NCBI RefSeq assembly: GCF_008271745.1
Contig: NZ_VKKZ01000022.1
Coordinates: 186,001 to 250,000 of the forward strand
Direction: 5' to 3'
Source: Rufibacter glacialis
GTDB lineage: Bacteria; Bacteroidota; Bacteroidia; Cytophagales; Hymenobacteraceae
DNA: 64,000 nucleotides
This document shows positions 1 to 64,000 of this stretch, one piece after another; position 1 is the stretch's first letter, and each line of letters begins with the position of its first letter. The position numbers were made by a program, and so were the translations under genes. The notes under the pieces are model-generated. The model was not told the DNA's origin. It searched no databases and worked only from the letters and a program-made list of their open reading frames with translations.

Positions 1-1
1 G

Positions 2-1762
2 GTGCAGATGCTGCCCATTGTACTGGTGGTAAGGGCTATTGCCTTTTATTACTTCCGCACGTATGCCGGCATTCTGCGCTACACCAGCTTAGATGACCTG
101 CGCAAGCTGTTCCTGGCGCTCACGGCCAGCTCATTTCTGCTGATTTTCGCGCAGCTAGTCTACAACAAGCTGCTGGGTTTCCAGAATTTTATTCCCATCT
201 CGGTGCTTCTGATTGACTTTCTGGGGAGCATCCTGGCTATGTCCTTGTTTAGGGTGTGGGCCAAGATCGTGCATTATGAGTGGCAGCATAGTAGTTCCAG
301 CAAGGTCAATGTGGTCATCTTTGGCGCGGGCGAGGTGGGCAGCATCACCCTCCAGACCTTGCAGCAAGACATGGGCACGTATTACAACTTCGTGACTTTC
401 CTGGATGATGACAAAGCCAAGCAGAACCTGATCATCAACGGGGTGCCCATCACCTGTCCGGCGGCAGATCTGGAAAAGCACCTTGCCTCCCTGCAGGTAG
501 ATCTGCTGATCGTGGCGGTGCAGCAGCTTCCTATTGCCCGGCGCCGGACCTTGGTAGAAGCGTGTCTCAATGCCGGGGTACAGGTGTTGGTGGTGCCACC
601 CGTCTATAAATGGATCAACGGTGAACTCAGTTTCAAGCAGATCAGGGAAGTGCGCATTGAGGATGTCTTAGGTCGGCCCGCCGCCGAGATTGATTCTCCT
701 CTGCTGCACAAGGAACTGCAGAACCGCACCATCTTGGTCACCGGCGCCGCGGGCTCCATTGGGAGCGAGTTGGTGCGGCAACTCATTAAGTTCAAGCCAA
801 AGCAATTGATCTTGTTAGACCAGGCCGAATCTGCTTTGTATGACCTGGAACTGGAACTGACGGAACTGTATGTAAAGCTCCACTTTGAGGTAGTGCTGGG
901 CGATATCTGCCACAAAGAACGCATGGAAGCGGTTTTCCGCAGCTTCAGGCCGGAGCTGGTTTTCCATTGCGCGGCCTACAAACACGTGCCGGTGATGGAG
1001 GAGAACCCTACGGAGTCGTTGAATACCAATATTCTGGGTACCAAAATACTGGCGGATCTGGCCATCAAGTACCAGGCCCAGAAGTTCGTGCTCCTTTCCA
1101 CCGACAAAGCCGTGAACCCTACCAGTGTCATGGGCGCCTCTAAACGGCTCTGCGAGATGTACGTGCAGGCCCTGGACCATTACCTCCGCGATTCCGGCAA
1201 CAAGCGCACCCGTTTTGTGACTACCCGCTTCGGGAATGTGCTGGGCAGCACGGGTTCCGTGATTCCCCGGTTCAGAAAGCAGATTGAAGACGGCGGCCCC
1301 GTTACGGTGACGCACCCTGATATTTCCCGGTACTTTATGTCCATCAGGGAAGCCTGCCAGCTGGTGTTGGAAGCGGCCTCAATGGGCACCGGCGGCGAAA
1401 TCTATATCTTTGACATGGGTGACTCCATTAAGATCGTGGACCTGGCCAAAAAGATGATCAAACTCTCTGGCCTGACGCTAGGCAAAGACATCCAACTTGT
1501 GTATACAGGATTGAGACCCGGCGAAAAGCTGGAGGAAGAGCTGTTCCATGAGAATGAATCGGTGCAGGCCACCGCGCACCCCAAGATCAGGCTGGCCAAC
1601 CTACCCACGCCCCACAGTGAGCAGGTGCTCCACGAAACCCAGGCCCTGATCGACCTTTTCGCTTCACAGAACAATGTGGCAGTGATCAAGAAAATGAAGC
1701 AGCTGGTGCCGGAGTACGTAAGCCAGAACTCTGTCTACCAGAAATTCGATGTGCGCAAGTAA
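2..1762 (+). CDS. FlaA1/CapD-type nucleotide-sugar 4,6-dehydratase, 5'-partial
   Basis: Membrane-anchored NDP-sugar dehydratase/epimerase of the FlaA1/PglF/WbpM/CapD family, which start surface-glycan precursor synthesis from UDP-HexNAc. Visible: the tail of an N-terminal transmembrane bundle (residues 1-95), a CoA-binding-like Rossmann domain starting VVIFGAGEVGS, then the catalytic SDR domain with the TGAAGSIGSE nucleotide-binding loop near residue 246. The family's catalytic STDK...MGASK segment, with M replacing the SDR tyrosine, lies at residues 366-381. About 586 residues are present; family members of this type are usually 620-660, so the first transmembrane helices lie beyond the left edge and the GTG at position 2 is probably not the real start. 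Substrate and product stereochemistry cannot be read from sequence. It is 30 kb from the polysaccharide locus but could feed it. Confidence 0.9.
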   Translation: MQMLPIVLVVRAIAFYYFRTYAGILRYTSLDDLRKLFLALTASSFLLIFAQLVYNKLLGFQNFIPISVLLIDFLGSILAMSLFRVWAKIVHYEWQHSSSSKVNVVIFGAGEVGSITLQTLQQDMGTYYNFVTFLDDDKAKQNLIINGVPITCPAADLEKHLASLQVDLLIVAVQQLPIARRRTLVEACLNAGVQVLVVPPVYKWINGELSFKQIREVRIEDVLGRPAAEIDSPLLHKELQNRTILVTGAAGSIGSELVRQLIKFKPKQLILLDQAESALYDLELELTELYVKLHFEVVLGDICHKERMEAVFRSFRPELVFHCAAYKHVPVMEENPTESLNTNILGTKILADLAIKYQAQKFVLLSTDKAVNPTSVMGASKRLCEMYVQALDHYLRDSGNKRTRFVTTRFGNVLGSTGSVIPRFRKQIEDGGPVTVTHPDISRYFMSIREACQLVLEAASMGTGGEIYIFDMGDSIKIVDLAKKMIKLSGLTLGKDIQLVYTGLRPGEKLEEELFHENESVQATAHPKIRLANLPTPHSEQVLHETQALIDLFASQNNVAVIKKMKQLVPEYVSQNSVYQKFDVRK

Positions 1763-2112
1763 GGGTTAATGTGCTAATTTGTTAATTTGGAAATTTGAAG
1801 ATTTGGAAATTTGGGGATTGGAAATGAGCTAAATCGTTGTTAACCGATGACCTCTCCCTGATCTACTCTTCAGTTTTTGACCTGTTTTACTAAAGTAAAC
1901 CTAAAGTGTTTTCTATAGGTTACCAACCCCATTTCTTGGGCGTTTTGACAAGATTTCTTTAAAATCAGGCCCATTTAGGGCATCAGCCTAAAAATAATTG
2001 CCCAATTTTACCTTCAACACCTCAGCCCATTGCCTCATTTTCACATCTCCACATCTCCAAATCTTCACATCTTCAAATCTTCACATTAGCACATTAAAAA
2101 ATTAGCACATTA
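1763..2112. repeat. Inverted repeat arms filling the convergent intergenic gap
   Basis: Between two converging genes, the bases just after each stop codon carry related sequence in opposite orientation. The left arm (about 1763-1820) begins gggttaatgtgctaattt and continues as degenerate units like gaagatttggaaattt. The right arm (about 2040-2116), read on the minus strand, begins gggtaataatgtgctaattt and continues as gaagatttgaagatgtg units. The about 220 bases between them show no gene. The arms could form a long imperfect hairpin acting as a two-way terminator, or be ends of a small non-coding repeat element. Confidence 0.6.
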
Positions 2113-2595
2113 TTACCCAACTTCTTTCACTTCCAGCGGGTCTGGGCATTCTTCCAGTAGTTGGGATATAGTTTTCTGCAGGACCGGGTGCATAAAGGTG
2201 GGGGCTACCTGGGCTAAGGGCGTTAATGTGAACCGGCGGAGGTGGAGCTGTGGGTGGGGCAGGTGTAATTCCGGGGTGGTTATCACCTGTTGGCCATAAA
2301 ACAGCACATCAATATCAATCACCCGGGCTCCCCAGCGCTCCTTTCTGATGCGGCCCAGGTCCTGTTCTATGCGTTGGGTAAGGGCCAGGACTACCCTGGG
2401 CGAAAAGCCGGTGTTGAAGACCAGCACCTGGTTCAGGAACGGGGGTTGGTCTTCCAGGCCCCAGGCCGCCGTCTCGTAGAAGCTGGATTTTTGCCTTGTT
2501 TTCCCGAAAAGGGCCTCTAAACGGGTGGTGGCTTCCGCTAAGTAAAAGCAGCGGTCGCCCAGGTTGCTGCCTAGCAGGAGGTACAGAGAAGTCAT
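2113..2595 (-). CDS. folK: 2-amino-4-hydroxy-6-hydroxymethyldihydropteridine pyrophosphokinase
   Basis: HPPK transfers pyrophosphate from ATP to 6-hydroxymethyl-7,8-dihydropterin, the step before dihydropteroate synthase in folate synthesis; cytosolic. The 160-residue length is normal for the family. Visible: the N-terminal LLLGSNLGDR motif (residues 6-15) and the family signature RWGARVIDIDVLFY (residues 87-100), with D94 and D96 placed to bind the two magnesium ions as the E. coli DxD pair does. The ATG start overlaps the stop of the upstream alpha/beta hydrolase by four bases, so the two genes are probably translated from one message. The gene converges on the dehydratase gene to its left across a repeat-filled gap. 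Confidence 0.95.
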   Translation of the reverse strand: MTSLYLLLGSNLGDRCFYLAEATTRLEALFGKTRQKSSFYETAAWGLEDQPPFLNQVLVFNTGFSPRVVLALTQRIEQDLGRIRKERWGARVIDIDVLFYGQQVITTPELHLPHPQLHLRRFTLTPLAQVAPTFMHPVLQKTISQLLEECPDPLEVKEVG

Positions 2596-3452
2596 GAAAG
2601 GCGCGCCAGGGTGTCTTGGAAGAATTGGATGGTTTTGTCGGCGGCGGCTTTGGCCAGGTCTGGCAGGTGTTCCTGGTCGTAGGGGTGGCGGCCCCCGAAG
2701 GCATGGTCGCCTTCCGGCAGAAGGAAAAGCTCTGCGTAAGGGTTAGCAGCATGCAGGCTATGCGCCATCTGCACGGGCAGGGTTTCGTCTTTCTCCCCGT
2801 GCACAAGCAGCAACGGCATCTGTAGTTTCTCTATGGCTTTGGGAATGTCCAGCCTTGCCCGGTTGGCATGGAAGTTCTCCACCAACTGGTAGTAGAGGGG
2901 CATCTGCTGGCCGGTGCGGGCGTTGGCAATGTACTGTACCCCGTCTTGCTTCCACTTAGCCATGACCTCTGGGGCCCAGCGCTGGTCTATGTCACTGATG
3001 GCGGACCAGGTGGCCACCGCCGTTACCTCTGGGGCCTCCGCGGCCTTCAACAAGACCAGTCCGCCCCCGCGGCTGTGGCCAATCAGGAAAAGGTAGTCGG
3101 TATCAATCTCCTGGGCTGGAATAGCGGCAGGGTTGGTTTTCAGGTAGTCCAGCAACGTGCCCACGTCGTCTAGCTCAATGCAGAAATTGTTGTTCCCGAA
3201 GGCTTCCAGATTGGTCAGGTCACTGCCGTCTGGTTCTACCCCGTTGTGGGAGAGGTTGAGTTTCACGAACACGAAGCCGTGGTGCGCGAAATAGTCGGCG
3301 AGCAGGTTGAAATGGCCCCAGTCTTTGAATCCTTTGAAGCCGTGCACAAACACCACCACCGGTTTGGCTTGGCCGTCTGCGAGCCAGCGGGCGTCTACCG
3401 CAAAGTCACGGCCGTGGGGGGAGGAGAGAAGAAAGTGGGCGCGTTTTATCAT
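2592..3452 (-). CDS. Alpha/beta hydrolase (dienelactone hydrolase-like)
   Basis: A serine hydrolase of the alpha/beta fold, 286 residues, no signal peptide, so probably cytosolic. The oxyanion-hole HGF follows the first core strand (residues 37-39), the nucleophile elbow is GHSRGG with S127, and the likely acid and histidine are D222 (HGEKDETLP) and H250 (EGDHAFGG). This arrangement and the final GDH motif resemble the BAAT/dienelactone hydrolase and prolyl oligopeptidase-like group; the substrate is unknown. It is the first gene of a two-gene unit with folK (four-base overlap), a pairing that need not mean a folate role. About 100 bases separate it from the divergent polyprenyl synthase gene. 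Confidence 0.85.
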   Translation of the reverse strand: MIKRAHFLLSSPHGRDFAVDARWLADGQAKPVVVFVHGFKGFKDWGHFNLLADYFAHHGFVFVKLNLSHNGVEPDGSDLTNLEAFGNNNFCIELDDVGTLLDYLKTNPAAIPAQEIDTDYLFLIGHSRGGGLVLLKAAEAPEVTAVATWSAISDIDQRWAPEVMAKWKQDGVQYIANARTGQQMPLYYQLVENFHANRARLDIPKAIEKLQMPLLLVHGEKDETLPVQMAHSLHAANPYAELFLLPEGDHAFGGRHPYDQEHLPDLAKAAADKTIQFFQDTLARLS

Positions 3453-3556
3453 AGACGCAAATATCTTAAAAAGCCGGGAAGTAACGCGGGAATAACGGGA
3501 ATTCCAAACCGGCGTTTGCTTCTGAGGGCGGAGCCTCGTAATATTGCGCCCGAGAG

Positions 3557-4534
3557 ATGAGCAGCCCTTTAGACCAGATACAGGCCCCGATTGCGATTGA
3601 GATGCAGGAATTCGAAAAGAAATTCCGCCAGTCTATGCAATCAAACGTTTTGCTCCTGGACAAGATCATGGGCTACATTGTGAAACGCAAGGGCAAGCAG
3701 ATGCGGCCCATGTTCGTGTTTTTCATGGCCAAGCTCGTCCAGGAACAGATCCCCGATGCCACGTATCGGGGCGCCGCGCTCATTGAACTCCTGCACACGG
3801 CCACCCTGGTGCACGATGACGTGGTAGACGATTCCAACTACCGCCGGGGATTCTTCTCGGTGAACGCCCTCTGGAAAAACAAGATCGCGGTGCTGGTGGG
3901 GGATTACCTTCTCTCCAAGGGCTTGCTGCTTTCGCTCAACAATGATGATTTTGGGCTCCTCAAGATCGTGAGCAACGCCGTGCGCGAAATGAGCGAGGGC
4001 GAACTGCTCCAGATGGAAAAAGCCCGTCGGCTGGACATCACCGAAGAGGTCTATTTTGATATCATCAGGCAAAAAACGGCTTCGTTGATTGCCTCTTGCT
4101 GTGCCGTAGGCGTGTCCTCGGTGGGAGCTGATGCGGCCTTGGTGGAACGAGCGCGCCTGTTTGGGGAGAAGGTAGGGCTGGCCTTCCAGATCAAAGATGA
4201 TTTGTTTGACTACGGCACCGCCGAGATCGGGAAGCCTGTGGGCATAGACATCAAGGAAAAGAAGATGACCCTGCCCCTGATCTTCGCCCTGCAAAAGGCC
4301 GATTGGCTTACCAAGCGCCAGATCATCTACCAAGTAAAGAACAACAACGGCAAATCTGAACGGATCAATGCGGTGATTGACTTCGTGAAGAAATCAGGCG
4401 GCCTGGAGTACTCTATCCAGTGCATGAACAAACTGCACGCCGACGCCCTGGAGCTGCTGCACACGTTCCCGGCTTCGCCCTCCAGGGATTCCCTGGAGCA
4501 ACTCATCCGCTACACCATAGAACGCGAGAAATAG
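3557..4534 (+). CDS. Polyprenyl (octaprenyl-type) diphosphate synthase
   Basis: Trans-isoprenyl diphosphate synthase that extends an allylic diphosphate with isopentenyl diphosphate; in Bacteroidota it usually makes the side chain of menaquinone. The 325 residues contain KGKQMRP (45-51) for IPP binding, the first aspartate-rich motif DDVVDDS (87-93) and the second, DDLFDYG (214-220). The residues before the first motif (LLHTATLVH) are small or leafy enough to allow a long product, which suggests a medium- or long-chain enzyme rather than farnesyl or geranylgeranyl synthase, but the chain length is not certain. The ATG at 3557 is chosen because the family-typical N-terminal helix begins a few residues later. 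It is transcribed divergently from the hydrolase. Confidence 0.92.
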   Translation: MSSPLDQIQAPIAIEMQEFEKKFRQSMQSNVLLLDKIMGYIVKRKGKQMRPMFVFFMAKLVQEQIPDATYRGAALIELLHTATLVHDDVVDDSNYRRGFFSVNALWKNKIAVLVGDYLLSKGLLLSLNNDDFGLLKIVSNAVREMSEGELLQMEKARRLDITEEVYFDIIRQKTASLIASCCAVGVSSVGADAALVERARLFGEKVGLAFQIKDDLFDYGTAEIGKPVGIDIKEKKMTLPLIFALQKADWLTKRQIIYQVKNNNGKSERINAVIDFVKKSGGLEYSIQCMNKLHADALELLHTFPASPSRDSLEQLIRYTIEREK

Positions 4535-4600
4535 GTGTCTGGCTGATTTAGGCCTGGTTGGAAGAAAGGAGGTCCAAAATAGGAACATCCTGCATCTATT

Positions 4601-5713
4601 TTACGCCTGTTCTTGTAAATAGACCTTGAATTCAGAGCCTTCTCCTGGCTTGCTCTTGACGGTGATTTTTCCCCCGGCATTCTCCACTATTTTCTTCACA
4701 AGGTAAAGCCCTATGCCGGTTCCTTCCACCTTTTTCTCATAGCGGGTGAAAGGAATGAAGATGGAATCCAGCTTGTCTTTCGCAATGCCCAGGCCATTGT
4801 CTTTGACAGAGATCACGGTAAAATCCTTCGTCTTTCTGGTTTTGATATGGATCTCTGGTTCTATGCCAGGGGCGCGGTACTTAATGCCGTTGCTGAGCAG
4901 GTTGTAAAGAATACTCCTTAGGTTTTTGCGGGAGAATTTGATTTGGGTTTCTTTCAGGTTAAAGTGGAGGTGCGCCTTGCTTTCGTTTATTTTTTCCTTG
5001 ATCGTCAGCTCCACTTCTTTCAGAATGTCGTCAAACTGGATCGTCTCCAGCTTTTCCTGGTAGTTGCCTTCAATCTTGGTTATCTCAGATAGCTCGTTGA
5101 TGATGTTCCGCATGGACTTCACGGATTTTTCCAACATGCCCGCCACCAACTTCTGCTCTTCTTTGCTATCGGCTTTGCCCTTGGCTAGTTCATCTGAGAT
5201 TTCCAGTAAGTTGTGGACCAACCCTTCAATGTTAGAAAGGGGGGCCTTCAGGTCATGGGAAACCGAGTAGATAAAGGTCTCATGCGATGTGTTAAGCCTT
5301 TCCAACTCCCGCAGGTTTTTCATGCGGTCTGTGATGTCTACAAACGTGATGATGACCCCGTTGGTCTTTTTCTCCTTTAAGATGATGTAAGGGAGGATAT
5401 TCATCTGGAACCACCTGAAGTCAGACGTCTGGATTTCCTTCTCAAAGATCTCCCCGGTTTTAATGACCTCCTCTATGTTCTCTACAATGGTGGAATACCT
5501 GATGTTGTCCACCATTTCTTCCATGGGCCGGCCAATGTGTTTTGGCGAGAAGTCAAACTGCTTCATGGCCGGCGGGGTGAACTTTCTGAGAATCAAATCA
5601 GCGTCTACAAACAGCTGCGGAATAATGGTGTTCTGGAAATAATTCTCCAGCTCGTCATTCAGTTCAATCAGCTCTTTTTTGGTTTTGGCGCTGTCAGGAT
5701 TTGATTGGGGCAT
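4601..5713 (-). CDS. PAS-domain sensor histidine kinase
   Basis: Soluble histidine kinase, 370 residues. An N-terminal coiled segment (about 8-30) precedes one PAS domain (about 31-130) whose opening LFVDADLILRKFTPPAMKQF resembles the PAS found between CheB and CheR modules. The HisKA domain has the phosphoacceptor H153 in YSVSHDLKAPLSN. The ATPase domain shows the N box NLLSNGIKYR (N275), G1 DNGLGI (305-310) and G2 GTGIGL (331-336). No transmembrane helix or receiver is seen, so it senses something in the cytoplasm and must signal to a separate response regulator; no regulator gene is adjacent, but two single-domain receivers lie at 13.5 and 21.0 kb. Confidence 0.9.
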   Translation of the reverse strand: MPQSNPDSAKTKKELIELNDELENYFQNTIIPQLFVDADLILRKFTPPAMKQFDFSPKHIGRPMEEMVDNIRYSTIVENIEEVIKTGEIFEKEIQTSDFRWFQMNILPYIILKEKKTNGVIITFVDITDRMKNLRELERLNTSHETFIYSVSHDLKAPLSNIEGLVHNLLEISDELAKGKADSKEEQKLVAGMLEKSVKSMRNIINELSEITKIEGNYQEKLETIQFDDILKEVELTIKEKINESKAHLHFNLKETQIKFSRKNLRSILYNLLSNGIKYRAPGIEPEIHIKTRKTKDFTVISVKDNGLGIAKDKLDSIFIPFTRYEKKVEGTGIGLYLVKKIVENAGGKITVKSKPGEGSEFKVYLQEQA

Positions 5714-5772
5714 GGCTTAAAACTGTTTGGGAATGGCAAGGGTAAGCCTGAAGGTATTTTCTGTTTCCAGAA

Positions 5773-5803
5773 AAACCCAAGCTTTGGCTAAAAGCTTGGG
5801 TTT
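5773..5803 (-). terminator. Intrinsic terminator after the TlpA-like gene
   Basis: A perfect 13-bp inverted repeat (5773-5785 with 5791-5803, loop ggcta) lies 110 bases past the stop of the minus-strand TlpA-like gene. On the minus strand the stem ends in a run of five T, as expected for a factor-independent terminator. Confidence 0.75.
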
Positions 5804-5912
5804 ACGTTAATTGGTCTGAAACAGATTTAAGGCAAGGAGGAAAAGCAAGGGGACGGTTAAACATTTCCTCTTCAGGCGGATAATCCAACCTCAAGCCCTA
5901 ACTGACTGGTGG

Positions 5913-7166
5913 TTATTTCTCCGCCAACAGTTCATCAACGGTTTTATTGAAATCCTGCACAAACGCGTCATAATACTTGCCGGTGCCAGGGCCCGAGAAG
6001 CCAGTGTGGATTTTGCGCACCTTGCCCTGCTTGTCAATGAAGATGGTGGTAGGGAAGGAGAGTACGTGGTTCAAAGCCGGCAGTGACTTGGCCACCAGTT
6101 CCTTGTCTTTGGTGCCGCCAATCAGCAAGGGGTACGTGACGTTGAGCCGGTCGCGCATTTTCTCTACCCGTGCTTTGGCTTTCTCAAAGTCGGGGCTTAC
6201 CTCGTAGCCCAAGCCCACTACCTCTACACCCCGGTTTTTGTTTTTGGCGTACCAAGGCGCCAGGAATTGCGTCTCATCCATGCAGTTGGGGCACCAGGAC
6301 CCGAAGATCTGCGCTATGACCACCTTGCCTTTGAACTGCGGGTCATTCAGCGAAACCTTCTTGCCGTTCAGGTCAGGAAAAGAGAAGTCCAGCCGCTCAT
6401 AGCCGGGTTTGAGGTAAGTCAAAGTATCTGCGGAAGCCAGTTGGAAGTTGTCGTTGCGTTTGGCCGTCCAGGTCTCGTGGCTGGACTGACCCGCGTAGAA
6501 GTCGCCTTTGAGGGAACCGTCTGGTTGGGGCTGGGCAGTGAACAGGTAGGCGTGCGCCCCGTCAAAGGCAGACAGCTTGAGTTGATCTCCGTCTACCTGG
6601 CCCTGCAGGTAGCGGTAGTCGCCGGTAGCGGTCAGGAACGTGCCGGTCAGGGCATTGCCTTGCTGCTGGAACTCGCCAATGGCCGGGTAGGTTTTGCCGT
6701 CTTCCTGAGTGAACAGCACTTCCCATTTGCCAGAAACGTCCAGGGCGGGTTTGGCCGGGTTTTCAGAAAAACGGGCGGTTTTCCCTTTTTCAGCGGTAAA
6801 CGGCAGGCTGTAGGGTACGGCCTGGTCTTTCCGCTCCCAGCGGCCATTCAGTTTGTCGCCGTCTACTTTGGCAATGAGGGCCGCGTCAAAAATATGCATC
6901 TGCAGCCGCACGCTGTCCTGCGAAAAGGAAATTTCATCAATCAAAATCTTCTCATCTGCGTTAAGAAGATAGGCTACCTTCTTTCCTTCCTGGGTGGAAA
7001 CCGTGAAGTTGAACGGCATGGGTTGGTTGCTTACCTGGAGGATACCACGCCAGGCGCCTTCGGGCAGCTCAGAAGTAGCCGTAGAAGGAGAGGAACAGCC
7101 CTGTAAACCCATGGCGGCCCAGGCCAGCGTGAAAAAAGAATATTTGAAAAGGGAATTCTTGTTCAT
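5913..7166 (-). CDS. TlpA-family thioredoxin-like lipoprotein
   Basis: Envelope-anchored thiol-disulfide protein. From the chosen ATG at 7166 (417 residues) the N-terminus is [10 protein letters not shown], a hydrophobic stretch, and a lipobox ending LQGC, so it is probably lipidated and faces the periplasm; an upstream in-frame ATG at 7193 would add nine residues. The N-terminal 230 residues hold two beta-rich repeats ([12 protein letters not shown] and [12 protein letters not shown]) of unknown function. The C-terminal about 160 residues are an AhpC-TSA/Redoxin thioredoxin fold with the active-site motif [10 protein letters not shown] (C292, C295) and a cis-proline loop near SFPTTIFID. Such proteins usually reduce disulfides during cytochrome or cell-envelope maturation; no cytochrome gene is nearby, so the partner is unknown. 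Confidence 0.85.
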
Positions 7167-7263
7167 CTGGTAAAAGTAAGCTTCGCGCTTCAAAATGCCA
7201 CATGGCCGGGTAAAAACCTTTCAGGGCGGTGGGCCTTTAAAAGTTTGTGTAAAAGTGTTCTGT

Positions 7264-7293
7264 TTGCGACATTTGTGCGCGACGTTAGCATTG
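7264..7293 (+). promoter_or_regulatory. Candidate Bacteroidota-type promoter for aconitase
   Basis: TTG at 7264-7266 is followed after 19 bases by TAGCATTG (7286-7293), one mismatch from the Bacteroidetes -7 consensus TAnnTTTG, with the usual 17-23 base spacing. It lies 27 bases before the chosen aconitase start. No transcript evidence is available. Confidence 0.35.
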
Positions 7294-7319
7294 AACTTAA
7301 ATTAATACAAAGCAGATCT

Positions 7320-9596
7320 ATGGCATTTGATGTAGACATGATCAAGGCAGTGTATGCGCAACTGGGCGACCGGATTGCAGCGGCACGTACGGCAGTAGGC
7401 CGGCCTTTAACTCAGACTGAGAAAATTCTTTACGCCCACTTATACAATGGCTCTGCAACAGAGGCGTATGAGCGGGGTAAATCCTACGTAGATTTCGCGC
7501 CAGACCGCGTAGCCATGCAGGATGCCACGGCTCAGATGGCTTTGCTCCAGTTCATGCAAGCAGGCCGTCCTACGGTAGCGGTTCCATCCTCGGTACACTG
7601 TGACCACTTGATCCAGGCCCGCGTGGGTGCTGACCAGGATTTAGCTGAAGCGTATTCAGAAAACAAAGAGGTCTATGATTTCCTGGCCTCTGTCTCTAAT
7701 AAATATGGTATCGGGTTCTGGAAGCCGGGTGCGGGTATCATCCACACCGTGGTATTTGAGAACTACGCCTTCCCGGGCGGAATGATGATCGGGACCGACT
7801 CCCACACGCCGAACGCGGGTGGTTTGGGTATGATCGCGATTGGCGTGGGCGGTGCTGATGCCGTAGACGTGATGGCCGGCATGGCATGGGAACTGAAGTT
7901 CCCGAAAGTGATTGGCGTGAAACTGACCGGTAAACTGAGCGGTTGGGCTGCGCCAAAAGACATTATCCTGAAAGTGGCGGGTATCCTGACCGTGAAAGGC
8001 GGAACAGGGGCCATTGTGGAATATTTTGGCGAAGGTGCCGCAAACATCTCCTGCTCCGGTAAATCCACTATCTGTAACATGGGTGCTGAGATTGGCGCTA
8101 CCACTTCGGTGTTTGCCTATGATGAGTCCATGGCGGAGTACCTGAGACAAACCGAGCGCGGTGAGATCGCTGAACTGGCAAGCCAGGTGGCTGAGCACCT
8201 GCGCGCCGATGAGGAGGTGTACGCGAACCCAGAGGCGTTCTATGACCAACTGATTGAGATCAACCTGAGCGAGTTGGAGCCGCATGTGAACGGTCCGTTC
8301 ACCCCAGATGCCGCCTGGCCTATCTCTCAGTTTGCCGCTGCCGTGCGGGAGCACAACTGGCCCACCAAACTGGAAGTAGGTTTGATCGGGTCTTGCACCA
8401 ACTCTTCTTATGAAGACCTGACCCGCGCCGCTTCTCTGGCCAGACAGGCCGTTGAGAAAGGCTTGACCGTAAACGCCGAATATACCATTACCCCAGGTTC
8501 TGAGGTGGTACGGTACACGGCAGAGCGTGATGGTATCCTGGAGAACTTCGCTGAGATTGGCGGCGTGGTATTGGCCAACGCTTGCGGTCCTTGCATTGGC
8601 CAGTGGGCACGTCACACAGATGACCCGAAACGCAAGAACTCCATCATCACCTCGTTCAACCGGAACTTCGCGAAGCGGAACGACGGGAACCCGAACACGC
8701 ACGCATTTGTGGCCTCGCCTGAGATTGTGACTGCTTTTGCCATTGCCGGTGATTTGACCTTCAACCCCTTGACAGATACCCTCACCAATAAGAACGGCGA
8801 GCAGGTGATGCTGGATGAACCAACCGGTATCCAGTTCCCGGTAAACGGTTTTGACGTGGAAGATGCGGGCTATGTAGCCCCGGCGGCAGATCCAAGCCAG
8901 GTAAGCGTGGTAGTAGACCCTACCTCAGACCGTCTGCAACTATTGGAGCCCTTCCAGCCTTGGAGCGGACAAGACCTCATTGGTCTGCGTCTGTTGATCA
9001 AGGCCCAGGGTAAGTGTACCACTGACCACATCTCTATGGCGGGTCCTTGGTTGAAATACCGTGGTCACCTGGACAACATCTCCAACAACATGCTGATTGG
9101 GGCCATCAATGCTTTCAACGGCGAAGCCAATAGCGTGAAAAACCTGTTGGTACAAGGCGAAGGGTATGATGAGGTTCCTAGAGTAGCCCGTACCTACAAA
9201 GCAGCCGGCGTAGGGTCTGTGGTAGTGGGTGATGAGAACTACGGAGAAGGATCTTCAAGAGAGCATGCGGCCATGGAGCCTCGTCATTTGGGCGTGAAAG
9301 TGGTATTGGTAAAATCTTTTGCCCGTATCCATGAAACCAACCTGAAGAAACAAGGCATGCTGGCGCTTACCTTCGCCAACAAAGAAGACTACAACCGCAT
9401 TGAAGAAGCGGATGTGATTGACGTGTTAGGCTTGACTTCTTTCACCCCAGGGGTTCCTCTGCAGGTAAGGTTGACGCACAAAGACGGTACTACCTATACT
9501 TTTGAGGCGAACCATACCTACAACCAAGGTCAGATTGAGTGGTTTAAAGCCGGTTCAGCCCTGAACTTGATCCGTTTGCAGCAACAGCAAGCTTAA
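7320..9596 (+). CDS. acn: Aconitate hydratase, mitochondrial type
   Basis: Interconverts citrate and isocitrate in the TCA cycle; cytosolic [4Fe-4S] enzyme. The 758 residues from the ATG at 7320 fit the mitochondrial-type aconitase found across Bacteroidota, shorter than AcnA (about 890) and different in domain order from AcnB. Cluster ligands are visible as C359 ([10 protein letters not shown]) and C422/C425 ([11 protein letters not shown]). Substrate-binding loops include [11 protein letters not shown] near the N-terminus, [11 protein letters not shown] and [10 protein letters not shown] in the swivel domain. An in-frame GTG-type start at 7245 would add 25 residues with no homology value, so 7320 is preferred. 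It is followed by a strong bidirectional terminator. Confidence 0.96.
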
Positions 9597-9612
9597 CCGT
9601 TTGTTGATTCCT

Positions 9613-9652
9613 AAAACAGAAAAGGCGGCCCAACGGTCGCCTTTTCTGTTTT
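9613..9652. terminator. Bidirectional intrinsic terminator
   Basis: A 15-bp perfect stem (9613-9627 with 9638-9652), extended inward by three more pairs around a four-base loop, begins with AAAA and ends with TTTT, so it can end transcription of aconitase from the left and of the converging S8 protease from the right. Confidence 0.85.
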
Positions 9653-9706
9653 ATGGCATGTAGTGGTTTTACCCTTATTTTCTAAAAAACATCCTGAAAC
9701 GGAAGG

Positions 9707-12523
9707 CTATTTGGCAATCAGGAATTTCTGCGTGACCACTCCGGCGTCTGAGGCCAACCTCAGGTAGTAGATGCCGGCAGAAAGGGAGGAGAAGTCAAAT
9801 TCCAGCTTCTCTTTCTTATGAAACGTACCCTGTGGTGAAACAAGGCCTTTGCCGTCCAGGAGTTGAACCGTTACGGACGTTTGTCTCATGGCAGAGGGCA
9901 ACGCTACGGTGATTTTGCCGGTGGTAGGGTTAGGGTACAAAGCCACCGTTTTGGAAGTGATTTCCTTTGGAACGGAGGTCACGGTTTTGCCGGCGTTTAT
10001 CTGGTGGTATTTCAAAAGAGCCGCCGAAGCGTTTTTGGTAATTTCCTCTCTTGACCTTCCGGCCACCAGAGCAAAGGCCACGGTGTCTGTTTCGGCGGGA
10101 GCCAATGGGCCTATTTTGGAGGAGATCACGAAATAAACATCTTTACCTTCGCCTACCCCCGCCCGTTCCCGTTGTACGCCGCCTGAAAGTGCCAGGAATT
10201 TCTCCTGGGTGGAGAACCCGTCTGAAAGCACTATTCCGGCCGAAGGGGAGTTGTCCAGCGCATAGAACCCCGGGGCCCCGTTCGTCAGGATCTGGATGCC
10301 CGCCCAAAGGGTGCTGTCTGTCAGGTGCCGCACCATGCCCAGGCGTAGGGGCGCATTCCATTCGGCCACGTTCTTAGAGGCAGCCTTGATGTCCCAATCA
10401 GCGAACATGCCGGCAAAAGCTTCGGTGATGGGTTCTTTCGTGCGGTTCGTGAGAACATATTCAAGCACTACAAAATCCTGGTTGGGGGCGTTGGTCCAGG
10501 CATAGACGTTCTGCTGGATCCGGAGGCCTTTGGTCTTGGTGGCGGTGATGGAATCCTCCATGAGGTTGGAGGCATAGAAATCGGCGTAGGGCGCATTGTA
10601 CTTCTGTTGCAGGTTGGTCACTGCGTAGAAGTCCCCGTCTGTGCTGCCTTTTTCATTCCTGATGTTGTCAGAGACGTGCGTGGGGGAATACCCGATCATC
10701 AAACCGCCTTCCGGAAGCAAGGGCTCACTGCCCCGGTAGGTAACGCCTTTGCCCTGGGTGAATTTAAGCCCGTTGTAGCCAATGTTGCCACTGCTCATGA
10801 TAGAGGCCACCAGGTTGTTGACATTCGCCGTCACAAAATCTGGGTTCAGCACCAGCCTGATGTACTGGTAATCAGAATAGCCCCCGGCATTGAAAGCGAG
10901 CCTAACGGTGACTGCCGTGTTAGAGGGCGTGTTTTCGGCGATCTTTAATATGAAGGGGTTGGCATAAATGTCGGTAGCCGCCATGGTAGCCACGCTGCCC
11001 ACTGCCACTCTTTCCTGGATTACCTGCAGATAAGGGCTGGAGGAGGAAATGCTCACCGTTAGCCCTGAAACCGGGCTCAGGTAATTCACAAAGTTTCCCG
11101 CTAGCCTGATCTCAGCCCCCGGGGTCAGCGCCGCGGAGCCGGTCAGACTCCAGGTGGTCAATCTCACTGAAACAGGGGCAGCTTCTGTGAGGGCGCGGTA
11201 TACGTTTAACCTGCCTTTTCCCAATTTCTCACGGAAAGCAGCATTGCCGGCAATAGAATAGATGTCATCAGCCGTTACCCGTAGCCTTTCTATGACCTGC
11301 AGCGCCGTGAGCGCGGGGAAATAACTACGCAGCAAGCCCGCCGCGCCGGCCACCATAGGAGAAGCATAGGAGGAACCAGTACCGTGCGCATAAGCTTGAT
11401 CCCCAGAATTATGCGTGGTCAATACGTCCATTCCCTGGGCACCCAGGTCAATTTGGTGGCTGTAGGTGTGGCTGTTACCCTTTACATCATTTCTATCCAG
11501 GGCAGCCACCGAGAGAACGTTCTGGTAAGAAGCCGGATAAAAGTCCAGTTCCTCATTGGTGTTACCCGCGGCGGCTACAATTACCACGTCTTTGTTGATG
11601 GCCGCATAGTTGATGACATCCTGCTCAAAGGCAGAATGGAAACTAGCCGCCCCCCAGGAAAGGTTGATGACTTTACTCCCGCGGTCGGCAGCGTATACTA
11701 TGGCTTCATAGCCTTTGAAAGAGCCGGTAGCCTTAGACGCATACACTTTGATGGGCAAAAATTTGCAGTTGTAACCTACCCCGGCTAACCCCACCCCATT
11801 GTTTGGTTGCGCCGAGGCTACTCCCGTTACCATGGTGCCGTGTCCGTTGGCATCGGCGGAAGGATCGTTGTCGCCGTCGGCCAGGTCCCAACCCCTGAAA
11901 TTGTCTACATAGCCGTCTTTGTCGTTATCAATGCCATCTATGGGGTCTGCGTAGTTATACTTCAGGTTGTTTTTAAGGTCTTCATGGGTAAGCTTTACCC
12001 CAGTGTCTAAGATGGCAATGACCACGGTGGTATCACCTTTGGTGATGTCCCAGGCTTTGTAGGCGCCAATTCTTTTCAGGTAGTTCTGGCCTCCGGAAAC
12101 GGAGTCTGCCTGGGGGTCAGAGGGAACGAACAACGGGGCATGGAGATAGAGGGGCTCCACGTATTCTACCTGGCCAGTACTCAGCAACTGCTTTTTAACC
12201 TGTTCAAAGGTCTGCGTGGGGGCATACCGTAACTGGTAGATCAGGGAAAGGTCTACGGCACCCTTTTTTGAGGATTTAGCCTGTGCGAGGGGAGTAGCCT
12301 GGGGGAACTTCTGTTCAGGCTTGGTGGTGGCTATTCGTTGCACTACCTCCTGCACGGCGGAAGAACCAGCGCTTTTGGCAGTGGCGGAAGCGGCAGAGGC
12401 CTTCAGTTTGTATACCAGGGTGAACGGCTCTGTCTTTGGCAGGTTTTGAGCCTGGGCAATTGGCCGGGCAAGACCCATGATGGCAAAGATAGCCAGGCAA
12501 AGGAGGTGGTAACGGTAGGTCAT
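9707..12523 (-). CDS. Secreted S8 (subtilisin-like) serine protease with T9SS sorting domain
   Basis: Exported peptidase of 938 residues. A Sec signal peptide covers about residues 1-25 (IFAIMGLARPIAQAQ). An inhibitor-like propeptide follows (to about 145). The catalytic domain has D173 (AILDTGVKLTHED), H228 (NGHGTMVTGV), oxyanion N321 (AAAGNTNEE) and nucleophile S385 (SSYASPMVAG). A calcium-type insert DGIDNDKDGYVDN sits at 196-208. Residues about 450-840 are beta-rich accessory domains. The last about 80 residues start ALYPNPTTGK and end QKFLIAK, a type A por-secretion (T9SS) C-terminal domain, so the protein should cross the outer membrane by type IX secretion and be surface-bound or released. 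Convergent with aconitase and monocistronic by appearance. Confidence 0.95.
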   Translation of the reverse strand: MTYRYHLLCLAIFAIMGLARPIAQAQNLPKTEPFTLVYKLKASAASATAKSAGSSAVQEVVQRIATTKPEQKFPQATPLAQAKSSKKGAVDLSLIYQLRYAPTQTFEQVKKQLLSTGQVEYVEPLYLHAPLFVPSDPQADSVSGGQNYLKRIGAYKAWDITKGDTTVVIAILDTGVKLTHEDLKNNLKYNYADPIDGIDNDKDGYVDNFRGWDLADGDNDPSADANGHGTMVTGVASAQPNNGVGLAGVGYNCKFLPIKVYASKATGSFKGYEAIVYAADRGSKVINLSWGAASFHSAFEQDVINYAAINKDVVIVAAAGNTNEELDFYPASYQNVLSVAALDRNDVKGNSHTYSHQIDLGAQGMDVLTTHNSGDQAYAHGTGSSYASPMVAGAAGLLRSYFPALTALQVIERLRVTADDIYSIAGNAAFREKLGKGRLNVYRALTEAAPVSVRLTTWSLTGSAALTPGAEIRLAGNFVNYLSPVSGLTVSISSSSPYLQVIQERVAVGSVATMAATDIYANPFILKIAENTPSNTAVTVRLAFNAGGYSDYQYIRLVLNPDFVTANVNNLVASIMSSGNIGYNGLKFTQGKGVTYRGSEPLLPEGGLMIGYSPTHVSDNIRNEKGSTDGDFYAVTNLQQKYNAPYADFYASNLMEDSITATKTKGLRIQQNVYAWTNAPNQDFVVLEYVLTNRTKEPITEAFAGMFADWDIKAASKNVAEWNAPLRLGMVRHLTDSTLWAGIQILTNGAPGFYALDNSPSAGIVLSDGFSTQEKFLALSGGVQRERAGVGEGKDVYFVISSKIGPLAPAETDTVAFALVAGRSREEITKNASAALLKYHQINAGKTVTSVPKEITSKTVALYPNPTTGKITVALPSAMRQTSVTVQLLDGKGLVSPQGTFHKKEKLEFDFSSLSAGIYYLRLASDAGVVTQKFLIAK

Positions 12524-13498
12524 TGAATCAGGGTAGAGGTAGTATCAAATAGCCAATTCGTTTAATGGGACTGCTCTTGTTAGTGGCAAAGGTTAAGCAA
12601 GAAGATTTGTATTTTATGGGTATTACGTTTTTGAGCCAGGAAAGGATAGGGGAGAAGTAAGATATTAAATATATTCACATGGTATATTTCAAATATACCG
12701 TTTTATTTATATTAATTTATTTGCCCTTTGGGATTATCTCTTGCTAATTGCCGCCTCTTATGCCAGAATAAAAGAGGTTTTCTCCCTACCAAGGAACCAA
12801 GAGAAGAGCGTTGATGCTCATTTTCCGCGGAGAAGAGAAAGTTCTTTCTGGGTTGTATCCAAAGTAGAGGATAAATTTCTTTCGTCCTTGGCTCGTATAT
12901 AATTTAAGAAGGAGGAGACCGGTCAAGCACCATAAGCCCGAAAGTCCTATCAAATCCAACTTGAAAATTTATGGAGAAGGAAGGGAGATACGGCTTCCCA
13001 GGAAAAACCTGGGGCTTGTAAGAGGTAGAAAACCTGAAGGTGGTAAAATAGAGGATGAGGCTTGTACTTTAAATGGGTTTTAGCTTTCTTGAGAACCAAC
13101 TCGCAGGAATAATCAAACTACGGGAGAAAGGAATAGGCCAGGCAGGTGGCAGAAGGAATAAGGAGGAACTGAAGGTAGGAGTAACAGCTGTTTTATTTTT
13201 TATCTCAGGCTTACAAAGCATTAAATTCTGGGGCAAAAGCATGATTTGGAATTCCATTTTATTCCTGTATTTTCAAACGGCTTTTGACTCCTCCAAATAC
13301 ATAGCTATGAGGTAGGCATAGACAATAAAGCGGGGCAGTGAAATTTTTGAGCCCTCTCATCGTTTTCTCCCTCATATAGGGGCAGCGAGGGAGGGTGGCA
13401 CATGGTCAATCCCAGGTTGAAGCAAAGAGCGGAGAGTTTAGGAATAGGGGTTGGCGTGAGGTCTATGTTCAAAGTGTTTTTTTCAAGTACCACCAAAA
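12524..13498. other. Long gene-poor stretch (975 bases)
   Basis: No convincing gene. An 80-codon open frame at 13073-13315 on the plus strand has no recognisable domain and unremarkable composition. The left end must hold the promoter of the S8 protease and the right end that of the response regulator. The only clear structure is the palindrome at 12681-12699. Confidence 0.6.
12681..12699. repeat. Perfect AT-rich palindrome
   Basis: GGTATATTT and AAATATACC flank one central base. It lies about 160 bases upstream of the S8 protease start, in an AT-rich patch. It could be an operator for a dimeric regulator; the weak stem makes a terminator less likely. Confidence 0.35.
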
Positions 13499-13909
13499 AT
13501 GGCGAAATACCAGAAAGTCTTCTTAATTGACGATGATGAGATCCACAATTTCCTTTGCGAAAGTGTGATCAGGAGTCAGCAGTTCGCGACGAACGTGTGC
13601 AGCTACTTATGGGCAGAAGAAGCGTTGGAGGCCTTGGGCACCCTGGTGAAAGAGAATCCGGAGGAATTTCCGGAGATCATTTTCCTGGACATTAACATGC
13701 CGGGCATGGATGGCTGGGAATTTATTGAAGAGTACCGCAAACTGCCTTTGGAACTCACCCAGAAATGCTTGCTGTTCGTGCTCTCCTCGGCCGTAGACAA
13801 GAACGACATCACCCATGCCAAAAACCTGTCTGAGGTAAATGACTTCTTCTCAAAACCCCTCACCTCAGATATTCTCCATATTATCTCGGAGCAGTATTCC
13901 ACGCTGTAA
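13499..13909 (+). CDS. Single-domain response regulator (CheY-like)
   Basis: A stand-alone receiver domain of 136 residues without output domain. Acidic pocket D11-D13 (LIDDDEIHNF), phosphoacceptor D64 (IFLDINMPGMDGW), the conserved Ser (VLSSAVDKND) and Lys (FFSKPL) are present, so it should be phosphorylatable. The DDDEIxNF opening is typical of the Bacteroidota receivers that pair with multi-PAS kinases. The orphan kinases in this window (4.6 and 22.0 kb) are possible donors. It resembles the receiver at 21.0 kb (both have D64, the LDINMP core and FIEEY(R/K)(K/R)LPL). It may act as a phosphate carrier or by protein contact. Confidence 0.92.
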   Translation: MAKYQKVFLIDDDEIHNFLCESVIRSQQFATNVCSYLWAEEALEALGTLVKENPEEFPEIIFLDINMPGMDGWEFIEEYRKLPLELTQKCLLFVLSSAVDKNDITHAKNLSEVNDFFSKPLTSDILHIISEQYSTL

Positions 13910-14340
13910 GAGAAAAGATAGCTGCTTCCATAAGCCTTGGGTGCTGGTTTCTGATGACGTGCGCTTTCCTTTCCTGCCTTCATCCTGAGGTGTAGCTGAC
14001 AGGCATATTCAAGAGTTCTTGGCTGCGTTTTCAGGTAAAGTTGGTTTTGCGGCTGTTTCTGGAAAATAAGCAGGAAACCAGATCCACTGGAACTAGCTAA
14101 AAGTAAAAATGAGAAGGTAAAAAGTAACCTGGTGCGGGGGAATCAGAACCAGGCTAATGGACGAGCGGGTTAGAACTTAGGCTTTGCCCCTGTAAGTAGA
14201 AGATAGGAGTCCCAAAGTAAGGTAGTAAAAAGCCCGAGGGTTTAGAGGCTGATTTCGCAAAATCAGCCTCTAAACCCTCGGGCTTTTCAAATCATACCGT
14301 ATTCCGTTCTTCTAAAATTAAACGGTGGGGCAGGAGGGGG
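13910..14340. other. Intergenic region between convergent genes
   Basis: No gene found in these 431 bases. Apart from the strong hairpin at 14228-14287, nothing structured was recognised. Confidence 0.6.
14228..14287. terminator. Long perfect hairpin, bidirectional terminator
   Basis: A perfect 28-bp inverted repeat (14228-14255 with 14260-14287) around the loop cgca, starting AAAA and ending TTTT. It sits between the converging response regulator and coiled-coil protein genes and could stop transcription from both. The stem is unusually long for a terminator. Confidence 0.8.
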
Positions 14341-14637
14341 CTAGAAAAGTTTCTTTATGCCGTCAGTAAGTTCTTCCAGGCTGCGTTTGATGTCTTGCCA
14401 GGTGCTATCTGTGGCGCTGGAGGAATTGTCCAGCTTCTGAGCGATCAGGGCGCGCTTGGCTTCCAGCGCTGCAATGTGCTCATGGTACGTATGGTGTGAG
14501 TCTGCGGTAGTGGCGTGGGCCCTGCCCTGCAGCACCTTTATCTTAGCGTCCAGTTCTTCCAGGCTTTGCCGGATTTCCTTCTCATTCAAGTGCTCAGGGG
14601 CTCTCATGTGTTCGGGTTTCAGGTTATAGGTATCCAT
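14341..14637 (-). CDS. Small coiled-coil protein, sll1863 stress-protein-like
   Basis: 98 residues from the ATG at 14637 (MDTYNLKPEHM); a longer frame to 14724 would add a low-complexity N-terminus overlapping the trkH leader, so it was not used. The protein is nearly all helix and charged, with a pattern LDAKIKVLQGRA ... HIAALEAKRALIAQKL ... TWQDIKRSLEELTDGIKKL. That layout (two antiparallel helices, then a WxDxK helix) resembles the sll1863-family stress response proteins; the match is from memory of the pattern and is not secure. No signal peptide. It is divergent from trkH, sharing a 136-base promoter region, which fits a role in salt or osmotic stress without proving it. Confidence 0.7.
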   Translation of the reverse strand: MDTYNLKPEHMRAPEHLNEKEIRQSLEELDAKIKVLQGRAHATTADSHHTYHEHIAALEAKRALIAQKLDNSSSATDSTWQDIKRSLEELTDGIKKLF

Positions 14638-14773
14638 AGTAGGCGAGGTTAAGGTGAGCGTTTGCCTTTTAAGTACTTCCTGGCGGCAAAAATGTTCTGC
14701 CAAGTATTCATTTGTCTCGTACATTGGGGCTGGTATGGGAGGTGTGTTGGTTCATCCCCGGCTTTTTTGGCAA

Positions 14774-16597
14774 ATGAACGTTAAGAAAAATAAATTCCCC
14801 ATCTCCCCCCTTAAGGCTGCCCTGGGGCAAACCCCAATGGTGGTGCGGGTGGTAGATACCTTGCTGCTCTACCTAAGTTCTGTGGGTTTGGTGGTGTTTC
14901 TGTATGACATAGGTTTTGAGCACCCGGCCTACGTGCCGGCCCTGCTGCATTACTTTTATCACACCTTTTTCCTGGTGGTTCTGGCTGGCCTGGGCTTGAG
15001 AACCGGGGTGCTGTTGGCCAATGGGGTACGAAGGCCATCTCTGATCTTTGAAAGCCTTTTGCTCCTCTTCATGCTCTTTACCTTGGTGTCAAGGTTTATG
15101 ATGCATAACCAGTTTACCAGTGCCAGCACCTTGCTGCGGTTCTTTGACAGTGAGCAGCCGGTCTATTTTATCATTTTCTATGTGTTTTTCATAGAAATGT
15201 CAAAAAAGACGCTGCTTTTCTACCGCAGCACGGTGCACCCGGCGCAGATGTTCGTGCTGAGCTTCGTGTTCCTGGTATTGGTGGGCACTTTCCTGCTGCT
15301 GTTGCCGCAAGCCACCTTTGCAGGAATCAGTTTCATAGACGCCCTCTTTACCGCTACCAGCGCCGTATGCGTGACCGGGCTGGTGACTCTAGACACGGCT
15401 ACCGTTTTCACCCCCACCGGCAAGGTGATCATCCTCATCCTCATTCAGGTGGGTGGTTTGGGAATCATGACCTTTGCCAGCTTTTTTGGGATCTTCTTCC
15501 AGGGGTCTTCGCTTAAAAGTTCGCTCTTCATCAAAGACTGGCTTAATGAAGACAACCTGGGCCAGATTACGGGCACGCTCTTCAAGATTGTCAGTTTTAC
15601 GCTGGGTCTTGAGTTGGTGGGGGCTTTGCTGGTGTATGCCTCCCTGCAGGGAATTCCGGCGGAGGTGTTACCAGACAAGTTGAGCTTTGCCTTGTTCCAT
15701 GCGGTCTCGGCTTTCTGTAACGCTGGTTTCTCTACCCTTTCCATGGGACTATATGACCCTATGCTGCGGTTCAATTATCCCCTGCAAATCATTATTGCGG
15801 TTCTCATCATCATTGGCGGACTTGGATTCCCCATCGTCTTCAACCTCTTTAAATTTGTGCGCTATAAGTTCCTGGCCTGGCTGGACCGGCTTACGCCCAA
15901 CACGCCCATCAAGCACACGCCAAGGTTGCTGAACGTGAATACCTTGCTGGTGATCATCACCTCCACCATTCTCTTGGTAGTGGGCATGGTGCTTTACTTT
16001 CTGTTGGAGTACAATAACACCTTGGCAGAACACAGCTTGACCGGGAAAGTGGTGGGTGCCTTCTTTGGGTCAGTCACGCCCCGCACGGCGGGCTTCAATA
16101 CCGTGAACATGTCGGCGCTGGCGGCCCCCACCATTTTGCTTTACTTGCTGCTGATGTGGATCGGGGCTTCGCCGGCCTCGGTGGGTGGGGGTATCAAAAC
16201 CACCACGTTCGCGGTGGCCATCCTCAACATCGTGAACCTGGCCCGGGGAAAAGACCGGGTGGAGGTATTCAAACGGGAGATCGATAACGAGTCGGTGTCC
16301 AAGGCCTTCGCCATTATCCTGCTTTCTTTGTTGGTGATAGGGGTGGCGGTGTTCCTTATCACTATTTTTGACCCCCAGATGGAGTTGTCGGCGGTGGCTT
16401 TTGAGTGCTTCTCAGGTTTCAGCACCGTAGGGTTGACGGTGGGCATTACCCATTTATTGAGTACCCCCAGCAAGGTGGTGCTTATCTTGACCATGTTCTT
16501 AGGACGGGTGGGCACGCTTACCTTGATCATAGGGCTGCTGCGCAAGGTGTCTACCCTGCGGTACCGCTACCCTAAAGAAACCATCATTATCACATAA
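14774..16597 (+). CDS. TrkH/KtrB-family potassium uptake channel subunit
   Basis: Inner-membrane K+ translocating subunit with about 12 transmembrane helices. From the ATG at 14774 it has 607 residues; the frame continues upstream to 14654 but that segment overlaps the divergent gene's promoter. The four pore-loop repeats are visible around SAVCVTGLVT, SAFCNAGFST, TPRTAGFNTV and SGFSTVGLT, each with the selectivity glycine. An extra hydrophobic N-terminal region of about 180 residues is present, as in larger Bacteroidota TrkH proteins. The next gene, 12 bases downstream, encodes the regulatory TrkA/KtrA subunit, so the two form one operon and one complex. Confidence 0.94.
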   Translation: MNVKKNKFPISPLKAALGQTPMVVRVVDTLLLYLSSVGLVVFLYDIGFEHPAYVPALLHYFYHTFFLVVLAGLGLRTGVLLANGVRRPSLIFESLLLLFMLFTLVSRFMMHNQFTSASTLLRFFDSEQPVYFIIFYVFFIEMSKKTLLFYRSTVHPAQMFVLSFVFLVLVGTFLLLLPQATFAGISFIDALFTATSAVCVTGLVTLDTATVFTPTGKVIILILIQVGGLGIMTFASFFGIFFQGSSLKSSLFIKDWLNEDNLGQITGTLFKIVSFTLGLELVGALLVYASLQGIPAEVLPDKLSFALFHAVSAFCNAGFSTLSMGLYDPMLRFNYPLQIIIAVLIIIGGLGFPIVFNLFKFVRYKFLAWLDRLTPNTPIKHTPRLLNVNTLLVIITSTILLVVGMVLYFLLEYNNTLAEHSLTGKVVGAFFGSVTPRTAGFNTVNMSALAAPTILLYLLLMWIGASPASVGGGIKTTTFAVAILNIVNLARGKDRVEVFKREIDNESVSKAFAIILLSLLVIGVAVFLITIFDPQMELSAVAFECFSGFSTVGLTVGITHLLSTPSKVVLILTMFLGRVGTLTLIIGLLRKVSTLRYRYPKETIIIT

Positions 16598-16609
16598 CAT
16601 CAGTAGAAT

Positions 16610-17296
16610 ATGCGTTACATAGTCATTGGACTGGGGTATTTTGGGTCATCGCTTTCCATGAAATTGACCGAGATGGGCCATGAGGTGATTGCCGTGGACA
16701 AGAACATGCAAAAGGTGGAAACCTACAAAGACAGCGTGACCCACACCATTTGCCTGGATGCCAGCGATCTGCAAGCCCTTTCCACCCTGCCCACCGCGGA
16801 GACCGACGTGGTGGTGGTGGGCATAGGCGAGGACTTTGGGGCTTCTGTCATGGCTACTGCCATTTTCAAACAATTAGGCGTGAAACGGCTTATGAGCCGG
16901 GCCATCTCTCCCTTGCACCAGACCGTGCTGGAAGCGATAGGGGTAGACCAGATCATCAGGCCGGAGCAGGAAAGCGCTGAGCGTCTGGCCAAAAAACTGG
17001 AGATGCGGGGCGTGATCGACTCCTTTGACCTCACGGAGGATTACAACATCATTGAGGCCACCGTGCCGGATCGCTATGTAGGCAAGACCATTGCCGAGTC
17101 TGATTTCAGGGCCCGCTACCAGGTGAACGTGCTCACTATCCTGCGCTCCCAGGAGTCTAAGAACCTTTTCGGGAAAACGTACCAGAAACCCACGGTGCTG
17201 GGCGTGGTGAAGGCCGAAACCAGATTTGAGGCCGGCGACATCTTGGTGGTGTTTGGCAAGATCCAGGACATTGACCGGTTGTTGCACATGCGGTAA
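16610..17296 (+). CDS. TrkA/KtrA-family potassium channel regulatory subunit
   Basis: Cytosolic RCK gating ring subunit, 228 residues. The N-terminal Rossmann domain has G7LG9YFG12 and the acidic D30 (VIAVDKN) that binds the adenosine ribose of NAD or ATP. The TrkA_C domain occupies about 140-228 (IIEATVPDRYVGKTI ... EAGDILVVFGKIQDIDRLL). One RCK unit is present, so it resembles KtrA rather than the duplicated E. coli TrkA. It directly follows the TrkH gene and would gate it by nucleotide binding. Confidence 0.94.
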   Translation: MRYIVIGLGYFGSSLSMKLTEMGHEVIAVDKNMQKVETYKDSVTHTICLDASDLQALSTLPTAETDVVVVGIGEDFGASVMATAIFKQLGVKRLMSRAISPLHQTVLEAIGVDQIIRPEQESAERLAKKLEMRGVIDSFDLTEDYNIIEATVPDRYVGKTIAESDFRARYQVNVLTILRSQESKNLFGKTYQKPTVLGVVKAETRFEAGDILVVFGKIQDIDRLLHMR

Positions 17297-17351
17297 GTTG
17301 TCTTGGCCTTGCCTCCGCCTTGGGGCATTTCAACGGGTCTCCTGAACCCGG

Positions 17352-17371
17352 CCTATTTTTATAAAATTAGG
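17352..17371. promoter_or_regulatory. Near-palindrome upstream of trehalase
   Basis: CCTATTTTTATAAAATTAGG differs from its own reverse complement at one symmetric pair. It lies about 110 bases before the trehalase start and 55 after the trkA stop. It could be an operator or part of a weak terminator. Confidence 0.3.
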
Positions 17372-17481
17372 TGGGAAACGGTTGGTTGCCAGCCAGGCTA
17401 GCGCCCACTAGTGCGGGGTTTTGTATCCTAAAACAAAGGTTTCTGCGTAAAGAAGGGGAAGTTGAACCCAGTCCTTTCCCC

Positions 17482-19086
17482 ATGAAACACCCGTTCTCCT
17501 TCTCTCCACGTCTTGTTACTTTCCCTTTTCTATTGGTTCTTTTCATCTTCCTCGGGGGCGGGGTCTTCTCGTCACAGGCCCAGTTCAAGCCGCATGAGCA
17601 ACTGGGCCAACTTTTCAAGGATGTGCAGTTGGCACCTGTTTTCCCAGATTCCAAGACCTTCCCAGATTGTATTCCCAAGGCTCCTCCAGAGCAGATCATG
17701 CAGGCCTACACGCAGGAAAAAGACAAGCCTGGGTTCAACCTGAAAGCCTTTGTGCTGAAGCACTTTGAGTTGCCGCAGGAGCCCGCCACTAATTTCACCT
17801 CCAACGCCAGCTTGCCCGTCACCCAGCACATTCACCGGTTATGGCCGGTATTGACCCGCCAGCCGTTGGCGGAGCAAAGTTCCCTTATTCCCTTGCCCAA
17901 GGCTTACGTGGTACCGGGCGGGCGCTTCAGGGAGATCTATTACTGGGACAGTTATTTCACCATGCTGGGCCTCCAGGAGAGCGGTCAAACCCCCTTGATC
18001 CAAGACATGGTGGATAACTTCACGTACCTCATCCAAACGGTGGGCCATATCCCCAACGGGAACCGGAGCTACTACGTGAGCCGGTCGCAGCCGCCGTTCT
18101 ACGCGCTCATGCTGCGCCTCCTGGCCCAGGAGAAAGGACCTGAGGTGCTGAAAACCTATGAGCCGGCGCTTTTAAAAGAGTATGCTTTCTGGATGCAGGG
18201 GCAGGAAACCCTTTCAGCGGACCAGCCCCATCACCGGCGGGTGGTACGGATGCCCAACGGCACGGTCCTGAACCGCTACTGGGATGACGACCCCTCGCCC
18301 CGCCCTGAAGCCTATAAAGAAGACGTGGAAGTGGCCCATGCCTCGGGCAGGGATCCGCAGGAGGTCTACCGTGGCCTAAGGGCCGCCGCCGAGTCTGGCT
18401 GGGATTTCAGCAGCCGCTGGTTTGAAGACGGAAAAACCCTGCTGACCATCAGAACCACCCAGTTGGTGCCGGTAGACCTGAACGCTTTGCTGTACCACCT
18501 GGAAGTAACTCTTGCCCACATGGCCCAACTAAACGGCAACCGCGCGCAGGAGCTGTTCTACACTCAGAAGGCAGAACAGCGGAAAGAAGCCTTGCTTCTC
18601 TATTGTTGGAACCCGAAGGAACGGTTCTTCTTTGACTATGACCTGGTGCAAAAGAAGACCACCGACATTCCTACGCTGGCGGCAGTTACCCCGCTTTTCT
18701 TCTGCATGGCCTCCAAAGCGCAGGCCAAAGCGGTGGCGCAACGCCTGGAAAAGGATTTCCTGCGGCAGGGCGGGTTGAGGACCACGCTCACCCATTCAGG
18801 ACAGCAATGGGACGCGCCCAACGGCTGGGCGCCGCTGCAATGGCTCAGTATCCAAGGCTTGCGTGCCTACGGGCAGAACAGGCTGGCGGCTGCCATTTCC
18901 GCCCAATGGGTCAGACAGAATGAGAACGTTTACCAGGCTACGGGAAAGCTCACCGAGAAGTACAACGTGGAAAAACCTGGCGCTCAGGGCGGAGGCGGGG
19001 AATACCCCAACCAGGATGGGTTTGGTTGGACGAACGGGGTGCTGCTAAAACTGTTGAGGCAAACGCACCCGCCGGAAAAAAAATAG
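17482..19086 (+). CDS. treA: Periplasmic trehalase, GH37
   Basis: Hydrolyses trehalose to two glucose. From the ATG at 17482 (534 residues) there is a Sec signal peptide (MKHPFSFSPRL, then a hydrophobic core ending SSQAQ), so it acts in the periplasm; a start at 17371 would bury the signal. Both trehalase signatures are present: PGGRFREIYYWDSY (145-158) and QWDAPNGWAPLQW (from 442). The catalytic acid is probably the Asp of AESGWDFSSRW, as in E. coli Tre37A, and the glycine-rich end GGGGEYPNQDGFGWTNG is typical. It follows the potassium uptake pair on the same strand with a 185-base gap, so it may have its own promoter. Its neighbours suggest a role in recycling an osmolyte. Confidence 0.95.
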   Translation: MKHPFSFSPRLVTFPFLLVLFIFLGGGVFSSQAQFKPHEQLGQLFKDVQLAPVFPDSKTFPDCIPKAPPEQIMQAYTQEKDKPGFNLKAFVLKHFELPQEPATNFTSNASLPVTQHIHRLWPVLTRQPLAEQSSLIPLPKAYVVPGGRFREIYYWDSYFTMLGLQESGQTPLIQDMVDNFTYLIQTVGHIPNGNRSYYVSRSQPPFYALMLRLLAQEKGPEVLKTYEPALLKEYAFWMQGQETLSADQPHHRRVVRMPNGTVLNRYWDDDPSPRPEAYKEDVEVAHASGRDPQEVYRGLRAAAESGWDFSSRWFEDGKTLLTIRTTQLVPVDLNALLYHLEVTLAHMAQLNGNRAQELFYTQKAEQRKEALLLYCWNPKERFFFDYDLVQKKTTDIPTLAAVTPLFFCMASKAQAKAVAQRLEKDFLRQGGLRTTLTHSGQQWDAPNGWAPLQWLSIQGLRAYGQNRLAAAISAQWVRQNENVYQATGKLTEKYNVEKPGAQGGGGEYPNQDGFGWTNGVLLKLLRQTHPPEKK

Positions 19087-19150
19087 CAAAGGGTAATCCT
19101 TCCTTTTTAGGGCCGAATTTTCAAAAAGGGGCAGAAAACAGATGGGAGCC

Positions 19151-19513
19151 TTAGCTTCTATGCACCATTTTGATGTTGGCCAGGCACTCCAGGGCCCAGG
19201 CGTCATTATACCTCCTGATTATGCCCGGCATTCGGAACAGGTCAATGATCCACCAAACCCCCAGGCCGCCACCCGTGATCCAGAACACGAACTGCACGGC
19301 CCATTTGTTCACGTAGGCGTAGTGCAAACCGAAGAGGACCCAGAGCAGGTAGGCAAATCCCATAGACTTGCGGCGCTGCATGTATTGGGCAAAAAAGGCG
19401 TGCTGCAGCTCGGTAGAAAGCGTAGGCAACTCTACCTGCGCCAGGTACGGAAGCTGCTGCAGAAAGGACAGGGGCAAGGTAGAGGAGTTGGAGTCCAAGG
19501 CTTTATGAAACAA
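19151..19513 (-). CDS. TM2 domain-containing membrane protein
   Basis: 120 residues. After a soluble N-terminal part with a PYLAQVELPTLSTEL segment, the C-terminal half has the TM2 pattern: RRKSMGFAYLLWVLFGLHYAY, a short turn, then QFVFWITGGGLGVWWIIDLF, i.e. two transmembrane helices joined by a tight loop, with the D-LF-R ending. TM2 proteins are widespread but their function in bacteria is not known. It is convergent with the trehalase gene (64 bases apart) and divergent from nhaA. Confidence 0.85.
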   Translation of the reverse strand: MFHKALDSNSSTLPLSFLQQLPYLAQVELPTLSTELQHAFFAQYMQRRKSMGFAYLLWVLFGLHYAYVNKWAVQFVFWITGGGLGVWWIIDLFRMPGIIRRYNDAWALECLANIKMVHRS

Positions 19514-19554
19514 TGATGAAATTAAATATACGCGTTTTTTTAAGCGATTGTGCC

Positions 19555-19562
19555 TATGTTTG
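19555..19562 (+). promoter_or_regulatory. Candidate -7 element upstream of nhaA
   Basis: TATGTTTG matches the Bacteroidetes -7 consensus TAnnTTTG exactly, 109 bases before the nhaA start, but no TTG is found at the usual -33 distance (a T run is there instead). Confidence 0.25.
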
Positions 19563-19670
19563 TAAAAATTCGCCCAGAAAAGCCGCTGATTTTTCCCTAT
19601 TTCTGGCTAAAGAGTGAGTGTTTGTTAATCAACAGCGCCACCATCTGTCTTCTCATCAACCCTTCTGCCT

Positions 19671-20879
19671 ATGATCCGTCAGTTAATCAACCTCACTGTT
19701 TTCAAGTCCTTTCTCCAGTCAGCCTCTGCTGGCGGCTTAATCCTGATTGTTTGTGTGATCCTGTCACTAGTGGTGGCCAATTCCCCGCTGGGCCCAGGTC
19801 TAGAGACTTTTCTGGCAACTGAGGTAGGGTATGCCTCAGAGAGCATTGGCCTTAGGTACCCCATCTTGCTGTGGGTGAACGACGGCCTCATGGCCATCTT
19901 CTTTTTATTGGTGGGGTTAGAGATCAAGCGCGAGCTGGTAGAGGGAGAGCTGTCTTCTTTCAAACAGGCGGCCTTGCCCATCTTCGCGGCCTTGGGTGGG
20001 GTGGCCGTGCCCGCCATCATCTATTCCCTTTTCAACATGGGAACGCCCACCGCCAGTGGTTGGGGCATTCCCATGGCTACTGACATTGCCTTCGCCATTG
20101 GCCTGCTTTCTTTGTTAGGGAACCGGGTGCCCCTTGGTTTGAAGATCTTTTTAACCGCCCTGGCCATCGTAGATGACCTGGTAGCCATTTTGGTGATCGC
20201 TGTTTTCTATTCCACTGACCTGCACCTGCAGTATTTGCTGTACGTGGGCGGCCTGCTGGCCCTGTTAGTGGCTTTCAACCGATTGGGCATTACTAACCTG
20301 CTTTTTTACCTGGTGCCAGGCGCGGTGATGTGGTACTTCATCCATCATTCCGGGGTGCATGCCACCTTGGCGGGGGTATTAACGGCCCTTACCATCCCCA
20401 CCAATGAAACCGACCAGGAGTCTCCGCTGGAGCGCCTGGAGCACGCTATTGTGAAGCCTGTCAATTTCCTGATCATGCCCATCTTCGCGTTCGTGAACAC
20501 CAACATCAGGTTTGAGGAGAGCATGGTGGCGGGATTAGCCAGCCCTCTGGGATTGGGAATTTTGCTGGGACTTTTCCTGGGCAAACCCATAGGGATCATG
20601 TTGCTTTCATGGCTGTCTGTGCGGCTGCGGATCAGTTCCTTGCCTTCCTATGTGACGTGGGGGCAGATGCTGGGAGCCGGGTTGTTGGCCGGAGTGGGCT
20701 TTACCATGTCCATCTTCATCGCGTTGCTTTCCTTCCAGGAGGAACTGTTCCAGACCAATGCTAAATTTGCTATTCTGGTGGCCTCTTTGGTGAGCGGTTT
20801 GGCAGGGTATTTGGTTTTGAAAAATAACAAGGGCAAAAACATACCGGACGAATTAGAAAATATAGAAACTAAGCTATAG
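19671..20879 (+). CDS. nhaA: Na+/H+ antiporter NhaA
   Basis: Inner-membrane antiporter that exports Na+ or Li+ in exchange for protons and regulates internal pH. 402 residues with about 12 transmembrane helices. The ion-binding aspartates are seen as D168 and D169 in ALAIVDDLVAIL, and D138 in MATDIAFAIG matches E. coli D133. The pH-sensing region near LVGLEIKREL (81-90) is conserved. The ATG at 19671 gives the expected MIRQLINL amphipathic start. Single gene followed by a hairpin at 20937-20983. Confidence 0.96.
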   Translation: MIRQLINLTVFKSFLQSASAGGLILIVCVILSLVVANSPLGPGLETFLATEVGYASESIGLRYPILLWVNDGLMAIFFLLVGLEIKRELVEGELSSFKQAALPIFAALGGVAVPAIIYSLFNMGTPTASGWGIPMATDIAFAIGLLSLLGNRVPLGLKIFLTALAIVDDLVAILVIAVFYSTDLHLQYLLYVGGLLALLVAFNRLGITNLLFYLVPGAVMWYFIHHSGVHATLAGVLTALTIPTNETDQESPLERLEHAIVKPVNFLIMPIFAFVNTNIRFEESMVAGLASPLGLGILLGLFLGKPIGIMLLSWLSVRLRISSLPSYVTWGQMLGAGLLAGVGFTMSIFIALLSFQEELFQTNAKFAILVASLVSGLAGYLVLKNNKGKNIPDELENIETKL

Positions 20880-20936
20880 AAGGTTTTTATAGGCCTTTTA
20901 ATCCTCTTTTTCTTCTTTTATTGGCTATACCTTCCA

Positions 20937-20983
20937 CTTTCTGCCTTGTTTTTTCACTTTTTAAGTAAAAACAAGGCAGAAAG
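20937..20983 (+). terminator. Hairpin after nhaA
   Basis: Perfect 17-bp stem (20937-20953 with 20967-20983), loop of 13 bases that can itself pair four more. There is no T tract after the right arm on the plus strand, so it may be a terminator, an mRNA 3'-end stabiliser, or a structure in the leader of the next gene. Confidence 0.5.
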
Positions 20984-21045
20984 ATGTGTATTTATCCATG
21001 CCTTTGGTGTTACTTTACTACCTCAATCTCACAACCTGAAACAAA

Positions 21046-21444
21046 GTGCCAGTGAAAAAATTAAAGTCAATCCTTCTGATAGAGGATGATGAAATCACGA
21101 ATTTCCTCAATCAAACCGTTATCGAAGAAACAGGAATAGCGGAAGAGGTGATTGTGGCTTTGAACGGCATGGAAGGGTTGTCTTATTTGCAAGGGCTGCA
21201 GAGCCCGGAGGCGTTTCCCTCTTTGATTTTGCTGGATATCAATATGCCCGTTTTAGATGGGTTCTCCTTTATAGAGGAATATAAAAGGTTACCCCTGGTG
21301 GAGGAAACCTCTACTAAGATTGTGGTGCTGTCTACCTCGGGCAACGCCTCAGACATCAACCAGATGCGGTCTTTAGGCATTACCACCAGCCTGTTGAAAC
21401 CCTTGAAGGAGTCAGACTTCAGGAAAGTGGTAGCTGAACTATAG
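21046..21444 (+). CDS. Single-domain response regulator (CheY-like)
   Basis: Stand-alone receiver, 132 residues from a GTG at 21046; a second in-frame GTG at 21052 is equally possible, and no ATG is available before the first strand. Acidic pocket E13/D14/D15 (LLIEDDEITNF), phosphoacceptor D64 (ILLDINMPVLDGF), conserved Ser/Thr (VVLSTSGNASD) and Lys (SLLKPL) are all present. It lies upstream of a five-PAS histidine kinase on the same strand (558-base gap), the likely partner. Similar in sequence to the receiver at 13.5 kb. Confidence 0.9.
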   Translation: MPVKKLKSILLIEDDEITNFLNQTVIEETGIAEEVIVALNGMEGLSYLQGLQSPEAFPSLILLDINMPVLDGFSFIEEYKRLPLVEETSTKIVVLSTSGNASDINQMRSLGITTSLLKPLKESDFRKVVAEL

Positions 21445-22002
21445 CCATGGCTGTTTCATAGAAGATTCATTTCTTCCATTTCCTTTATCCTACATTATAC
21501 TCCCTCTTTTCTTCCTTTTTGGTTCTCTTGCCATTAGGAGAGGAGGAACTCCTATCTCTACCTATTGCCCGTTTCTTCAATCCAAGAACCGTTTCCAAAC
21601 CGTTCTTTAGGAAGTCCCGTGAAAACGATATGCCTTTCCTTTCTGCTGGTGCTTCTTCAATTTTAGGTTGTAACCCCTTCCACCCGCATCTTAAATAAAA
21701 CCATCTGCGCCTTTTCCTCTCTGGAATAAACAGTGACTTCAAGCTATGGCTTTAGAAGAAGCAATTGTAGAGGAATAGCTGTGACATGTTGGTAAAGTAT
21801 AGAAAAAGTGAGTTTTGAAGTACAACTATGAGTTGGTAAAAAATTCAATTTCCTATGTGTTATGGGAGAATTTCGGGCTTTTAGTAAAAGATAAAGCATA
21901 AAGTTGCACAATTTGAACTACTTCTTTTGTTGTAGCCATAATCCTATTTAAAATGATTTCAATTGCTGTAATTTGCCTATCATTCAGTAAACCAGTTCAG
22001 CA
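21445..22002. other. Intergenic region before the multi-PAS kinase
   Basis: 558 bases with no convincing gene. An 85-codon minus-strand frame (21485-21742) is rich in Lys and Arg and matches nothing recognised. The AT-rich right half probably holds the kinase promoter. Confidence 0.55.
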
Positions 22003-24597
22003 GTGGAAGCAAACGCGTCAGGGGTACCAGAGAGGCAATGGGATAGAATCATATTGGATAAGGTCATGGAGGGGTCCTCAGACGTTCTCTGTGCCCTGGA
22101 TCAGAATGGCTACTTTGCTTATTTGGGACAGGCCTGGCAGGAAGTGCTGGGCTATGCTCCGGAAGAACTGGACCGGAAAAACTTTTTGGAAGTAATTTCC
22201 CCCGCCGACCAAGCCTCCACCTTGGCTGCTTTCCAGAACACCCTCCAGGGCAAACGGCTCCAGCATTACCTGAACCGGTACCTGCACAAAGAAGGATTTG
22301 AGGTGCCTATTTTCTGGTCAGTGGTATGGTCTGAACAGGATCAGCTCATGTACTGCCATGGCCGGGTAGCCCAAGACCTGCTCCGGGCGCAGCAACAATT
22401 GCAGATAAAGGAAGGAAGGCATAAAGCACTGGTAGACCACGGGCCCTGCCTGATGGGACTATTAAATGAAGCCGCAGAATTCACCTACCTGGAAGAACCT
22501 GGGCCCCTACGGTTCAAATATCAAACTTACCAGTTACTAGGGTCCCGCTTGTTGGATTGGCTCCACCCGGAAGATGTAGCCCTGGCAACGGCTGCTTGGG
22601 AAGAGGTAAAGGATTCTGAGGTGGTGCAGGTGCCAGACGTGCGGTTCAAAGCCGGAAACGGAGCGTGGCGGTGGGTGGAGGCAGTGATCAGTAACCATCT
22701 GCAGAACCCCATGATCAGGGCCTTTGTGATCACCTGCCGTGATATCACGGAGAGAAAGCAGGCGGTACTTCAGTTAGAGGAGAGTGAGCAGCGGTTCAGG
22801 TCTTTGTTTGACAGCAACCCAGACATGATGATTTATGAAGATCGGGCCGGAAACATCCTGGACGCGAATGCTCAATTCATCGCTTCCTGTGGCCTGCCCA
22901 AAGAGGAAATCATCACCCGAAACCTTCGCGAGATCATACCCCAAGACGCGCTTGCTCCTTGCCTCCATTACCTGGAAAAAGCTTTTCAAGGAGAGATTGT
23001 CACCTTTGACTTGCAGGTAAACCAGCCAGACAAACCACCCACTGATCTGAGGGTAACCAAGATGCCGGTGCTGGGGAAAGACGGGGTGAAAGGGGTGCAT
23101 ACCATTGCCAAAGACATCACAGAGAAGAACCAGACCCGCGTCATCATCAGGAAACAGGCCGAAGCCCTGCTGGCGGTTTTTGAGAGCATCACAGATGCCT
23201 TCTTCATGCTGGACCACGCCTGGTGCTTCCAGCTGATCAACAAGGAAACGGAACGGATCCTTCAGCTGGACAGGCAGGAGTGTTTAGGCGAAAGTATCTG
23301 GGAACTGCTCCCTATTCTCAAGACCAGTGCCTTCTTCCGCTATTTCCACCAAGCCGTGGAAACGGGCCAGGCGGTGCATTTTGAAACCTATCTGGAGCGT
23401 TACAACCTGTGGTTTGAGGTCAAGGCCTATCCTTCAGAAGAAGGGCTTTCGGTTTACTTTTCAGATATCACGGAGAGAATACAGGCCAAGAAAGAGTTAG
23501 AGAAACTGTCTCTGGTAGCCAGCAAGATCTCCAACGGCGTGATCATCACTGATGCCGCGGGCCGTATTGAATGGGTCAATGAAGCGTTCACCCGCAATAC
23601 CGGTTTCAGGTTGGAGGAAGTGAAAAGCAAGATACCCGGTACCTTTGTTTTGGGGCCAGATTCTGATCTAGACGTAGGGCAGCAAATCATTGACAAACTG
23701 CAGCTGGGTAAGCCTTTCCACATCAGTACCCTCAATTACCGCAAAACGGGCGAGAAGGTGTGGTTTGCTATGGATTTCACGCCAATCCTCAATGAGGAGC
23801 AGGCCATTACCCGGCACATCGTCATCCAGAAGGACATCACCTTCCGGAAAGAGGCAGAAGAAAAGCAGCTGGAAATGACCCGTGACCTGTACCGGCAGAA
23901 CCGTGATTTTCAGCAGTTCACCTATATTGTGTCGCATAATCTGCGGGCGCCGGTAGCCAATGCCATGGGTTTGGCCGAGTTTCTTTCAAAACAGGACAAA
24001 AACTCTGACACCTATGATCAGTCATTGGCTTACCTTAAAACCAGTGTCTTCAAGATGGACACGGTCCTGCGGGACCTTAGCCTGATTCTTTCCCTGAGAG
24101 ACAAACAAGACGTACTGGAGAGGGAAATGGTAGCCGTGGCCGAGGTCTGTGAACAGGTGCGTCAGTATTTCCTGGAATCCCTGATGCACCACAAAGGGGA
24201 GTTGAAGGTGGAGATGGACACCTCCATCAGGCTCAATACCAACCGGGCCTACCTGTACAGCATCTTCTATAACCTGCTTTCCAACGCCATCAAGTACCGG
24301 GCAGAAGGCAGGGCCCTGCAGGTCATGATCCAGTGCCACCTCCAGCCCGAAGGCGGGGTGGTGATCCATTTCTCTGATAACGGGTCTGGCTTTGACATGG
24401 CCAAAGCCGGTGATAACGTGTTCAAACTGTATAAGCGCTTCCACTTGAACAAAAAGGGCCGGGGCATGGGTCTGTTCCTGGTGAAAACCCACGTGGAAAG
24501 CATGGGCGGCACCATTAAAATGACCAGCAAGCTGAATGAAGGCACCCAGGTAACCATACAGCTCCCTGGGGAGATCTCCAGCCATCCGTCGGCCTAA
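22003..24597 (+). CDS. Multi-PAS sensor histidine kinase
   Basis: Soluble kinase of 864 residues from a GTG at 22003 (an in-frame ATG at 22057 would still keep the first PAS). Five PAS or PAS-like units are visible: about 20-125 (VLCALDQNGYFAYLGQAW), 140-255 (ending VITCRDITERK), 265-375 (RFRSLFDSNPDMMIYEDRAG), 390-490 (VFESITDAFFMLDHAW) and 500-620 (ISNGVIITDAAGRIEWVNEA). The dimerisation helix carries H645 (YIVSHNLRAPVAN), followed by the N box NLLSNAIKYRA, G1 DNGSGF (D792) and G2 GRGMGLFLV. No transmembrane helix, so the signals are cytosolic. The receiver gene at 21.0 kb is the probable target. The HNLRAP variant of the H box is common in Bacteroidota kinases. Confidence 0.93.
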   Translation: MEANASGVPERQWDRIILDKVMEGSSDVLCALDQNGYFAYLGQAWQEVLGYAPEELDRKNFLEVISPADQASTLAAFQNTLQGKRLQHYLNRYLHKEGFEVPIFWSVVWSEQDQLMYCHGRVAQDLLRAQQQLQIKEGRHKALVDHGPCLMGLLNEAAEFTYLEEPGPLRFKYQTYQLLGSRLLDWLHPEDVALATAAWEEVKDSEVVQVPDVRFKAGNGAWRWVEAVISNHLQNPMIRAFVITCRDITERKQAVLQLEESEQRFRSLFDSNPDMMIYEDRAGNILDANAQFIASCGLPKEEIITRNLREIIPQDALAPCLHYLEKAFQGEIVTFDLQVNQPDKPPTDLRVTKMPVLGKDGVKGVHTIAKDITEKNQTRVIIRKQAEALLAVFESITDAFFMLDHAWCFQLINKETERILQLDRQECLGESIWELLPILKTSAFFRYFHQAVETGQAVHFETYLERYNLWFEVKAYPSEEGLSVYFSDITERIQAKKELEKLSLVASKISNGVIITDAAGRIEWVNEAFTRNTGFRLEEVKSKIPGTFVLGPDSDLDVGQQIIDKLQLGKPFHISTLNYRKTGEKVWFAMDFTPILNEEQAITRHIVIQKDITFRKEAEEKQLEMTRDLYRQNRDFQQFTYIVSHNLRAPVANAMGLAEFLSKQDKNSDTYDQSLAYLKTSVFKMDTVLRDLSLILSLRDKQDVLEREMVAVAEVCEQVRQYFLESLMHHKGELKVEMDTSIRLNTNRAYLYSIFYNLLSNAIKYRAEGRALQVMIQCHLQPEGGVVIHFSDNGSGFDMAKAGDNVFKLYKRFHLNKKGRGMGLFLVKTHVESMGGTIKMTSKLNEGTQVTIQLPGEISSHPSA

Positions 24598-24829
24598 AGT
24601 CAGACCGCAAGGAGCCTCTCGTATTGCAGAATTGCCTAAAGAATGTGCTAACAGGTACATTTTTTATGGTTTCCAGGCATAATTTCTTATTTATTTTATA
24701 ACAAATATCAGATAAGCATAGTACAAAAGAAGGTGCGCGTAAAACCTGTTTTGCGAAGGCCGGCCACGTTGGCGGTCCGGGGCAAAGCAGCCGTTACAGG
24801 CGTTTTTGTTCACCTAATACCCATGTATT

Positions 24830-25444
24830 ATGAAATTCAAAAGTTTACTCCAGTTCGTTCTTGTGGTTCTGGCTGGCCAGTTTCTGTTTTCCTGTAGCTC
24901 AACTGAGTACTACCGGTTCGCCTCTGTCAAACCAGAAACCTACCAGAGAGCCATCGCTAAAACAGAACCGGTGCAGGCGCCCGCAGAAACCGTAGTTCCC
25001 GCCCAAGCGGTGCCGGTGGTAACAGTAACGCCCAGCCCAACGGTGGCCAAAAAGGCCGAGCCGGTATTGGAAGCCTCTGCCAAAAAAGCCCAACCTGTAT
25101 TGCTGGAAACCAAAAAAGTGGCCGGCAACCTACCTGAGGCCAAGGTAACGCAGCCTGTGCAGAAATTGGAAGCAAACACTGCCTTGGAAGCCGCCAAAAC
25201 CCGCCTGGCGCACATGACCAAGGCAGAGAAGAAGGAATTCAGAAAAGAGATGAGACATGCCCTGCGTGAAACCAACGCGTTAAGTGACATAGTAATGATC
25301 GTCCTGGCTATTCTCCTTCCTCCGTTGGCGGTATTCCTGCATGAAGGTCTGGGAAGCAGGTTCTGGATAAGTATTCTGTTGACATTGCTGTTCTTTATAC
25401 CTGGGGTGATTTTCGCGCTTTTGGTGGTGACAGATTCTATCTGA
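24830..25444 (+). CDS. Lipoprotein with C-terminal YqaE/Pmp3 domain
   Basis: 204 residues. The N-terminus is a lipoprotein signal (LLQFVLVVLAGQFLFSCSS), followed by about 120 residues rich in Ala, Pro, Val and Lys that look like an unstructured linker with repeats of VPAQAVPVV and KKAxPVL type. A charged helix (MTKAEKKEFRKEMRHAL) precedes the last 55 residues, which match the YqaE/Pmp3 pattern: IVMIVLAILLPPLAVFLHEG, then FWISILLTLLFFIPGVIFAL. Pmp3 proteins are small stress-induced membrane proteins that affect membrane potential; here the domain is tethered to a lipid-anchored arm. The topology is odd if both ends are in the inner membrane. Confidence 0.85.
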   Translation: MKFKSLLQFVLVVLAGQFLFSCSSTEYYRFASVKPETYQRAIAKTEPVQAPAETVVPAQAVPVVTVTPSPTVAKKAEPVLEASAKKAQPVLLETKKVAGNLPEAKVTQPVQKLEANTALEAAKTRLAHMTKAEKKEFRKEMRHALRETNALSDIVMIVLAILLPPLAVFLHEGLGSRFWISILLTLLFFIPGVIFALLVVTDSI

Positions 25445-25471
25445 TAAAGCCTTCCTCTTCAGGTTACTTTA

Positions 25472-25504
25472 AAAATGCCCTGGCACCAGATGCCAGGGCA
25501 TTTT
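25472..25504 (+). terminator. Intrinsic terminator after the YqaE lipoprotein gene
   Basis: Perfect 14-bp stem (25472-25485 with 25491-25504), five-base loop, GC-rich centre and a T-rich 3' side (TTTTGTTTTA), 27 bases after the stop codon. Confidence 0.85.
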
Positions 25505-25636
25505 GTTTTAGAGGCTCTAATCATTTTTATAATCCAGGCGGGCCGAAGGGGAAGAGAGGCATTGGTTTCCCCTACAGCACATGAAACCCAAAGAGGGCCT
25601 AACTTGGTTTACAGCCTGATTTAGAAAAGTAAGTGG

Positions 25637-25681
25637 TAAAAGAACGGCCTGCCCTTTGTTAAGGGACAGGCCGTTCTTTTA
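25637..25681 (-). terminator. Intrinsic terminator after the M16 protease gene
   Basis: A 20-bp stem with one bulged A (25637-25656 with 25661-25681) and a four-base loop, 20 bases beyond the stop of the minus-strand M16 protease. On the minus strand the descending arm ends TTTTA. Confidence 0.8.
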
Positions 25682-25700
25682 TGCTAGTTACAAGTTGGGT

Positions 25701-28526
25701 TTAGTTAAGGAGCACCGGTTTCCCGAAACCTAATTGTTCCAGTTTTTTAAGTTGGGTAGCGGCGTCGCCTACAATCAGGTAATACATGCGGTTAGGGTTC
25801 ACATACTGCTGCGCCAGCCCTTTAATTTTGTCTACCGTCATCTCTTTTACCAGCGCCTCGCGTTGTTTGGCGTAGTCAACGGGCAGGCCATAGGTGCTGA
25901 TGTTGTGGAGCATCCCCAGCTTGGCACCCATGGTTTCAAACGCGCGGGCATTACTTTTTACCAGGAAGCCTTTGGTAACGTCCAGATCCTGGCCTGAGTA
26001 GGTAGGACCGTAGCTCTGCATGATCTGCTTGATCAGATCCACTGATTCAAAGGTGACATTGCTGCGCACCCCGCTCTGGATCTGGAACGGCCCGGCCAGC
26101 TGAGAACCGCCAAACGAAGAACTGATGCCGTAGGTATACCCCTTGCCTTCACGGAGCTGCTGGGTAAGCTTGGAGGCAAAGCCACCCCCGCCCAGAATGT
26201 AGTTCATCACCTGCGCCGGGTAGAAGTCCGGATGCGTGGCCGGCAAGGCCAGGTATCCCAGCCTGAGCACCGATTGCTTGGCACCCGGCACGTCATAAAA
26301 ATAAACGGTGGCTGTTTTGGGCGGGGCGGGAGCAGGGTATCTGGGCTCAAATACTTCCTTCGCTTTCCAATTCTGCTCTAACCCACTCAATGAAGCGAGA
26401 ACCTCTGGTTGGCTCACGGCCCCCACCACCTGATACGCCGCCAGGGTAGGAGAGAGGTTAGCTGCGTAGTAGTTTTTGAGGTCCTGGAAGGAAATGGCCT
26501 GCAAAGAGGCTTCGGTACCCAGAATGTTCCGGGAAAGGATATGGCCAGGGCCGTAGAGTAATTTGCGGAATTGGTTTTCAGCAATGGCGTTAGGATTGGC
26601 TTTCTGCTGCTTTATCTGGCTTTCTACCCGTTGCTTGGCCAGTTTGAACTCCTGCTCGTCCCAGCGCGGCTCCAAGAGGATCTCCTGCACCAGCGCCATG
26701 GTGGGGGCATAGTTGCGGGCCAGGGTTCTGCCGGAAACGGTGATGCTTTCCTCACCGGCGTTGACGCTGATGGAGGCCCCCAAAGCCTCAATGGCTTCTT
26801 CCAGTTGGGCCGTGGTTTTGTTCTTGGTGCCTTTCAGGAGAAGTTCGGCGAGCAGGTTAGAAACCCCCACTTTGGCCGAGTCTTCCAGAAGCAGGCCTCC
26901 CTGCAGGCGCAGGTTAAACTGCACCAAGGGCACTTCTCTGTCCACAATGCCCAGCGTTTTAAGCCCGTTTTTCAATTTTCCCTCCCAAACGGCGGGCACT
27001 CTGGTCTCGGGGGCTTTGCCGTAAGGCGGTTCCACGGTGCGGTCAAAGCTGGAGGGGGTGCGGGGGTAGCTGGCATAGGCCGTGGCATCAAATTTCTCTT
27101 CGGCGCCCTCGGTGATCTTCTCCTCCACCACACTGGCTTTTTGGGAACCGGCCAGTGCCAGTTCGGCCTGGCCTTTGGGTACGAAACTGGTGGCTACGTA
27201 CGGCTTGTTTTTGATATACTGCCCAAATACCCGCATCACGTCTTCGCGCGTGACAGCCAGCATGTTCTGGATGTCTTTGCTGATGAAGCCCGGGTCGCCG
27301 GCAAAGATCTGGTATTGGGCCAACTGGAAACCTTTGCCTTGTACGCTGGACAGGCTGTTGTAGAAATTCACCTCCTGCACTGCTTTGATCCGGGCCAGGT
27401 CTTCGTCAGAGAATCCTTCCTGCTCAAAGCGGGCAAAAGCCTCTTCTACCGCGGCATGGATCTGGTCCAGGTCTACTTTCTCATATCCCCTGATGCTCAG
27501 CATGAGTTGCCCTGCCAGTTCAGCGCTGCTTTGGTACATGGTGATCCGGCCGGCCAATTGCTTCTCGTCCACGATCAGCTTGTTGAGGGGCGCTTTCTTA
27601 CCATCTGTTAATAAAGTAGCCAGGGTTCTGAGGGCGTAAGAATCTTTGTGGTACGTGTGGATGGTTGGCCAGGCCATGGTGAGTTCCGGCAGTCGCGCAA
27701 AATTGTCTTCGTGGTAGAGTTTCTTGGTTTGGCTGAGCACCGCCGGCCGCTTCTCCTGCTTGGGTATGTCAGCCCCTTTCTTGATCTCCGCGAAATATTT
27801 CTCTACCCAGGCTTTGGCTTGGGCCGGCTCAAAGTCACCGGAAACCACCAGCGTCACGTTGTTGGGGGCGTACCAGCGGCGGTAGAACTCCTTCACGTCT
27901 GCAAGGGTGGCGTTCTGCAAATCTTCCAGCGACCCGATCACCTGCCAGTGGTAGGGGTGGTCTTTGGGGTACAGGTTCTGGTCAATCACGTACGAGGTAT
28001 GGCCATAGGGGGCGTTGTCATAGCTTTGCCGCTTCTCATTCTTCACAACCTGCTTCTCTTTGGCCAACACCTGATCGGTCACGGTGTTGATGAAGAAGCC
28101 CAGTTTGTCGGCCTCGGCCCAGATCATTTTCTCCAGCGCGTCATTGGGAACGGTCTGGTAATAGTTGGTGCGGTCACGGTTGGTAGAGCCATTGGCTCCG
28201 GAGCCGCCAATGCGGGCGCTCATCTTGTCCAGGCCGCCTTTGCCCAGGTTCTCAGATTCCAGGAACAGCAGGTGCTCAAATAAGTGCGCAAAACCGGTGC
28301 GGCCTTCTTTCTCCCGCGCAGAACCCACGTGGCTCGTCAGGGCCACGGCCACCACCGGGTCAGATTTGTCTACATGGAACACCACAGTCAATCCGTTGTC
28401 TAAGGTGAATTTTTCAAAATCTACCTGGAAATCCTGTGGCGGGGTCTTTGATTTGCTTTGCCGTTGGCAGGAAAGCAGCGCCACTGCCATGAGGCAGAGA
28501 AAGGTAAGGTGCTTGGGAAGGTGCAT
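25701..28526 (-). CDS. M16 family zinc metallopeptidase (insulinase/pitrilysin type), lipoprotein
   Basis: 941 residues with a lipoprotein signal (MAVALLSC, C20), so anchored in the envelope facing the periplasm. It holds two M16 halves in one chain. The first half has the inverted zinc motif HLFEH (81-85) plus a downstream Glu in VVKNEKRQSYDN. The second half (from about 510) starts GLKTLGIVDREVPLVQ and has LLAELLLKG where the zinc motif would be, so it is the inactive partner half with the arginine/tyrosine region (GKGYTYGISSSFGG) that shapes the substrate cavity. This active-plus-inactive layout is normal for the family. Likely a periplasmic peptide-degrading enzyme; not in an operon. Confidence 0.94.
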   Translation of the reverse strand: MHLPKHLTFLCLMAVALLSCQRQSKSKTPPQDFQVDFEKFTLDNGLTVVFHVDKSDPVVAVALTSHVGSAREKEGRTGFAHLFEHLLFLESENLGKGGLDKMSARIGGSGANGSTNRDRTNYYQTVPNDALEKMIWAEADKLGFFINTVTDQVLAKEKQVVKNEKRQSYDNAPYGHTSYVIDQNLYPKDHPYHWQVIGSLEDLQNATLADVKEFYRRWYAPNNVTLVVSGDFEPAQAKAWVEKYFAEIKKGADIPKQEKRPAVLSQTKKLYHEDNFARLPELTMAWPTIHTYHKDSYALRTLATLLTDGKKAPLNKLIVDEKQLAGRITMYQSSAELAGQLMLSIRGYEKVDLDQIHAAVEEAFARFEQEGFSDEDLARIKAVQEVNFYNSLSSVQGKGFQLAQYQIFAGDPGFISKDIQNMLAVTREDVMRVFGQYIKNKPYVATSFVPKGQAELALAGSQKASVVEEKITEGAEEKFDATAYASYPRTPSSFDRTVEPPYGKAPETRVPAVWEGKLKNGLKTLGIVDREVPLVQFNLRLQGGLLLEDSAKVGVSNLLAELLLKGTKNKTTAQLEEAIEALGASISVNAGEESITVSGRTLARNYAPTMALVQEILLEPRWDEQEFKLAKQRVESQIKQQKANPNAIAENQFRKLLYGPGHILSRNILGTEASLQAISFQDLKNYYAANLSPTLAAYQVVGAVSQPEVLASLSGLEQNWKAKEVFEPRYPAPAPPKTATVYFYDVPGAKQSVLRLGYLALPATHPDFYPAQVMNYILGGGGFASKLTQQLREGKGYTYGISSSFGGSQLAGPFQIQSGVRSNVTFESVDLIKQIMQSYGPTYSGQDLDVTKGFLVKSNARAFETMGAKLGMLHNISTYGLPVDYAKQREALVKEMTVDKIKGLAQQYVNPNRMYYLIVGDAATQLKKLEQLGFGKPVLLN

Positions 28527-29020
28527 GAAATCGTCTGTTTTTGTTTGGATGTTCTAGGAAAGAGGTCAAGCCGTAAAGGTCCCTTCTCTTCCTTTACAAA
28601 GGTAGCAGAGCAGTTCTCTTGAACTATCTTCTGGCAAAATAAACCAATTGTCAGGTTAAGGAGAGAGAGAAATCCTGTGATCAGTGGGTGAAGTGGCAGT
28701 TGTTTAGCGGCAGTTTTTGTGAAAAGGTGCCTGAAACATGCCTAGGCAATACTTGTTTATGGTTCCTTTTTACAAAACGACCCTGAAAACCAGAACCGCC
28801 TATGTGGAAAGGGTGGGTTTCTATGAGTGATAAGGAACAAGGGTGATAGAATCTAGGAAAACCACAGCTCCCAAGGCTTTCAGACTTAGTACCCGGTGCC
28901 CCAATTAGGTGCGGCGGCTTCCGGGCGTTCTGCCGCCAGGAACATGAGAGTTTTAGCGCTCCTAATGTATTCCGTGGCAACTACCAAGTTGAATGAAAGA
29001 GAGGGTTGGGCAATAAGGGG
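28527..29020. other. Intergenic region between M16 protease and LLM oxidoreductase
   Basis: 494 bases. A 99-codon minus-strand frame at 28681-28980 shows no domain, signal or coding-like pattern and was not called. The left end should hold the M16 protease promoter. Confidence 0.55.
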
Positions 29021-30001
29021 CTATTTTCTTTTCAAAAGCTCAGGCAGCACCTTTTCCCCGAAAAACTGGATATACTGTTCCTGCTGCAGGTTCACGTTGT
29101 GCAGGTGGAGGTGCGTGAATCCTAATTCCAAATCCTTGGCGAGCCATTCTATGTGCTCCTGGGCACTGTCAGAGATGCGTACGTGCGGTTCCAATTCGTC
29201 GGGCTTTACCATAGAGCCGGCGGCGTCAAACCCTTTCACCGTGGGAATCTCGGAGAGCAGGGCCGAAGGGAAAACATTGTTCTTCCACTGCTCATGGGCT
29301 CCCTGCCGGGCTTTTTCTTTGGTTTGGTCATAGGAGAGTTGCACCTTCAAATGCATGGGCTTCCCTTCGCCGCCGCCTCGTATGAAGGCATCTACCACGG
29401 CCTGGAGCTCTTTAGGCGGTTGGGAAATGGTGATCAGGCCATCTGCCCAGGACCCCACCCACTCCGCGGTCTCCGGGGTGATGGCGGCTCCCAAAACCGG
29501 AGGTGTGTAGCTGGGGCGGGTGTAGAGTTTGGCGTTTTCTACTTCCACCAACCCCTTGTGCGAAACGGTTTCTCCTGCCCATAGGGCTCGCATGATGTCA
29601 ACACAGAGTTTCAGGCGTTCATTTCGTTCCTGTTTGTTGGGCCATTTCTGCCCTGTGATGCGCTCGTTCAGGAACTGTCCGCTGCCCGCGGCTATGAAAA
29701 AACGGTGCGGAAACATCTCGCAGAGAGTGGCTACTTTCTGGGCGGCAATGGCCGGGTGGTAGCGTTGGCCTGGGGCAGAAACCACGCCAAAGGGCAAAGA
29801 AGTGGCTTGCATGGCGGCTCCCAGCCAACTCCAGGCATATCCGCTTTCCCCTTGGTTTTCGCTCCAGGGGTAGAAATGGTCTGAGGAGAGGATGTTGCCA
29901 AAACCGGCCTGTTCCGCCTGCTGCACCAGGGAGAGCAGGTGACTGGGCTTGAATTGTTCATGGGAGGCGTGGTACCCAATACTGACGTCTTTGTTTTCCA
30001 T
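29021..30001 (-). CDS. LLM-class flavin-dependent oxidoreductase (TIGR03885-like)
   Basis: Luciferase-like monooxygenase-fold enzyme of 326 residues, cytosolic. The start SIGYHASHEQFKPSHLL, followed by SSDHFYPWSENQGESGYAWSWLGA, is the pattern of the non-F420, FMN-linked family named TIGR03885, related to F420-dependent glucose-6-phosphate dehydrogenases. The flavin-binding TIM barrel segments GVVSAPGQRYHP and FFIAAGSGQFLNE are clear. The natural substrate is not known for this family. Probably transcribed alone; the ATG at 30001 gives the expected N-terminus. Confidence 0.85.
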   Translation of the reverse strand: MENKDVSIGYHASHEQFKPSHLLSLVQQAEQAGFGNILSSDHFYPWSENQGESGYAWSWLGAAMQATSLPFGVVSAPGQRYHPAIAAQKVATLCEMFPHRFFIAAGSGQFLNERITGQKWPNKQERNERLKLCVDIMRALWAGETVSHKGLVEVENAKLYTRPSYTPPVLGAAITPETAEWVGSWADGLITISQPPKELQAVVDAFIRGGGEGKPMHLKVQLSYDQTKEKARQGAHEQWKNNVFPSALLSEIPTVKGFDAAGSMVKPDELEPHVRISDSAQEHIEWLAKDLELGFTHLHLHNVNLQQEQYIQFFGEKVLPELLKRK

Positions 30002-30370
30002 GGTTCAGTTCCTGTGGGGAAGTAGTTTGCGCCCCGTGTTATAGGTGATTTTTCGGTTTGCCCCTATTTGTGTAAGGCTCCTAAAGCTCCTAAGCTTGGT
30101 TCTTCAGTGTATCACAACGGCTTTCTCCGGAAAGGGTAGGAGAGGTGCTGGGGGAAAGAACCACTGGAATTTCCTGGGAAGATGTACGGGTCGGAGGGGA
30201 AGGGGTTTTCCCGGAAGGAGCCCCTGGGTTTGATTTCGGGAAAGGATTCTTTTGCTTTAGCCACTCAAGTTTTCCATGAAAATGCGGAAGGCATCCTCAG
30301 GTACGTTCTAGGTAGGTTTAATTGCTGAAATCCAAAAAACAAGGCTAAAACAATTAACCTCAGACACGGT
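30002..30370. other. Intergenic region
   Basis: 369 bases with no gene or strong hairpin recognised. It separates two minus-strand genes, so it should contain the promoter of the LLM oxidoreductase. Confidence 0.5.
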
Positions 30371-31147
30371 TTAAGTAGGCCTTTGGTCAAGGTCCTTAAT
30401 CTCTTTTTTATAAGCCCCCGGTAAGATGAGGGATTTAAGAAACCAATCCAGTTGCAGGGCCCGGCTTACTTTGTAGCCCTGCAAGAGTGGTGTTAACAGG
30501 GAGATTTTCCGGAAGCCCAACAGCTCCTTTACCCGGTCTGGCACCACCATCATCTGGGCTTCGAGCAAGATCCGGTACCGAAGCGTGCCCAGGTGCTTTT
30601 TGTATTGCTGGAACAAATCATGGGTGTAGTGGCTGGAGGCTAGGTCTTGCTGAAGATGGCTTTGCCGCATCTGGGTCCATTCTTGGAAAGTACCCGGTAA
30701 ACCGGTAAGGCCCATGCGGTGCCCCACCCGGTAAAAAACATCGAATACCTCCGTCTTTTCTTCCACGGAGAGTTTGCGTTCCAGCAGCTCAAATGACCGG
30801 ATGGAATAATCAATCAACATGAACAGGACATCGCGGTACGCCCAGTCAGGAATAGCCATGCCCCGCTTGGCTTCCACGCCGGCATGGATACTGGCCATCT
30901 TGTCTATGGTTTTATGGGCGCCCTCCAGAGAGGAAAACACAATCTGCCGGGCATAGGCCACGGTAGAGAAAAGCCTGCCTAAGGGGTCAGCCGGAAGCCT
31001 TCCGGTAAAATAAAGCCAGTCAACGGCCTTGTTGAGAGCAAATTCCGCCGCAGATCCCGCGAAAATAAAAAGGATGGTATCTCCCTTCCCCCAGATCTCC
31101 CGAACCACAGAATCTTTCTCCACAAAATATTGCATATCCTCTCCCAT
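30371..31147 (-). CDS. MpaB/DUF2236-family putative oxygenase
   Basis: 258 residues matching the ER-bound oxygenase MpaB/Latex-clearing-like DUF2236 family: an N-terminal segment DSVVREIWGKGDTILFIFAGS, the helix R...STVAYARQIVFSSLEGAHKTIDKMASIHAGVEAK, where H is a candidate haem ligand region, and the DWAYRDVLFMLIDYSIRSFELL helix. Characterised relatives are haem proteins that cleave carbon-carbon bonds in polymers or terpenoid chains; the substrate here is unknown and the usual central R-x-x-H-x-x-V motif is only loosely matched. No signal peptide. The start could also be the ATG at 31135. Confidence 0.75.
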   Translation of the reverse strand: MGEDMQYFVEKDSVVREIWGKGDTILFIFAGSAAEFALNKAVDWLYFTGRLPADPLGRLFSTVAYARQIVFSSLEGAHKTIDKMASIHAGVEAKRGMAIPDWAYRDVLFMLIDYSIRSFELLERKLSVEEKTEVFDVFYRVGHRMGLTGLPGTFQEWTQMRQSHLQQDLASSHYTHDLFQQYKKHLGTLRYRILLEAQMMVVPDRVKELLGFRKISLLTPLLQGYKVSRALQLDWFLKSLILPGAYKKEIKDLDQRPT

Positions 31148-31389
31148 TGATTTTGCTCCTAGGCCCTGTGGCGTTTTGTCTTTTACGGTAGTCCCTTTTA
31201 GCAGTACGCTTCCCTACTTTGATTTCCGAAGTAAAAAAGGGAAAACGGAAGAAAAGAAGGAAAATAACCAGGCTGGACTTTAGTGCCTTCCTTTGCCACC
31301 GTTTGGGAACCACTGCCAAGTGCAGTAAATTTGGGTGAATAAATGGAGAAAAGCAGCAGGGTAAAGCCTGCTACCTTTCCTCTTCTTGA

Positions 31390-32226
31390 ATGTACTGTTC
31401 TATTTTGAAAGAAACCCAGACGTCCCCCATTGCTGAATTTGAAGTATGCGTTTTAATCCCGTGCTACAATAACCATGAGGGGTTGAAAGCGTCTTTGGAA
31501 AGTATTTCCTATTACCCCGGCCGGTTGTGCGTGGTGGTGGTAGATGACGGTAGTACCACCCCGGTTTTGAAAGGAATTGAGGGGAATCAGAAAGACATGA
31601 TCACCCATGTCATCAGGATAGAGAAGAACGTGGGCATTACTGCGGCTTTGAATACCGGCCTGCAGTGGATAGAGGACAACCTAGTGGTACGCTATATAGC
31701 CAGGTTAGACTGTGCTGACATCTGTCACCAGGACCGGTTTTATGACCAGGTGGCCTTTCTTGATCAGAACCCGGAGGTAGGGTTGTTGGGGACTTGGTGT
31801 AAGTTCCTCGACCCCCAATCAGGTTTCAGCTACCTCTATACCACCCCCACCCAGCATGAGGCCATCCTGATTGAGATGCATTTCAGGAATGTCTTTATTC
31901 ATCCCACGGTCATGTTTAGGGCACAATTGTTGAAAAAGACAGGATTTTATCCCCTTAACTTCCACCTGGTAGAGGATTATGCCCTGTTTTTTGTCATGCT
32001 GCACCAAACCAAAGGTGCTGTTTTAGACAAGGTATTGGTTACCTGTGAAATCAACCCCAAGGGCCTTTCCATCTCGAACAGAAGAACTCAATTAATAGGA
32101 AGGGATCGGGTTGTCAATGAGTTCGGAATTGGTACTATTTATAAATGGTTGGCGAAGGCTAAGCTCTTAATTCTAAGAGGGTTGCCGTACCAATTCGTGT
32201 TATTTGTCAAAAACAAAAGGAATTAA
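31390..32226 (+). CDS. Family 2 glycosyltransferase
   Basis: GT-A fold inverting glycosyltransferase of 278 residues. The nucleotide-binding start is VCVLIPCYNNHEGL with VVVVDDGSTTP; the metal-binding region is ARLDCADICHQDRF, a variant of the DxD motif. Later segments HPTVMFRAQLLKKTGFYP and LVEDYALFFVML are the usual acceptor-site landmarks (ED motif as catalytic base). Cytosolic or peripheral to the membrane. It begins the polysaccharide region but is less AT-rich than what follows and is separated from it by 350 bases, so it may be a separate unit. Confidence 0.88.
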   Translation: MYCSILKETQTSPIAEFEVCVLIPCYNNHEGLKASLESISYYPGRLCVVVVDDGSTTPVLKGIEGNQKDMITHVIRIEKNVGITAALNTGLQWIEDNLVVRYIARLDCADICHQDRFYDQVAFLDQNPEVGLLGTWCKFLDPQSGFSYLYTTPTQHEAILIEMHFRNVFIHPTVMFRAQLLKKTGFYPLNFHLVEDYALFFVMLHQTKGAVLDKVLVTCEINPKGLSISNRRTQLIGRDRVVNEFGIGTIYKWLAKAKLLILRGLPYQFVLFVKNKRN

Positions 32227-32575
32227 ATTATATGTATATACATATAAAAAAAGAAAGAAATTTCGTGATCTGGTAATAAAAAGGAATTAAAATCGACTAA
32301 TAAACTGTTAGGAGGCCAAATAGATAATTTAATATAACTTGGAATAATATATAAACTTAAATTAATAGAGGAGTTTCTTGAAAAAAAAGGTAAAAAGTAT
32401 TAATATATGTTGCCAGTTTCTTCTTTTTTGGACAAAGGAAACAAGGTAGTCTTTAAAAAATGACGCCAAAGAAGGATTGGTAGTTTTATCTGATATAAAA
32501 ATAACTAACTTTGGTGTCTCCCAAACCAAATTTATAAAGTAGCTTTTAGTACCTCCCCCAACTGTTCCCCAGCGC
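32227..32575. other. AT-rich intergenic boundary of the polysaccharide locus
   Basis: 349 very AT-rich bases between the first glycosyltransferase and the main run of genes. It contains the palindrome at 32229-32246 and probably the locus promoter. No gene is supported; a 137-codon minus-strand frame here is an overlap artefact of the next gene. Confidence 0.55.
32229..32246. repeat. Perfect 18-base AT palindrome
   Basis: TATATGTATATACATATA equals its own reverse complement and starts three bases after the glycosyltransferase stop codon, followed by an A run. Could be a weak terminator or an operator. Confidence 0.35.
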
Positions 32576-33700
32576 ATGAAAATAGTACACGTAATAGAAC
32601 CTTTTGCCTCTGGGGTTGCCGTTTTCGTGAAGTCGCTGACGGAGACCATGCCAGAGGATCTCCACATCATTGTACATGGTGAACGGAAACAGGTGATGTC
32701 TGCCAAAGATGTCAAAAAGACCTTCCCAAAGCAGAATGTACGGTTTATCCGGTGGAAATCTGCCCAGAGGTCCATTCATCCTTTCAAAGACTTTTCTGCG
32801 CTAACTGAACTCCATTACATTTTAAAAAGACTCAAAAACAGGGGCTTTGTAGATGCGGTGCATTTACATTCCTCTAAGAGCGGTCTTTTGGGCCGACTAG
32901 CGTGCAGGTGGGCCGGAATCAAAAATGTGGTATACACTCCAAATGGCGCTCCTTTCCTCTCGGCAGGAAACCCATTCGTAAATTTCATTTTCAAGCAAAT
33001 TGAAAGGTTTGGGAACGGGGTAGGAGGGAAGGTAGTCTGTTGTTCCGCCTCAGAAATGGCTGAATACCAAAAAATTGGCATTAACGCGACTTATATAAAT
33101 AATGGGGTTGTCCTACCTGAAATACCTTATTCTCCTTTCCCTAGGAAAAAGAAAGAGAAATTCCAGGTGATAACCACAGGTCGTATTGAGGAGCAAAAGA
33201 ACCCAACACTCTTCAACACCATTGCTGCTTTTTTTGAGGATTATGATCAAATAGAATTTATTTGGGCGGGTGATGGCAAAGAACGAACTGCTTTATCATC
33301 CAAAAACATTACGGTTACAGGTTGGCAAACCCCGGAAGTCGCCAAAGAATTGGTAGCTCAGGCAGATGTCTTTATCTCTACTTCACTCTTTGAAGGACTT
33401 TCTTTTAGTGTGCTGGAAGCATTAGCATTGAAAAAACCAGTACTTCTGAGTGATTGTGTGGGCAACTCAGATATTATTAAAACCGGGTTAAATGGGGACT
33501 ACTTTAAAAACGAGGTGGAGGCTATTGTTAAAATCTTGAATTACTATAATAATCAGGAAATGCTAGGAGTGATGGGTGATTACTCCTTTGGTGTTTGTGA
33601 GACAAAATTTAACGTTGGTTTAAATTTCAAAGAATACAGGTCTGCTTATAAGATTTTTAATAAGCAAGAAAAGAGAGTTATAATGGCTCTGACCACGTGA
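32576..33700 (+). CDS. Family 4-type glycosyltransferase
   Basis: GT-B fold retaining glycosyltransferase, 374 residues. N-terminal domain begins KIVHVIEPFASGVAVFV, with DAVHLHSSKSGLLGRLAC (acceptor side) and VVYTPNGAPFLS. The C-terminal domain starts near KFQVITTGRIEEQKNP and has the family's donor-binding stretch ADVFISTSLFEGLSFSVLEAL, with the two Glu of the EX7E motif. It first appears after a 350-base AT-rich gap and heads the main polysaccharide gene run. Sugar specificity cannot be read. Confidence 0.9.
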   Translation: MKIVHVIEPFASGVAVFVKSLTETMPEDLHIIVHGERKQVMSAKDVKKTFPKQNVRFIRWKSAQRSIHPFKDFSALTELHYILKRLKNRGFVDAVHLHSSKSGLLGRLACRWAGIKNVVYTPNGAPFLSAGNPFVNFIFKQIERFGNGVGGKVVCCSASEMAEYQKIGINATYINNGVVLPEIPYSPFPRKKKEKFQVITTGRIEEQKNPTLFNTIAAFFEDYDQIEFIWAGDGKERTALSSKNITVTGWQTPEVAKELVAQADVFISTSLFEGLSFSVLEALALKKPVLLSDCVGNSDIIKTGLNGDYFKNEVEAIVKILNYYNNQEMLGVMGDYSFGVCETKFNVGLNFKEYRSAYKIFNKQEKRVIMALTT

Positions 33701-33728
33701 GCGCTTGAATATTAGATAGAATATTGAT

Positions 33729-34100
33729 ATGAGAAAAACCTTACTATTACAAGATTATATCTCCCCCAAAGATCCACTTGAAGAGATACATAGTTCCCTT
33801 GATAGTATCCAAAAGCAACTGCTGCAAGAGCTTTCTAATAAACAGGAAATACTTGAGGAGAAGAACATGGAGATAATGGAACTGAAATGCGCCTTAGCAG
33901 GACAAAAGCAACTTGTAGAAGAGTTGAAAGAAAAAGTAGCTTCTGTAGAAAAGAATAATGAAGGAAATAAACAGCTGAATAAGAAGTTAATCAGTGAAAT
34001 TGTGCGCAAGCAGCAGGACATAGAATGGTATAAACGTACCTATGAGAAAAGAAGCTTTCTGGGCACTATCAAAGAAAAGGTTTTAAAAAGGCTGTTTTGA
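33729..34100 (+). CDS. Coiled-coil protein of unknown function
   Basis: 123 residues, no recognised domain. Residues about 20-100 form a long heptad-patterned coil (IQKQLLQELSNKQEILEEKN and on), then a basic, aromatic tail WYKRTYEKRSFLGTIKEKVLKRLF. The same kind of tail follows the coil in other proteins of this locus, and resembles linker ends near glycosyltransferase modules. The gene is 28 bases after a glycosyltransferase and 93 before a methyltransferase-coiled-coil-glycosyltransferase fusion, so it may be a scaffold or a detached piece of such a fusion. No signal peptide. Confidence 0.75.
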   Translation: MRKTLLLQDYISPKDPLEEIHSSLDSIQKQLLQELSNKQEILEEKNMEIMELKCALAGQKQLVEELKEKVASVEKNNEGNKQLNKKLISEIVRKQQDIEWYKRTYEKRSFLGTIKEKVLKRLF

Positions 34101-34193
34101 ATAATAAGGCACACTATTTTTAATATATAAGTCATGGTTTTAAGGTGCTCCTTGTGAGCCAGATTTTAATCTTTTATCTTTTAAGGTATCACC

Positions 34194-37100
34194 GTGGAGT
34201 TTACAGGGGAAAGGTTTGTTCCTACAACAGAATTATTAACCGATGAAATCGGGATAGAGCATTTACACCGATATGAGACTTGTGTCGGGTTTGTCAACAA
34301 TAAAGATGTACTAGATATTGCGTGCGGCGTAGGCTATGGCTCAGCGCTATTTGCCAAAAATGCTCGCACAGTTATTGGAATCGATATTGACTCAATTAGC
34401 ATAGAATACGCTACCCAAACCTATAGCAGTCATAACACTAATCTTCGTTTTTTAACAGGGTCTGTTGCTAAAATTCCACTCCCAGATAATTCCATTGATG
34501 TTGTGGTTTCTTTTGAAACCATTGAACACGTAGATGAACCCACGCAGCATGCCTTTCTGCAGGAAGTAAAAAGAGTTTTAAGGAATAATGGAAGTTTAAT
34601 TATTTCTACACCAGATAGAGCGAATTATTCTGAACGGTACAATTATGTCAATGAATTCCATATTAAGGAATTTAATGCAGAAGAGTTTCAGCGTTTTTTA
34701 AGTCGATATTTTACTAACATAGAATTTTTTAGTCAAGGCTTTGAAATTATCAGTGCTATTACTCCAGTCGGTTCTACCCAGCTAAATCAGGTTAAAGTAT
34801 GTGATTTGGACTTACACTCACCATCAAGTTCAAAGAAGTATCTACTCTCTGTTTGTAGTAATATTGTACAACAAGAGGCACTGCAGTTGTCTTCAGTTGT
34901 ATTTAATACTGGCAAGGATTACCTGGAAATCACAGATACAATTGTCGAGAAAGAAGCACACATCTTAGAGTTAGGAGCATGGGGTAAATCGCTTGACAAG
35001 CATATAGCAGAAAAGGATAACCTTATACTTTCAATGCAAGAGGAACTGGAGCTGAAGGCAGCCTATGTGCTGGCATTGCAGTCGGAGAATCAAAAAAAGT
35101 CTTTAGAGTTAAGCAATGCGAAGGCAGCCAATGACCTTCAACTTGAAAAACTAACCGAACTGGGGAAAAGCATTCTACAACTACAAGAAGGAATACAGAA
35201 TGCTACTTCAAAAAACACATCTTTACAACAAGAATTAGAAGATAAAGACAATATAATAACGTCTCAAAAGCAGAAATTACACAGCCTATATAACCAGATA
35301 GACAATTTAAATGGAAGATTAAATGAAATTTATGTTTCAGAAGGCTGGAAGCTACTAAGTCTTTACTATGGGGTAAAAGGGAGGTTACTCAAAGAAGACA
35401 CTAAAAGGTACAAACTTGTCAAGAAGGTAGTGAATAAACTTAGAGGTAAGACTGAGAGTTCCTCCAGAATTATGGCTTCAACTAACACTACCGAATTATC
35501 GGCCCCAACTTCTTTGCTCAAAGAGCCTGATGTTGTCTCCTATGATCCCATCACGTTGCCAAAATACGCCCAACCATTAGTGTCCATAATTATTCCAGTT
35601 TATAATGCTTGGGAAATGAATTATAGGTGCATTAAGGCTATTCAGAGAAACTCCTTAGGGGTAAGCTATGAGGTGATCATTGGGGATGACTGCTCCACAG
35701 ATGAGACGAAGGAGATTGATTCTTACATAGAAAACCTCGTTTCAGTACGCAACGAGGTGAATTTAGGTTTCTTGCAGAATTGTAACCATGCAGCCACATT
35801 TGCCAAAGGCAAGTACTTGATTTTCCTCAATAATGATACTGAGGTAAAAGAAGGCTGGCTGACGGCATTAACAGACCTAATGGAACGTGATATTACCATT
35901 GGGTTGGCTGGCTCTAAACTTATCTACCCAAATGGGAGATTGCAAGAAGCAGGTGGCATAATCTGGGATGATGCTTCTGGCTGGAATTATGGCCATAAAC
36001 AAGATCCAGATGCGCCTGAATTCAACTATGTGAAGGAGGTTGACTATGTTTCTGGAGCCAGTATTATTATCAGGTCTGAATTATGGAAGGAACTTGGGGG
36101 ATTTGATATTAGATATACTCCGGCCTATTGTGAGGATTCAGACTTGGCTTTTGCCATTAGAAAGAAAGGTTTCAAAGTAGTGTATCAGCCTTTATCTGAG
36201 GTGATTCATTATGAAGGGTATTCACATGGTAATGACCGAGAGCAAAGTGCAATTAGTTCTATCAAGGAATATCAAAAAATAAATAATACTAAGTTTTTTG
36301 AAAAGTGGATACTGGTCTTGCAGAAAGATCAATTCCCAAATGCTGAGAATGTATTCTGGGCGCGCGATAGAAGTAAGGGGAAGAAGACCATATTAATGAT
36401 TGACCACTACGTGCCCCAGTTTGATAAAGATGCTGGTTCAAGAACCACTTTTGGTTACTTAGAGCTCCTCGTGAACATGGGGTTCAATGTAAAGTTCTTA
36501 GGAGACAATTTCTATCAGCATGAACCTTACACCACAGTACTTCAGCAAATGAGTATTGAAGTATTGTATGGTCCTTGGTACCGAGACAATTGGCAACAGT
36601 GGTTTAAAGATAATAGTGATAAATTTGATTACGTTTATTTGAATAGGCCTCATATCTCCATCAAGTATATTGAATTCATCAAACAACATTCAAAAGCCTT
36701 GATTTTATATTATGGCCATGATCTTCATTACCTGCGTGAGCAGAAAAGATATGAACTGGAGAAGGATCCTTCTATTCTAAAAGGAGCCAATAAATGGAAA
36801 GAAACAGAGACATACCTTTTTGACCATAGTGATGTAATTCTAACTCCCAGCGAAGAAGAAAAGAAAATTATTGGTGCTTTGAACCCCAACTACAATGTAC
36901 AGGTCATAAGACCTTTTATTTACAATACCCTAAATGAACCTGTTGTTGACTTTGCATCAAGAAAAGACATATTATTTGTAGGAGGCTTTGGGCACATGCC
37001 CAATGTGGATGGAGTAATATGGTTTGTAAAAGAGGTATGGCCTTTGGTGAAGCAACAAATACCAGATGCGAAATTCATCATAATTGGCTCTAACCCTCCA

Positions 37101-37487
37101 GAGCAGGTAAAACAGCTAGCTAATGAAGATGTCATCTTTAAGGGCTTTGTAAGCGATGAAGAGTTAGAGCGCACCTACAAGGAGGTAAAGTTAGTTGTAG
37201 TGCCACTACGATATGGAGCAGGAGTAAAAGGTAAATTGGTGGAAGCTATGCACTATGGAGTTCCTCTAGTAACTACATCTGAAGGAATAGATGGATTACC
37301 AGGGGATGTGTCTTTTATTGTACCTGCTAATAATCCTGTACAGCTTTCTGAACAAGTAATAGAATATTATTTATCTAATGAAAAGCTTGTTAAGCTTAGT
37401 AATCTTGAAACAAATTATATCAGGGAATACTTTTTCAAGGATGCAGCTAAAGAAGTGCTTAAAGATATATTAACCATGGCTACTTAA
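34194..37487 (+). CDS. Methyltransferase / coiled coil / dual glycosyltransferase fusion
   Basis: 1097 residues starting at GTG 34194, which gives the family-typical MEFTGERFVP. Order: class I SAM methyltransferase (about 1-220; motif I DIACGVGYG at 41-49, VIGIDID at 61-67, FETIEHV acidic loop); coiled coil (about 250-375); a family 2 glycosyltransferase (from about 461, PLVSIIIPVYNA, with the DxD-like LNNDTEV near 546 and the ED motif YCEDSDLAFA); then a family 4-type module (from about 727, KKTILMIDHYVPQFDKDAG, with VKGKLVEAMHYGVPLV as donor site). Cytosolic, probably membrane-peripheral. It could add two sugars and methylate a sugar or chain end. A methyltransferase plus coiled coil in an ABC-export locus recalls the E. 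coli O9a chain terminator WbdD, but that protein lacks these glycosyltransferases. Confidence 0.88.
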   Translation: MEFTGERFVPTTELLTDEIGIEHLHRYETCVGFVNNKDVLDIACGVGYGSALFAKNARTVIGIDIDSISIEYATQTYSSHNTNLRFLTGSVAKIPLPDNSIDVVVSFETIEHVDEPTQHAFLQEVKRVLRNNGSLIISTPDRANYSERYNYVNEFHIKEFNAEEFQRFLSRYFTNIEFFSQGFEIISAITPVGSTQLNQVKVCDLDLHSPSSSKKYLLSVCSNIVQQEALQLSSVVFNTGKDYLEITDTIVEKEAHILELGAWGKSLDKHIAEKDNLILSMQEELELKAAYVLALQSENQKKSLELSNAKAANDLQLEKLTELGKSILQLQEGIQNATSKNTSLQQELEDKDNIITSQKQKLHSLYNQIDNLNGRLNEIYVSEGWKLLSLYYGVKGRLLKEDTKRYKLVKKVVNKLRGKTESSSRIMASTNTTELSAPTSLLKEPDVVSYDPITLPKYAQPLVSIIIPVYNAWEMNYRCIKAIQRNSLGVSYEVIIGDDCSTDETKEIDSYIENLVSVRNEVNLGFLQNCNHAATFAKGKYLIFLNNDTEVKEGWLTALTDLMERDITIGLAGSKLIYPNGRLQEAGGIIWDDASGWNYGHKQDPDAPEFNYVKEVDYVSGASIIIRSELWKELGGFDIRYTPAYCEDSDLAFAIRKKGFKVVYQPLSEVIHYEGYSHGNDREQSAISSIKEYQKINNTKFFEKWILVLQKDQFPNAENVFWARDRSKGKKTILMIDHYVPQFDKDAGSRTTFGYLELLVNMGFNVKFLGDNFYQHEPYTTVLQQMSIEVLYGPWYRDNWQQWFKDNSDKFDYVYLNRPHISIKYIEFIKQHSKALILYYGHDLHYLREQKRYELEKDPSILKGANKWKETETYLFDHSDVILTPSEEEKKIIGALNPNYNVQVIRPFIYNTLNEPVVDFASRKDILFVGGFGHMPNVDGVIWFVKEVWPLVKQQIPDAKFIIIGSNPPEQVKQLANEDVIFKGFVSDEELERTYKEVKLVVVPLRYGAGVKGKLVEAMHYGVPLVTTSEGIDGLPGDVSFIVPANNPVQLSEQVIEYYLSNEKLVKLSNLETNYIREYFFKDAAKEVLKDILTMAT

Positions 37488-37634
37488 GTAAGATAGCTTC
37501 TAAGTTTGCCAACTCTTAAATTAATTCTGTATTGAAAGTAACGAAGAGATAGAGCAAGGCTTATGCCTTTATAATATCAATGGTTTAGTAGGTAGCGCTT
37601 TACAAGAATTCTATACGAATCTGTAGGTGTTTTT

Positions 37635-40600
37635 ATGTTAGTTTTTGTTTTAATGTATTCCCAGAAGAATTTAAAAGACGTTTTAAAAAGAGGAGAAAAC
37701 AATTTTGATATACTAAGATTGTTTGCGGCCTTAGCTGTTATAATAGGGCATTCCTATTCCATTTCACCTGAACCTCCCTATCAAGATATAGTACTTAATT
37801 TTCTGCATTTTGACTATTCTGGTTCATTAGCAGTAAAGTTTTTTTTCTTTTTAAGTGGCTTATTGGTGACAAATAGCATTATAGCAAAACCAGATCCATT
37901 TAGCTTTCTATTAAAGAGAGCATTGCGGATTTTTCCTGGACTGCTTGTTTGTTTATTGATCTCAGTATTCATGATTGGGCCTTTGTTTACGCATTTGCCT
38001 TTAATTGAATACTTCTCAATGTCAGAAACTTGGAGGTATATAAGCGATAACCTTTTCTTATACAATATCCGGTGGAAATTATCAGGTGTTTTTACAGAGA
38101 GCAAGTTTGGTCTGAACGGATCACTATGGACTCTCTCTTATGAAATTTTGTGCTATTTATATTTAGCCGTTTTTTATGGTTTAGGATTTCTTAGGAACAA
38201 AGTAAATTCAAATATCTTCTTTACTATTATTATTGGTGTATCATTCTTTGCTCCATTATATCTACCTGGCTTCTTCTCGCAGAACCCAGAAGCACATTTA
38301 CTGCCTGGTTGCTTTAGTATTGGTGCTCTATTTGCTGTCAACAAAGAAAATATACAAGTAGGGATTCCCTACTCCATTTTGTTCCTGTTGCTTATTATTC
38401 TGCTCAAGGATTCAATTGTTTTTCAATTTGTATTCTATATAGCATTGTTCTATATGACAGTTGTTGTTGCTTCATTGCCCTATGTTGTACAAAAAATAAA
38501 GCTTCCATTTGATGCATCTTTTGGGGTGTATATTTATGGCTTTGTAATTCAACAATGTCTTCATGCTGTTTTTCCAGAAATGGGAGTCCATAGCCATCAG
38601 GTTATTTCATCATTATTAGCCATTGGGTTTGGGGTATTTTCATGGCAATTTGTAGAAAAGAGGTTTATTAAGCTTGGTAATGAGATAAGGGTAACCGATT
38701 TTATAAATTTTATAAACAAAAAATCTAAAGTTCAAATTGAAAACATACCACAAACTCAACAAATCTTTTTTAATGATAGAGTTTTAGGAATTGATATAAA
38801 GAAACTCAAATCTTCTAAATTTATATTTTTGATATCTTTTACATTAGTAGCGGCAGTTATTCACGCTCTTGTGTTAAAGTTTGTCTTTCCTGGTTATTAT
38901 AGCCCATTATATCCACTTCATTCGGATTATTACATACCTGCAGCTGTAGCCAACTCAAGCTTGGACGTTTATTCTTTTTCTGGATTGTTAACTTGGCCAA
39001 GACCGGTTCATATAACATTCATGAAAATAATAGGATACACAGGAATACAAGGAAGTATTGCTTGTGTTATTGCTTTAGTATGTATTAATACAGCTTTGGG
39101 TGCTCTTTTACTTAAATACATATTCAAGATTCCAATTACCAAGTTGTTTTTGCTATTCTTTATACTGTACTGCTTTCTGTTGTTTTCTCAACCCTATTTC
39201 TATATATTTTATGCTCAAGATATAGGTTCTCAGTTATCATACTTTTTTCTACTAATTGGAGCCCTTGTATATTTTTTTAAGTATGAAGATTCAATAACCT
39301 TTGCAAATATAAGTCTATTTGTATTTTGTTTCTTGGCATTTTTGAGTAAAGAAACTTATGGATTAGTAGGGTTATCATCAGCTTTTCTTTGGTTTATTTA
39401 TTACCGGAGAAAACATGCATTTAATGCTTTCATTCCAATGATTGCAACTGGTAGTGCTTTGGTAATTGCATTTGCTATTAATATTCTAGTAAAATCATCA
39501 TTCATTAATCCTGACGCAGAAGTAAACTCAGATTACCACATAAGTTTAAATCCTATGTTGGTGATTCCGGAGTGGCTTAGGTATGCAAATGAATCAATTA
39601 ACATTGTTAACATTATAGTAGCGATATTGATTCTATTCCTGGTAATCAAATCAAAAAACTCTAATCGAATAAAACTACTGTATTTATTAGCAGGATGTAT
39701 AATAGCAACTGGTTTGTCATGGGTGCCTAATGCTATTCTGCCAAATCATCATTTCAAAGGTTACTCCTTCAATGGTGCATATTTGTTTTACTTGCCTTTG
39801 TTAATTTTACCTGTAGTTCTTTTTGAAAAAGATAAAGCTAAAGGTTTTTCGATTGCTGTTGTTGTACTGTGTCTTCTAAGCCCCGTATTCAATAAAAATA
39901 AATACAGCGATTTAGATAATACTTGGGTTCTGATTCAGGAAGGTACCCAGCGAAACCTATTAAAAAGTCTTGATAAGCAGATAGGAAGATTAGAAGCTTC
40001 TAGCACTCCTCAAAAGATAATTATTCAAGGCATTTCCTTTCCATTTCATCCATTTTCACATCCAGAAGCATTAAGAGTTTTCTCCAATGCTAAATTTGCT
40101 CATTTTGACGTAGTGAATACTAACCCTTCATTCCAAAATGGAGTTAGAACAGATCTTGTTAAATTTATTAGCCCTTCTGATACTTTGAAAACAAGATATG
40201 ATGAAAGATGGCAATTTGATGATCAAGGCAATTTGATTGCAGCTATAGATTTAGAAGCCGAAAAGGTTTTCTTAAAGCCGAAGGTTAGAGAAAGTGCTTT
40301 TATAGTAACCTCAGAAAGTTTACCACTTCATAAAACTGAAGGTTTTTATAATCTTGAAGGTAATCTTAGGTGGACGAATGGTGAAGCTTCCATTGGCCTA
40401 GATTCCACAATTTCAGTCAAAGATAGTGTGATATTAAAGCTGGATACATTTATGCCTCCTATTTGCAAAAATGTTAGCCCTGAGTTGAAAATTGTTGGTA
40501 GCAATAATAAAATTTATAAACCTAGAATGTTTATGAGAAGTGGAGATACTTTTTATTTCTTATTTCTAATGAACAATTCTGATTCAATCAAAAAAATTGA

Positions 40601-40685
40601 TATTACTTCTGAACGTATAGATGCATCACCTGATTTGCGCATTTTATCCTTCCCTTTTGTAAGGTTAGAGGTTATAAAAAAGTAG
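37635..40685 (+). CDS. Acyltransferase-3 family protein fused to a second membrane domain and a C-terminal ectodomain
   Basis: 1016 residues. Residues about 20-350 are an OafA-type acyltransferase 3 domain: RGENNFDILRLFAALAVIIGHS holds the conserved R and catalytic-type H, and GSLWTLSYEILCYL is the second landmark. Residues about 390-760 form a further set of about 10 transmembrane helices (for example AQDIGSQLSYFFLLIGALVYFF), with a luminal H-P-rich opening that resembles GT-C fold membrane proteins, though no GT-C motif was confirmed. The last about 250 residues are soluble and beta-rich. It probably O-acylates the glycan at the inner membrane. Start may instead be the ATG at 37659. Very AT-rich. 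Confidence 0.8.
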   Translation: MLVFVLMYSQKNLKDVLKRGENNFDILRLFAALAVIIGHSYSISPEPPYQDIVLNFLHFDYSGSLAVKFFFFLSGLLVTNSIIAKPDPFSFLLKRALRIFPGLLVCLLISVFMIGPLFTHLPLIEYFSMSETWRYISDNLFLYNIRWKLSGVFTESKFGLNGSLWTLSYEILCYLYLAVFYGLGFLRNKVNSNIFFTIIIGVSFFAPLYLPGFFSQNPEAHLLPGCFSIGALFAVNKENIQVGIPYSILFLLLIILLKDSIVFQFVFYIALFYMTVVVASLPYVVQKIKLPFDASFGVYIYGFVIQQCLHAVFPEMGVHSHQVISSLLAIGFGVFSWQFVEKRFIKLGNEIRVTDFINFINKKSKVQIENIPQTQQIFFNDRVLGIDIKKLKSSKFIFLISFTLVAAVIHALVLKFVFPGYYSPLYPLHSDYYIPAAVANSSLDVYSFSGLLTWPRPVHITFMKIIGYTGIQGSIACVIALVCINTALGALLLKYIFKIPITKLFLLFFILYCFLLFSQPYFYIFYAQDIGSQLSYFFLLIGALVYFFKYEDSITFANISLFVFCFLAFLSKETYGLVGLSSAFLWFIYYRRKHAFNAFIPMIATGSALVIAFAINILVKSSFINPDAEVNSDYHISLNPMLVIPEWLRYANESINIVNIIVAILILFLVIKSKNSNRIKLLYLLAGCIIATGLSWVPNAILPNHHFKGYSFNGAYLFYLPLLILPVVLFEKDKAKGFSIAVVVLCLLSPVFNKNKYSDLDNTWVLIQEGTQRNLLKSLDKQIGRLEASSTPQKIIIQGISFPFHPFSHPEALRVFSNAKFAHFDVVNTNPSFQNGVRTDLVKFISPSDTLKTRYDERWQFDDQGNLIAAIDLEAEKVFLKPKVRESAFIVTSESLPLHKTEGFYNLEGNLRWTNGEASIGLDSTISVKDSVILKLDTFMPPICKNVSPELKIVGSNNKIYKPRMFMRSGDTFYFLFLMNNSDSIKKIDITSERIDASPDLRILSFPFVRLEVIKK

Positions 40686-40704
40686 TCTTTAAAAAGTAGT
40701 CTTT
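40677..40704. repeat. Tandem 14-base duplication across a stop codon
   Basis: AAAAAGTAGTCTTT occurs twice head to tail (40677-40690, 40691-40704). The first copy contains the stop codon of the acyltransferase gene. Probably replication slippage. Confidence 0.7.
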
Positions 40705-40851
40705 AATTAGATAATTAAACGAGCATGTAAAATATTCTTCTCTCATAAAAGAATATAATTAACCTTGATTTTTTTGAATGTTATATTCATAGCATACATC
40801 TATAGATGTAACTAATCTTTATTTTAACTTTTTAGATTGTATTTTTATTAA

Positions 40852-41265
40852 GTGGCTACTTTAAATGAATGCGGTATAATTGATTTTCCTAAGATACTTG
40901 ATCCAAGGGGTAATCTTTCATTTTTGGAGGAGAACAAGCATTTTCCATTTCACATTGAAAGGACCTACTGGATCTATGATGTACCTGGGGGAGAAAAGAG
41001 AGGTGGCCATTCTTTCAAAACTAATCAGGAGGTCATTATTGCTCTATCCGGCAGTTTTGACGTTGTCTTGGATGACGGGGTCAATAAAAAGGTGTTTTCC
41101 CTTAACCGTTCTTATTATGGCCTGTATATTCCCCAACTAATTTGGAGGCATATGGAAAATTTCTCGACGAACTCTCTTGCATTGATGGTTTCATCTACAG
41201 TGTTTGCCGAGTCAGATTACGAACGCGATTACGGGGTGTTTTTAAATACAAAAAATGGTAAATAG
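40852..41265 (+). CDS. FdtA/QdtA-like cupin, divergent copy
   Basis: 137-residue cupin of the WxcM C-terminal/FdtA family, which convert dTDP-4-keto-6-deoxyglucose to its 3-keto isomer. The GTG at 40852 is the only start that keeps the full N-terminal strand. The core IYDVPGGEKRGGHSFKTNQE ... ALSGSFDVVLDDG ... RSYYGLYIPQLIWRHMENF is clear. Where the next gene has HAHK, this one has H53-S-F-K: the second histidine, part of the active site in characterised FdtA/QdtA, is replaced by Phe55. It may therefore be a different isomerase or a non-catalytic partner. Overlaps the next gene by 11 bases, so the two are probably co-translated. Confidence 0.88.
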   Translation: MATLNECGIIDFPKILDPRGNLSFLEENKHFPFHIERTYWIYDVPGGEKRGGHSFKTNQEVIIALSGSFDVVLDDGVNKKVFSLNRSYYGLYIPQLIWRHMENFSTNSLALMVSSTVFAESDYERDYGVFLNTKNGK

Positions 41266-41674
41266 GGGGCTGGGTATCTATGGCTGCTCAGTGATCGAGC
41301 TGCAGAGAATCAATTTCCGGGCAGGTAATATAACGCCTGTGCATAACTCGGTGGACGTTCCGTTCGATGTGAAACGTATCTTCTATCTGTATGACATACC
41401 CGGGGGAGAATCAAGGGGGGCACACGCCCATAAGGAGTGTCACCAGTTCCTGGTTGCAGCAAGTGGTAGTTTCGAGGTTCTTCTGGACGATGGGTATAAC
41501 AAGAAAATTGTAAGCTTGAACAGACCCTATTACGGGTTGCACATTCCGCCCATGATTTGGGCCTCCGAGATAAACTTCTCCTCCGGGGCCATCTGCTTGG
41601 TCTTAGCTTCCCACACCTATGCTGAAGCTGACTACATAAGAGACTATTCTGATTTTAAGTTAAGGCTGGCATGA
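41255..41674 (+). CDS. FdtA/QdtA-type dTDP-4-keto-6-deoxyglucose 3,4-ketoisomerase
   Basis: 139-residue cupin, second of a tandem pair. It keeps the full active-site signature DIPGGESRGAHAHKECHQF, with H57 and H59, and the strand SFEVLLDDGYNKKIVSLNRPYYG. Known relatives move the keto group from C4 to C3 of dTDP-4-keto-6-deoxyglucose, with products leading to dTDP-Fuc3NAc (FdtA) or dTDP-Qui3NAc (QdtA); the sequence alone does not decide which. The substrate needs RmlA and RmlB, which are not encoded in the window. The ATG at 41255 overlaps the previous gene by 11 bases and the stop overlaps the next start by four. Confidence 0.9.
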   Translation: MVNRGLGIYGCSVIELQRINFRAGNITPVHNSVDVPFDVKRIFYLYDIPGGESRGAHAHKECHQFLVAASGSFEVLLDDGYNKKIVSLNRPYYGLHIPPMIWASEINFSSGAICLVLASHTYAEADYIRDYSDFKLRLA

Positions 41675-42192
41675 TGGAGTTGAAGCTGGAAAATTTTACG
41701 ATGAGGCTGGTAGAGGAGGAGGATTCTGAGTTTATCGTGCAGTTGAGGGACAATAAGTACCTCAGCGGTACCTCCCCTGACGTTGAGGAGCAGAAGGCTT
41801 GGGTTAGGAGTTATAAGGAGAGGGAGGCCGAAAGGAGGGAGTATTACTTCATTGCCGAGGACCTCAAGGGTAAGAGACTTGGCCTGGCAAGGATCTACAA
41901 CTTCAAGGGCGAAAGTTTCGAATTGGGAAGCTGGGTCTTCATGAAGGGTATCGACGAGTCTATTCCGGTGCTGGTGGACATTGCGGTACGGGATTTTGCC
42001 TATGACCGGTTAGGCTTCCGGGTCTGCAGGTTCACGGTAAGCAAGGAAAACAAGGCGGTGCTCCGGTACCACCGGATGTATAAGCCTGAGTTGGTCAGGG
42101 AGGATGAAGAAAACTATTACTTTGAGTTAGAGCTCAGTGCTTACAAGAACAGTAAAAGAAAGATCTTAAACATAATCGAAAATGGAAGCTAA
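41671..42192 (+). CDS. GNAT-family N-acyltransferase
   Basis: 173 residues of the RimJ/RimL-like acetyltransferase fold: LENFTMRLVEEEDSEFIVQL at the N-terminus, the LGLARIYNFKGESFELGSWVF core strands, and LVDIAVRDFAYDRLGFRVCRFTVSKENKAVLRYHRMYKP with the typical acceptor and cofactor loops. From its place between a ketoisomerase, an acyl carrier protein, KAS III and an aminotransferase, it is best explained as the N-acyltransferase of the 3-amino sugar; other such enzymes in this pathway are LbH-fold (FdtC), so the GNAT type and a possible acyl-ACP donor are notable. Start ATG overlaps the previous stop by four bases. Confidence 0.85.
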   Translation: MMELKLENFTMRLVEEEDSEFIVQLRDNKYLSGTSPDVEEQKAWVRSYKEREAERREYYFIAEDLKGKRLGLARIYNFKGESFELGSWVFMKGIDESIPVLVDIAVRDFAYDRLGFRVCRFTVSKENKAVLRYHRMYKPELVREDEENYYFELELSAYKNSKRKILNIIENGS

Positions 42193-42415
42193 AGCCTTTA
42201 TAGACAATTTCCGGGAACAGTTCATTGACGCAGATGAGATCACGGTAGGAATGGATACACGGTTCCGGGACCTTCCTACCTGGGATTCCCTCACGGGTAT
42301 GTCGATTCTGGTGATGATACAGGATGACTACCAAGTATCCTTCACTGCCGAGGAATTGAAGCAATGTAACACGGTACAGGAGGTTTATGACAAGGTAAGC
42401 CTAAAGCAAGGGTAA
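42182..42415 (+). CDS. Acyl carrier protein
   Basis: 77-residue carrier with the phosphopantetheine attachment Ser36 in LPTWDSLTGMSILVMI, followed by helix II and the FTAEELKQCNTVQEVYDKV tail typical of small carrier proteins. It differs from the housekeeping AcpP style (no DSLDTVELVM) and resembles carriers of specialised pathways. It overlaps the GNAT gene by 11 bases, and its TAA-ATG junction touches the KAS III gene (stop ends on the first base of the next start), so it must be made together with them. It probably holds the acyl group placed on the amino sugar. Confidence 0.92.
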   Translation: MEAKAFIDNFREQFIDADEITVGMDTRFRDLPTWDSLTGMSILVMIQDDYQVSFTAEELKQCNTVQEVYDKVSLKQG

Positions 42416-43425
42416 TGGGTAGTGCCAGAGCAAAGTATATCGAATACTATCTCCCTGACCACGTCCTGGACAATCAGCAAATCGCTGCCGAGCACCCGGA
42501 ATGGACTATTGAGAAGATAGCCGCCAAAACGGGTATCTTCCGCCGCCATATTGCCGCCAAGGATGAATTCGCCAGCGATATGGCTGTCAGGGCCGCCCTG
42601 GATCTGTTCTCAGCCCATGGTATTGATCCACAGAGCATAGATTTCATATTGCTTTGCACCCAGAGCCCCGACTATTTCCTCCCCACAACCGCGTGCCTGG
42701 TGCAGGATAGGTTGGGGTTAAGCAAACAGTGCGGCGCCCTTGACTTCAATTTGGGCTGTTCGGGGTACATCTATGGGCTTGGTATGGCCAAAGGTCTTAT
42801 TGCCACAAAACAGGCCAAGAACGTTCTACTGATAACCTCTGAAACATACACTAAGTTTATTCACCCCTCTGACAAGAGCAATAAAACCCTGTTCGGGGAT
42901 GCGGCTGCTGCCACACTAGTAACAGGTGAAGAAGACGGTGAATCTTTGGGTGGCGAGATTCTTGAGTTTGTGTATGGAACAGACGGATCCGGCGCCAGCT
43001 CATTGATTGTGAAAAATGGCGGCGCTAGGACGAACTTCGTGCGGAACAACTTGGTTGAGGGCCTAGAACCTGATGGGGATGACCTCTACATGGATGGTGG
43101 GGCTATCTTTGAGTTCACCGCATTTAATGTTCCCAAACTGGTAAAAGACACCTTAGTTAAGCATGAGTTGTCAATGGAGGAAATTGACCTATTTGTTTTT
43201 CATCAAGCTAACCAGTTCATGCTGAACACCATCCGGAAAAGGGCGGGTATTCCCGAAGAAAAATTCTTTGTTTACCTGGAGGATTGCGGGAATACGGTCT
43301 CCTCCACCATCCCGATCGCACTTAGGGAGGCAATGAGACAGGGCAGAATTAAAAAAGGCGACAAAGTGCTGTTGGCCGGGTTCGGGGTGGGCCTTTCCAT
43401 GGGCGCAACTATTTTACAGTTTTAA
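42415..43425 (+). CDS. 3-oxoacyl-ACP synthase III-like (KAS III/FabH family)
   Basis: 336-residue thiolase-fold condensing enzyme. The catalytic triad of KAS III is complete: C115 ([12 protein letters not shown]), H263 ([11 protein letters not shown]) and N293 ([12 protein letters not shown]). FabH starts acyl chains by condensing acetyl-CoA with malonyl-ACP. Within a sugar cluster it would prepare a short 3-oxoacyl-ACP (later reduced elsewhere, since no reductase is encoded here), or act as an acyl-transfer enzyme as some KAS III-like proteins do. It follows the carrier protein gene with a one-base overlap and is 11 bases from the aminotransferase gene. Its composition is higher in GC than the rest of the locus. 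Confidence 0.93.
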
Positions 43426-43436
43426 CTTATTCAAAT

Positions 43437-44543
43437 ATGCAAATACCTTTTTTATCCTTTAATTCCCAGAATGCATTGATCCGGGATCAGGTACTTGAGG
43501 CAATGCAGGGCGTATTTGACTCCAAATGGTACATCTTAGGCGACTACGTTAAGCAATTTGAGAGGGAATACGCCATTTTCAATGATACCGCTAGTTGCAT
43601 AGGGGTGGCCAATGGGTTGGATGCGCTGCAGATTTCGTTGAAGGTGCTAGGGATAGGCGAGGGGGATGAGGTGATTGTCCCGTCAAACACATACATCGCC
43701 ACTTGGCTGGCCGTGTCATACGTAGGGGCCACCTTGGTGCCCGTAGAACCTAATATAGCTACCTATAATATTGACCCAGCTAAAATAGAAGCTGCTATTA
43801 CTTCCAGAACCAAAGCCATAATTCCTGTCCATTTATATGGCCAGGCGTGTGAAATGGACGCTATAATGGCAATCTCAAAGAAGCACAATCTGTATGTTGT
43901 GGAGGACAACGCACAGGCACAGGGGGCCTTGTATAACGGAAGGAAGACCGGGAGTTTTGGTCATGCCAATGGGACCAGCTTCTACCCTGGGAAAAATCTT
44001 GGAGCCTTGGGAGATGCGGGCGCCATCACCACCAATGATGAGGAGATATCTAAGAAAATTACTTCTTTCCGAAATTATGGGTCTCATAAGAAGTATTACA
44101 ACGAGGTCAAGGGCGTTAACTCTAGGTTGGATGAGCTTCAGGCGGCCATATTAAGTGTGAAATTACCTTATTTGCTTGAGTGGACTGAACAGAGAAAAAA
44201 CTTGGCAGACCATTATAATAGATGCTTGGCTGACGTGCATCAACTTAATACACCCGTTTTAACCAATGGTGCAACACACGTCTACCATATCTATATGGTA
44301 CGTACAACAAAGCGGGACGAATTACAACAATTTCTTCAAAGGAAAGGGATAGGCACGGTCATCCATTACCCGGTGCCACCCCACCTGCAGGAAGCTTACA
44401 AATATTTAGGATACAAGAAAGGAGACTTCCCAATAGCAGAAGATATAGCAAATACCTGCCTGAGCTTGCCCTTGTGGCCTGGTATGACCAAAGAGGAGGT
44501 AGAAACAGTATGTAGTAGTATTGAAGAATTCTTTCATGACTAA
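43437..44543 (+). CDS. DegT/DnrJ/EryC1/StrS sugar aminotransferase (FdtB/QdtB-like)
   Basis: 368-residue PLP enzyme that transaminates a 3-keto sugar nucleotide from glutamate. The Schiff-base lysine is K186 in [16 protein letters not shown], the PLP-ring aspartate is D157 ([11 protein letters not shown]), and the substrate loop [25 protein letters not shown] and the [18 protein letters not shown] segment are those of the FdtB/QdtB group. Together with the ketoisomerase upstream, it would give dTDP-3-amino-3,6-dideoxyhexose. The stop overlaps the next gene's ATG at 44536 by eight bases. Confidence 0.92.
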
Positions 44544-45462
44544 GCTTTCCATAGTAATTCCTTGTTACTTCAATGAACAGAATATACCTGCCACAACAAA
44601 AGAATTAATATCTAGTGAAAGCCTTTTTGATGAAGAGGTTGAGTTTGAGTATATTTTTGTTGATGACGGTTCAGGAGATAATACCCTCCAAGAACTACTA
44701 AAATTTAAGAAACTGTATCCAAGTAAGGTTAAGGTGTTAAAACTGGCAGGGAATGTTGGTTCCTATAATGCGGTTGTAGCAGGCATGGAGGTAGCAAGCG
44801 GTGATTGTACGGTTATCATTGCAGCAGATTTGCAAGACCCACCTGAATTGATGGTTCAAATGTATAACTATTGGAAGCAGGGATTCAAGTTGGTAATTGG
44901 GAACAGAATGGATAGGGAAGAATCGCCTGTTCAGAAATTCTTCTCCAATACCTTCCATTCCATTATGAAAAAAATCGCCCTTAAGAATATCCCTGATGGA
45001 GGCTTTGACTATGTTTTCTTTGATAGACAGATAAGGGAAGAGGTTGTTAAGATGAAGGAGCGTAATAGCAACATCTTTTATCTTATGACTTGGATGGGGT
45101 ACGCCTACATAAACATACCCTATGTAAGGAAGAAGCGAGAGATTGGAAAGTCAAGGTGGACTCTACAGAAAAAGATTAAGCTTTTAATCGACTCATTACT
45201 CTCATTTTCATTTTTCCCTATTCGAGCTATCTCTGTAATCGGAATAGGGCTTGGGTTAGGGGCTTTCATTTACGGGTTATACATTATGATCTCTCGTTTT
45301 ATGGGCTTTATAGATGTAGAGGGTTGGTCTGCGCTTATGGTAGTGGTATTGTTTGTGTCTTCCTTTCAAATGATAGCTATAGGAATATTAGGAGAATACG
45401 TTTGGCGCGGTCTTGATGCAAGTAGAGAAAGGCCTCTATTCGTAGTTGAAAAAGTTTACTAA
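44536..45462 (+). CDS. Family 2 glycosyltransferase, polyprenyl-phosphate type with membrane anchor
   Basis: 308 residues from the ATG at 44536, which overlaps the aminotransferase stop; a frame start at 44521 would add five residues without value. The N-terminal GT-A domain begins [18 protein letters not shown], with [11 protein letters not shown] and [17 protein letters not shown], the QDPP motif being typical of DPM1/GtrB-like enzymes that put a sugar on polyprenyl phosphate. The C-terminal [28 protein letters not shown] and two transmembrane helices are the usual membrane anchor. It may build a lipid-linked sugar donor for periplasmic modification of the glycan, or transfer the 3-amino sugar. 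Confidence 0.88.
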
Positions 45463-45565
45463 ACGTCAAGGCTAGTCATGATGCTTGCTTAAGGCTTTTT
45501 TTCATTTAAGGAAAGCTTAGTTTAACTGATGGATATTGAAATTTTATTTATCTTCCAATTTCTTA

Positions 45566-46300
45566 ATGAAAGGGGCACCCATATTTTCTATAATGGTACA
45601 TTGCTTTTATGGAGTGGATAGCTTTCAGGAACAGATACATCCTTTGAATGAAAAGTATCCTTTTCAATTATTCCTTAACTCAGTGATTCATAATGGGATG
45701 TGCAATGATACTGCAATCACAGATTTCGATTTCATACCCAGCCAAAATGTGGTCTTTAGAAGGTCAACCAACGTAGGGAAAGACATTGGAGGTAAGTTTG
45801 TTTTATTAGATACTTACTTAAGATTAGGTATAAAAACCAAATACATAGTTTTTATCCATGACAAAAAAAGTCCTCACTTAGTTAATGGAAGCAAGTGGTT
45901 TGATAATCTTATTAGAATTGTTGAACCTACTTTAGTTGATGAGATTATAAACTCTTTTGAAAGAAACAATAAGATTGGCATAATCGCATCAAGAGGATCT
46001 GTAATGAAGGAAGCTAGTTCGCCAGGGTACTTTGAAAGCAATAATGGTAGGTTACTTTCTCAGTTACAAAAGAAATATGATGTTTACCCAATAGACTTAG
46101 CCTATGTGGCCGGCACTATGTTTTGGGTAAGATCTGACATCATAACAAAGTTTTTCCAGCGTTTTCATCCTCTGGAGATAAGGGCAAGTTTAGAAGAAGG
46201 GAATATATTAGACAATGAGGCAGGTACAATTACGCATTCTTGGGAAAGGCTTTTATCGTGGATCGTCACCTCTCAAGGGTACCACATCAAAGAAGTATGA
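45566..46300 (+). CDS. RgpF-like (rhamnan synthesis F family) protein
   Basis: 244 residues from the ATG at 45566; the frame extends to a TTG at 45536. The segment VVFRRSTNVGKDIGGKFVLL and YIVFIHDKKSPHLVNGSKW is the landmark of the RgpF/PF05045 family, found in proteins that make rhamnose-containing cell-wall polysaccharides, followed by YVAGTMFWVRSDIITKFF. These are glycosyltransferases or their helpers; the acceptor is unknown. Its TGA stop shares bases with the next gene's ATG (ATGA), so the two are translationally coupled. Confidence 0.82.
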   Translation: MKGAPIFSIMVHCFYGVDSFQEQIHPLNEKYPFQLFLNSVIHNGMCNDTAITDFDFIPSQNVVFRRSTNVGKDIGGKFVLLDTYLRLGIKTKYIVFIHDKKSPHLVNGSKWFDNLIRIVEPTLVDEIINSFERNNKIGIIASRGSVMKEASSPGYFESNNGRLLSQLQKKYDVYPIDLAYVAGTMFWVRSDIITKFFQRFHPLEIRASLEEGNILDNEAGTITHSWERLLSWIVTSQGYHIKEV

Positions 46301-47130
46301 AACTCATTGATGACCTTTGCATCATTCTGAAAGATCCATCAGAACTGGTGGATTATGGACTAGGCTCTTTATCCCAAGATCTATATGTATCATTTTTGAT
46401 CGATCAATACAATTTAGATAAAATTAAAGAACTGTATAAGATCATTAGTGAGAGCCAGTTAGATGTCAAGTTTTCCCTTACTCTTAAAATAGGGTCTGAG
46501 AGCCTCCTGAAGCATTCACCTTTTGATATTGCTGCTTTCTTCTTCCTTTCAAAATACAAGTTGGCAAGTGGTAACCCTGTAGTCAATATATTGTCAATTA
46601 ATGATAAGGAATATGATGTAACTTTTAGTTTCTTAGATAAATTATCAAAAGAACAAGGATTTGGTAGAGTCATCTGTAATCGTTTAACTTTGTATAACTA
46701 CATTGACTTTACAGACATCAGGAATTTAGGTAGTGAAAAATTCGATGAGATTCAGAAAATTATATCTGGACGAGATTGGTTAAATGAGAGCAACTTCTTT
46801 TTAGGAGCACAACTATATACTTTAAAGGATTTGCCAGAATTTATTCATGAGGTGGAAAGACAAGAAGATAATATAGTTAAGAGTAACCCTCAACTATTTA
46901 AGCTATTTGTTTTGAAGGTGAATTTGCAAAAGGAGGTTGAAAACCTTCAAAGCCAAGTCCAATACCTTACTGAGTGTCTATGTAATGAAAAAACTTATAA
47001 TAAATTTTTAAAGGAGAACCATCAGGGGAAACTATTGCAAGAGTATTATGACCACGAGTATGAGATTCTTCCAACCTGGTTTAAGCGAGTGGGCCATGTC
47101 ATCAAATATATTACAGGAAAAAGAGCGTAA
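46297..47130 (+). CDS. Unknown protein, coupled to the RgpF-like gene
   Basis: 277 residues from the ATG at 46297, which overlaps the RgpF-like stop as ATGA; the frame is open from 46240 but that start would overlap by 61 bases. I recognise no family. Residues about 1-200 are mixed helix, with Leu and Ile rich segments (SLSQDLYVSFLIDQYNLDKI, SPFDIAAFFFLSKYKLASG). Residues about 205-245 are a short coiled coil (NLQKEVENLQSQVQYLTE), and the tail EYEILPTWFKRVGHVIKYITGKRA is basic and amphipathic. The coil-then-basic-tail end is like that of the 33.7 kb protein. It probably serves the RgpF-like protein, as a partner or docking factor. Confidence 0.75.
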   Translation: MKLIDDLCIILKDPSELVDYGLGSLSQDLYVSFLIDQYNLDKIKELYKIISESQLDVKFSLTLKIGSESLLKHSPFDIAAFFFLSKYKLASGNPVVNILSINDKEYDVTFSFLDKLSKEQGFGRVICNRLTLYNYIDFTDIRNLGSEKFDEIQKIISGRDWLNESNFFLGAQLYTLKDLPEFIHEVERQEDNIVKSNPQLFKLFVLKVNLQKEVENLQSQVQYLTECLCNEKTYNKFLKENHQGKLLQEYYDHEYEILPTWFKRVGHVIKYITGKRA

Positions 47131-47133
47131 AGC

Positions 47134-49338
47134 TTGAATTTATTATCTATACCCAATTTGAATTACTGGCTCCTTACAACAGAATATCCTCCTTTCTTTG
47201 GCGGCGGAATTAGCACATACTGTTATCATACCGCAATAATGCTTGTTGCCAATGCCCACAAGGTGACGGTTTTTGTGAATGATACCTCGGTTCCAAAAAT
47301 CATATCTGAGGAAAGGGAGGGAGTTAGAATAGTAAGATTTAACCCAAACCATACTAACTCTTCCTCTCATCTTGGTCACGTGACCAACATAAGCTATGAA
47401 TTTGCATCTATTGTAAAAGCCTATGTAGAAGCAGAGGGAGCCCCAGACATTATAGAAGCACAAGAATACTTAGGAATAGCTTACTACCTGTTGCAGTTCA
47501 AACACCTGCACTACAATTGGGTAAAGGATGTTCCAGTGGTTATCACCATGCATTCTCCCTCTTTCCTTTATATGGAGTATAACCATGTGCAGCAATACAA
47601 ATATCCCAATTATTGGATTTGTGAAATGGAGAGGTTTTGTTTGCAGGCAGCAAATCTTGTCATATCACCAAGTCAATTTATGGTTAGGGAATTGGCGGAA
47701 AGATTTCATCTCTCCAATGAGAAGGTGAAAATTATTCCTAATCCTTATGAATTTCAGGACGTTGTTCTTCCAGAATCTGAGAACGACCAGCTTGCCGAAA
47801 TTATTTTTTTTGGGAAGTTAACTTATCAGAAAGGTGCCTCCAACCTGTTGAAGTACTTCAAGGAAATGTGGGATAGTGGTTTTACTGAGCCATTATTTTT
47901 AATTGGAGGACAAGATATAGTGTATCATCCAGAGGGTAAGACTATGGGTGATATCATTAGGCATAAATATAAAGTCTATATTCAAAAAGGCTTACTTAAG
48001 CTTGAAGATAAAATTAGCCCTTCTCAAATCAAACAACGCTTGGCAGCAGCCAAGGTAGTGATTGTTCCTAGTTTGAATGATAACCTGCCTTATGTAGTGT
48101 TTGAAATGATGAGTCTAGGTAAAATTGTATTGGCTTCAAAACAAGGTGGCCATTACGAGGTGATTGAGCCTGAGATTGACGGCTTCATCTTTGACCATGA
48201 TACACCTGGATCTTTTGCGATTCAATTAAAGGCAATACTTGCCCTTCCTAAAGAACAAAGGATCTCCATTTCTAAAAATGCCATCAAGAAGGTGAAAGAG
48301 GTGTATGACCTTAAATCCATCTATCGCAAAAAAAATCCTGCTCTTCAAGCTGTTCTTAAGCAAAACCAGGAATCCAGTTATTTTCCGTACATAAGGAATA
48401 ATCCATTTTCGGGCATTCCCTTAGGTACTCCTGACAAAGTAGAAGAGGAGGATTTACTTTCCATTGTTATTCCATTTTTTAATTTGGGCCAGTATTTGGA
48501 AGAGACGGTATCTTCCATTGAAGGCTCAGATTATAAGTACAAGGAAATCATTATTGTTAATGACGGCAGTAATGACAGTTTGAGTATTTCTGTTTTAGAC
48601 AAATTCAGGAATCGAAATGGTTTTGTAGTCATAGATAAACCTAATCAAGGTCTTGCATCAGCAAGAAACACTGGAGCTTTATATGCTAAAGGGGCATTTC
48701 TGGCATTTTTAGACGCTGATGATATAGTTGGCTCAGAATATTTTACCAAAGCAGTTAACGTCCTGAAAAATAAAAGTAATGTTCATTTTGTAGGTTCCTG
48801 GACGCAGTATTTTGAGGGAGCTAGCACAATTTGGCCTACCTTTGTCCCAGAACCACCTGTTATCTTATTTCATAATGTGGTTAATTCAAGTGCACTGGTT
48901 TTTAAGAGGCAATCCTTTTTAAGTGGTGGTCTCAATGACAATAAAATGCCATTTCAAGGACTAGAGGATTATGACGGTGTTCTGTCTATGGTAAATAAAG
49001 GTCTTTATGGTGTAGTTTTACCGGAGGTGTTGTTCTTTTATAGGGTTCGTAAGTCTTCTATGATTAGAAGTATCTCGAAAAATAAAAAATTGTTGTTATA
49101 TGAATACATCACTAGGAAGTATCCAGAGGTTTATGGCACTTTTGCAGCTGATGTCTTTAATTTGGCTCTTGCAAATAAGTCGGTCACTGTTTTAGATAAT
49201 CCTTCTAAAGATAGTAATCTGTTAGAAGGACTGCCATTTGGGGGGGAGTTATCTGCAAAAGCTATCTCCTTTATTAAGAAGAATAGCTTGGTTAAACCTA
49301 TCGCTTATAAGGTATATAGTACATTTTTTAAAAAATAA
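47134..49338 (+). CDS. Two-domain glycosyltransferase (family 4 plus family 2)
   Basis: 734 residues. The start must be TTG 47134: the previous gene's stop (47128-47130) lies in the same frame six bases upstream, and the first ATG would remove the conserved TEYPPFFGGGISTYCYHTA donor-site loop. N-terminal family 4 domain (about 1-405) includes LAEIIFFGKLTYQKGASNLL and PSLNDNLPYVVFEMMSLGKIV, the EX7E region. The C-terminal family 2 domain (from about 441, LLSIVIPFFNLGQYLEETV) has IVNDGSND, FLDADDIVG as DxD motif and GLEDYDGVLSMV. It would add two successive sugars. The next gene starts within the TAATG stop junction. Confidence 0.9.
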   Translation: MNLLSIPNLNYWLLTTEYPPFFGGGISTYCYHTAIMLVANAHKVTVFVNDTSVPKIISEEREGVRIVRFNPNHTNSSSHLGHVTNISYEFASIVKAYVEAEGAPDIIEAQEYLGIAYYLLQFKHLHYNWVKDVPVVITMHSPSFLYMEYNHVQQYKYPNYWICEMERFCLQAANLVISPSQFMVRELAERFHLSNEKVKIIPNPYEFQDVVLPESENDQLAEIIFFGKLTYQKGASNLLKYFKEMWDSGFTEPLFLIGGQDIVYHPEGKTMGDIIRHKYKVYIQKGLLKLEDKISPSQIKQRLAAAKVVIVPSLNDNLPYVVFEMMSLGKIVLASKQGGHYEVIEPEIDGFIFDHDTPGSFAIQLKAILALPKEQRISISKNAIKKVKEVYDLKSIYRKKNPALQAVLKQNQESSYFPYIRNNPFSGIPLGTPDKVEEEDLLSIVIPFFNLGQYLEETVSSIEGSDYKYKEIIIVNDGSNDSLSISVLDKFRNRNGFVVIDKPNQGLASARNTGALYAKGAFLAFLDADDIVGSEYFTKAVNVLKNKSNVHFVGSWTQYFEGASTIWPTFVPEPPVILFHNVVNSSALVFKRQSFLSGGLNDNKMPFQGLEDYDGVLSMVNKGLYGVVLPEVLFFYRVRKSSMIRSISKNKKLLLYEYITRKYPEVYGTFAADVFNLALANKSVTVLDNPSKDSNLLEGLPFGGELSAKAISFIKKNSLVKPIAYKVYSTFFKK

Positions 49339-50135
49339 TGCTTTTACAAGATTCTGTTACTTGGTTTAAGAAAAATAATAAATTAGAAAGGCTTTGGCTA
49401 TTAGCTAAAATCGAATTTAAGTTACGCTACTATGAAAATAGGCTTGGCCTGTTTTGGGCATTGCTAAAGCCTATATTAGATATTTGTATATATTATCTAG
49501 TATTTCAAATAATCTTAAAACAAGATATTCCAGCTTTTGCCTCTTATCTTTTTATTGGTCTTATTTTCTATAATTTCTTTATAGAAAGTACTAGTGGTAC
49601 CATTAGCCTTCTCCATACAAAGAAGTATTTATATGAATACAGTAATATGAATAAATTGGAGATTTACATTTCTACTTTAATGAGTAATGTAATAGGGTTT
49701 TCTTTTAACCTTATTATGTTTATGCTTTTTTATAATTTAATTGAACCTGAATCTATGGGTCTTTCATTTTATAATTTTTGGATTATACCTGTCTTTGTGA
49801 ACATTTTTATACTTGCTTTAGGAGTTTCTCTTATCCTTTCAAATATTTTTATATATGCTAAAGACATAACCCAGATCTGGCAGGTTATTGCTACTCTACT
49901 TTTATTCACGTCCCCTATTTTTTATAAACTGACTAGCTTCAAACAAGCTTTGCCCACTTTTGATCATCTTAATCCAATAGCTGGTATCATCATTAATGCT
50001 AGGCGGGTAATGATGCAAGGCGTATCTCCAGATTTTAGTTTAATGCTATTTGATTACGGGTATGCTTGTTCATTCTTAATAATTGGGTTGATTCTTTTAA
50101 ATAAAATCGGTTCTAAGGCTGCTGAGAAATTATAA
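49338..50135 (+). CDS. ABC-2 type polysaccharide exporter permease (Wzm/TagG family)
   Basis: 265 residues with six predicted transmembrane helices, inner membrane. The cytosolic N-terminal amphipathic region (WFKKNNKLERLWLLAKIEFKLRYYENRLGLFWALLKP) and the FASYLFIGLIFYNFFIESTSGT and LFTSPIFYKLTSF segments are those of the ABC-2 permeases that export O-antigen, teichoic acid or capsule glycans finished on undecaprenyl diphosphate. It shares the TAATG junction with the glycosyltransferase before it, and the ATP-binding subunit follows after eight bases. Its presence makes ABC-dependent export the likely route for this glycan; no Wzx flippase is in the window. Confidence 0.9.
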   Translation: MLLQDSVTWFKKNNKLERLWLLAKIEFKLRYYENRLGLFWALLKPILDICIYYLVFQIILKQDIPAFASYLFIGLIFYNFFIESTSGTISLLHTKKYLYEYSNMNKLEIYISTLMSNVIGFSFNLIMFMLFYNLIEPESMGLSFYNFWIIPVFVNIFILALGVSLILSNIFIYAKDITQIWQVIATLLLFTSPIFYKLTSFKQALPTFDHLNPIAGIIINARRVMMQGVSPDFSLMLFDYGYACSFLIIGLILLNKIGSKAAEKL

Positions 50136-50143
50136 TAGTTGAC

Positions 50144-50893
50144 ATGGAGAAAACGGATGTGCAGAAGTCAATTGCTATAGAGGCAAAGAATATTAGTAAG
50201 ACTTTTAAGATTTCAGAAAATAGCCATAATACGGTGAAACACCGTTTATTTAATATTTTTAACCCTCCAAAGACCAAATATGTACCCGCGATTAAAAATA
50301 TGTCCCTTGAGATTCTGCAAGGTGAATGCATTGGTCTGCTGGGTAGAAATGGATCTGGTAAGTCAACCTTGATTAAGCTTCTTGCAGGTGTTTATCCTAC
50401 AGATAGTGGTTATGTTAAAATTAAAGGCACAACCATGCTTATGAACCTTGGGGTAGGTATGAGCCATGAATTAACTGCCAGAGAGAATATTTATGTGTCC
50501 GGCTCCGTACTAGGTTTGAAGATCAAAGAAATAGATGCAATCTTTCATCAGATCATTGATTTCGCAGAACTTGATGGATTTATTGATTCTAAAATCAAGT
50601 TTTTTTCCTCAGGAATGGTAGCAAGACTAGGTTTTTCAATTGCCGTTAATGCTGGAGCCGATATTATGTTTCTTGATGAGATTTTCGCAGTTGGTGATGT
50701 GAAATTCCAAGAGAAAGCCGTTAAGGTGTTTGAAAGTTCATGGATAAAAGGTAGAACGGTAATTTTGGTGAGCCACAGCATGGATGTTATCAAACAATAC
50801 TGTAATCGTGCGGTATTTATGAAAAATGGTGAAATGAAATATGTAGGAGATACAGAAAAAGCAATAGAAATGTATATGGAAGATAATCATTAG
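50144..50893 (+). CDS. ABC transporter ATP-binding subunit (Wzt/TagH family)
   Basis: 249-residue ATPase of the polysaccharide exporter. Walker A GRNGSGKST (67-75), signature FFSSGMVARL (153-162), Walker B IMFLDE (174-179) and H-loop His in VSHSM (H211) are intact. The NLGVGMSHELTARENIYVSG and AVGDVKFQEKA segments mark the Wzt/TagH/KpsT group. The protein ends soon after the nucleotide-binding domain, so it lacks the C-terminal carbohydrate-binding domain that E. coli O9a-type Wzt uses to recognise a capped chain. Substrate control must then lie elsewhere, or chain length is not read by Wzt. Forms the exporter with the adjacent permease. Confidence 0.93.
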   Translation: MEKTDVQKSIAIEAKNISKTFKISENSHNTVKHRLFNIFNPPKTKYVPAIKNMSLEILQGECIGLLGRNGSGKSTLIKLLAGVYPTDSGYVKIKGTTMLMNLGVGMSHELTARENIYVSGSVLGLKIKEIDAIFHQIIDFAELDGFIDSKIKFFSSGMVARLGFSIAVNAGADIMFLDEIFAVGDVKFQEKAVKVFESSWIKGRTVILVSHSMDVIKQYCNRAVFMKNGEMKYVGDTEKAIEMYMEDNH

Positions 50894-50934
50894 ACCAAGA
50901 AGAAAAAATTTATACCATATTTTACAAATTATAA

Positions 50935-51969
50935 ATGTTAATTCGCGCAAAGGCCCCTTTAAGACTAGGTTTAGCAGGAGGTGGTACAGATGTAAGCCCT
51001 TATAGTGATACCTATGGAGGGGCAATTTTAAATGCTACCATTAATAAGTTCGCTTATGCTACCCTGATCCCGCTAACCACTCCTCAGGTTATTTTTAAGT
51101 GTTTTGATATTGATAAGAGCATCGTTTTTGATAACGTGAATTATTTTGCAAATGAAAACGACGATTTTAGGTTGATTAAAGGGATTCATAATAGGATCAA
51201 ATCTGAATTCAATATTGAAACGCCCCTTTATTATCAACTAGAAACCTTTGTTGATGCACCTCCAGGATCAGGATTAGGATCATCTTCCACTTTGGTGGTA
51301 GCCATTGTGGCGGCATTCGCTGAATGGTTAGGTCTTCCTTTGGGAGAATATGACATTGCCCACTTGGCCTATAGCATTGAGCGGGAAGATTTGGCATTGT
51401 CGGGTGGAAAACAAGACCAATATGCAGCAACCTTTGGGGGGTTCAATTTTATGGAATTCCATGCAGACCGGGTGGTCGTGAATCCTCTCCGGATCAAAGA
51501 AGAGTATATCCATGAACTGGAGTTCTCTCTGATCCAATACTATACTGGTACATCCCGGTTGTCTTCTAAGATCATTGATGCGCAGGTTAAGAACGTGCAT
51601 AATAATTCAGCTAAATCAATTGAAGCCATGCATTCTCTAAAAGCGCTAGCCTTCAATATGAAAGAAGCATTATTAAGAGGAAAATTAGATGAGATAGGAG
51701 AATTGCTTCATGAAAGCTGGATTTCTAAGAAGAAAATGGCAGATGAAATCTCTAATCCGGTGGTAGATGAGATTTATGACACTGCTATTAAGAATGGAGC
51801 CATTGGAGGCAAGATATCTGGTGCCGGGGGCGGGGGGTACATGATGTTCTATGTTAGAAATAGCTCGCTATATCCTTTGATTAATAAGCTAAATCAATTT
51901 GGTGGCCAAGTAGAAAGGGTGAATTTTTATAGTCAAGGAGCTATTTCCTGGAAGACAAAATATATTTAG
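50935..51969 (+). CDS. hddA: D-glycero-alpha-D-manno-heptose 7-phosphate kinase (HddA-like GHMP kinase)
   Basis: 344-residue GHMP kinase that phosphorylates heptose 7-phosphate at C1 to give the 1,7-bisphosphate, second step of GDP-heptose synthesis. The N-terminal RAKAPLRLGLAGGGTDVSPY, the glycine-rich ATP loop PPGSGLGSSS (109-118) and the C-terminal GAIGGKISGAGGGGYMMFY loop are those of HddA and the related fucokinase-type group. The position next to gmhA, the GDP-transferase and gmhB supports the heptose assignment over other GHMP kinases. ATG at 50935. Two bases separate it from gmhA. Confidence 0.92.
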   Translation: MLIRAKAPLRLGLAGGGTDVSPYSDTYGGAILNATINKFAYATLIPLTTPQVIFKCFDIDKSIVFDNVNYFANENDDFRLIKGIHNRIKSEFNIETPLYYQLETFVDAPPGSGLGSSSTLVVAIVAAFAEWLGLPLGEYDIAHLAYSIEREDLALSGGKQDQYAATFGGFNFMEFHADRVVVNPLRIKEEYIHELEFSLIQYYTGTSRLSSKIIDAQVKNVHNNSAKSIEAMHSLKALAFNMKEALLRGKLDEIGELLHESWISKKKMADEISNPVVDEIYDTAIKNGAIGGKISGAGGGGYMMFYVRNSSLYPLINKLNQFGGQVERVNFYSQGAISWKTKYI

Positions 51970-51970
51970 T

Positions 51971-52561
51971 ATGCAAGACTTTATCTCATCAAAAATTCAA
52001 GAGAGTATAGATGTAAAAGCCCAACTGCTGAAAGACAAGAGATTATTAGAAACCATAGCTAAAGTTTCGGATTATATTTCTTCAGCTTTTAAAGCAGATA
52101 AAAAAGTGTTTTTCTGCGGAAATGGAGGGAGTGCTGCGGATGCCCAACATTTAGCTGCTGAATTTTCTGGAAGGTTCTATCTGGATCGTGCACCCTTGTT
52201 TGCTGAAGCGCTACATGTGAATACTTCCTATTTAACGGCAGTAGCGAATGATTATTCCTATGATGAAGTTTACTCAAGATTGATTAAAGCAAAAGGAAGA
52301 AATGGAGACGTATTAATAGGGATTTCTACCTCAGGAAACTCTAAAAACATTATTAATGCTTTTAGGGAGGCGAAGAAGAATAATGTACTTACAGTTGCCC
52401 TAACTGGAGAAAGTGGGGGAGCAATGAGAAATGAAGTTGATTATCTCTTGAATGTTCCATCTAATGATACTCCCCGGATTCAAGAATCTCATATCCTCAT
52501 AGGCCATATTATCTGTGAAATTGTGGAGAGGGAACTATTTGTTATAAATAATGACAAATGA
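51971..52561 (+). CDS. gmhA: Phosphoheptose isomerase
   Basis: 196-residue SIS-domain enzyme that isomerises sedoheptulose 7-phosphate to D-glycero-D-manno-heptose 7-phosphate, first step of both heptose pathways. Signature CGNGGSAADAQHLAAEFSGR (49-68), with H60 and E64 as active-site residues, then GISTSGNSKNI for phosphate binding and HILIGHIICEIVE near the end. Length and motifs are normal. The gene overlaps the start of the nucleotidyltransferase by 11 bases, so these are co-translated. Confidence 0.94.
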   Translation: MQDFISSKIQESIDVKAQLLKDKRLLETIAKVSDYISSAFKADKKVFFCGNGGSAADAQHLAAEFSGRFYLDRAPLFAEALHVNTSYLTAVANDYSYDEVYSRLIKAKGRNGDVLIGISTSGNSKNIINAFREAKKNNVLTVALTGESGGAMRNEVDYLLNVPSNDTPRIQESHILIGHIICEIVERELFVINNDK

Positions 52562-53267
52562 GGCCATTGTCTTAGCCGGAGGCTTAGGTACCCGGCTAAG
52601 ATCTGTTATTCAAGATGTTCCTAAACCAATGGCCGAGGTAGCAGGTAGGCCATTTCTTGATTATATTCTTTATTCCCTTAAAAAGAATAACATCAAGAAG
52701 GTGGTTTTTGCCGTTAGTCATAAGTATGAAGTAATCCAAGACTATTATAAGGACAGCAGAAACAGTTTTGGGATTGAGATAAGTTATAGCATTGAAAAAG
52801 AACTTTTAGGGACAGGCGGAGCCATATATGAAGCCTCGCAACAAATCCTGGGAGATAGCTTCTTCATATTAAACGGAGACACTTATTTTGAAATAGATCT
52901 ATCCCAACTGCATACTTTTGCGAAGGAAACCTCGGCAGATTTAGCCTTGGCACTAAAAATGATGCCTCACTCTGACAGGTATGGTAGCGTAGTTTGCGCC
53001 AACGACCATAAAATAGTATCCTTTAAAGAAAAAGAACCTGGTAAAAAGCAGGACCTTCTAATAAATGGGGGAATCTATCACATGAATAAAAGAGTAATAG
53101 AAATTTTATCCATGCCATCAAAATTTTCTTTTGAAATTGATTTCCTGCAAAGAGATCTCAACAAAATAAGTGCCTATGGAAAGCTTTTTGATGAGACCTT
53201 TATAGATATTGGAATACCAGAAGATTATGAATATGCCCAATCCCTTTTGAAGAATGTCATTCCCTAA
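52551..53267 (+). CDS. hddC: D-glycero-alpha-D-manno-heptose 1-phosphate guanylyltransferase (HddC-like)
   Basis: 238-residue nucleotidyltransferase that transfers GMP to heptose 1-phosphate, giving GDP-D-glycero-alpha-D-manno-heptose. The NTP-binding motif is VLAGGLGTRLRSVIQDVPKP (7-26, with the catalytic Arg and Lys), then AGRPFLDYIL, LNGDTYFEIDL as the metal site and LLINGGIYHMNK as the sugar-binding region. The guanylyl specificity rests on the neighbours (HddA, GmhA, GmhB); by sequence alone it could use another nucleotide. Overlaps gmhA by 11 and the phosphatase by 14 bases. Confidence 0.9.
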   Translation: MTNEAIVLAGGLGTRLRSVIQDVPKPMAEVAGRPFLDYILYSLKKNNIKKVVFAVSHKYEVIQDYYKDSRNSFGIEISYSIEKELLGTGGAIYEASQQILGDSFFILNGDTYFEIDLSQLHTFAKETSADLALALKMMPHSDRYGSVVCANDHKIVSFKEKEPGKKQDLLINGGIYHMNKRVIEILSMPSKFSFEIDFLQRDLNKISAYGKLFDETFIDIGIPEDYEYAQSLLKNVIP

Positions 53268-53799
53268 GCTGTTTGATACTCTGTTTCTGGATAGGGATGG
53301 AGTAATTAATCTTAAAATAGAGAACGGGTATGTGACTAATTTTTCAGCCATTGAAATTCTACCTGGTATCTCAGAATTTTTAGCTGCGGCTCAAGAAAAA
53401 TTTGAAAGGATTATTGTTGTAACTAACCAGCGTTGCGTTGGAAGAGGGATAATTTCAACAGATGATTTAATACAAATCAATAACAAGATCAATGAACTGA
53501 CGGGTAATTTAATCACCCAATTCTTTTTTTGCCCTCATTTAGAGGAAGATGGCTGCACTTGCAGGAAACCTAAAGAGGGGCTTTTCCTTAAAGCTGCAGA
53601 TACTTTTAAGATTGATTTTTCTTCCTCTTGGATGGTAGGTGACTCAGAAACTGATTTAATTCCAGCAAAAAAATTAGGCTTAAAAACAGTTTTTATAGGG
53701 GGAATAAGTGAGTTCGCTGATGTAAAGGTTGATAATACCCTTGAGTTGCTTTCCTTCTTCGCTCATATGTATACTAGTGAAGTCTTACCTTCAAATTAG
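53254..53799 (+). CDS. gmhB: D-glycero-manno-heptose 1,7-bisphosphate 7-phosphatase (GmhB-like HAD)
   Basis: 181-residue HAD phosphatase that removes the 7-phosphate before nucleotidyl transfer. Motif I FLDRDGVINL (D13 nucleophile, D15), VVTNQRCVGRG as motif II, the four-residue zinc site C93, H95, C101, C103 (FFCPHLEEDGCTCRKPKEG) that marks GmhB-type histidinol-phosphatase relatives, and MVGDSETDLIPAKK as motif IV. It is the last gene of the run and overlaps hddC by 14 bases. A 75-base gap separates it from the converging ligase gene. Confidence 0.92.
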   Translation: MSFPKLFDTLFLDRDGVINLKIENGYVTNFSAIEILPGISEFLAAAQEKFERIIVVTNQRCVGRGIISTDDLIQINNKINELTGNLITQFFFCPHLEEDGCTCRKPKEGLFLKAADTFKIDFSSSWMVGDSETDLIPAKKLGLKTVFIGGISEFADVKVDNTLELLSFFAHMYTSEVLPSN

Positions 53800-53874
53800 A
53801 AGAAGAGTTTACTGAAAAATTTACTATTTTTTTGGATCTTAAATTTTTTTTTTATAATTCTTCTTATAGAGTCT

Positions 53875-55203
53875 TCAATATCTCTTTTGGGTAGTACTGA
53901 TCAATGGATCACTAGAAATAAGCACAAACGGAACAAAGAACCCCACCAGCATCGTCCCAAAATTCTTGCCAAAATACACCTCTGTAATCCATGCAATGGC
54001 AAAGGTAGCCACTACCAGCAGTGCTAAGCTATTCTGGGTTTTGTACGCATATAAAATGGGTAAAAGCAGCCAGCCTGATAGGAAGATAAGAAAGCCTATA
54101 ATGCCTAAACTGAACAAGATGTCTAAATAATTATTGTGCACATTTTTGTCTGTTTCAATGGCTATGTAAAACTTCTTCTCCTGGTATTTCTCAATCAGTT
54201 CAGTCTCTTTATCTCCTAAGCCCACTCCTAGTAAGGGAGCCTTTTGAAAAACTTCCCAACCACACGTCCAAGCGGCTAAACGGAAGTTAGCCCCGTTCCA
54301 TTGGTCTGGAGTAACTTCCATGTTGTAATGGCTTTCCTTGCCCCGGCTCTCAAAATCAAACTTCTGGTAGGTAAGCTCTTTGTATCGGTTGAAGGTAGAA
54401 GGCATTAATTTATGGATGACCACCGTCCCTATGACCATTCCTAACACCAAAGTAATGCCTTCCAAAACCCTTCGTTGCCGGATAATATAATAAAAGCTGA
54501 AACCTAGCGAGCTTGCTAGAAGTACCGCAAACATGATTCTGCTGGCCAGGAGGTAACTAAACCCAAATAAAAATACGACTGCCAAGCACATAAGGCCTTT
54601 GTAAGAGCCTGGGCGGAAGAAGATATGTCTGGCGAAAATAAAAATAGCAATATTTATAGCCAACGCCACGTAAATAGATTGTTGTCTACTGATCGCAGTG
54701 AGTGAATCATTGTAAAGATATTCTGGCCGTGAGAAGAAATCAGAAGTATAGACTGCTGTCACAAAACAAAACAGGGCGACTAACGTGGCAATGATGGCAT
54801 AGGATAACAAAATCCTCTCTTTAAGCTTTTCTTGTAAATGCAAAAGCCCAATGCTGGCTGGGAAGAGGAGCAAGGGTAACCTGATCTTCAGATTGTGGAG
54901 TCCCCAACCAATGTCATCAGACAAAATCGTGCTCACCACCAAGGCAAAATAGAACAACAACATGCCTTGAATGTAAGGCCGTTGCTTAAGGGTTTCCCAT
55001 TTTTCCCGGAAGGAGCTGAACCAAAAACAGTAGAGCACCAAGATCCCTGTTACAACGGCATTCACCCCGCTTAATTTAGCAAAGAAGAGGGTAGTAAAGA
55101 AGAGAAGAACAAGTAGGTAGAGGCCTTTTTCTTTTTTATTAAGGTCTTGAAGGTTTACTATCATCACAGAAACAGGAGGGAAGGCAACCTGGCTAAGTTG
55201 CAA
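53875..55203 (-). CDS. O-antigen ligase/polymerase family membrane protein
   Basis: 442 residues with about 12 transmembrane helices and one large periplasmic loop (about 255-350), the outline of the Wzy/WaaL (PF04932) family. The landmark GVGLGDKETELIEKYQEKKF ... DKNVHNNYLDILFSLGIIGFL, with the conserved His-Asn near the loop end, is typical of the O-antigen ligase group. It would attach the finished glycan to lipid A core or polymerise units in the periplasm; with an ABC exporter present, ligase is more probable. It is on the opposite strand, convergent with the operon, and its start could be at 55164 (MIVNLQDLN). Confidence 0.85.
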   Translation of the reverse strand: MQLSQVAFPPVSVMIVNLQDLNKKEKGLYLLVLLFFTTLFFAKLSGVNAVVTGILVLYCFWFSSFREKWETLKQRPYIQGMLLFYFALVVSTILSDDIGWGLHNLKIRLPLLLFPASIGLLHLQEKLKERILLSYAIIATLVALFCFVTAVYTSDFFSRPEYLYNDSLTAISRQQSIYVALAINIAIFIFARHIFFRPGSYKGLMCLAVVFLFGFSYLLASRIMFAVLLASSLGFSFYYIIRQRRVLEGITLVLGMVIGTVVIHKLMPSTFNRYKELTYQKFDFESRGKESHYNMEVTPDQWNGANFRLAAWTCGWEVFQKAPLLGVGLGDKETELIEKYQEKKFYIAIETDKNVHNNYLDILFSLGIIGFLIFLSGWLLLPILYAYKTQNSLALLVVATFAIAWITEVYFGKNFGTMLVGFFVPFVLISSDPLISTTQKRY

Positions 55204-55525
55204 GATGCCTTCTTTTATGGTGAAGAATGGTGAGATAAAAGAGGATATTTTGCTCCCTTTTTTACAAAAATAACCAATTAATAAGTAGGAAGTGACGTCA
55301 AAAGGATTTTACTCCTATAACTTATAATGTAGCTTGCCTTAAAAGCGGATGGAAGGTTTTGCGGCCGTTTTTAGAGAAAGAGCCTTCAACAGGAAATGTC
55401 TGTCAGAGGAAGAGCATTGCTTCTGTTAAAGCTTTTGTTTGGCCTGACCAGGCTGCTGGCAAAAAGAAAGGTGCGGGTAGGAAACCCGCACCTTGAAAAG
55501 GGAGATAGGGTGCCAAGGCTTGCGC
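55204..55525. other. Intergenic region between two minus-strand genes
   Basis: 322 bases with no convincing gene. The hairpin at 55468-55494 ends the upstream (55.9 kb) gene; the remainder should carry the ligase promoter. Confidence 0.55.
55468..55494 (-). terminator. Intrinsic terminator for the 55.5 kb small gene
   Basis: Perfect 11-bp GC-rich stem (55468-55478 with 55484-55494), five-base loop; on the minus strand it is followed by TTTCTTTTT. It lies about 30 bases after the gene's stop codon. Confidence 0.85.
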
Positions 55526-55900
55526 CTATCCTTGGTGGTTGTGATCGCCGCCGTTGTAGTTTCCGGTGTTGCCACTGCCGCCATAGCCGCTGCCAGCTCC
55601 TGAGGCAGTGCTAGCATCTGAACCAGACTGGTGGCCGCCATACGATTGGCCTCCTTTATTTTTGTTTTTCTTTCCGCTGCCCACTTGGCCAGAGGTGGTT
55701 TTTTTGCTTCCTCGGTTCAGGAAAAAACCATAGGCAATCAGGCCTATACCTGCCGCAAAGGCAACATATTGTTTGTCTTTGTTGCGGAGCGACTGGTAGA
55801 ATTTCATGCCATTATCAGCCGGATTGTTGATGATATTGGAGATCTCCTGCGGATTTTGGATTAGGTCAGAAAGGGCTTTGGTTTCTTGATTATCTTCCAT
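55526..55900 (-). CDS. Small membrane protein with Gly/Ser-rich tail
   Basis: 124 residues, no recognised family. N-terminal acidic segment (MEDNQETKALSDLIQNPQEI), then one transmembrane helix about 46-62 (YVAFAAGIGLIAYGFFL), a basic stretch (RGSKKTTSGQVGSGKKNKNK) and a low-complexity tail rich in Gly, Ser, Asn and His. The positive residues after the helix suggest the tail is cytosolic. It has its own terminator and resembles other single-gene Bacteroidota membrane proteins of unknown role. Confidence 0.75.
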   Translation of the reverse strand: MEDNQETKALSDLIQNPQEISNIINNPADNGMKFYQSLRNKDKQYVAFAAGIGLIAYGFFLNRGSKKTTSGQVGSGKKNKNKGGQSYGGHQSGSDASTASGAGSGYGGSGNTGNYNGGDHNHQG

Positions 55901-56450
55901 AGTTGTAAAGGTTTATGAGGTTTTAGGTACGGCTTTTTATCCTTAAAAGATGCCTCGTTTGGCGTAATAAGTCATTTTTGTAGACGCGGGGCAAAAACAG
56001 CTTTTACATTGGGCCAGTGATCTTTCCTTTGCATAATAGCTTACATAGGAGTAAAGGGCTTTTCCTGCTACCTGCACCTTCCTCTTCTTTAAGAGGTGCT
56101 TAAACAAAGATAAATAGCCTGTTAAGTAGCGGAGGTAGGAGCAGTATGTAGGTGCTAGGAGGGGAGTGAATCCTTTATGGGCAAGCCAAGAAGTGTGGTT
56201 TCCTATGCACAGGTCAAGTTCCAGCTTACACGGTTAGCCTTTTTATTCAACCAAAGCTAACCCGCAGAAGAACAGCATTCTATAAATCACCGGTTGGGAA
56301 CAGGAAATTAAAAGCAAGATAATCCTAGCAGAAAATGCCTTCCTCATCCGTTTTGGGCGTTGTTTCCATTTTTTATCCTGGAAACAGGAAAAGGCCTCTT
56401 ACATAATTCAAAAGTTTTCTGTATTATTATAGGCTTTTTAATAATCCGTC
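55901..56450. other. Intergenic region before the VCBS protein
   Basis: 550 bases between divergent genes, with no gene, clear hairpin or consensus promoter recognised. Confidence 0.55.
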
Positions 56451-59400
56451 ATGGTTTTGTGTAAACGTTTCTCTTTTAGTGGGCTCGTTTTTGGGTTGCT
56501 GGTTATTTTGGGTTGCGGGGGGAATTACAAAGAGAAAGACCAAAATAAACCCACCGTGGCCCACGCGGATCCTGCTTTATTCTCTTTGCTCGCGCCGGAG
56601 AAAACCGGGATCGGGTTCCAGAATATGTTACGGGACATGCCCAAGGTCAACATCATTACCTACCAGTATTTTTACAATGGGGGAGGGGTGGCCATCAGTG
56701 ACGTGAACGGGGATGGACTACAGGATCTCTATTTCTCGGGGAACCTGGTAGCCAATAAACTCTACCTGAACAAAGGGCAAATGAGGTTTGAAGACGTGAC
56801 CAACGCCGCCGGCGTCTCGGGCCGGGCCAACACCTGGAAAACCGGTACCACCATTGCTGATGTCAACGGAGACGGCAGGCCCGATATTTACCAGTGCTAT
56901 TCGGGAAATCTGCCCGGAAACGCCCGCGCCAACCAACTATTCATGAACCAGGGAGTAGGGGAAAACGGGACACCCACGTTCATTGACCAGGCTCGTGAAA
57001 TGGGCCTCGCAGATTCTTCCTTCAGCACCCACGCCGCCTTCTTTGACTATGACCAGGACCATGACCTGGACATGTTCCTCTTGAACCACAACCCGGTTCA
57101 GTTCAACAACCTGGATGATGTGACCATTCAAGACATCCTGAAGAAGCCGGCCCGTAACATGCAGGCAAAGCTGTACCAAAATAATAACGGAACTTTCCAG
57201 GATGTCTCAGACAAGGCAGGCCTGCATAAATCGGCCTTCTCGTATGGGTTGGGGGCCGGTATCTCAGACCTAAACCAAGACGGCTGGCCAGACCTGTATG
57301 TGTCCAATGATTATTCCGCACCTGATTTCCTGTTGATCAACAACTGGAACGGTACCTTCTCAGACCAATCAAAGACAAGCCTTCAACATACGGCCATCTA
57401 CTCCATGGGCAACGACATAGGTGACATCAATAATGATGGCCTGCCCGATATCATGACCCTGGACATGCTGCCCGAAGACAACAAGCGCCAGAAACTGCTC
57501 TTCGGGCCTGACAACTATGAGTACTTTGACATGATCGTGCGCGCGGGTTTCAACCACCAGTACATGCGCAACATGCTGCAGGTCAACAACGGGAACGGCA
57601 CGTTCAGTGAAGTGGGCCAGTTGAGCGGCGTTTCCAACACAGACTGGAGCTGGGCGCCTTTACTAGCGGATTATGACAACGACGGCTGGAAAGACCTGTT
57701 CGTGAGCAACGGTTTCCTGAAAGATTTCACCAACATGGACTTCCTCAAGTTCAGAAGCGCTTTCTTTCAGTATCTGGGTGGCAAGGTGACGCCCCAGAGT
57801 GTGATGAATCTGCTTTCCAAAATGCCCGCCTCTAACGTGACCAACTACATGTTCAGGAATACGGGCAACCTTCAGTTCCGCAACATGGGCAAAAGCTGGG
57901 GCTTTGACCAGGCTTCTAACAGCAACGGTGCGGCCTACGCGGACCTAGACAATGACGGCGACCTTGATTTGGTAGCCAACAACGTGAACCAACCCGCTTT
58001 TGTGTACCAGAACCATGCTGAGAAGCAACTGAAGCACCACTACCTGCAGGTAAAACTAGCGGGCAGTGGCAAAAATACCCAGGGCCTGGGCGCCAAAGTG
58101 ACGCTCTACCACCAAGGGCAACAACAGTTCCTAGAACAGATGCCCTCGCGTGGGTTTCAGTCCAGCGTAAGCCCGGTCTTGCATTTCGGGCTGGGCAAGA
58201 CTGCTATCGTGGACTCGGTGCGGGTAGTGTGGGTAGGCGGAAAACAGCAGGTATTGACCCAGGTGAAAGCCAATCAGGTGTTGACGCTGGAGGAAAAAAA
58301 TGCCACTTCTACCTACAGGAGCCCCAGCCGCAAGAAAAGCTATTTCACAGAGACGGCCGCGCCAGTCTCCTTCGCGCACCAGAAAAGCCCTATCAATGAT
58401 TTCAAGCGGCAGCCGCTCCTGATCAACCCACTGTCGTTTTCAGGGCCATGTTTGGTAAAAGGCGACGTAAACGCTGATGGGCTAGAAGATATTTATATGG
58501 GCGGGGCGGCTGGCCAGGCGGGAACCCTCTATATACAGGGCAAAAACGGGAAATTCAGCTTAAAACCCACCGTGGCCTTCGCCTCTGATAAAAGCAGCGA
58601 TGACGTGGATGCCCTTTTCTTTGACGCCAACCAGGACAAGGCACTTGATTTGTATGTGGTCAGCGGCGGCTACCACAACTTTATGCCCACAGATGCTGCG
58701 CTGCAAGACCGCCTGTACCTCAATGATGGCCAAGGCAACTTCACTAAAAGTACGCAGGCGCTCCCGGCTATGCCCACCAGCAAAAGCAGTGTGAGGGCCT
58801 CAGACGTCAACGGCGACGGTTTCCTGGATCTGTTCGTGGGCGGAAGGGTGGTGCCGGGACGTTATCCTGAAACGCCCCGCAGTTACCTCCTGCTTAACAA
58901 CGGCAAGGGCCAATTCACTGACCAGACTACCGCCCTGGCGCCCCAATTGCAATCCATTGGCATGGTCACAGATGCCGCCTGGCAAGACCTTAACGGCGAC
59001 CGCCAAGCAGAACTGATTGTGGTTGGTGAGTGGATGCCCGTGACGGTTTTCAGCAATGCCAAGGGCAAACTGCAAGACAACACGTCGGCTTTCTTTGCCA
59101 GAAAGTACAGCGGCTGGTGGAACAAGATCTTGGTAGGCGACTTCAACCAGGACAAACAGCCAGACCTGATCCTGGGTAACCAGGGCCTGAACACCCAATG
59201 CAAAGCTTCAGACAAAGAGCCCGCCGAACTGGTGTACAAAGACTTTGATGACAACGGCGCCATTGACCCCATCCTTTGTTTCTACATGCAGGGCAAAAGC
59301 TACCCGTACGTTACCCGAGACGAACTCCTTGACCAGATGAGCATGATGCGCACCCGCTTCCAGGATTACGCCAGCTATGCCAATGCTACCCTGACCAATA

Positions 59401-59804
59401 TCTTTACCCCGGAGGAAATCAAGGGAGCCGGCCGGTTGTCTTGCAATTATCTGCAAACGGCTTATTTCCAAGGAAATGCCAACGGAAAATTCAAAGAAAT
59501 GAAGTTGCCTTTAGAAGCCCAGTACGCACCCATTTTTGCCATGGCTACGGTAGACCATAACCAAGACGGAGCACCTGATCTTTTGATGGCAGGAAATGTG
59601 AACAAAGCAAGGCTGCGGTTCGGCAAAGCCGATGCGAATTATGGCCTCTTGTTGCAGAATGATGGGAAGGGCAACTTCACCTGCGTGCCACAGCACAAAT
59701 CTGGGTTTAAGTTGGTGGGAGATGTGCGCAGCATTTTACCCATCCACAACCAGGTGTTGTTTGGCATGAACCAACTTCCCCTTAAAGCTTACCGGTTACA
59801 ATAA
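56451..59804 (+). CDS. VCBS/FG-GAP repeat lipoprotein with ASPIC/UnbV domain (CRTAC1-like)
   Basis: 1117 residues with a lipoprotein signal ending VILGC (C22), so anchored to a membrane and probably surface-exposed. It is built of calcium-binding beta-propeller repeats, seen as many D-x-N-x-D-G-x-x-D-L motifs (for example ISDVNGDGLQDLYFSG, IADVNGDGRPDIYQ, ADLDNDGDLDLV, LVGDFNQDKQPDLILGN). Between two propellers, residues about 546-610 are an ASPIC/UnbV domain (GLGAKVTLYHQGQQ ... RGFQSSVSPVLHFGLG). Such proteins bind or present glycans or partners at the surface. The stop codon overlaps the start of the haloperoxidase-like gene by one base, so they are co-translated and probably act together. 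Confidence 0.9.
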   Translation: MVLCKRFSFSGLVFGLLVILGCGGNYKEKDQNKPTVAHADPALFSLLAPEKTGIGFQNMLRDMPKVNIITYQYFYNGGGVAISDVNGDGLQDLYFSGNLVANKLYLNKGQMRFEDVTNAAGVSGRANTWKTGTTIADVNGDGRPDIYQCYSGNLPGNARANQLFMNQGVGENGTPTFIDQAREMGLADSSFSTHAAFFDYDQDHDLDMFLLNHNPVQFNNLDDVTIQDILKKPARNMQAKLYQNNNGTFQDVSDKAGLHKSAFSYGLGAGISDLNQDGWPDLYVSNDYSAPDFLLINNWNGTFSDQSKTSLQHTAIYSMGNDIGDINNDGLPDIMTLDMLPEDNKRQKLLFGPDNYEYFDMIVRAGFNHQYMRNMLQVNNGNGTFSEVGQLSGVSNTDWSWAPLLADYDNDGWKDLFVSNGFLKDFTNMDFLKFRSAFFQYLGGKVTPQSVMNLLSKMPASNVTNYMFRNTGNLQFRNMGKSWGFDQASNSNGAAYADLDNDGDLDLVANNVNQPAFVYQNHAEKQLKHHYLQVKLAGSGKNTQGLGAKVTLYHQGQQQFLEQMPSRGFQSSVSPVLHFGLGKTAIVDSVRVVWVGGKQQVLTQVKANQVLTLEEKNATSTYRSPSRKKSYFTETAAPVSFAHQKSPINDFKRQPLLINPLSFSGPCLVKGDVNADGLEDIYMGGAAGQAGTLYIQGKNGKFSLKPTVAFASDKSSDDVDALFFDANQDKALDLYVVSGGYHNFMPTDAALQDRLYLNDGQGNFTKSTQALPAMPTSKSSVRASDVNGDGFLDLFVGGRVVPGRYPETPRSYLLLNNGKGQFTDQTTALAPQLQSIGMVTDAAWQDLNGDRQAELIVVGEWMPVTVFSNAKGKLQDNTSAFFARKYSGWWNKILVGDFNQDKQPDLILGNQGLNTQCKASDKEPAELVYKDFDDNGAIDPILCFYMQGKSYPYVTRDELLDQMSMMRTRFQDYASYANATLTNIFTPEEIKGAGRLSCNYLQTAYFQGNANGKFKEMKLPLEAQYAPIFAMATVDHNQDGAPDLLMAGNVNKARLRFGKADANYGLLLQNDGKGNFTCVPQHKSGFKLVGDVRSILPIHNQVLFGMNQLPLKAYRLQ

Positions 59805-61159
59805 TGAAAAGGCTGCTATTAGTGGTATTGGTCTGGTTTCTGGGGTGGGGATGTGCCATGCCAGGCAAGGAAAAGAAGCAGAACCTGGCGTTCGGGCCCG
59901 CGCAGATCAGTCAGGTGATCCACAAGATGACTGATATCATGGTGAATGATGTCACCAACCCGCCCTTGGCCTCCCGGTTTTTCTCTTACGCTTCCTTGGC
60001 GGGCTATGAAGTGATCACCCAAAATGATAGCGCCTATGTAACTATGCATGGCGTCCTGAACCAGTACCCGGCCATTCCCAAACCCGACGGACTGTCTGGG
60101 TATTCCACCGAGTTGAGTGCCTTGCTGGCCATGATGGAAACGGCCAAAAAAATGCAGCCGTCGGGCCGGTTGCTGGACTCGCTGCAGGTACAGTTCCTGG
60201 ATTCCTGCCGGCGGGAAGGGTTGGCCGAAGAGGTGATTGGGGCTTCTCTCACCTATGCGCAGGCGGTAAGCAAACAGGTGCTGGCCTACGCCAAGGCAGA
60301 CCGGTACAACCGCATCAGTAACTACCCCAGGTACACGCCCACCCTGCAGGAAGGTACCTGGTACCCCACCCCGCCCGCGTATTTCTCGCCGGTGGAACCT
60401 TATTTCAATACGGTACGGCCTTTCACCTTAGATACCTGCCATCAGTTTAAGCCAGCGCCACCCATTCCTTTCTCCAAAGACAAAAACTCGCCGTTTTTTA
60501 AAATGCTGCGGCAAAACTACGAGCAAAGCAGAAGTATCACCCTGGAACAACAGGAAATGGCCGCCTTCTGGGACTGCAATCCGTTTGCCCTCCAGGACAA
60601 CGGCCACCTGCAAGCCGGCCTGAAGAAAATATCGCCGGGGGCGCATTGGCTGGGCATTACGGGCATTGCCTGCCAAAAAGCGAAGGTGTCTTTTGCCCAG
60701 GCCCTGAAGGTGCACACGTTGGTGTCCATCGGTCTCATGGACGGTTTCATTTCCTGCTGGGACGAAAAATTCCGGAGTAACCGCATCCGCCCGGAAACCG
60801 CTATCCGGCAGTACCTGGATCCCTCTTACAAGCCTTTGCTGCAGACACCACCGTTTCCTGAATACCTGAGCGGACATTCTACCATCTCGGCGGCCTCGGC
60901 GGTGATTCTGAGCTATTATTTCGGAAACGACTTTAACTACACAGACACCGTGGAAGAGCGGTTCGGGTTGCCTGCCCGTTCTTTTGACTCGTTTCAGGCG
61001 GCGGCCGTGGAAGCCGGCCTTTCGCGGTTTTATGGCGGCATCCATTTCATGGATGCCATTGACAACGGCCGTACGCAGGGCTTGCAGGTAGGGGAGTGGG
61101 TGCTAGGTAAAGTAGAGAAGAAACCCCAGACGCTAGCCGCTAGCAGGCACCAGAAATAA
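59804..61159 (+). CDS. Vanadium-dependent haloperoxidase / PAP2-like lipoprotein
   Basis: 451 residues, lipoprotein signal (LVWFLGWGC, C17), so in the periplasm or at the surface. It has the vanadate/phosphate-binding triad of the family: K322-x6-R329-P (EKFRSNRIRPET), SGHS (356-359, H358) and SR-x5-H (SRFYGGIHFMD, H414). The N-terminal half is all-helical as in VHPO proteins. It may oxidise halides with peroxide, or act as an acid phosphatase; these cannot be told apart from sequence. It shares one base with the VCBS lipoprotein stop. Confidence 0.9.
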   Translation: MKRLLLVVLVWFLGWGCAMPGKEKKQNLAFGPAQISQVIHKMTDIMVNDVTNPPLASRFFSYASLAGYEVITQNDSAYVTMHGVLNQYPAIPKPDGLSGYSTELSALLAMMETAKKMQPSGRLLDSLQVQFLDSCRREGLAEEVIGASLTYAQAVSKQVLAYAKADRYNRISNYPRYTPTLQEGTWYPTPPAYFSPVEPYFNTVRPFTLDTCHQFKPAPPIPFSKDKNSPFFKMLRQNYEQSRSITLEQQEMAAFWDCNPFALQDNGHLQAGLKKISPGAHWLGITGIACQKAKVSFAQALKVHTLVSIGLMDGFISCWDEKFRSNRIRPETAIRQYLDPSYKPLLQTPPFPEYLSGHSTISAASAVILSYYFGNDFNYTDTVEERFGLPARSFDSFQAAAVEAGLSRFYGGIHFMDAIDNGRTQGLQVGEWVLGKVEKKPQTLAASRHQK

Positions 61160-61505
61160 GGTCTAGGAAGTCAGCCTGATTTAAGTGCGTTTTTTGAAAT
61201 AAACCCTTTAAACTGGTAAATGGCTTTGAGGAGGAACGGTGTAGGAAAGCCCCTACCCATTGCCTGCAATGACCTGGAAACTCCTTTGCTAACAAGTGCC
61301 TGTAGCTTTCGGTAAGGATCCTATTCTATGGGCAGCCAGGGTTTCTGGGGTGTTTTGAAGAAAAGGGGCCGGAAATGGGGCTGCCTCACTGTAAGCGGAA
61401 AGAGGGCAAAGGTTTCCTTCAGGCTCCTTCCCAAAGAGATAAAACAAAAGCCGCTCTTACCATAGCAAGAGCGGCTTTCTTTATTTAAAAGGGAAATGGC
61501 AGCGC
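61160..61505. other. Intergenic region between convergent genes
   Basis: 346 bases, no gene seen; only the hairpin at 61447-61478 is structured. Confidence 0.55.
61447..61478. terminator. Bidirectional intrinsic terminator
   Basis: Perfect 12-bp GC-rich stem (61447-61458 with 61467-61478), eight-base loop, T-rich on the plus-strand 3' side (TTTCTTTATTT) and, on the minus strand, TTTTGTTTT. It lies between the haloperoxidase-like gene and the converging membrane protein. Confidence 0.8.
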
Positions 61506-61940
61506 TTAGTTGCCGGGCCAGGCGTTCCAGGGAATGCGGCTCAGGATAAGGAGCAAGCCCAGTCCGTAGAAGATAGCCATGGTTTTAAAGCCTTGTGTAG
61601 ACCCGATTTGGCGTTTGGCCTTGGAATAGCCAATGGTGATCAGGATCACGGCAATCACCATCATTAAGGGGTGCTCCAGAAAATAAAGGCGGGAGGTGGC
61701 GTCTTTCATGGCGGCCCCAGAGGCATTAGACATGCCCAGCGGCGATACAAAATATAGGATCAGGCCAATCACCCATTGCAGGTGCGTAGGGATCAAGCCT
61801 AGCAGGCCCATTTTCCGGTTTTGGTCAGTAAAGGTTTTTCCTCCGAATAAGCCGGCCAAGGCCGCGAGGAAGGCGATTGCTACCCCTAAAAGCACCAGAT
61901 AGGCCAGGTAAGAGTGCGCGTGCTGAAGTCCAGTATACAT
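61506..61940 (-). CDS. Conserved small four-helix membrane protein
   Basis: 144 residues with four predicted transmembrane helices (LAYLVLLGVAIAFLAALAGLF, LLGLIPTHLQWVIGLILYFV, HPLMMVIAVILITIGYS, TMAIFYGLGLLLILSRIPW). Conserved histidines sit in or near helices: H8 and H10 in LQHAHSYLAY, H68-region in PTHLQW and LEHPLMM, which is why relatives are sometimes labelled cytochrome B-like; haem binding is not shown. Function unknown. It is followed by a terminator and has a 190-base gap to the next gene upstream. Confidence 0.8.
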   Translation of the reverse strand: MYTGLQHAHSYLAYLVLLGVAIAFLAALAGLFGGKTFTDQNRKMGLLGLIPTHLQWVIGLILYFVSPLGMSNASGAAMKDATSRLYFLEHPLMMVIAVILITIGYSKAKRQIGSTQGFKTMAIFYGLGLLLILSRIPWNAWPGN

Positions 61941-62128
61941 GTTCTCAAAGATTGGTTGCAGGTGTAAATATAGGGAATACGTTCTATTTGGCAGTAGGTG
62001 CCAGCGCCCAAAAAGGTAAACCCCCGAAAAGAGGACCAGGAACCCCAGGCTTTCCAGGCAGTTTATTAGGCTTTCCGGTAAAACAGCCCTTAAACAGAGG
62101 CCTCAGGAAAAAGGGACCTTAGAAATTA

Positions 62129-63244
62129 TCACAGATGCAAGCCCAGACCCCATTCAATCACGTTGGCGTGGCCGTCATGGGCCATGAGCAACGCACTCGC
62201 CGACAGGTGCCTGGAGACCATGAACTTGAAGCCGTACCGCTGGTAATAGTCAGGGAAGAGGCCGTGGGGTTGGTACAGGTAGCGCCCAAAATGGAAGACC
62301 ACCGCGAGGCGGCTCAGGTGCAGTTCATGGCCCAGAAACACCCCCGCTGATTCTTTCTCCAAAAACCCTTCTGGGATATCCATGCCCTTGTTCAGGTATT
62401 CTTCCCCAATGGCCGTGTCATGGATCGCATCTGCGCCCAACAGCAGGGAGTTGGTATGGCTAAGCCGTTTGCTGGCGTACGCCGACATCATGTACACCGG
62501 GTGCTTGAAGTCATCCCGCAGAACCTCTTTCACCCCGCCTGCTACGAGCACATTAAATCGGAGGGACTTGTCAAGGGCGAGAATCAAGGAATCAGGAAAG
62601 GCCACGGGCACGGCCATTCTGGGTTGGTACCGCACCCCCACGCCCAACAGGGGCATGTTCATGCCGTTGTTGGACTGGTTCAGGCTTCCGTTAGAGAAGT
62701 GCCTAAATGCGAAGATGACATTCAGGAACCATTTTTGGGTAAGGGGGTGCTCGTAGCGCAGGTTCCCCCGCAGGGAGAACGTGATGGGGCTGCCAATGGC
62801 TTTGTTGTTCTCGTTGGAGGTGGAGTTGTAGTACCGGGTAGTATAGACTAATCCCGTGCCCAGGTTATAGCGCAGGTTTCCTTTGCCAACCTTCGTGATG
62901 AAGCCATCCAGGTAAGAGGTGCCGGTCACCGATTCGCCAAGTTCCTGGGGTACCCCATAGTTAAAGTAAGAGAGCGCGAAGCCAATCTGCGGGAGCTTGT
63001 AGCGCTGTTCCCAGTGGCGCTTGCCCAGTGTGTGCTTGTTGGCGTACAGTTCCACCCCGTGCAAGTTGGCATAGTTTAGCAGCGAAAGCCCAGACCGGTA
63101 CCGGAAGTAGGCACCATAATACCCGTTTACGCCATAGGACCAGGGTTCTTTCATTTCTGGAGTTTTTTCCTGGGCCAGTACAAAAGCCGGCCAGGAGAAA
63201 GAGAGCACCAGGAAAAGGAAAAGAACTTTAAGGGGTTGGGACAT
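62129..63244 (-). CDS. PagL-like acyloxyacyl hydrolase / lipid A 3-O-deacylase family outer-membrane protein
   Basis: 371 residues from the ATG at 63244 (MSQPLKVLFLFLVLSFSWPAFVLAQ is a Sec signal); a start at 63271 would add nine residues. The rest is a beta-barrel-like alternation. The family signature is FAFRHFSNGSLNQSNNGMN, matching the PagL H-x-S-N ... N-x-G motif, with H182 and S184 as the likely catalytic pair. PagL removes the 3-O acyl chain of lipid A in the outer membrane. At 371 residues it is about twice as long as P. aeruginosa PagL, with an N-terminal extension (residues 25-150), so substrate could differ. Stands alone in the window. Confidence 0.85.
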   Translation of the reverse strand: MSQPLKVLFLFLVLSFSWPAFVLAQEKTPEMKEPWSYGVNGYYGAYFRYRSGLSLLNYANLHGVELYANKHTLGKRHWEQRYKLPQIGFALSYFNYGVPQELGESVTGTSYLDGFITKVGKGNLRYNLGTGLVYTTRYYNSTSNENNKAIGSPITFSLRGNLRYEHPLTQKWFLNVIFAFRHFSNGSLNQSNNGMNMPLLGVGVRYQPRMAVPVAFPDSLILALDKSLRFNVLVAGGVKEVLRDDFKHPVYMMSAYASKRLSHTNSLLLGADAIHDTAIGEEYLNKGMDIPEGFLEKESAGVFLGHELHLSRLAVVFHFGRYLYQPHGLFPDYYQRYGFKFMVSRHLSASALLMAHDGHANVIEWGLGLHL

Positions 63245-63563
63245 AAAAACGAAGGAATTTGCCAAAAACACACCTAAAAACCATAGAAGCTGAGTGTGGG
63301 TACAAATTAGAAAATAGTTTCAAGGGTAGAGGCACGTTTATGGGTAAATACTTGCGGGCAAGGCTTGGCCACCGCAGAAATTACCCATGGGAGACAGAAA
63401 AAAGGAATGGGTGCCCCTGTTACCGACCGGCAAGCCACGGGAATCCGCTAGCAGGTTCCGGTTAGGGCGCCACGGGAAGTTGGTAAGAATAGAAAGGTTT
63501 TTGGCAGGTTTTCAGCTTGTATTCCCAAAACGAAGGCGTAAACCTCTGGTGGCCCTTCGCAAG
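63245..63563. other. Intergenic region
   Basis: 319 bases between two minus-strand genes, no gene or clear hairpin recognised. Should contain the PagL-like gene promoter. Confidence 0.5.
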
Positions 63564-64000
63564 TCAAGCGGAAAGGTCAGGCTTTTTCCATTTCTGGGCC
63601 AGGTGGAGGGCCGTTTCCAGCAGGTGGGGTTCCCAGTGCTCAATGGCCCAGGCAGTGTTCGCCAGGGACGAGGCCAGTAACCGCTGGTGGGCCTGGGTCA
63701 GGGAAGGGGACTCTTCCAGAATAGAGGAAAGCAGAAGTTGTTGCTGGTAAAGGGCTTCATCCTCTACGGGCGCCGGAAGCTTTCCAGGAGCCAGGGGCAG
63801 AAACAGATTGGGCGCGGTAAGAGACGGGAAAGTAGAGGCATTGTGCTGCTTTACCAGGGTTTCCATCCGGCAGAAGTCCTGGTAAAACAAGGCTTTGTCT
63901 TCCGGTGATTTGAGGCCGGTGCCTAGTTGCTCCAACACCACGTATTTTAATTGGGGGCACAGGGGCATGGTGGCGGAAAGGAGGTCAAAAACCTCTTCGG
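63564..64000 (-). CDS. C-terminal part of a protein running off the right edge (possibly DUF692/MNIO)
   Basis: About 145 residues in frame from the right edge to a stop at 63564; the frame stays open past the ATG at 63968 (the residues EEVFDLLSAT continue upstream of it), so the real start lies outside. The start EEVFDLLSATMPLCPQLKYVVLEQLG has the tone of the last strand of DUF692-type multinuclear iron-dependent oxidases (MNIO), but the key metal-binding residues would be upstream, out of view, so this is only a suggestion. The remaining residues are helical, without recognised motif (LFYQDFCRMETLVKQHNAST, LASSLANTAWAIEHWEP). Identity is uncertain. Confidence 0.6.
   Translation of the reverse strand, partial: EEVFDLLSATMPLCPQLKYVVLEQLGTGLKSPEDKALFYQDFCRMETLVKQHNASTFPSLTAPNLFLPLAPGKLPAPVEDEALYQQQLLLSSILEESPSLTQAHQRLLASSLANTAWAIEHWEPHLLETALHLAQKWKKPDLSA

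Follow-up and report, generated by a model that had tools for sequence, protein, structure and literature searches.

A six-gene module of Rufibacter glacialis with two unequal cupins and its own acyl carrier protein and KAS III, predicted to make an N-acylated 3-amino sugar nucleotide

A compact group of six genes in Rufibacter glacialis probably directs the synthesis of a dTDP-3-(N-acylamino)-3,6-dideoxyhexose, in which a dedicated acyl carrier protein (ACP) and a KAS III would supply the acyl group and a hetero-dimer of two cupins would perform the isomerization. The genes lie at positions 40852–44543 of the window, the 64,000-nucleotide stretch of contig NZ_VKKZ01000022.1 that was analysed. 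We infer this function from the gene order, the protein families, the catalytic residues and a conserved pairing of the cupins.

Gene layout and proposed route

The ORF list confirmed six ORFs, each overlapping or nearly abutting the next, as a preliminary description of this DNA had reported. Within the module, neighbours overlap by 11, 4, 11 and 1 nt, followed by a single 11-nt gap. The six genes and the one that follows them are listed below.

40852–41265, + strand: cupin 1, FdtA family (PF05523), motif RGGHSFK; 137 aa, GTG start; Pfam 158.2 bits (cut-off 23)
41255–41674, + strand: cupin 2, candidate 3,4-ketoisomerase, HAH intact; 139 aa; PF05523 174.5 bits (cut-off 23)
41671–42192, + strand: GNAT acyltransferase, FdhC-like; 173 aa; Acetyltransf_3 34.5 bits (cut-off 25.4)
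42182–42415, + strand: acyl carrier protein, Ser36 in DSL; 77 aa; PP-binding 30.1 bits (cut-off 20.8)
42415–43425, + strand: KAS III, C115-H263-N293; 336 aa; ACP_syn_III 77.6 bits, ACP_syn_III_C 113.7 bits
43437–44543, + strand: DegT/DnrJ/EryC1/StrS aminotransferase; 368 aa; DegT_DnrJ_EryC1 399.3 bits
44521–45462, + strand: family-2 glycosyltransferase; matches to the PgfS and ArnC models, both below the cut-offs

The glycosyltransferase gene continues the unit with a 23-nt overlap with the aminotransferase gene. Ser36 of the ACP and the C115-H263-N293 triad of the KAS III, both named in the preliminary description, were confirmed by position. Among solved DegT-family enzymes, the closest relative of the aminotransferase was QdtB (3frk; E 1.1e-124), which bears out its assignment as FdtB/QdtB-like. 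The module had also been placed beside rmlB, but this is not so, because the sole match above the TIGR01181 cut-off is located on a different contig (C20).

In the route that we propose, an RmlB encoded elsewhere would supply dTDP-4-keto-6-deoxyglucose, the cupins would convert it to the 3-keto sugar, and the QdtB-like enzyme would aminate this at C3. From acetyl-CoA and malonyl-ACP, the KAS III would form acetoacetyl-ACP on the module's own ACP, and the acetoacetyl group would most likely be reduced to 3-hydroxybutanoyl by a reductase encoded elsewhere. The FdhC-like GNAT would then N-acylate the amino sugar, taking the acyl group directly from the ACP or after its transfer to CoA, and the coupled glycosyltransferase, the likely user of the finished sugar, would consume the product. 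If this route is correct, the KAS III and ACP are a marker of an ACP-built acyl group, and non-acetyl N-acyl sugars in the surface glycans of these bacteria could be predicted from gene order.

The two cupins

Both cupins matched PF05523 far above the cut-off, and to this extent the original view of two FdtA/QdtA-like cupins stands; the two are, however, not equivalent. Cupin 2 (RGAHAHK) combines the PF05523 match with the HxH motif of FdtA/QdtA ketoisomerases, whereas cupin 1 (RGGHSFK) lacks the second His of that motif. In the alignment, the missing residue corresponds to the second HxH His of FdtA (2pa7), a position occupied by Asn in 2pak as printed. All 31 cupin pairs compared showed the same pattern, the second His being absent from the first cupin and present in the second; it was also present in 67 of the 69 unpaired cupins used as the comparison set. 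An N-terminal Arg was found in 31/31 first cupins versus 3/31 second cupins, and D13, R15, G16, R33, H49, E56, R95 and N103 were invariant among the first cupins of all pairs. The first cupins form one clade, whose members lie beside cupin 2 in 29 of the 395 phylum genomes, across many family codes, and no member of the clade without a nearby cupin 2 gene was seen in the rows compared. Among the 15 matches listed at the search sensitivity used, no cupin pair was on a plasmid (31 records, one place each).

These complementary patterns suggest that the two proteins assemble into a single hetero-dimeric ketoisomerase, whose composite active site would draw on both subunits. Cupin 2 would provide the catalytic histidines, including the second His of HxH, which we take to be a catalytic residue of the isomerase, and cupin 1 would contribute structure and probably the N-terminal Asp-x-Arg. 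A broader proposal, which we advance tentatively and with somewhat less than even confidence, is that in many Bacteroidota the 3,4-ketoisomerase is an obligate hetero-dimer that arose from one duplication. Cupin 2 would retain the His pair and in most cases no longer have the N-terminal Asp/Arg, while cupin 1 would retain the Asp/Arg and lack the His, and each dimer would hold only one working composite site. The pair would head a cassette that has taken up acyltransferases of various folds, with a dedicated ACP and KAS III in some cases and none in others. If true, nature would here offer a clean example of how a homo-dimer became an obligate hetero-dimer when each subunit lost active-site residues that the other retained, and the idea could be tested with two small proteins.

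The high scores of both cupins on the FdtA family could also mean that each works as an isomerase on its own and that their products differ in stereochemistry, so that two 3-amino sugars are made; a strain of Campylobacter jejuni reportedly has two such isomerases. The two cupins do differ at the positions corresponding to FdtA residues 15 and 95, which presumably determine product stereochemistry. Nevertheless, the loss of the second His from every first cupin and the constant company of a cupin 2 gene make this distinctly unlikely. Cupin 2 has Ala at the positions of both FdtA Arg15 and His95, so that either Fuc3N or Qui3N is possible as the sugar formed. Cupin 1, being short of one catalytic HxH residue, could instead be an inactive relic of the duplication, but the retention of a single clade beside cupin 2 across those 29 genomes and the eight invariant residues render this very improbable. 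In the part of the literature covered, including the available part of PMC9095892, no mention of a pair of such cupins was found.

The GNAT and its acyl supply

The best solved relative of the GNAT was FdhC (58 of 161 aligned residues identical, 36%; E 3.8e-23), to which it is closer than to PseH (85 versus 17 bits). FdhC is termed a 3-hydroxybutanoyltransferase for Fuc3N in the available part of PMC4869667. In six of the eight annotated plasmid records examined, relatives of the GNAT had both an FdtA/QdtA cupin and an aminotransferase of the DegT type in their vicinity. Both results uphold the view of the GNAT as a sugar acyltransferase, and the most likely acyl group would be 3-hydroxybutanoyl, in keeping with the 3-oxo or 3-hydroxybutyryl chain suggested at the outset.

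No ACP or KAS III was annotated in the stretches around the GNAT relatives on Rhodobacterales plasmids, so the FdhC-like GNAT family may use CoA. Such neighbourhoods are consistent with a GNAT that uses acetyl-CoA or 3-hydroxybutanoyl-CoA, while the ACP and KAS III supply a different acylation. The latter could be, for instance, the modification of a sugar hydroxyl by an Acyl_transf_3 protein (37635–40685; ORF list and Pfam), whose gene stops 166 nt before the module begins. We consider this division of labour unlikely, given the 11-nt overlap between the genes for the GNAT and the ACP, the contact of the latter with the KAS III gene, and the presence of acyltransferases of different kinds directly before an ACP at four loci (L036, L062, L077 and L146). 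Transfer of an ACP-bound acyl group to the 3-amino group by the GNAT, as first proposed, is partly supported by families and neighbourhoods, although the idea has precedents.

The KAS III shared 54–61% identity with the 80 best relatives that were retained and 26–33% with the remaining matches in the genome it comes from; for the ACP, the score stayed under the NCBIfam cut-off of each ACP model listed. Counted on the same strand, an ACP was near the KAS III relatives in 61 of 64 full-flank loci, and a reductase (SDR) was within 4 kb in 52 of 64. Separation of the ACP and KAS III from the aminotransferase had been named as counter-evidence, and here the picture was mixed: an aminotransferase was within 4 kb in only 15/64 loci on the same strand, rising to 38/64 when recounted on both strands. 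Cupins were within 4 kb in 2/64 loci. At L029, L059, L143 and L146, the ACP and KAS III follow tandem cupins, and L137 has another arrangement. Labels for SDR, second-KAS, hexapeptide, FemAB, GNAT and ACP proteins were assigned by phmmer with single query proteins, an approach that overlooks remote family members; visual inspection revealed the ACPs of L143 and L137, and reading combined with Pfam revealed the GNAT of L036.

No 3-ketoacyl-ACP reductase was found among the 26 proteins of the window that the Pfam scan covered, in agreement with the preliminary description. The GNAT might therefore move 3-oxobutanoyl (acetoacetyl) unreduced from the ACP, yielding an N-acetoacetyl amino sugar, and 11 of the 61 ACP-bearing full-flank loci likewise had no SDR within 4 kb. 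This outcome appears improbable, because SDR genes were sought with just one query protein and within 4 kb, the reduction could be performed by an SDR encoded elsewhere in the genome (27 matches), and the product named for FdhC carries 3-hydroxybutanoyl. KAS III relatives that act as acyltransferases are known, CerJ being one, and the KAS III could in the same manner transfer the acyl group to the sugar itself; because its Cys-His-Asn triad is intact and the unit also encodes a distinct sugar N-acyltransferase, we give this hardly any credence.

The exact six-gene order was not found again in the sets searched (390 genomes of the order and 395 of the phylum). The GNAT was matched in 3/390 and 6/395 of these genomes, respectively, its own included in each count; with so few matches in the phylum, recurrence gives no confirmation of the full set. 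In two other phylum genomes, a GNAT relative lay by one or two cupins and an aminotransferase. In G499, one GNAT copy precedes two tandem cupins by about 1.1 kb, at a locus with a FemAB-like protein and an aminotransferase (L236); neither an ACP nor a KAS III was detected there, and no cupin was detected near the second GNAT copy (L235). In G460, a weak GNAT match is beside a single cupin and an aminotransferase (L157). Further weak matches were L089, L090, L225 and L226. A related GNAT about 3 kb from an ACP in G564 was rejected as support, because by reading that ACP adjoins FkbH-like and MBOAT-like proteins.

Comparison with known systems

The preliminary description had contrasted the module with FdtC, an acetyl-CoA-dependent enzyme of the LbH fold; this contrast was incomplete, because FdhC is a known GNAT sugar acyltransferase. 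The fdtA-fdtB-fdhC pathway, which leads to dTDP-Fuc3N(3-hydroxybutanoyl) in Hafnia alvei and E. coli O103 according to the available part of PMC4869667, shares with the module a ketoisomerase, a 3-aminotransferase and an FdhC-like acyltransferase. The module differs in having two unequal cupins and its own ACP and KAS III; the term "acyl carrier" does not occur in the main text of that paper.

In Flavobacterium psychrophilum, an ACP/KAS/reductase/acyltransferase set, wfpC-G, has been proposed for an N-(3,5-dihydroxyhexanoyl) sugar (PMC6519341, available part). Like the module, it combines an ACP and a 3-ketoacyl-ACP synthase of its own with a sugar N-acyltransferase, and these are proposed to build the N-acyl group and pass it on to the sugar. 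As described there, however, wfpC-G has two synthases and a reductase, a PglD-like transferase and UDP-Qui2NAc4N as acceptor, whereas the module has one synthase, a GNAT and presumably a dTDP-3-amino sugar as acceptor, with no reductase among the 26 proteins scanned. Given FdhC and the wfp genes, as far as those two sources describe them, an ACP-supplied N-acyl sugar is not new in kind.

Flagellin glycosylation islands also contain an ACP and other fatty-acid genes within glycan clusters, and one of their aminotransferase types is named FdtB; unlike the module, no KAS III or FdtA-type cupin appears in the available island descriptions (PMC4875605, PMC7874193). Finally, cupin 2 and the aminotransferase correspond to QdtA/QdtB and FdtA/FdtB, but cupin 2 is here paired with a cupin without the second His. 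Each part of the module is known, and the loss of the His seen in cupin 1 is common to the first member of every pair compared.

Gene content and setting of the module

The preliminary description had read six genes of the window as an amino-sugar module, and this gene content was borne out. All six ORFs scored over their own Pfam cut-offs, the junctions between them consisted of overlaps of 11, 4, 11 and 1 nt and a single 11-nt gap, the KAS III had the catalytic triad C115, H263 and N293, and the ACP carried Ser36 within a DSL motif. The module belongs to a polysaccharide cluster whose other members include several glycosyltransferases, a transporter pair (ABC-2 and ABC) and genes of heptose type. 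The single rmlB match above the TIGR01181 cut-off was on a different contig, and therefore the sugar substrate would come from there.

Module and surrounding features (window coordinates)
34194-37487: single 1097-aa chain combining methyltransferase, GT2 and GT4 parts
40852-41265, plus strand: cupin 1
41255-41674, plus strand: cupin 2
up to 44543, plus strand: GNAT, ACP, KAS III and aminotransferase, in this order
44521-45462: family-2 glycosyltransferase, its start overlapping the end of the aminotransferase gene by 23 nt
45536-47130: two ORFs overlapping in different frames, the first matching only the C-terminal part of RgpF, the second without a Pfam match at the limit applied
50935-53799: consecutive GHMP kinase, SIS protein, nucleotidyltransferase and HAD hydrolase, apparently a nucleotide-heptose set
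62132-63271, minus strand: 380-aa protein with a PagL-like lipid A deacylase domain

Residues and phylogeny of the cupin pairs

The cupin pair is the unexpected part of the finding and alters the reading of the module. A search with cupin 1 gave matches in 89 of 395 genomes of the phylum, that of the window included. The cupin set comprised the regions around all of these matches except one weak match, together with two extra tandem-cupin loci found through the KAS III search (L029 and L059) and the plasmid cupin of record L094. This set (n = 131) contained 30 adjacent same-strand pairs, one wider pair (L138, with approximately 800 bp between its cupins) and 69 unpaired cupins; excluding L029 and L059, 29 of the 395 genomes held a pair. 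The second gene started within 30 nt of the end of the first, or overlapped it, in 25 of the 29 pairs for which the start could be roughly located.

Residue numbers are those of the printed chain of the FdtA structure 2pa7 minus two, so that the HxH pair is 49 and 51. None of the 31 first cupins had His at position 51 (Y 17, F 12, K 1, L 1), and all 31 second cupins did, as did 67 of the 69 unpaired cupins; the exceptions, L204 and L209, are distant family members, and the L209 match contains a stop codon. Arg15 was present in 31/31 first cupins, 3/31 second cupins and 40/41 unpaired cupins of at least 95 bits, and Asp13 in 31/31, 4/31 and 32/41, respectively. These complementary losses of His51 and Arg15 are best accounted for by a putative obligate hetero-dimer, in which the first and second cupins would together form a single composite active site. 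The window's own pair (40852-41674) shows the complementary loss.

With L204 and L209 outside the tree, the first cupins formed one clade (SH-aLRT 96), which persisted (SH-aLRT 93) after removal of the motif, the key columns and some rows, and which held no unpaired member of the cupin set. The second cupins were split in both free trees (2 and 3 changes), that of L144 being placed beside the first cupins in the tree with SH-aLRT 96; a single second-cupin clade was not rejected (p-AU 0.63).

A third FdtA-family cupin of the same genome (L165, contig C10:552000-566000) is unpaired with HAH intact, and an aminotransferase matching that of the window lies approximately 1 kb from it; together they perhaps belong to a second 3-amino sugar pathway.

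Genes downstream of cupin pairs

We surveyed 6 kb downstream of the 29 tandem-cupin loci that had not been picked via KAS III; three of these (L129, L133 and L135) end within 3 kb, and hence the next four counts are lower bounds. An aminotransferase matching that of the window was found at at least 25 loci, hexapeptide acyltransferases at at least 18, FemAB-like proteins at at least 6 and an FdhC-like GNAT at at least one, the window. KAS III genes were present at 4 of the 29 (the window, L137, L143 and L146), to which L029 and L059 add two. In L029 the order is cupins, hexapeptide protein, ACP, SDR, KAS III and aminotransferase; in L059 it is cupins, hexapeptide and FemAB-like proteins, ACP, KAS III and aminotransferase. 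The module in the window resembles one configuration of a modular kit. At L137, with gene labels assigned partly by eye, the cupins are followed by an ACP-like protein, an SDR, a metallo-beta-lactamase-like protein, KAS III, a methyltransferase and a MaoC/SDR-like fusion, a predicted different acyl system behind the same kind of cupins.

Proposed acyl transfer and acyl supply

The closest solved relative of the aminotransferase was QdtB (3frk, E 1.1e-124), and that of the GNAT was FdhC (5kta, E 3.8e-23; 58 of 161 aligned residues identical), whereas PseH gave just 17 bits. FdhC is named as the 3-hydroxybutanoyltransferase producing Fuc3N(R3Hb) (PMC4869667). Ten plasmid records carried GNAT relatives, of which nine were examined and eight of these were annotated. 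Six of the eight (L094, L237, L238, L239, L240 and L242) had an FdtA/QdtA or WxcM-like cupin and a DegT aminotransferase in the same stretch, and neither ACP nor KAS III was annotated in those six stretches; the GNAT of L240 is itself without annotation, and the match spans half its length. The L095 stretch had neither an FdtA/QdtA-type cupin nor a DegT aminotransferase, and the L241 match sits at the end of the record. Two further genomes of the phylum had a GNAT relative beside cupins and aminotransferase: L236, with a 95-bit GNAT approximately 1.1 kb upstream of a tandem pair, and L157, with a weaker match and a single cupin. Because of these neighbourhoods, the GNAT family can be said to accompany 3-amino sugars but not to require its own ACP.

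The KAS III was 26–33% identical to the remaining matches in its own genome and 54–61% identical to the best 80 of at least 520 relatives in public genomes, those named being mostly Bacteroidota, which is therefore the presumed phylum of the window. Same-strand neighbours up to 4 kb away were counted at the 64 of these 80 loci that have this much sequence on both sides: ACP at 61, SDR reductase at 52, a second KAS at 42, a matching aminotransferase at 15, FdtA-type cupins at 2 and GNAT at 1. Recounting on either strand raised the aminotransferase to 38 and left the others nearly unchanged. As in the window, an SDR was not seen at 11 of the 61 ACP-bearing loci. The gene directly before the ACP encodes a GNAT in L036 and L077, a PglD-type protein in L062 and another hexapeptide protein in L146. 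These counts make the KAS III/ACP pair a general producer of short acyl groups, with an acceptor that differs between loci. A single KAS III points to a single condensation and hence to a predicted C4 chain, for whose reduction the 27 SDR matches of the genome are candidates.

The preliminary description also had the GNAT moving an ACP-bound short acyl chain to the 3-amino group. N-acylation remains plausible, with Fuc3N and Qui3N as candidate sugars and ACP and CoA as candidate donors of a putative acyl group. The closest printed precedent that we met for the acyl supply is a Flavobacterium psychrophilum set, which consists of the ACP wfpD, two synthases (wfpC and wfpE), a reductase (wfpF) and an acyltransferase (wfpG) and for which synthesis and transfer of 3,5-dihydroxyhexanoyl have been proposed (PMC6519341). 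The acylation idea agrees with known systems, so it is a variation on what is known and not new in kind.
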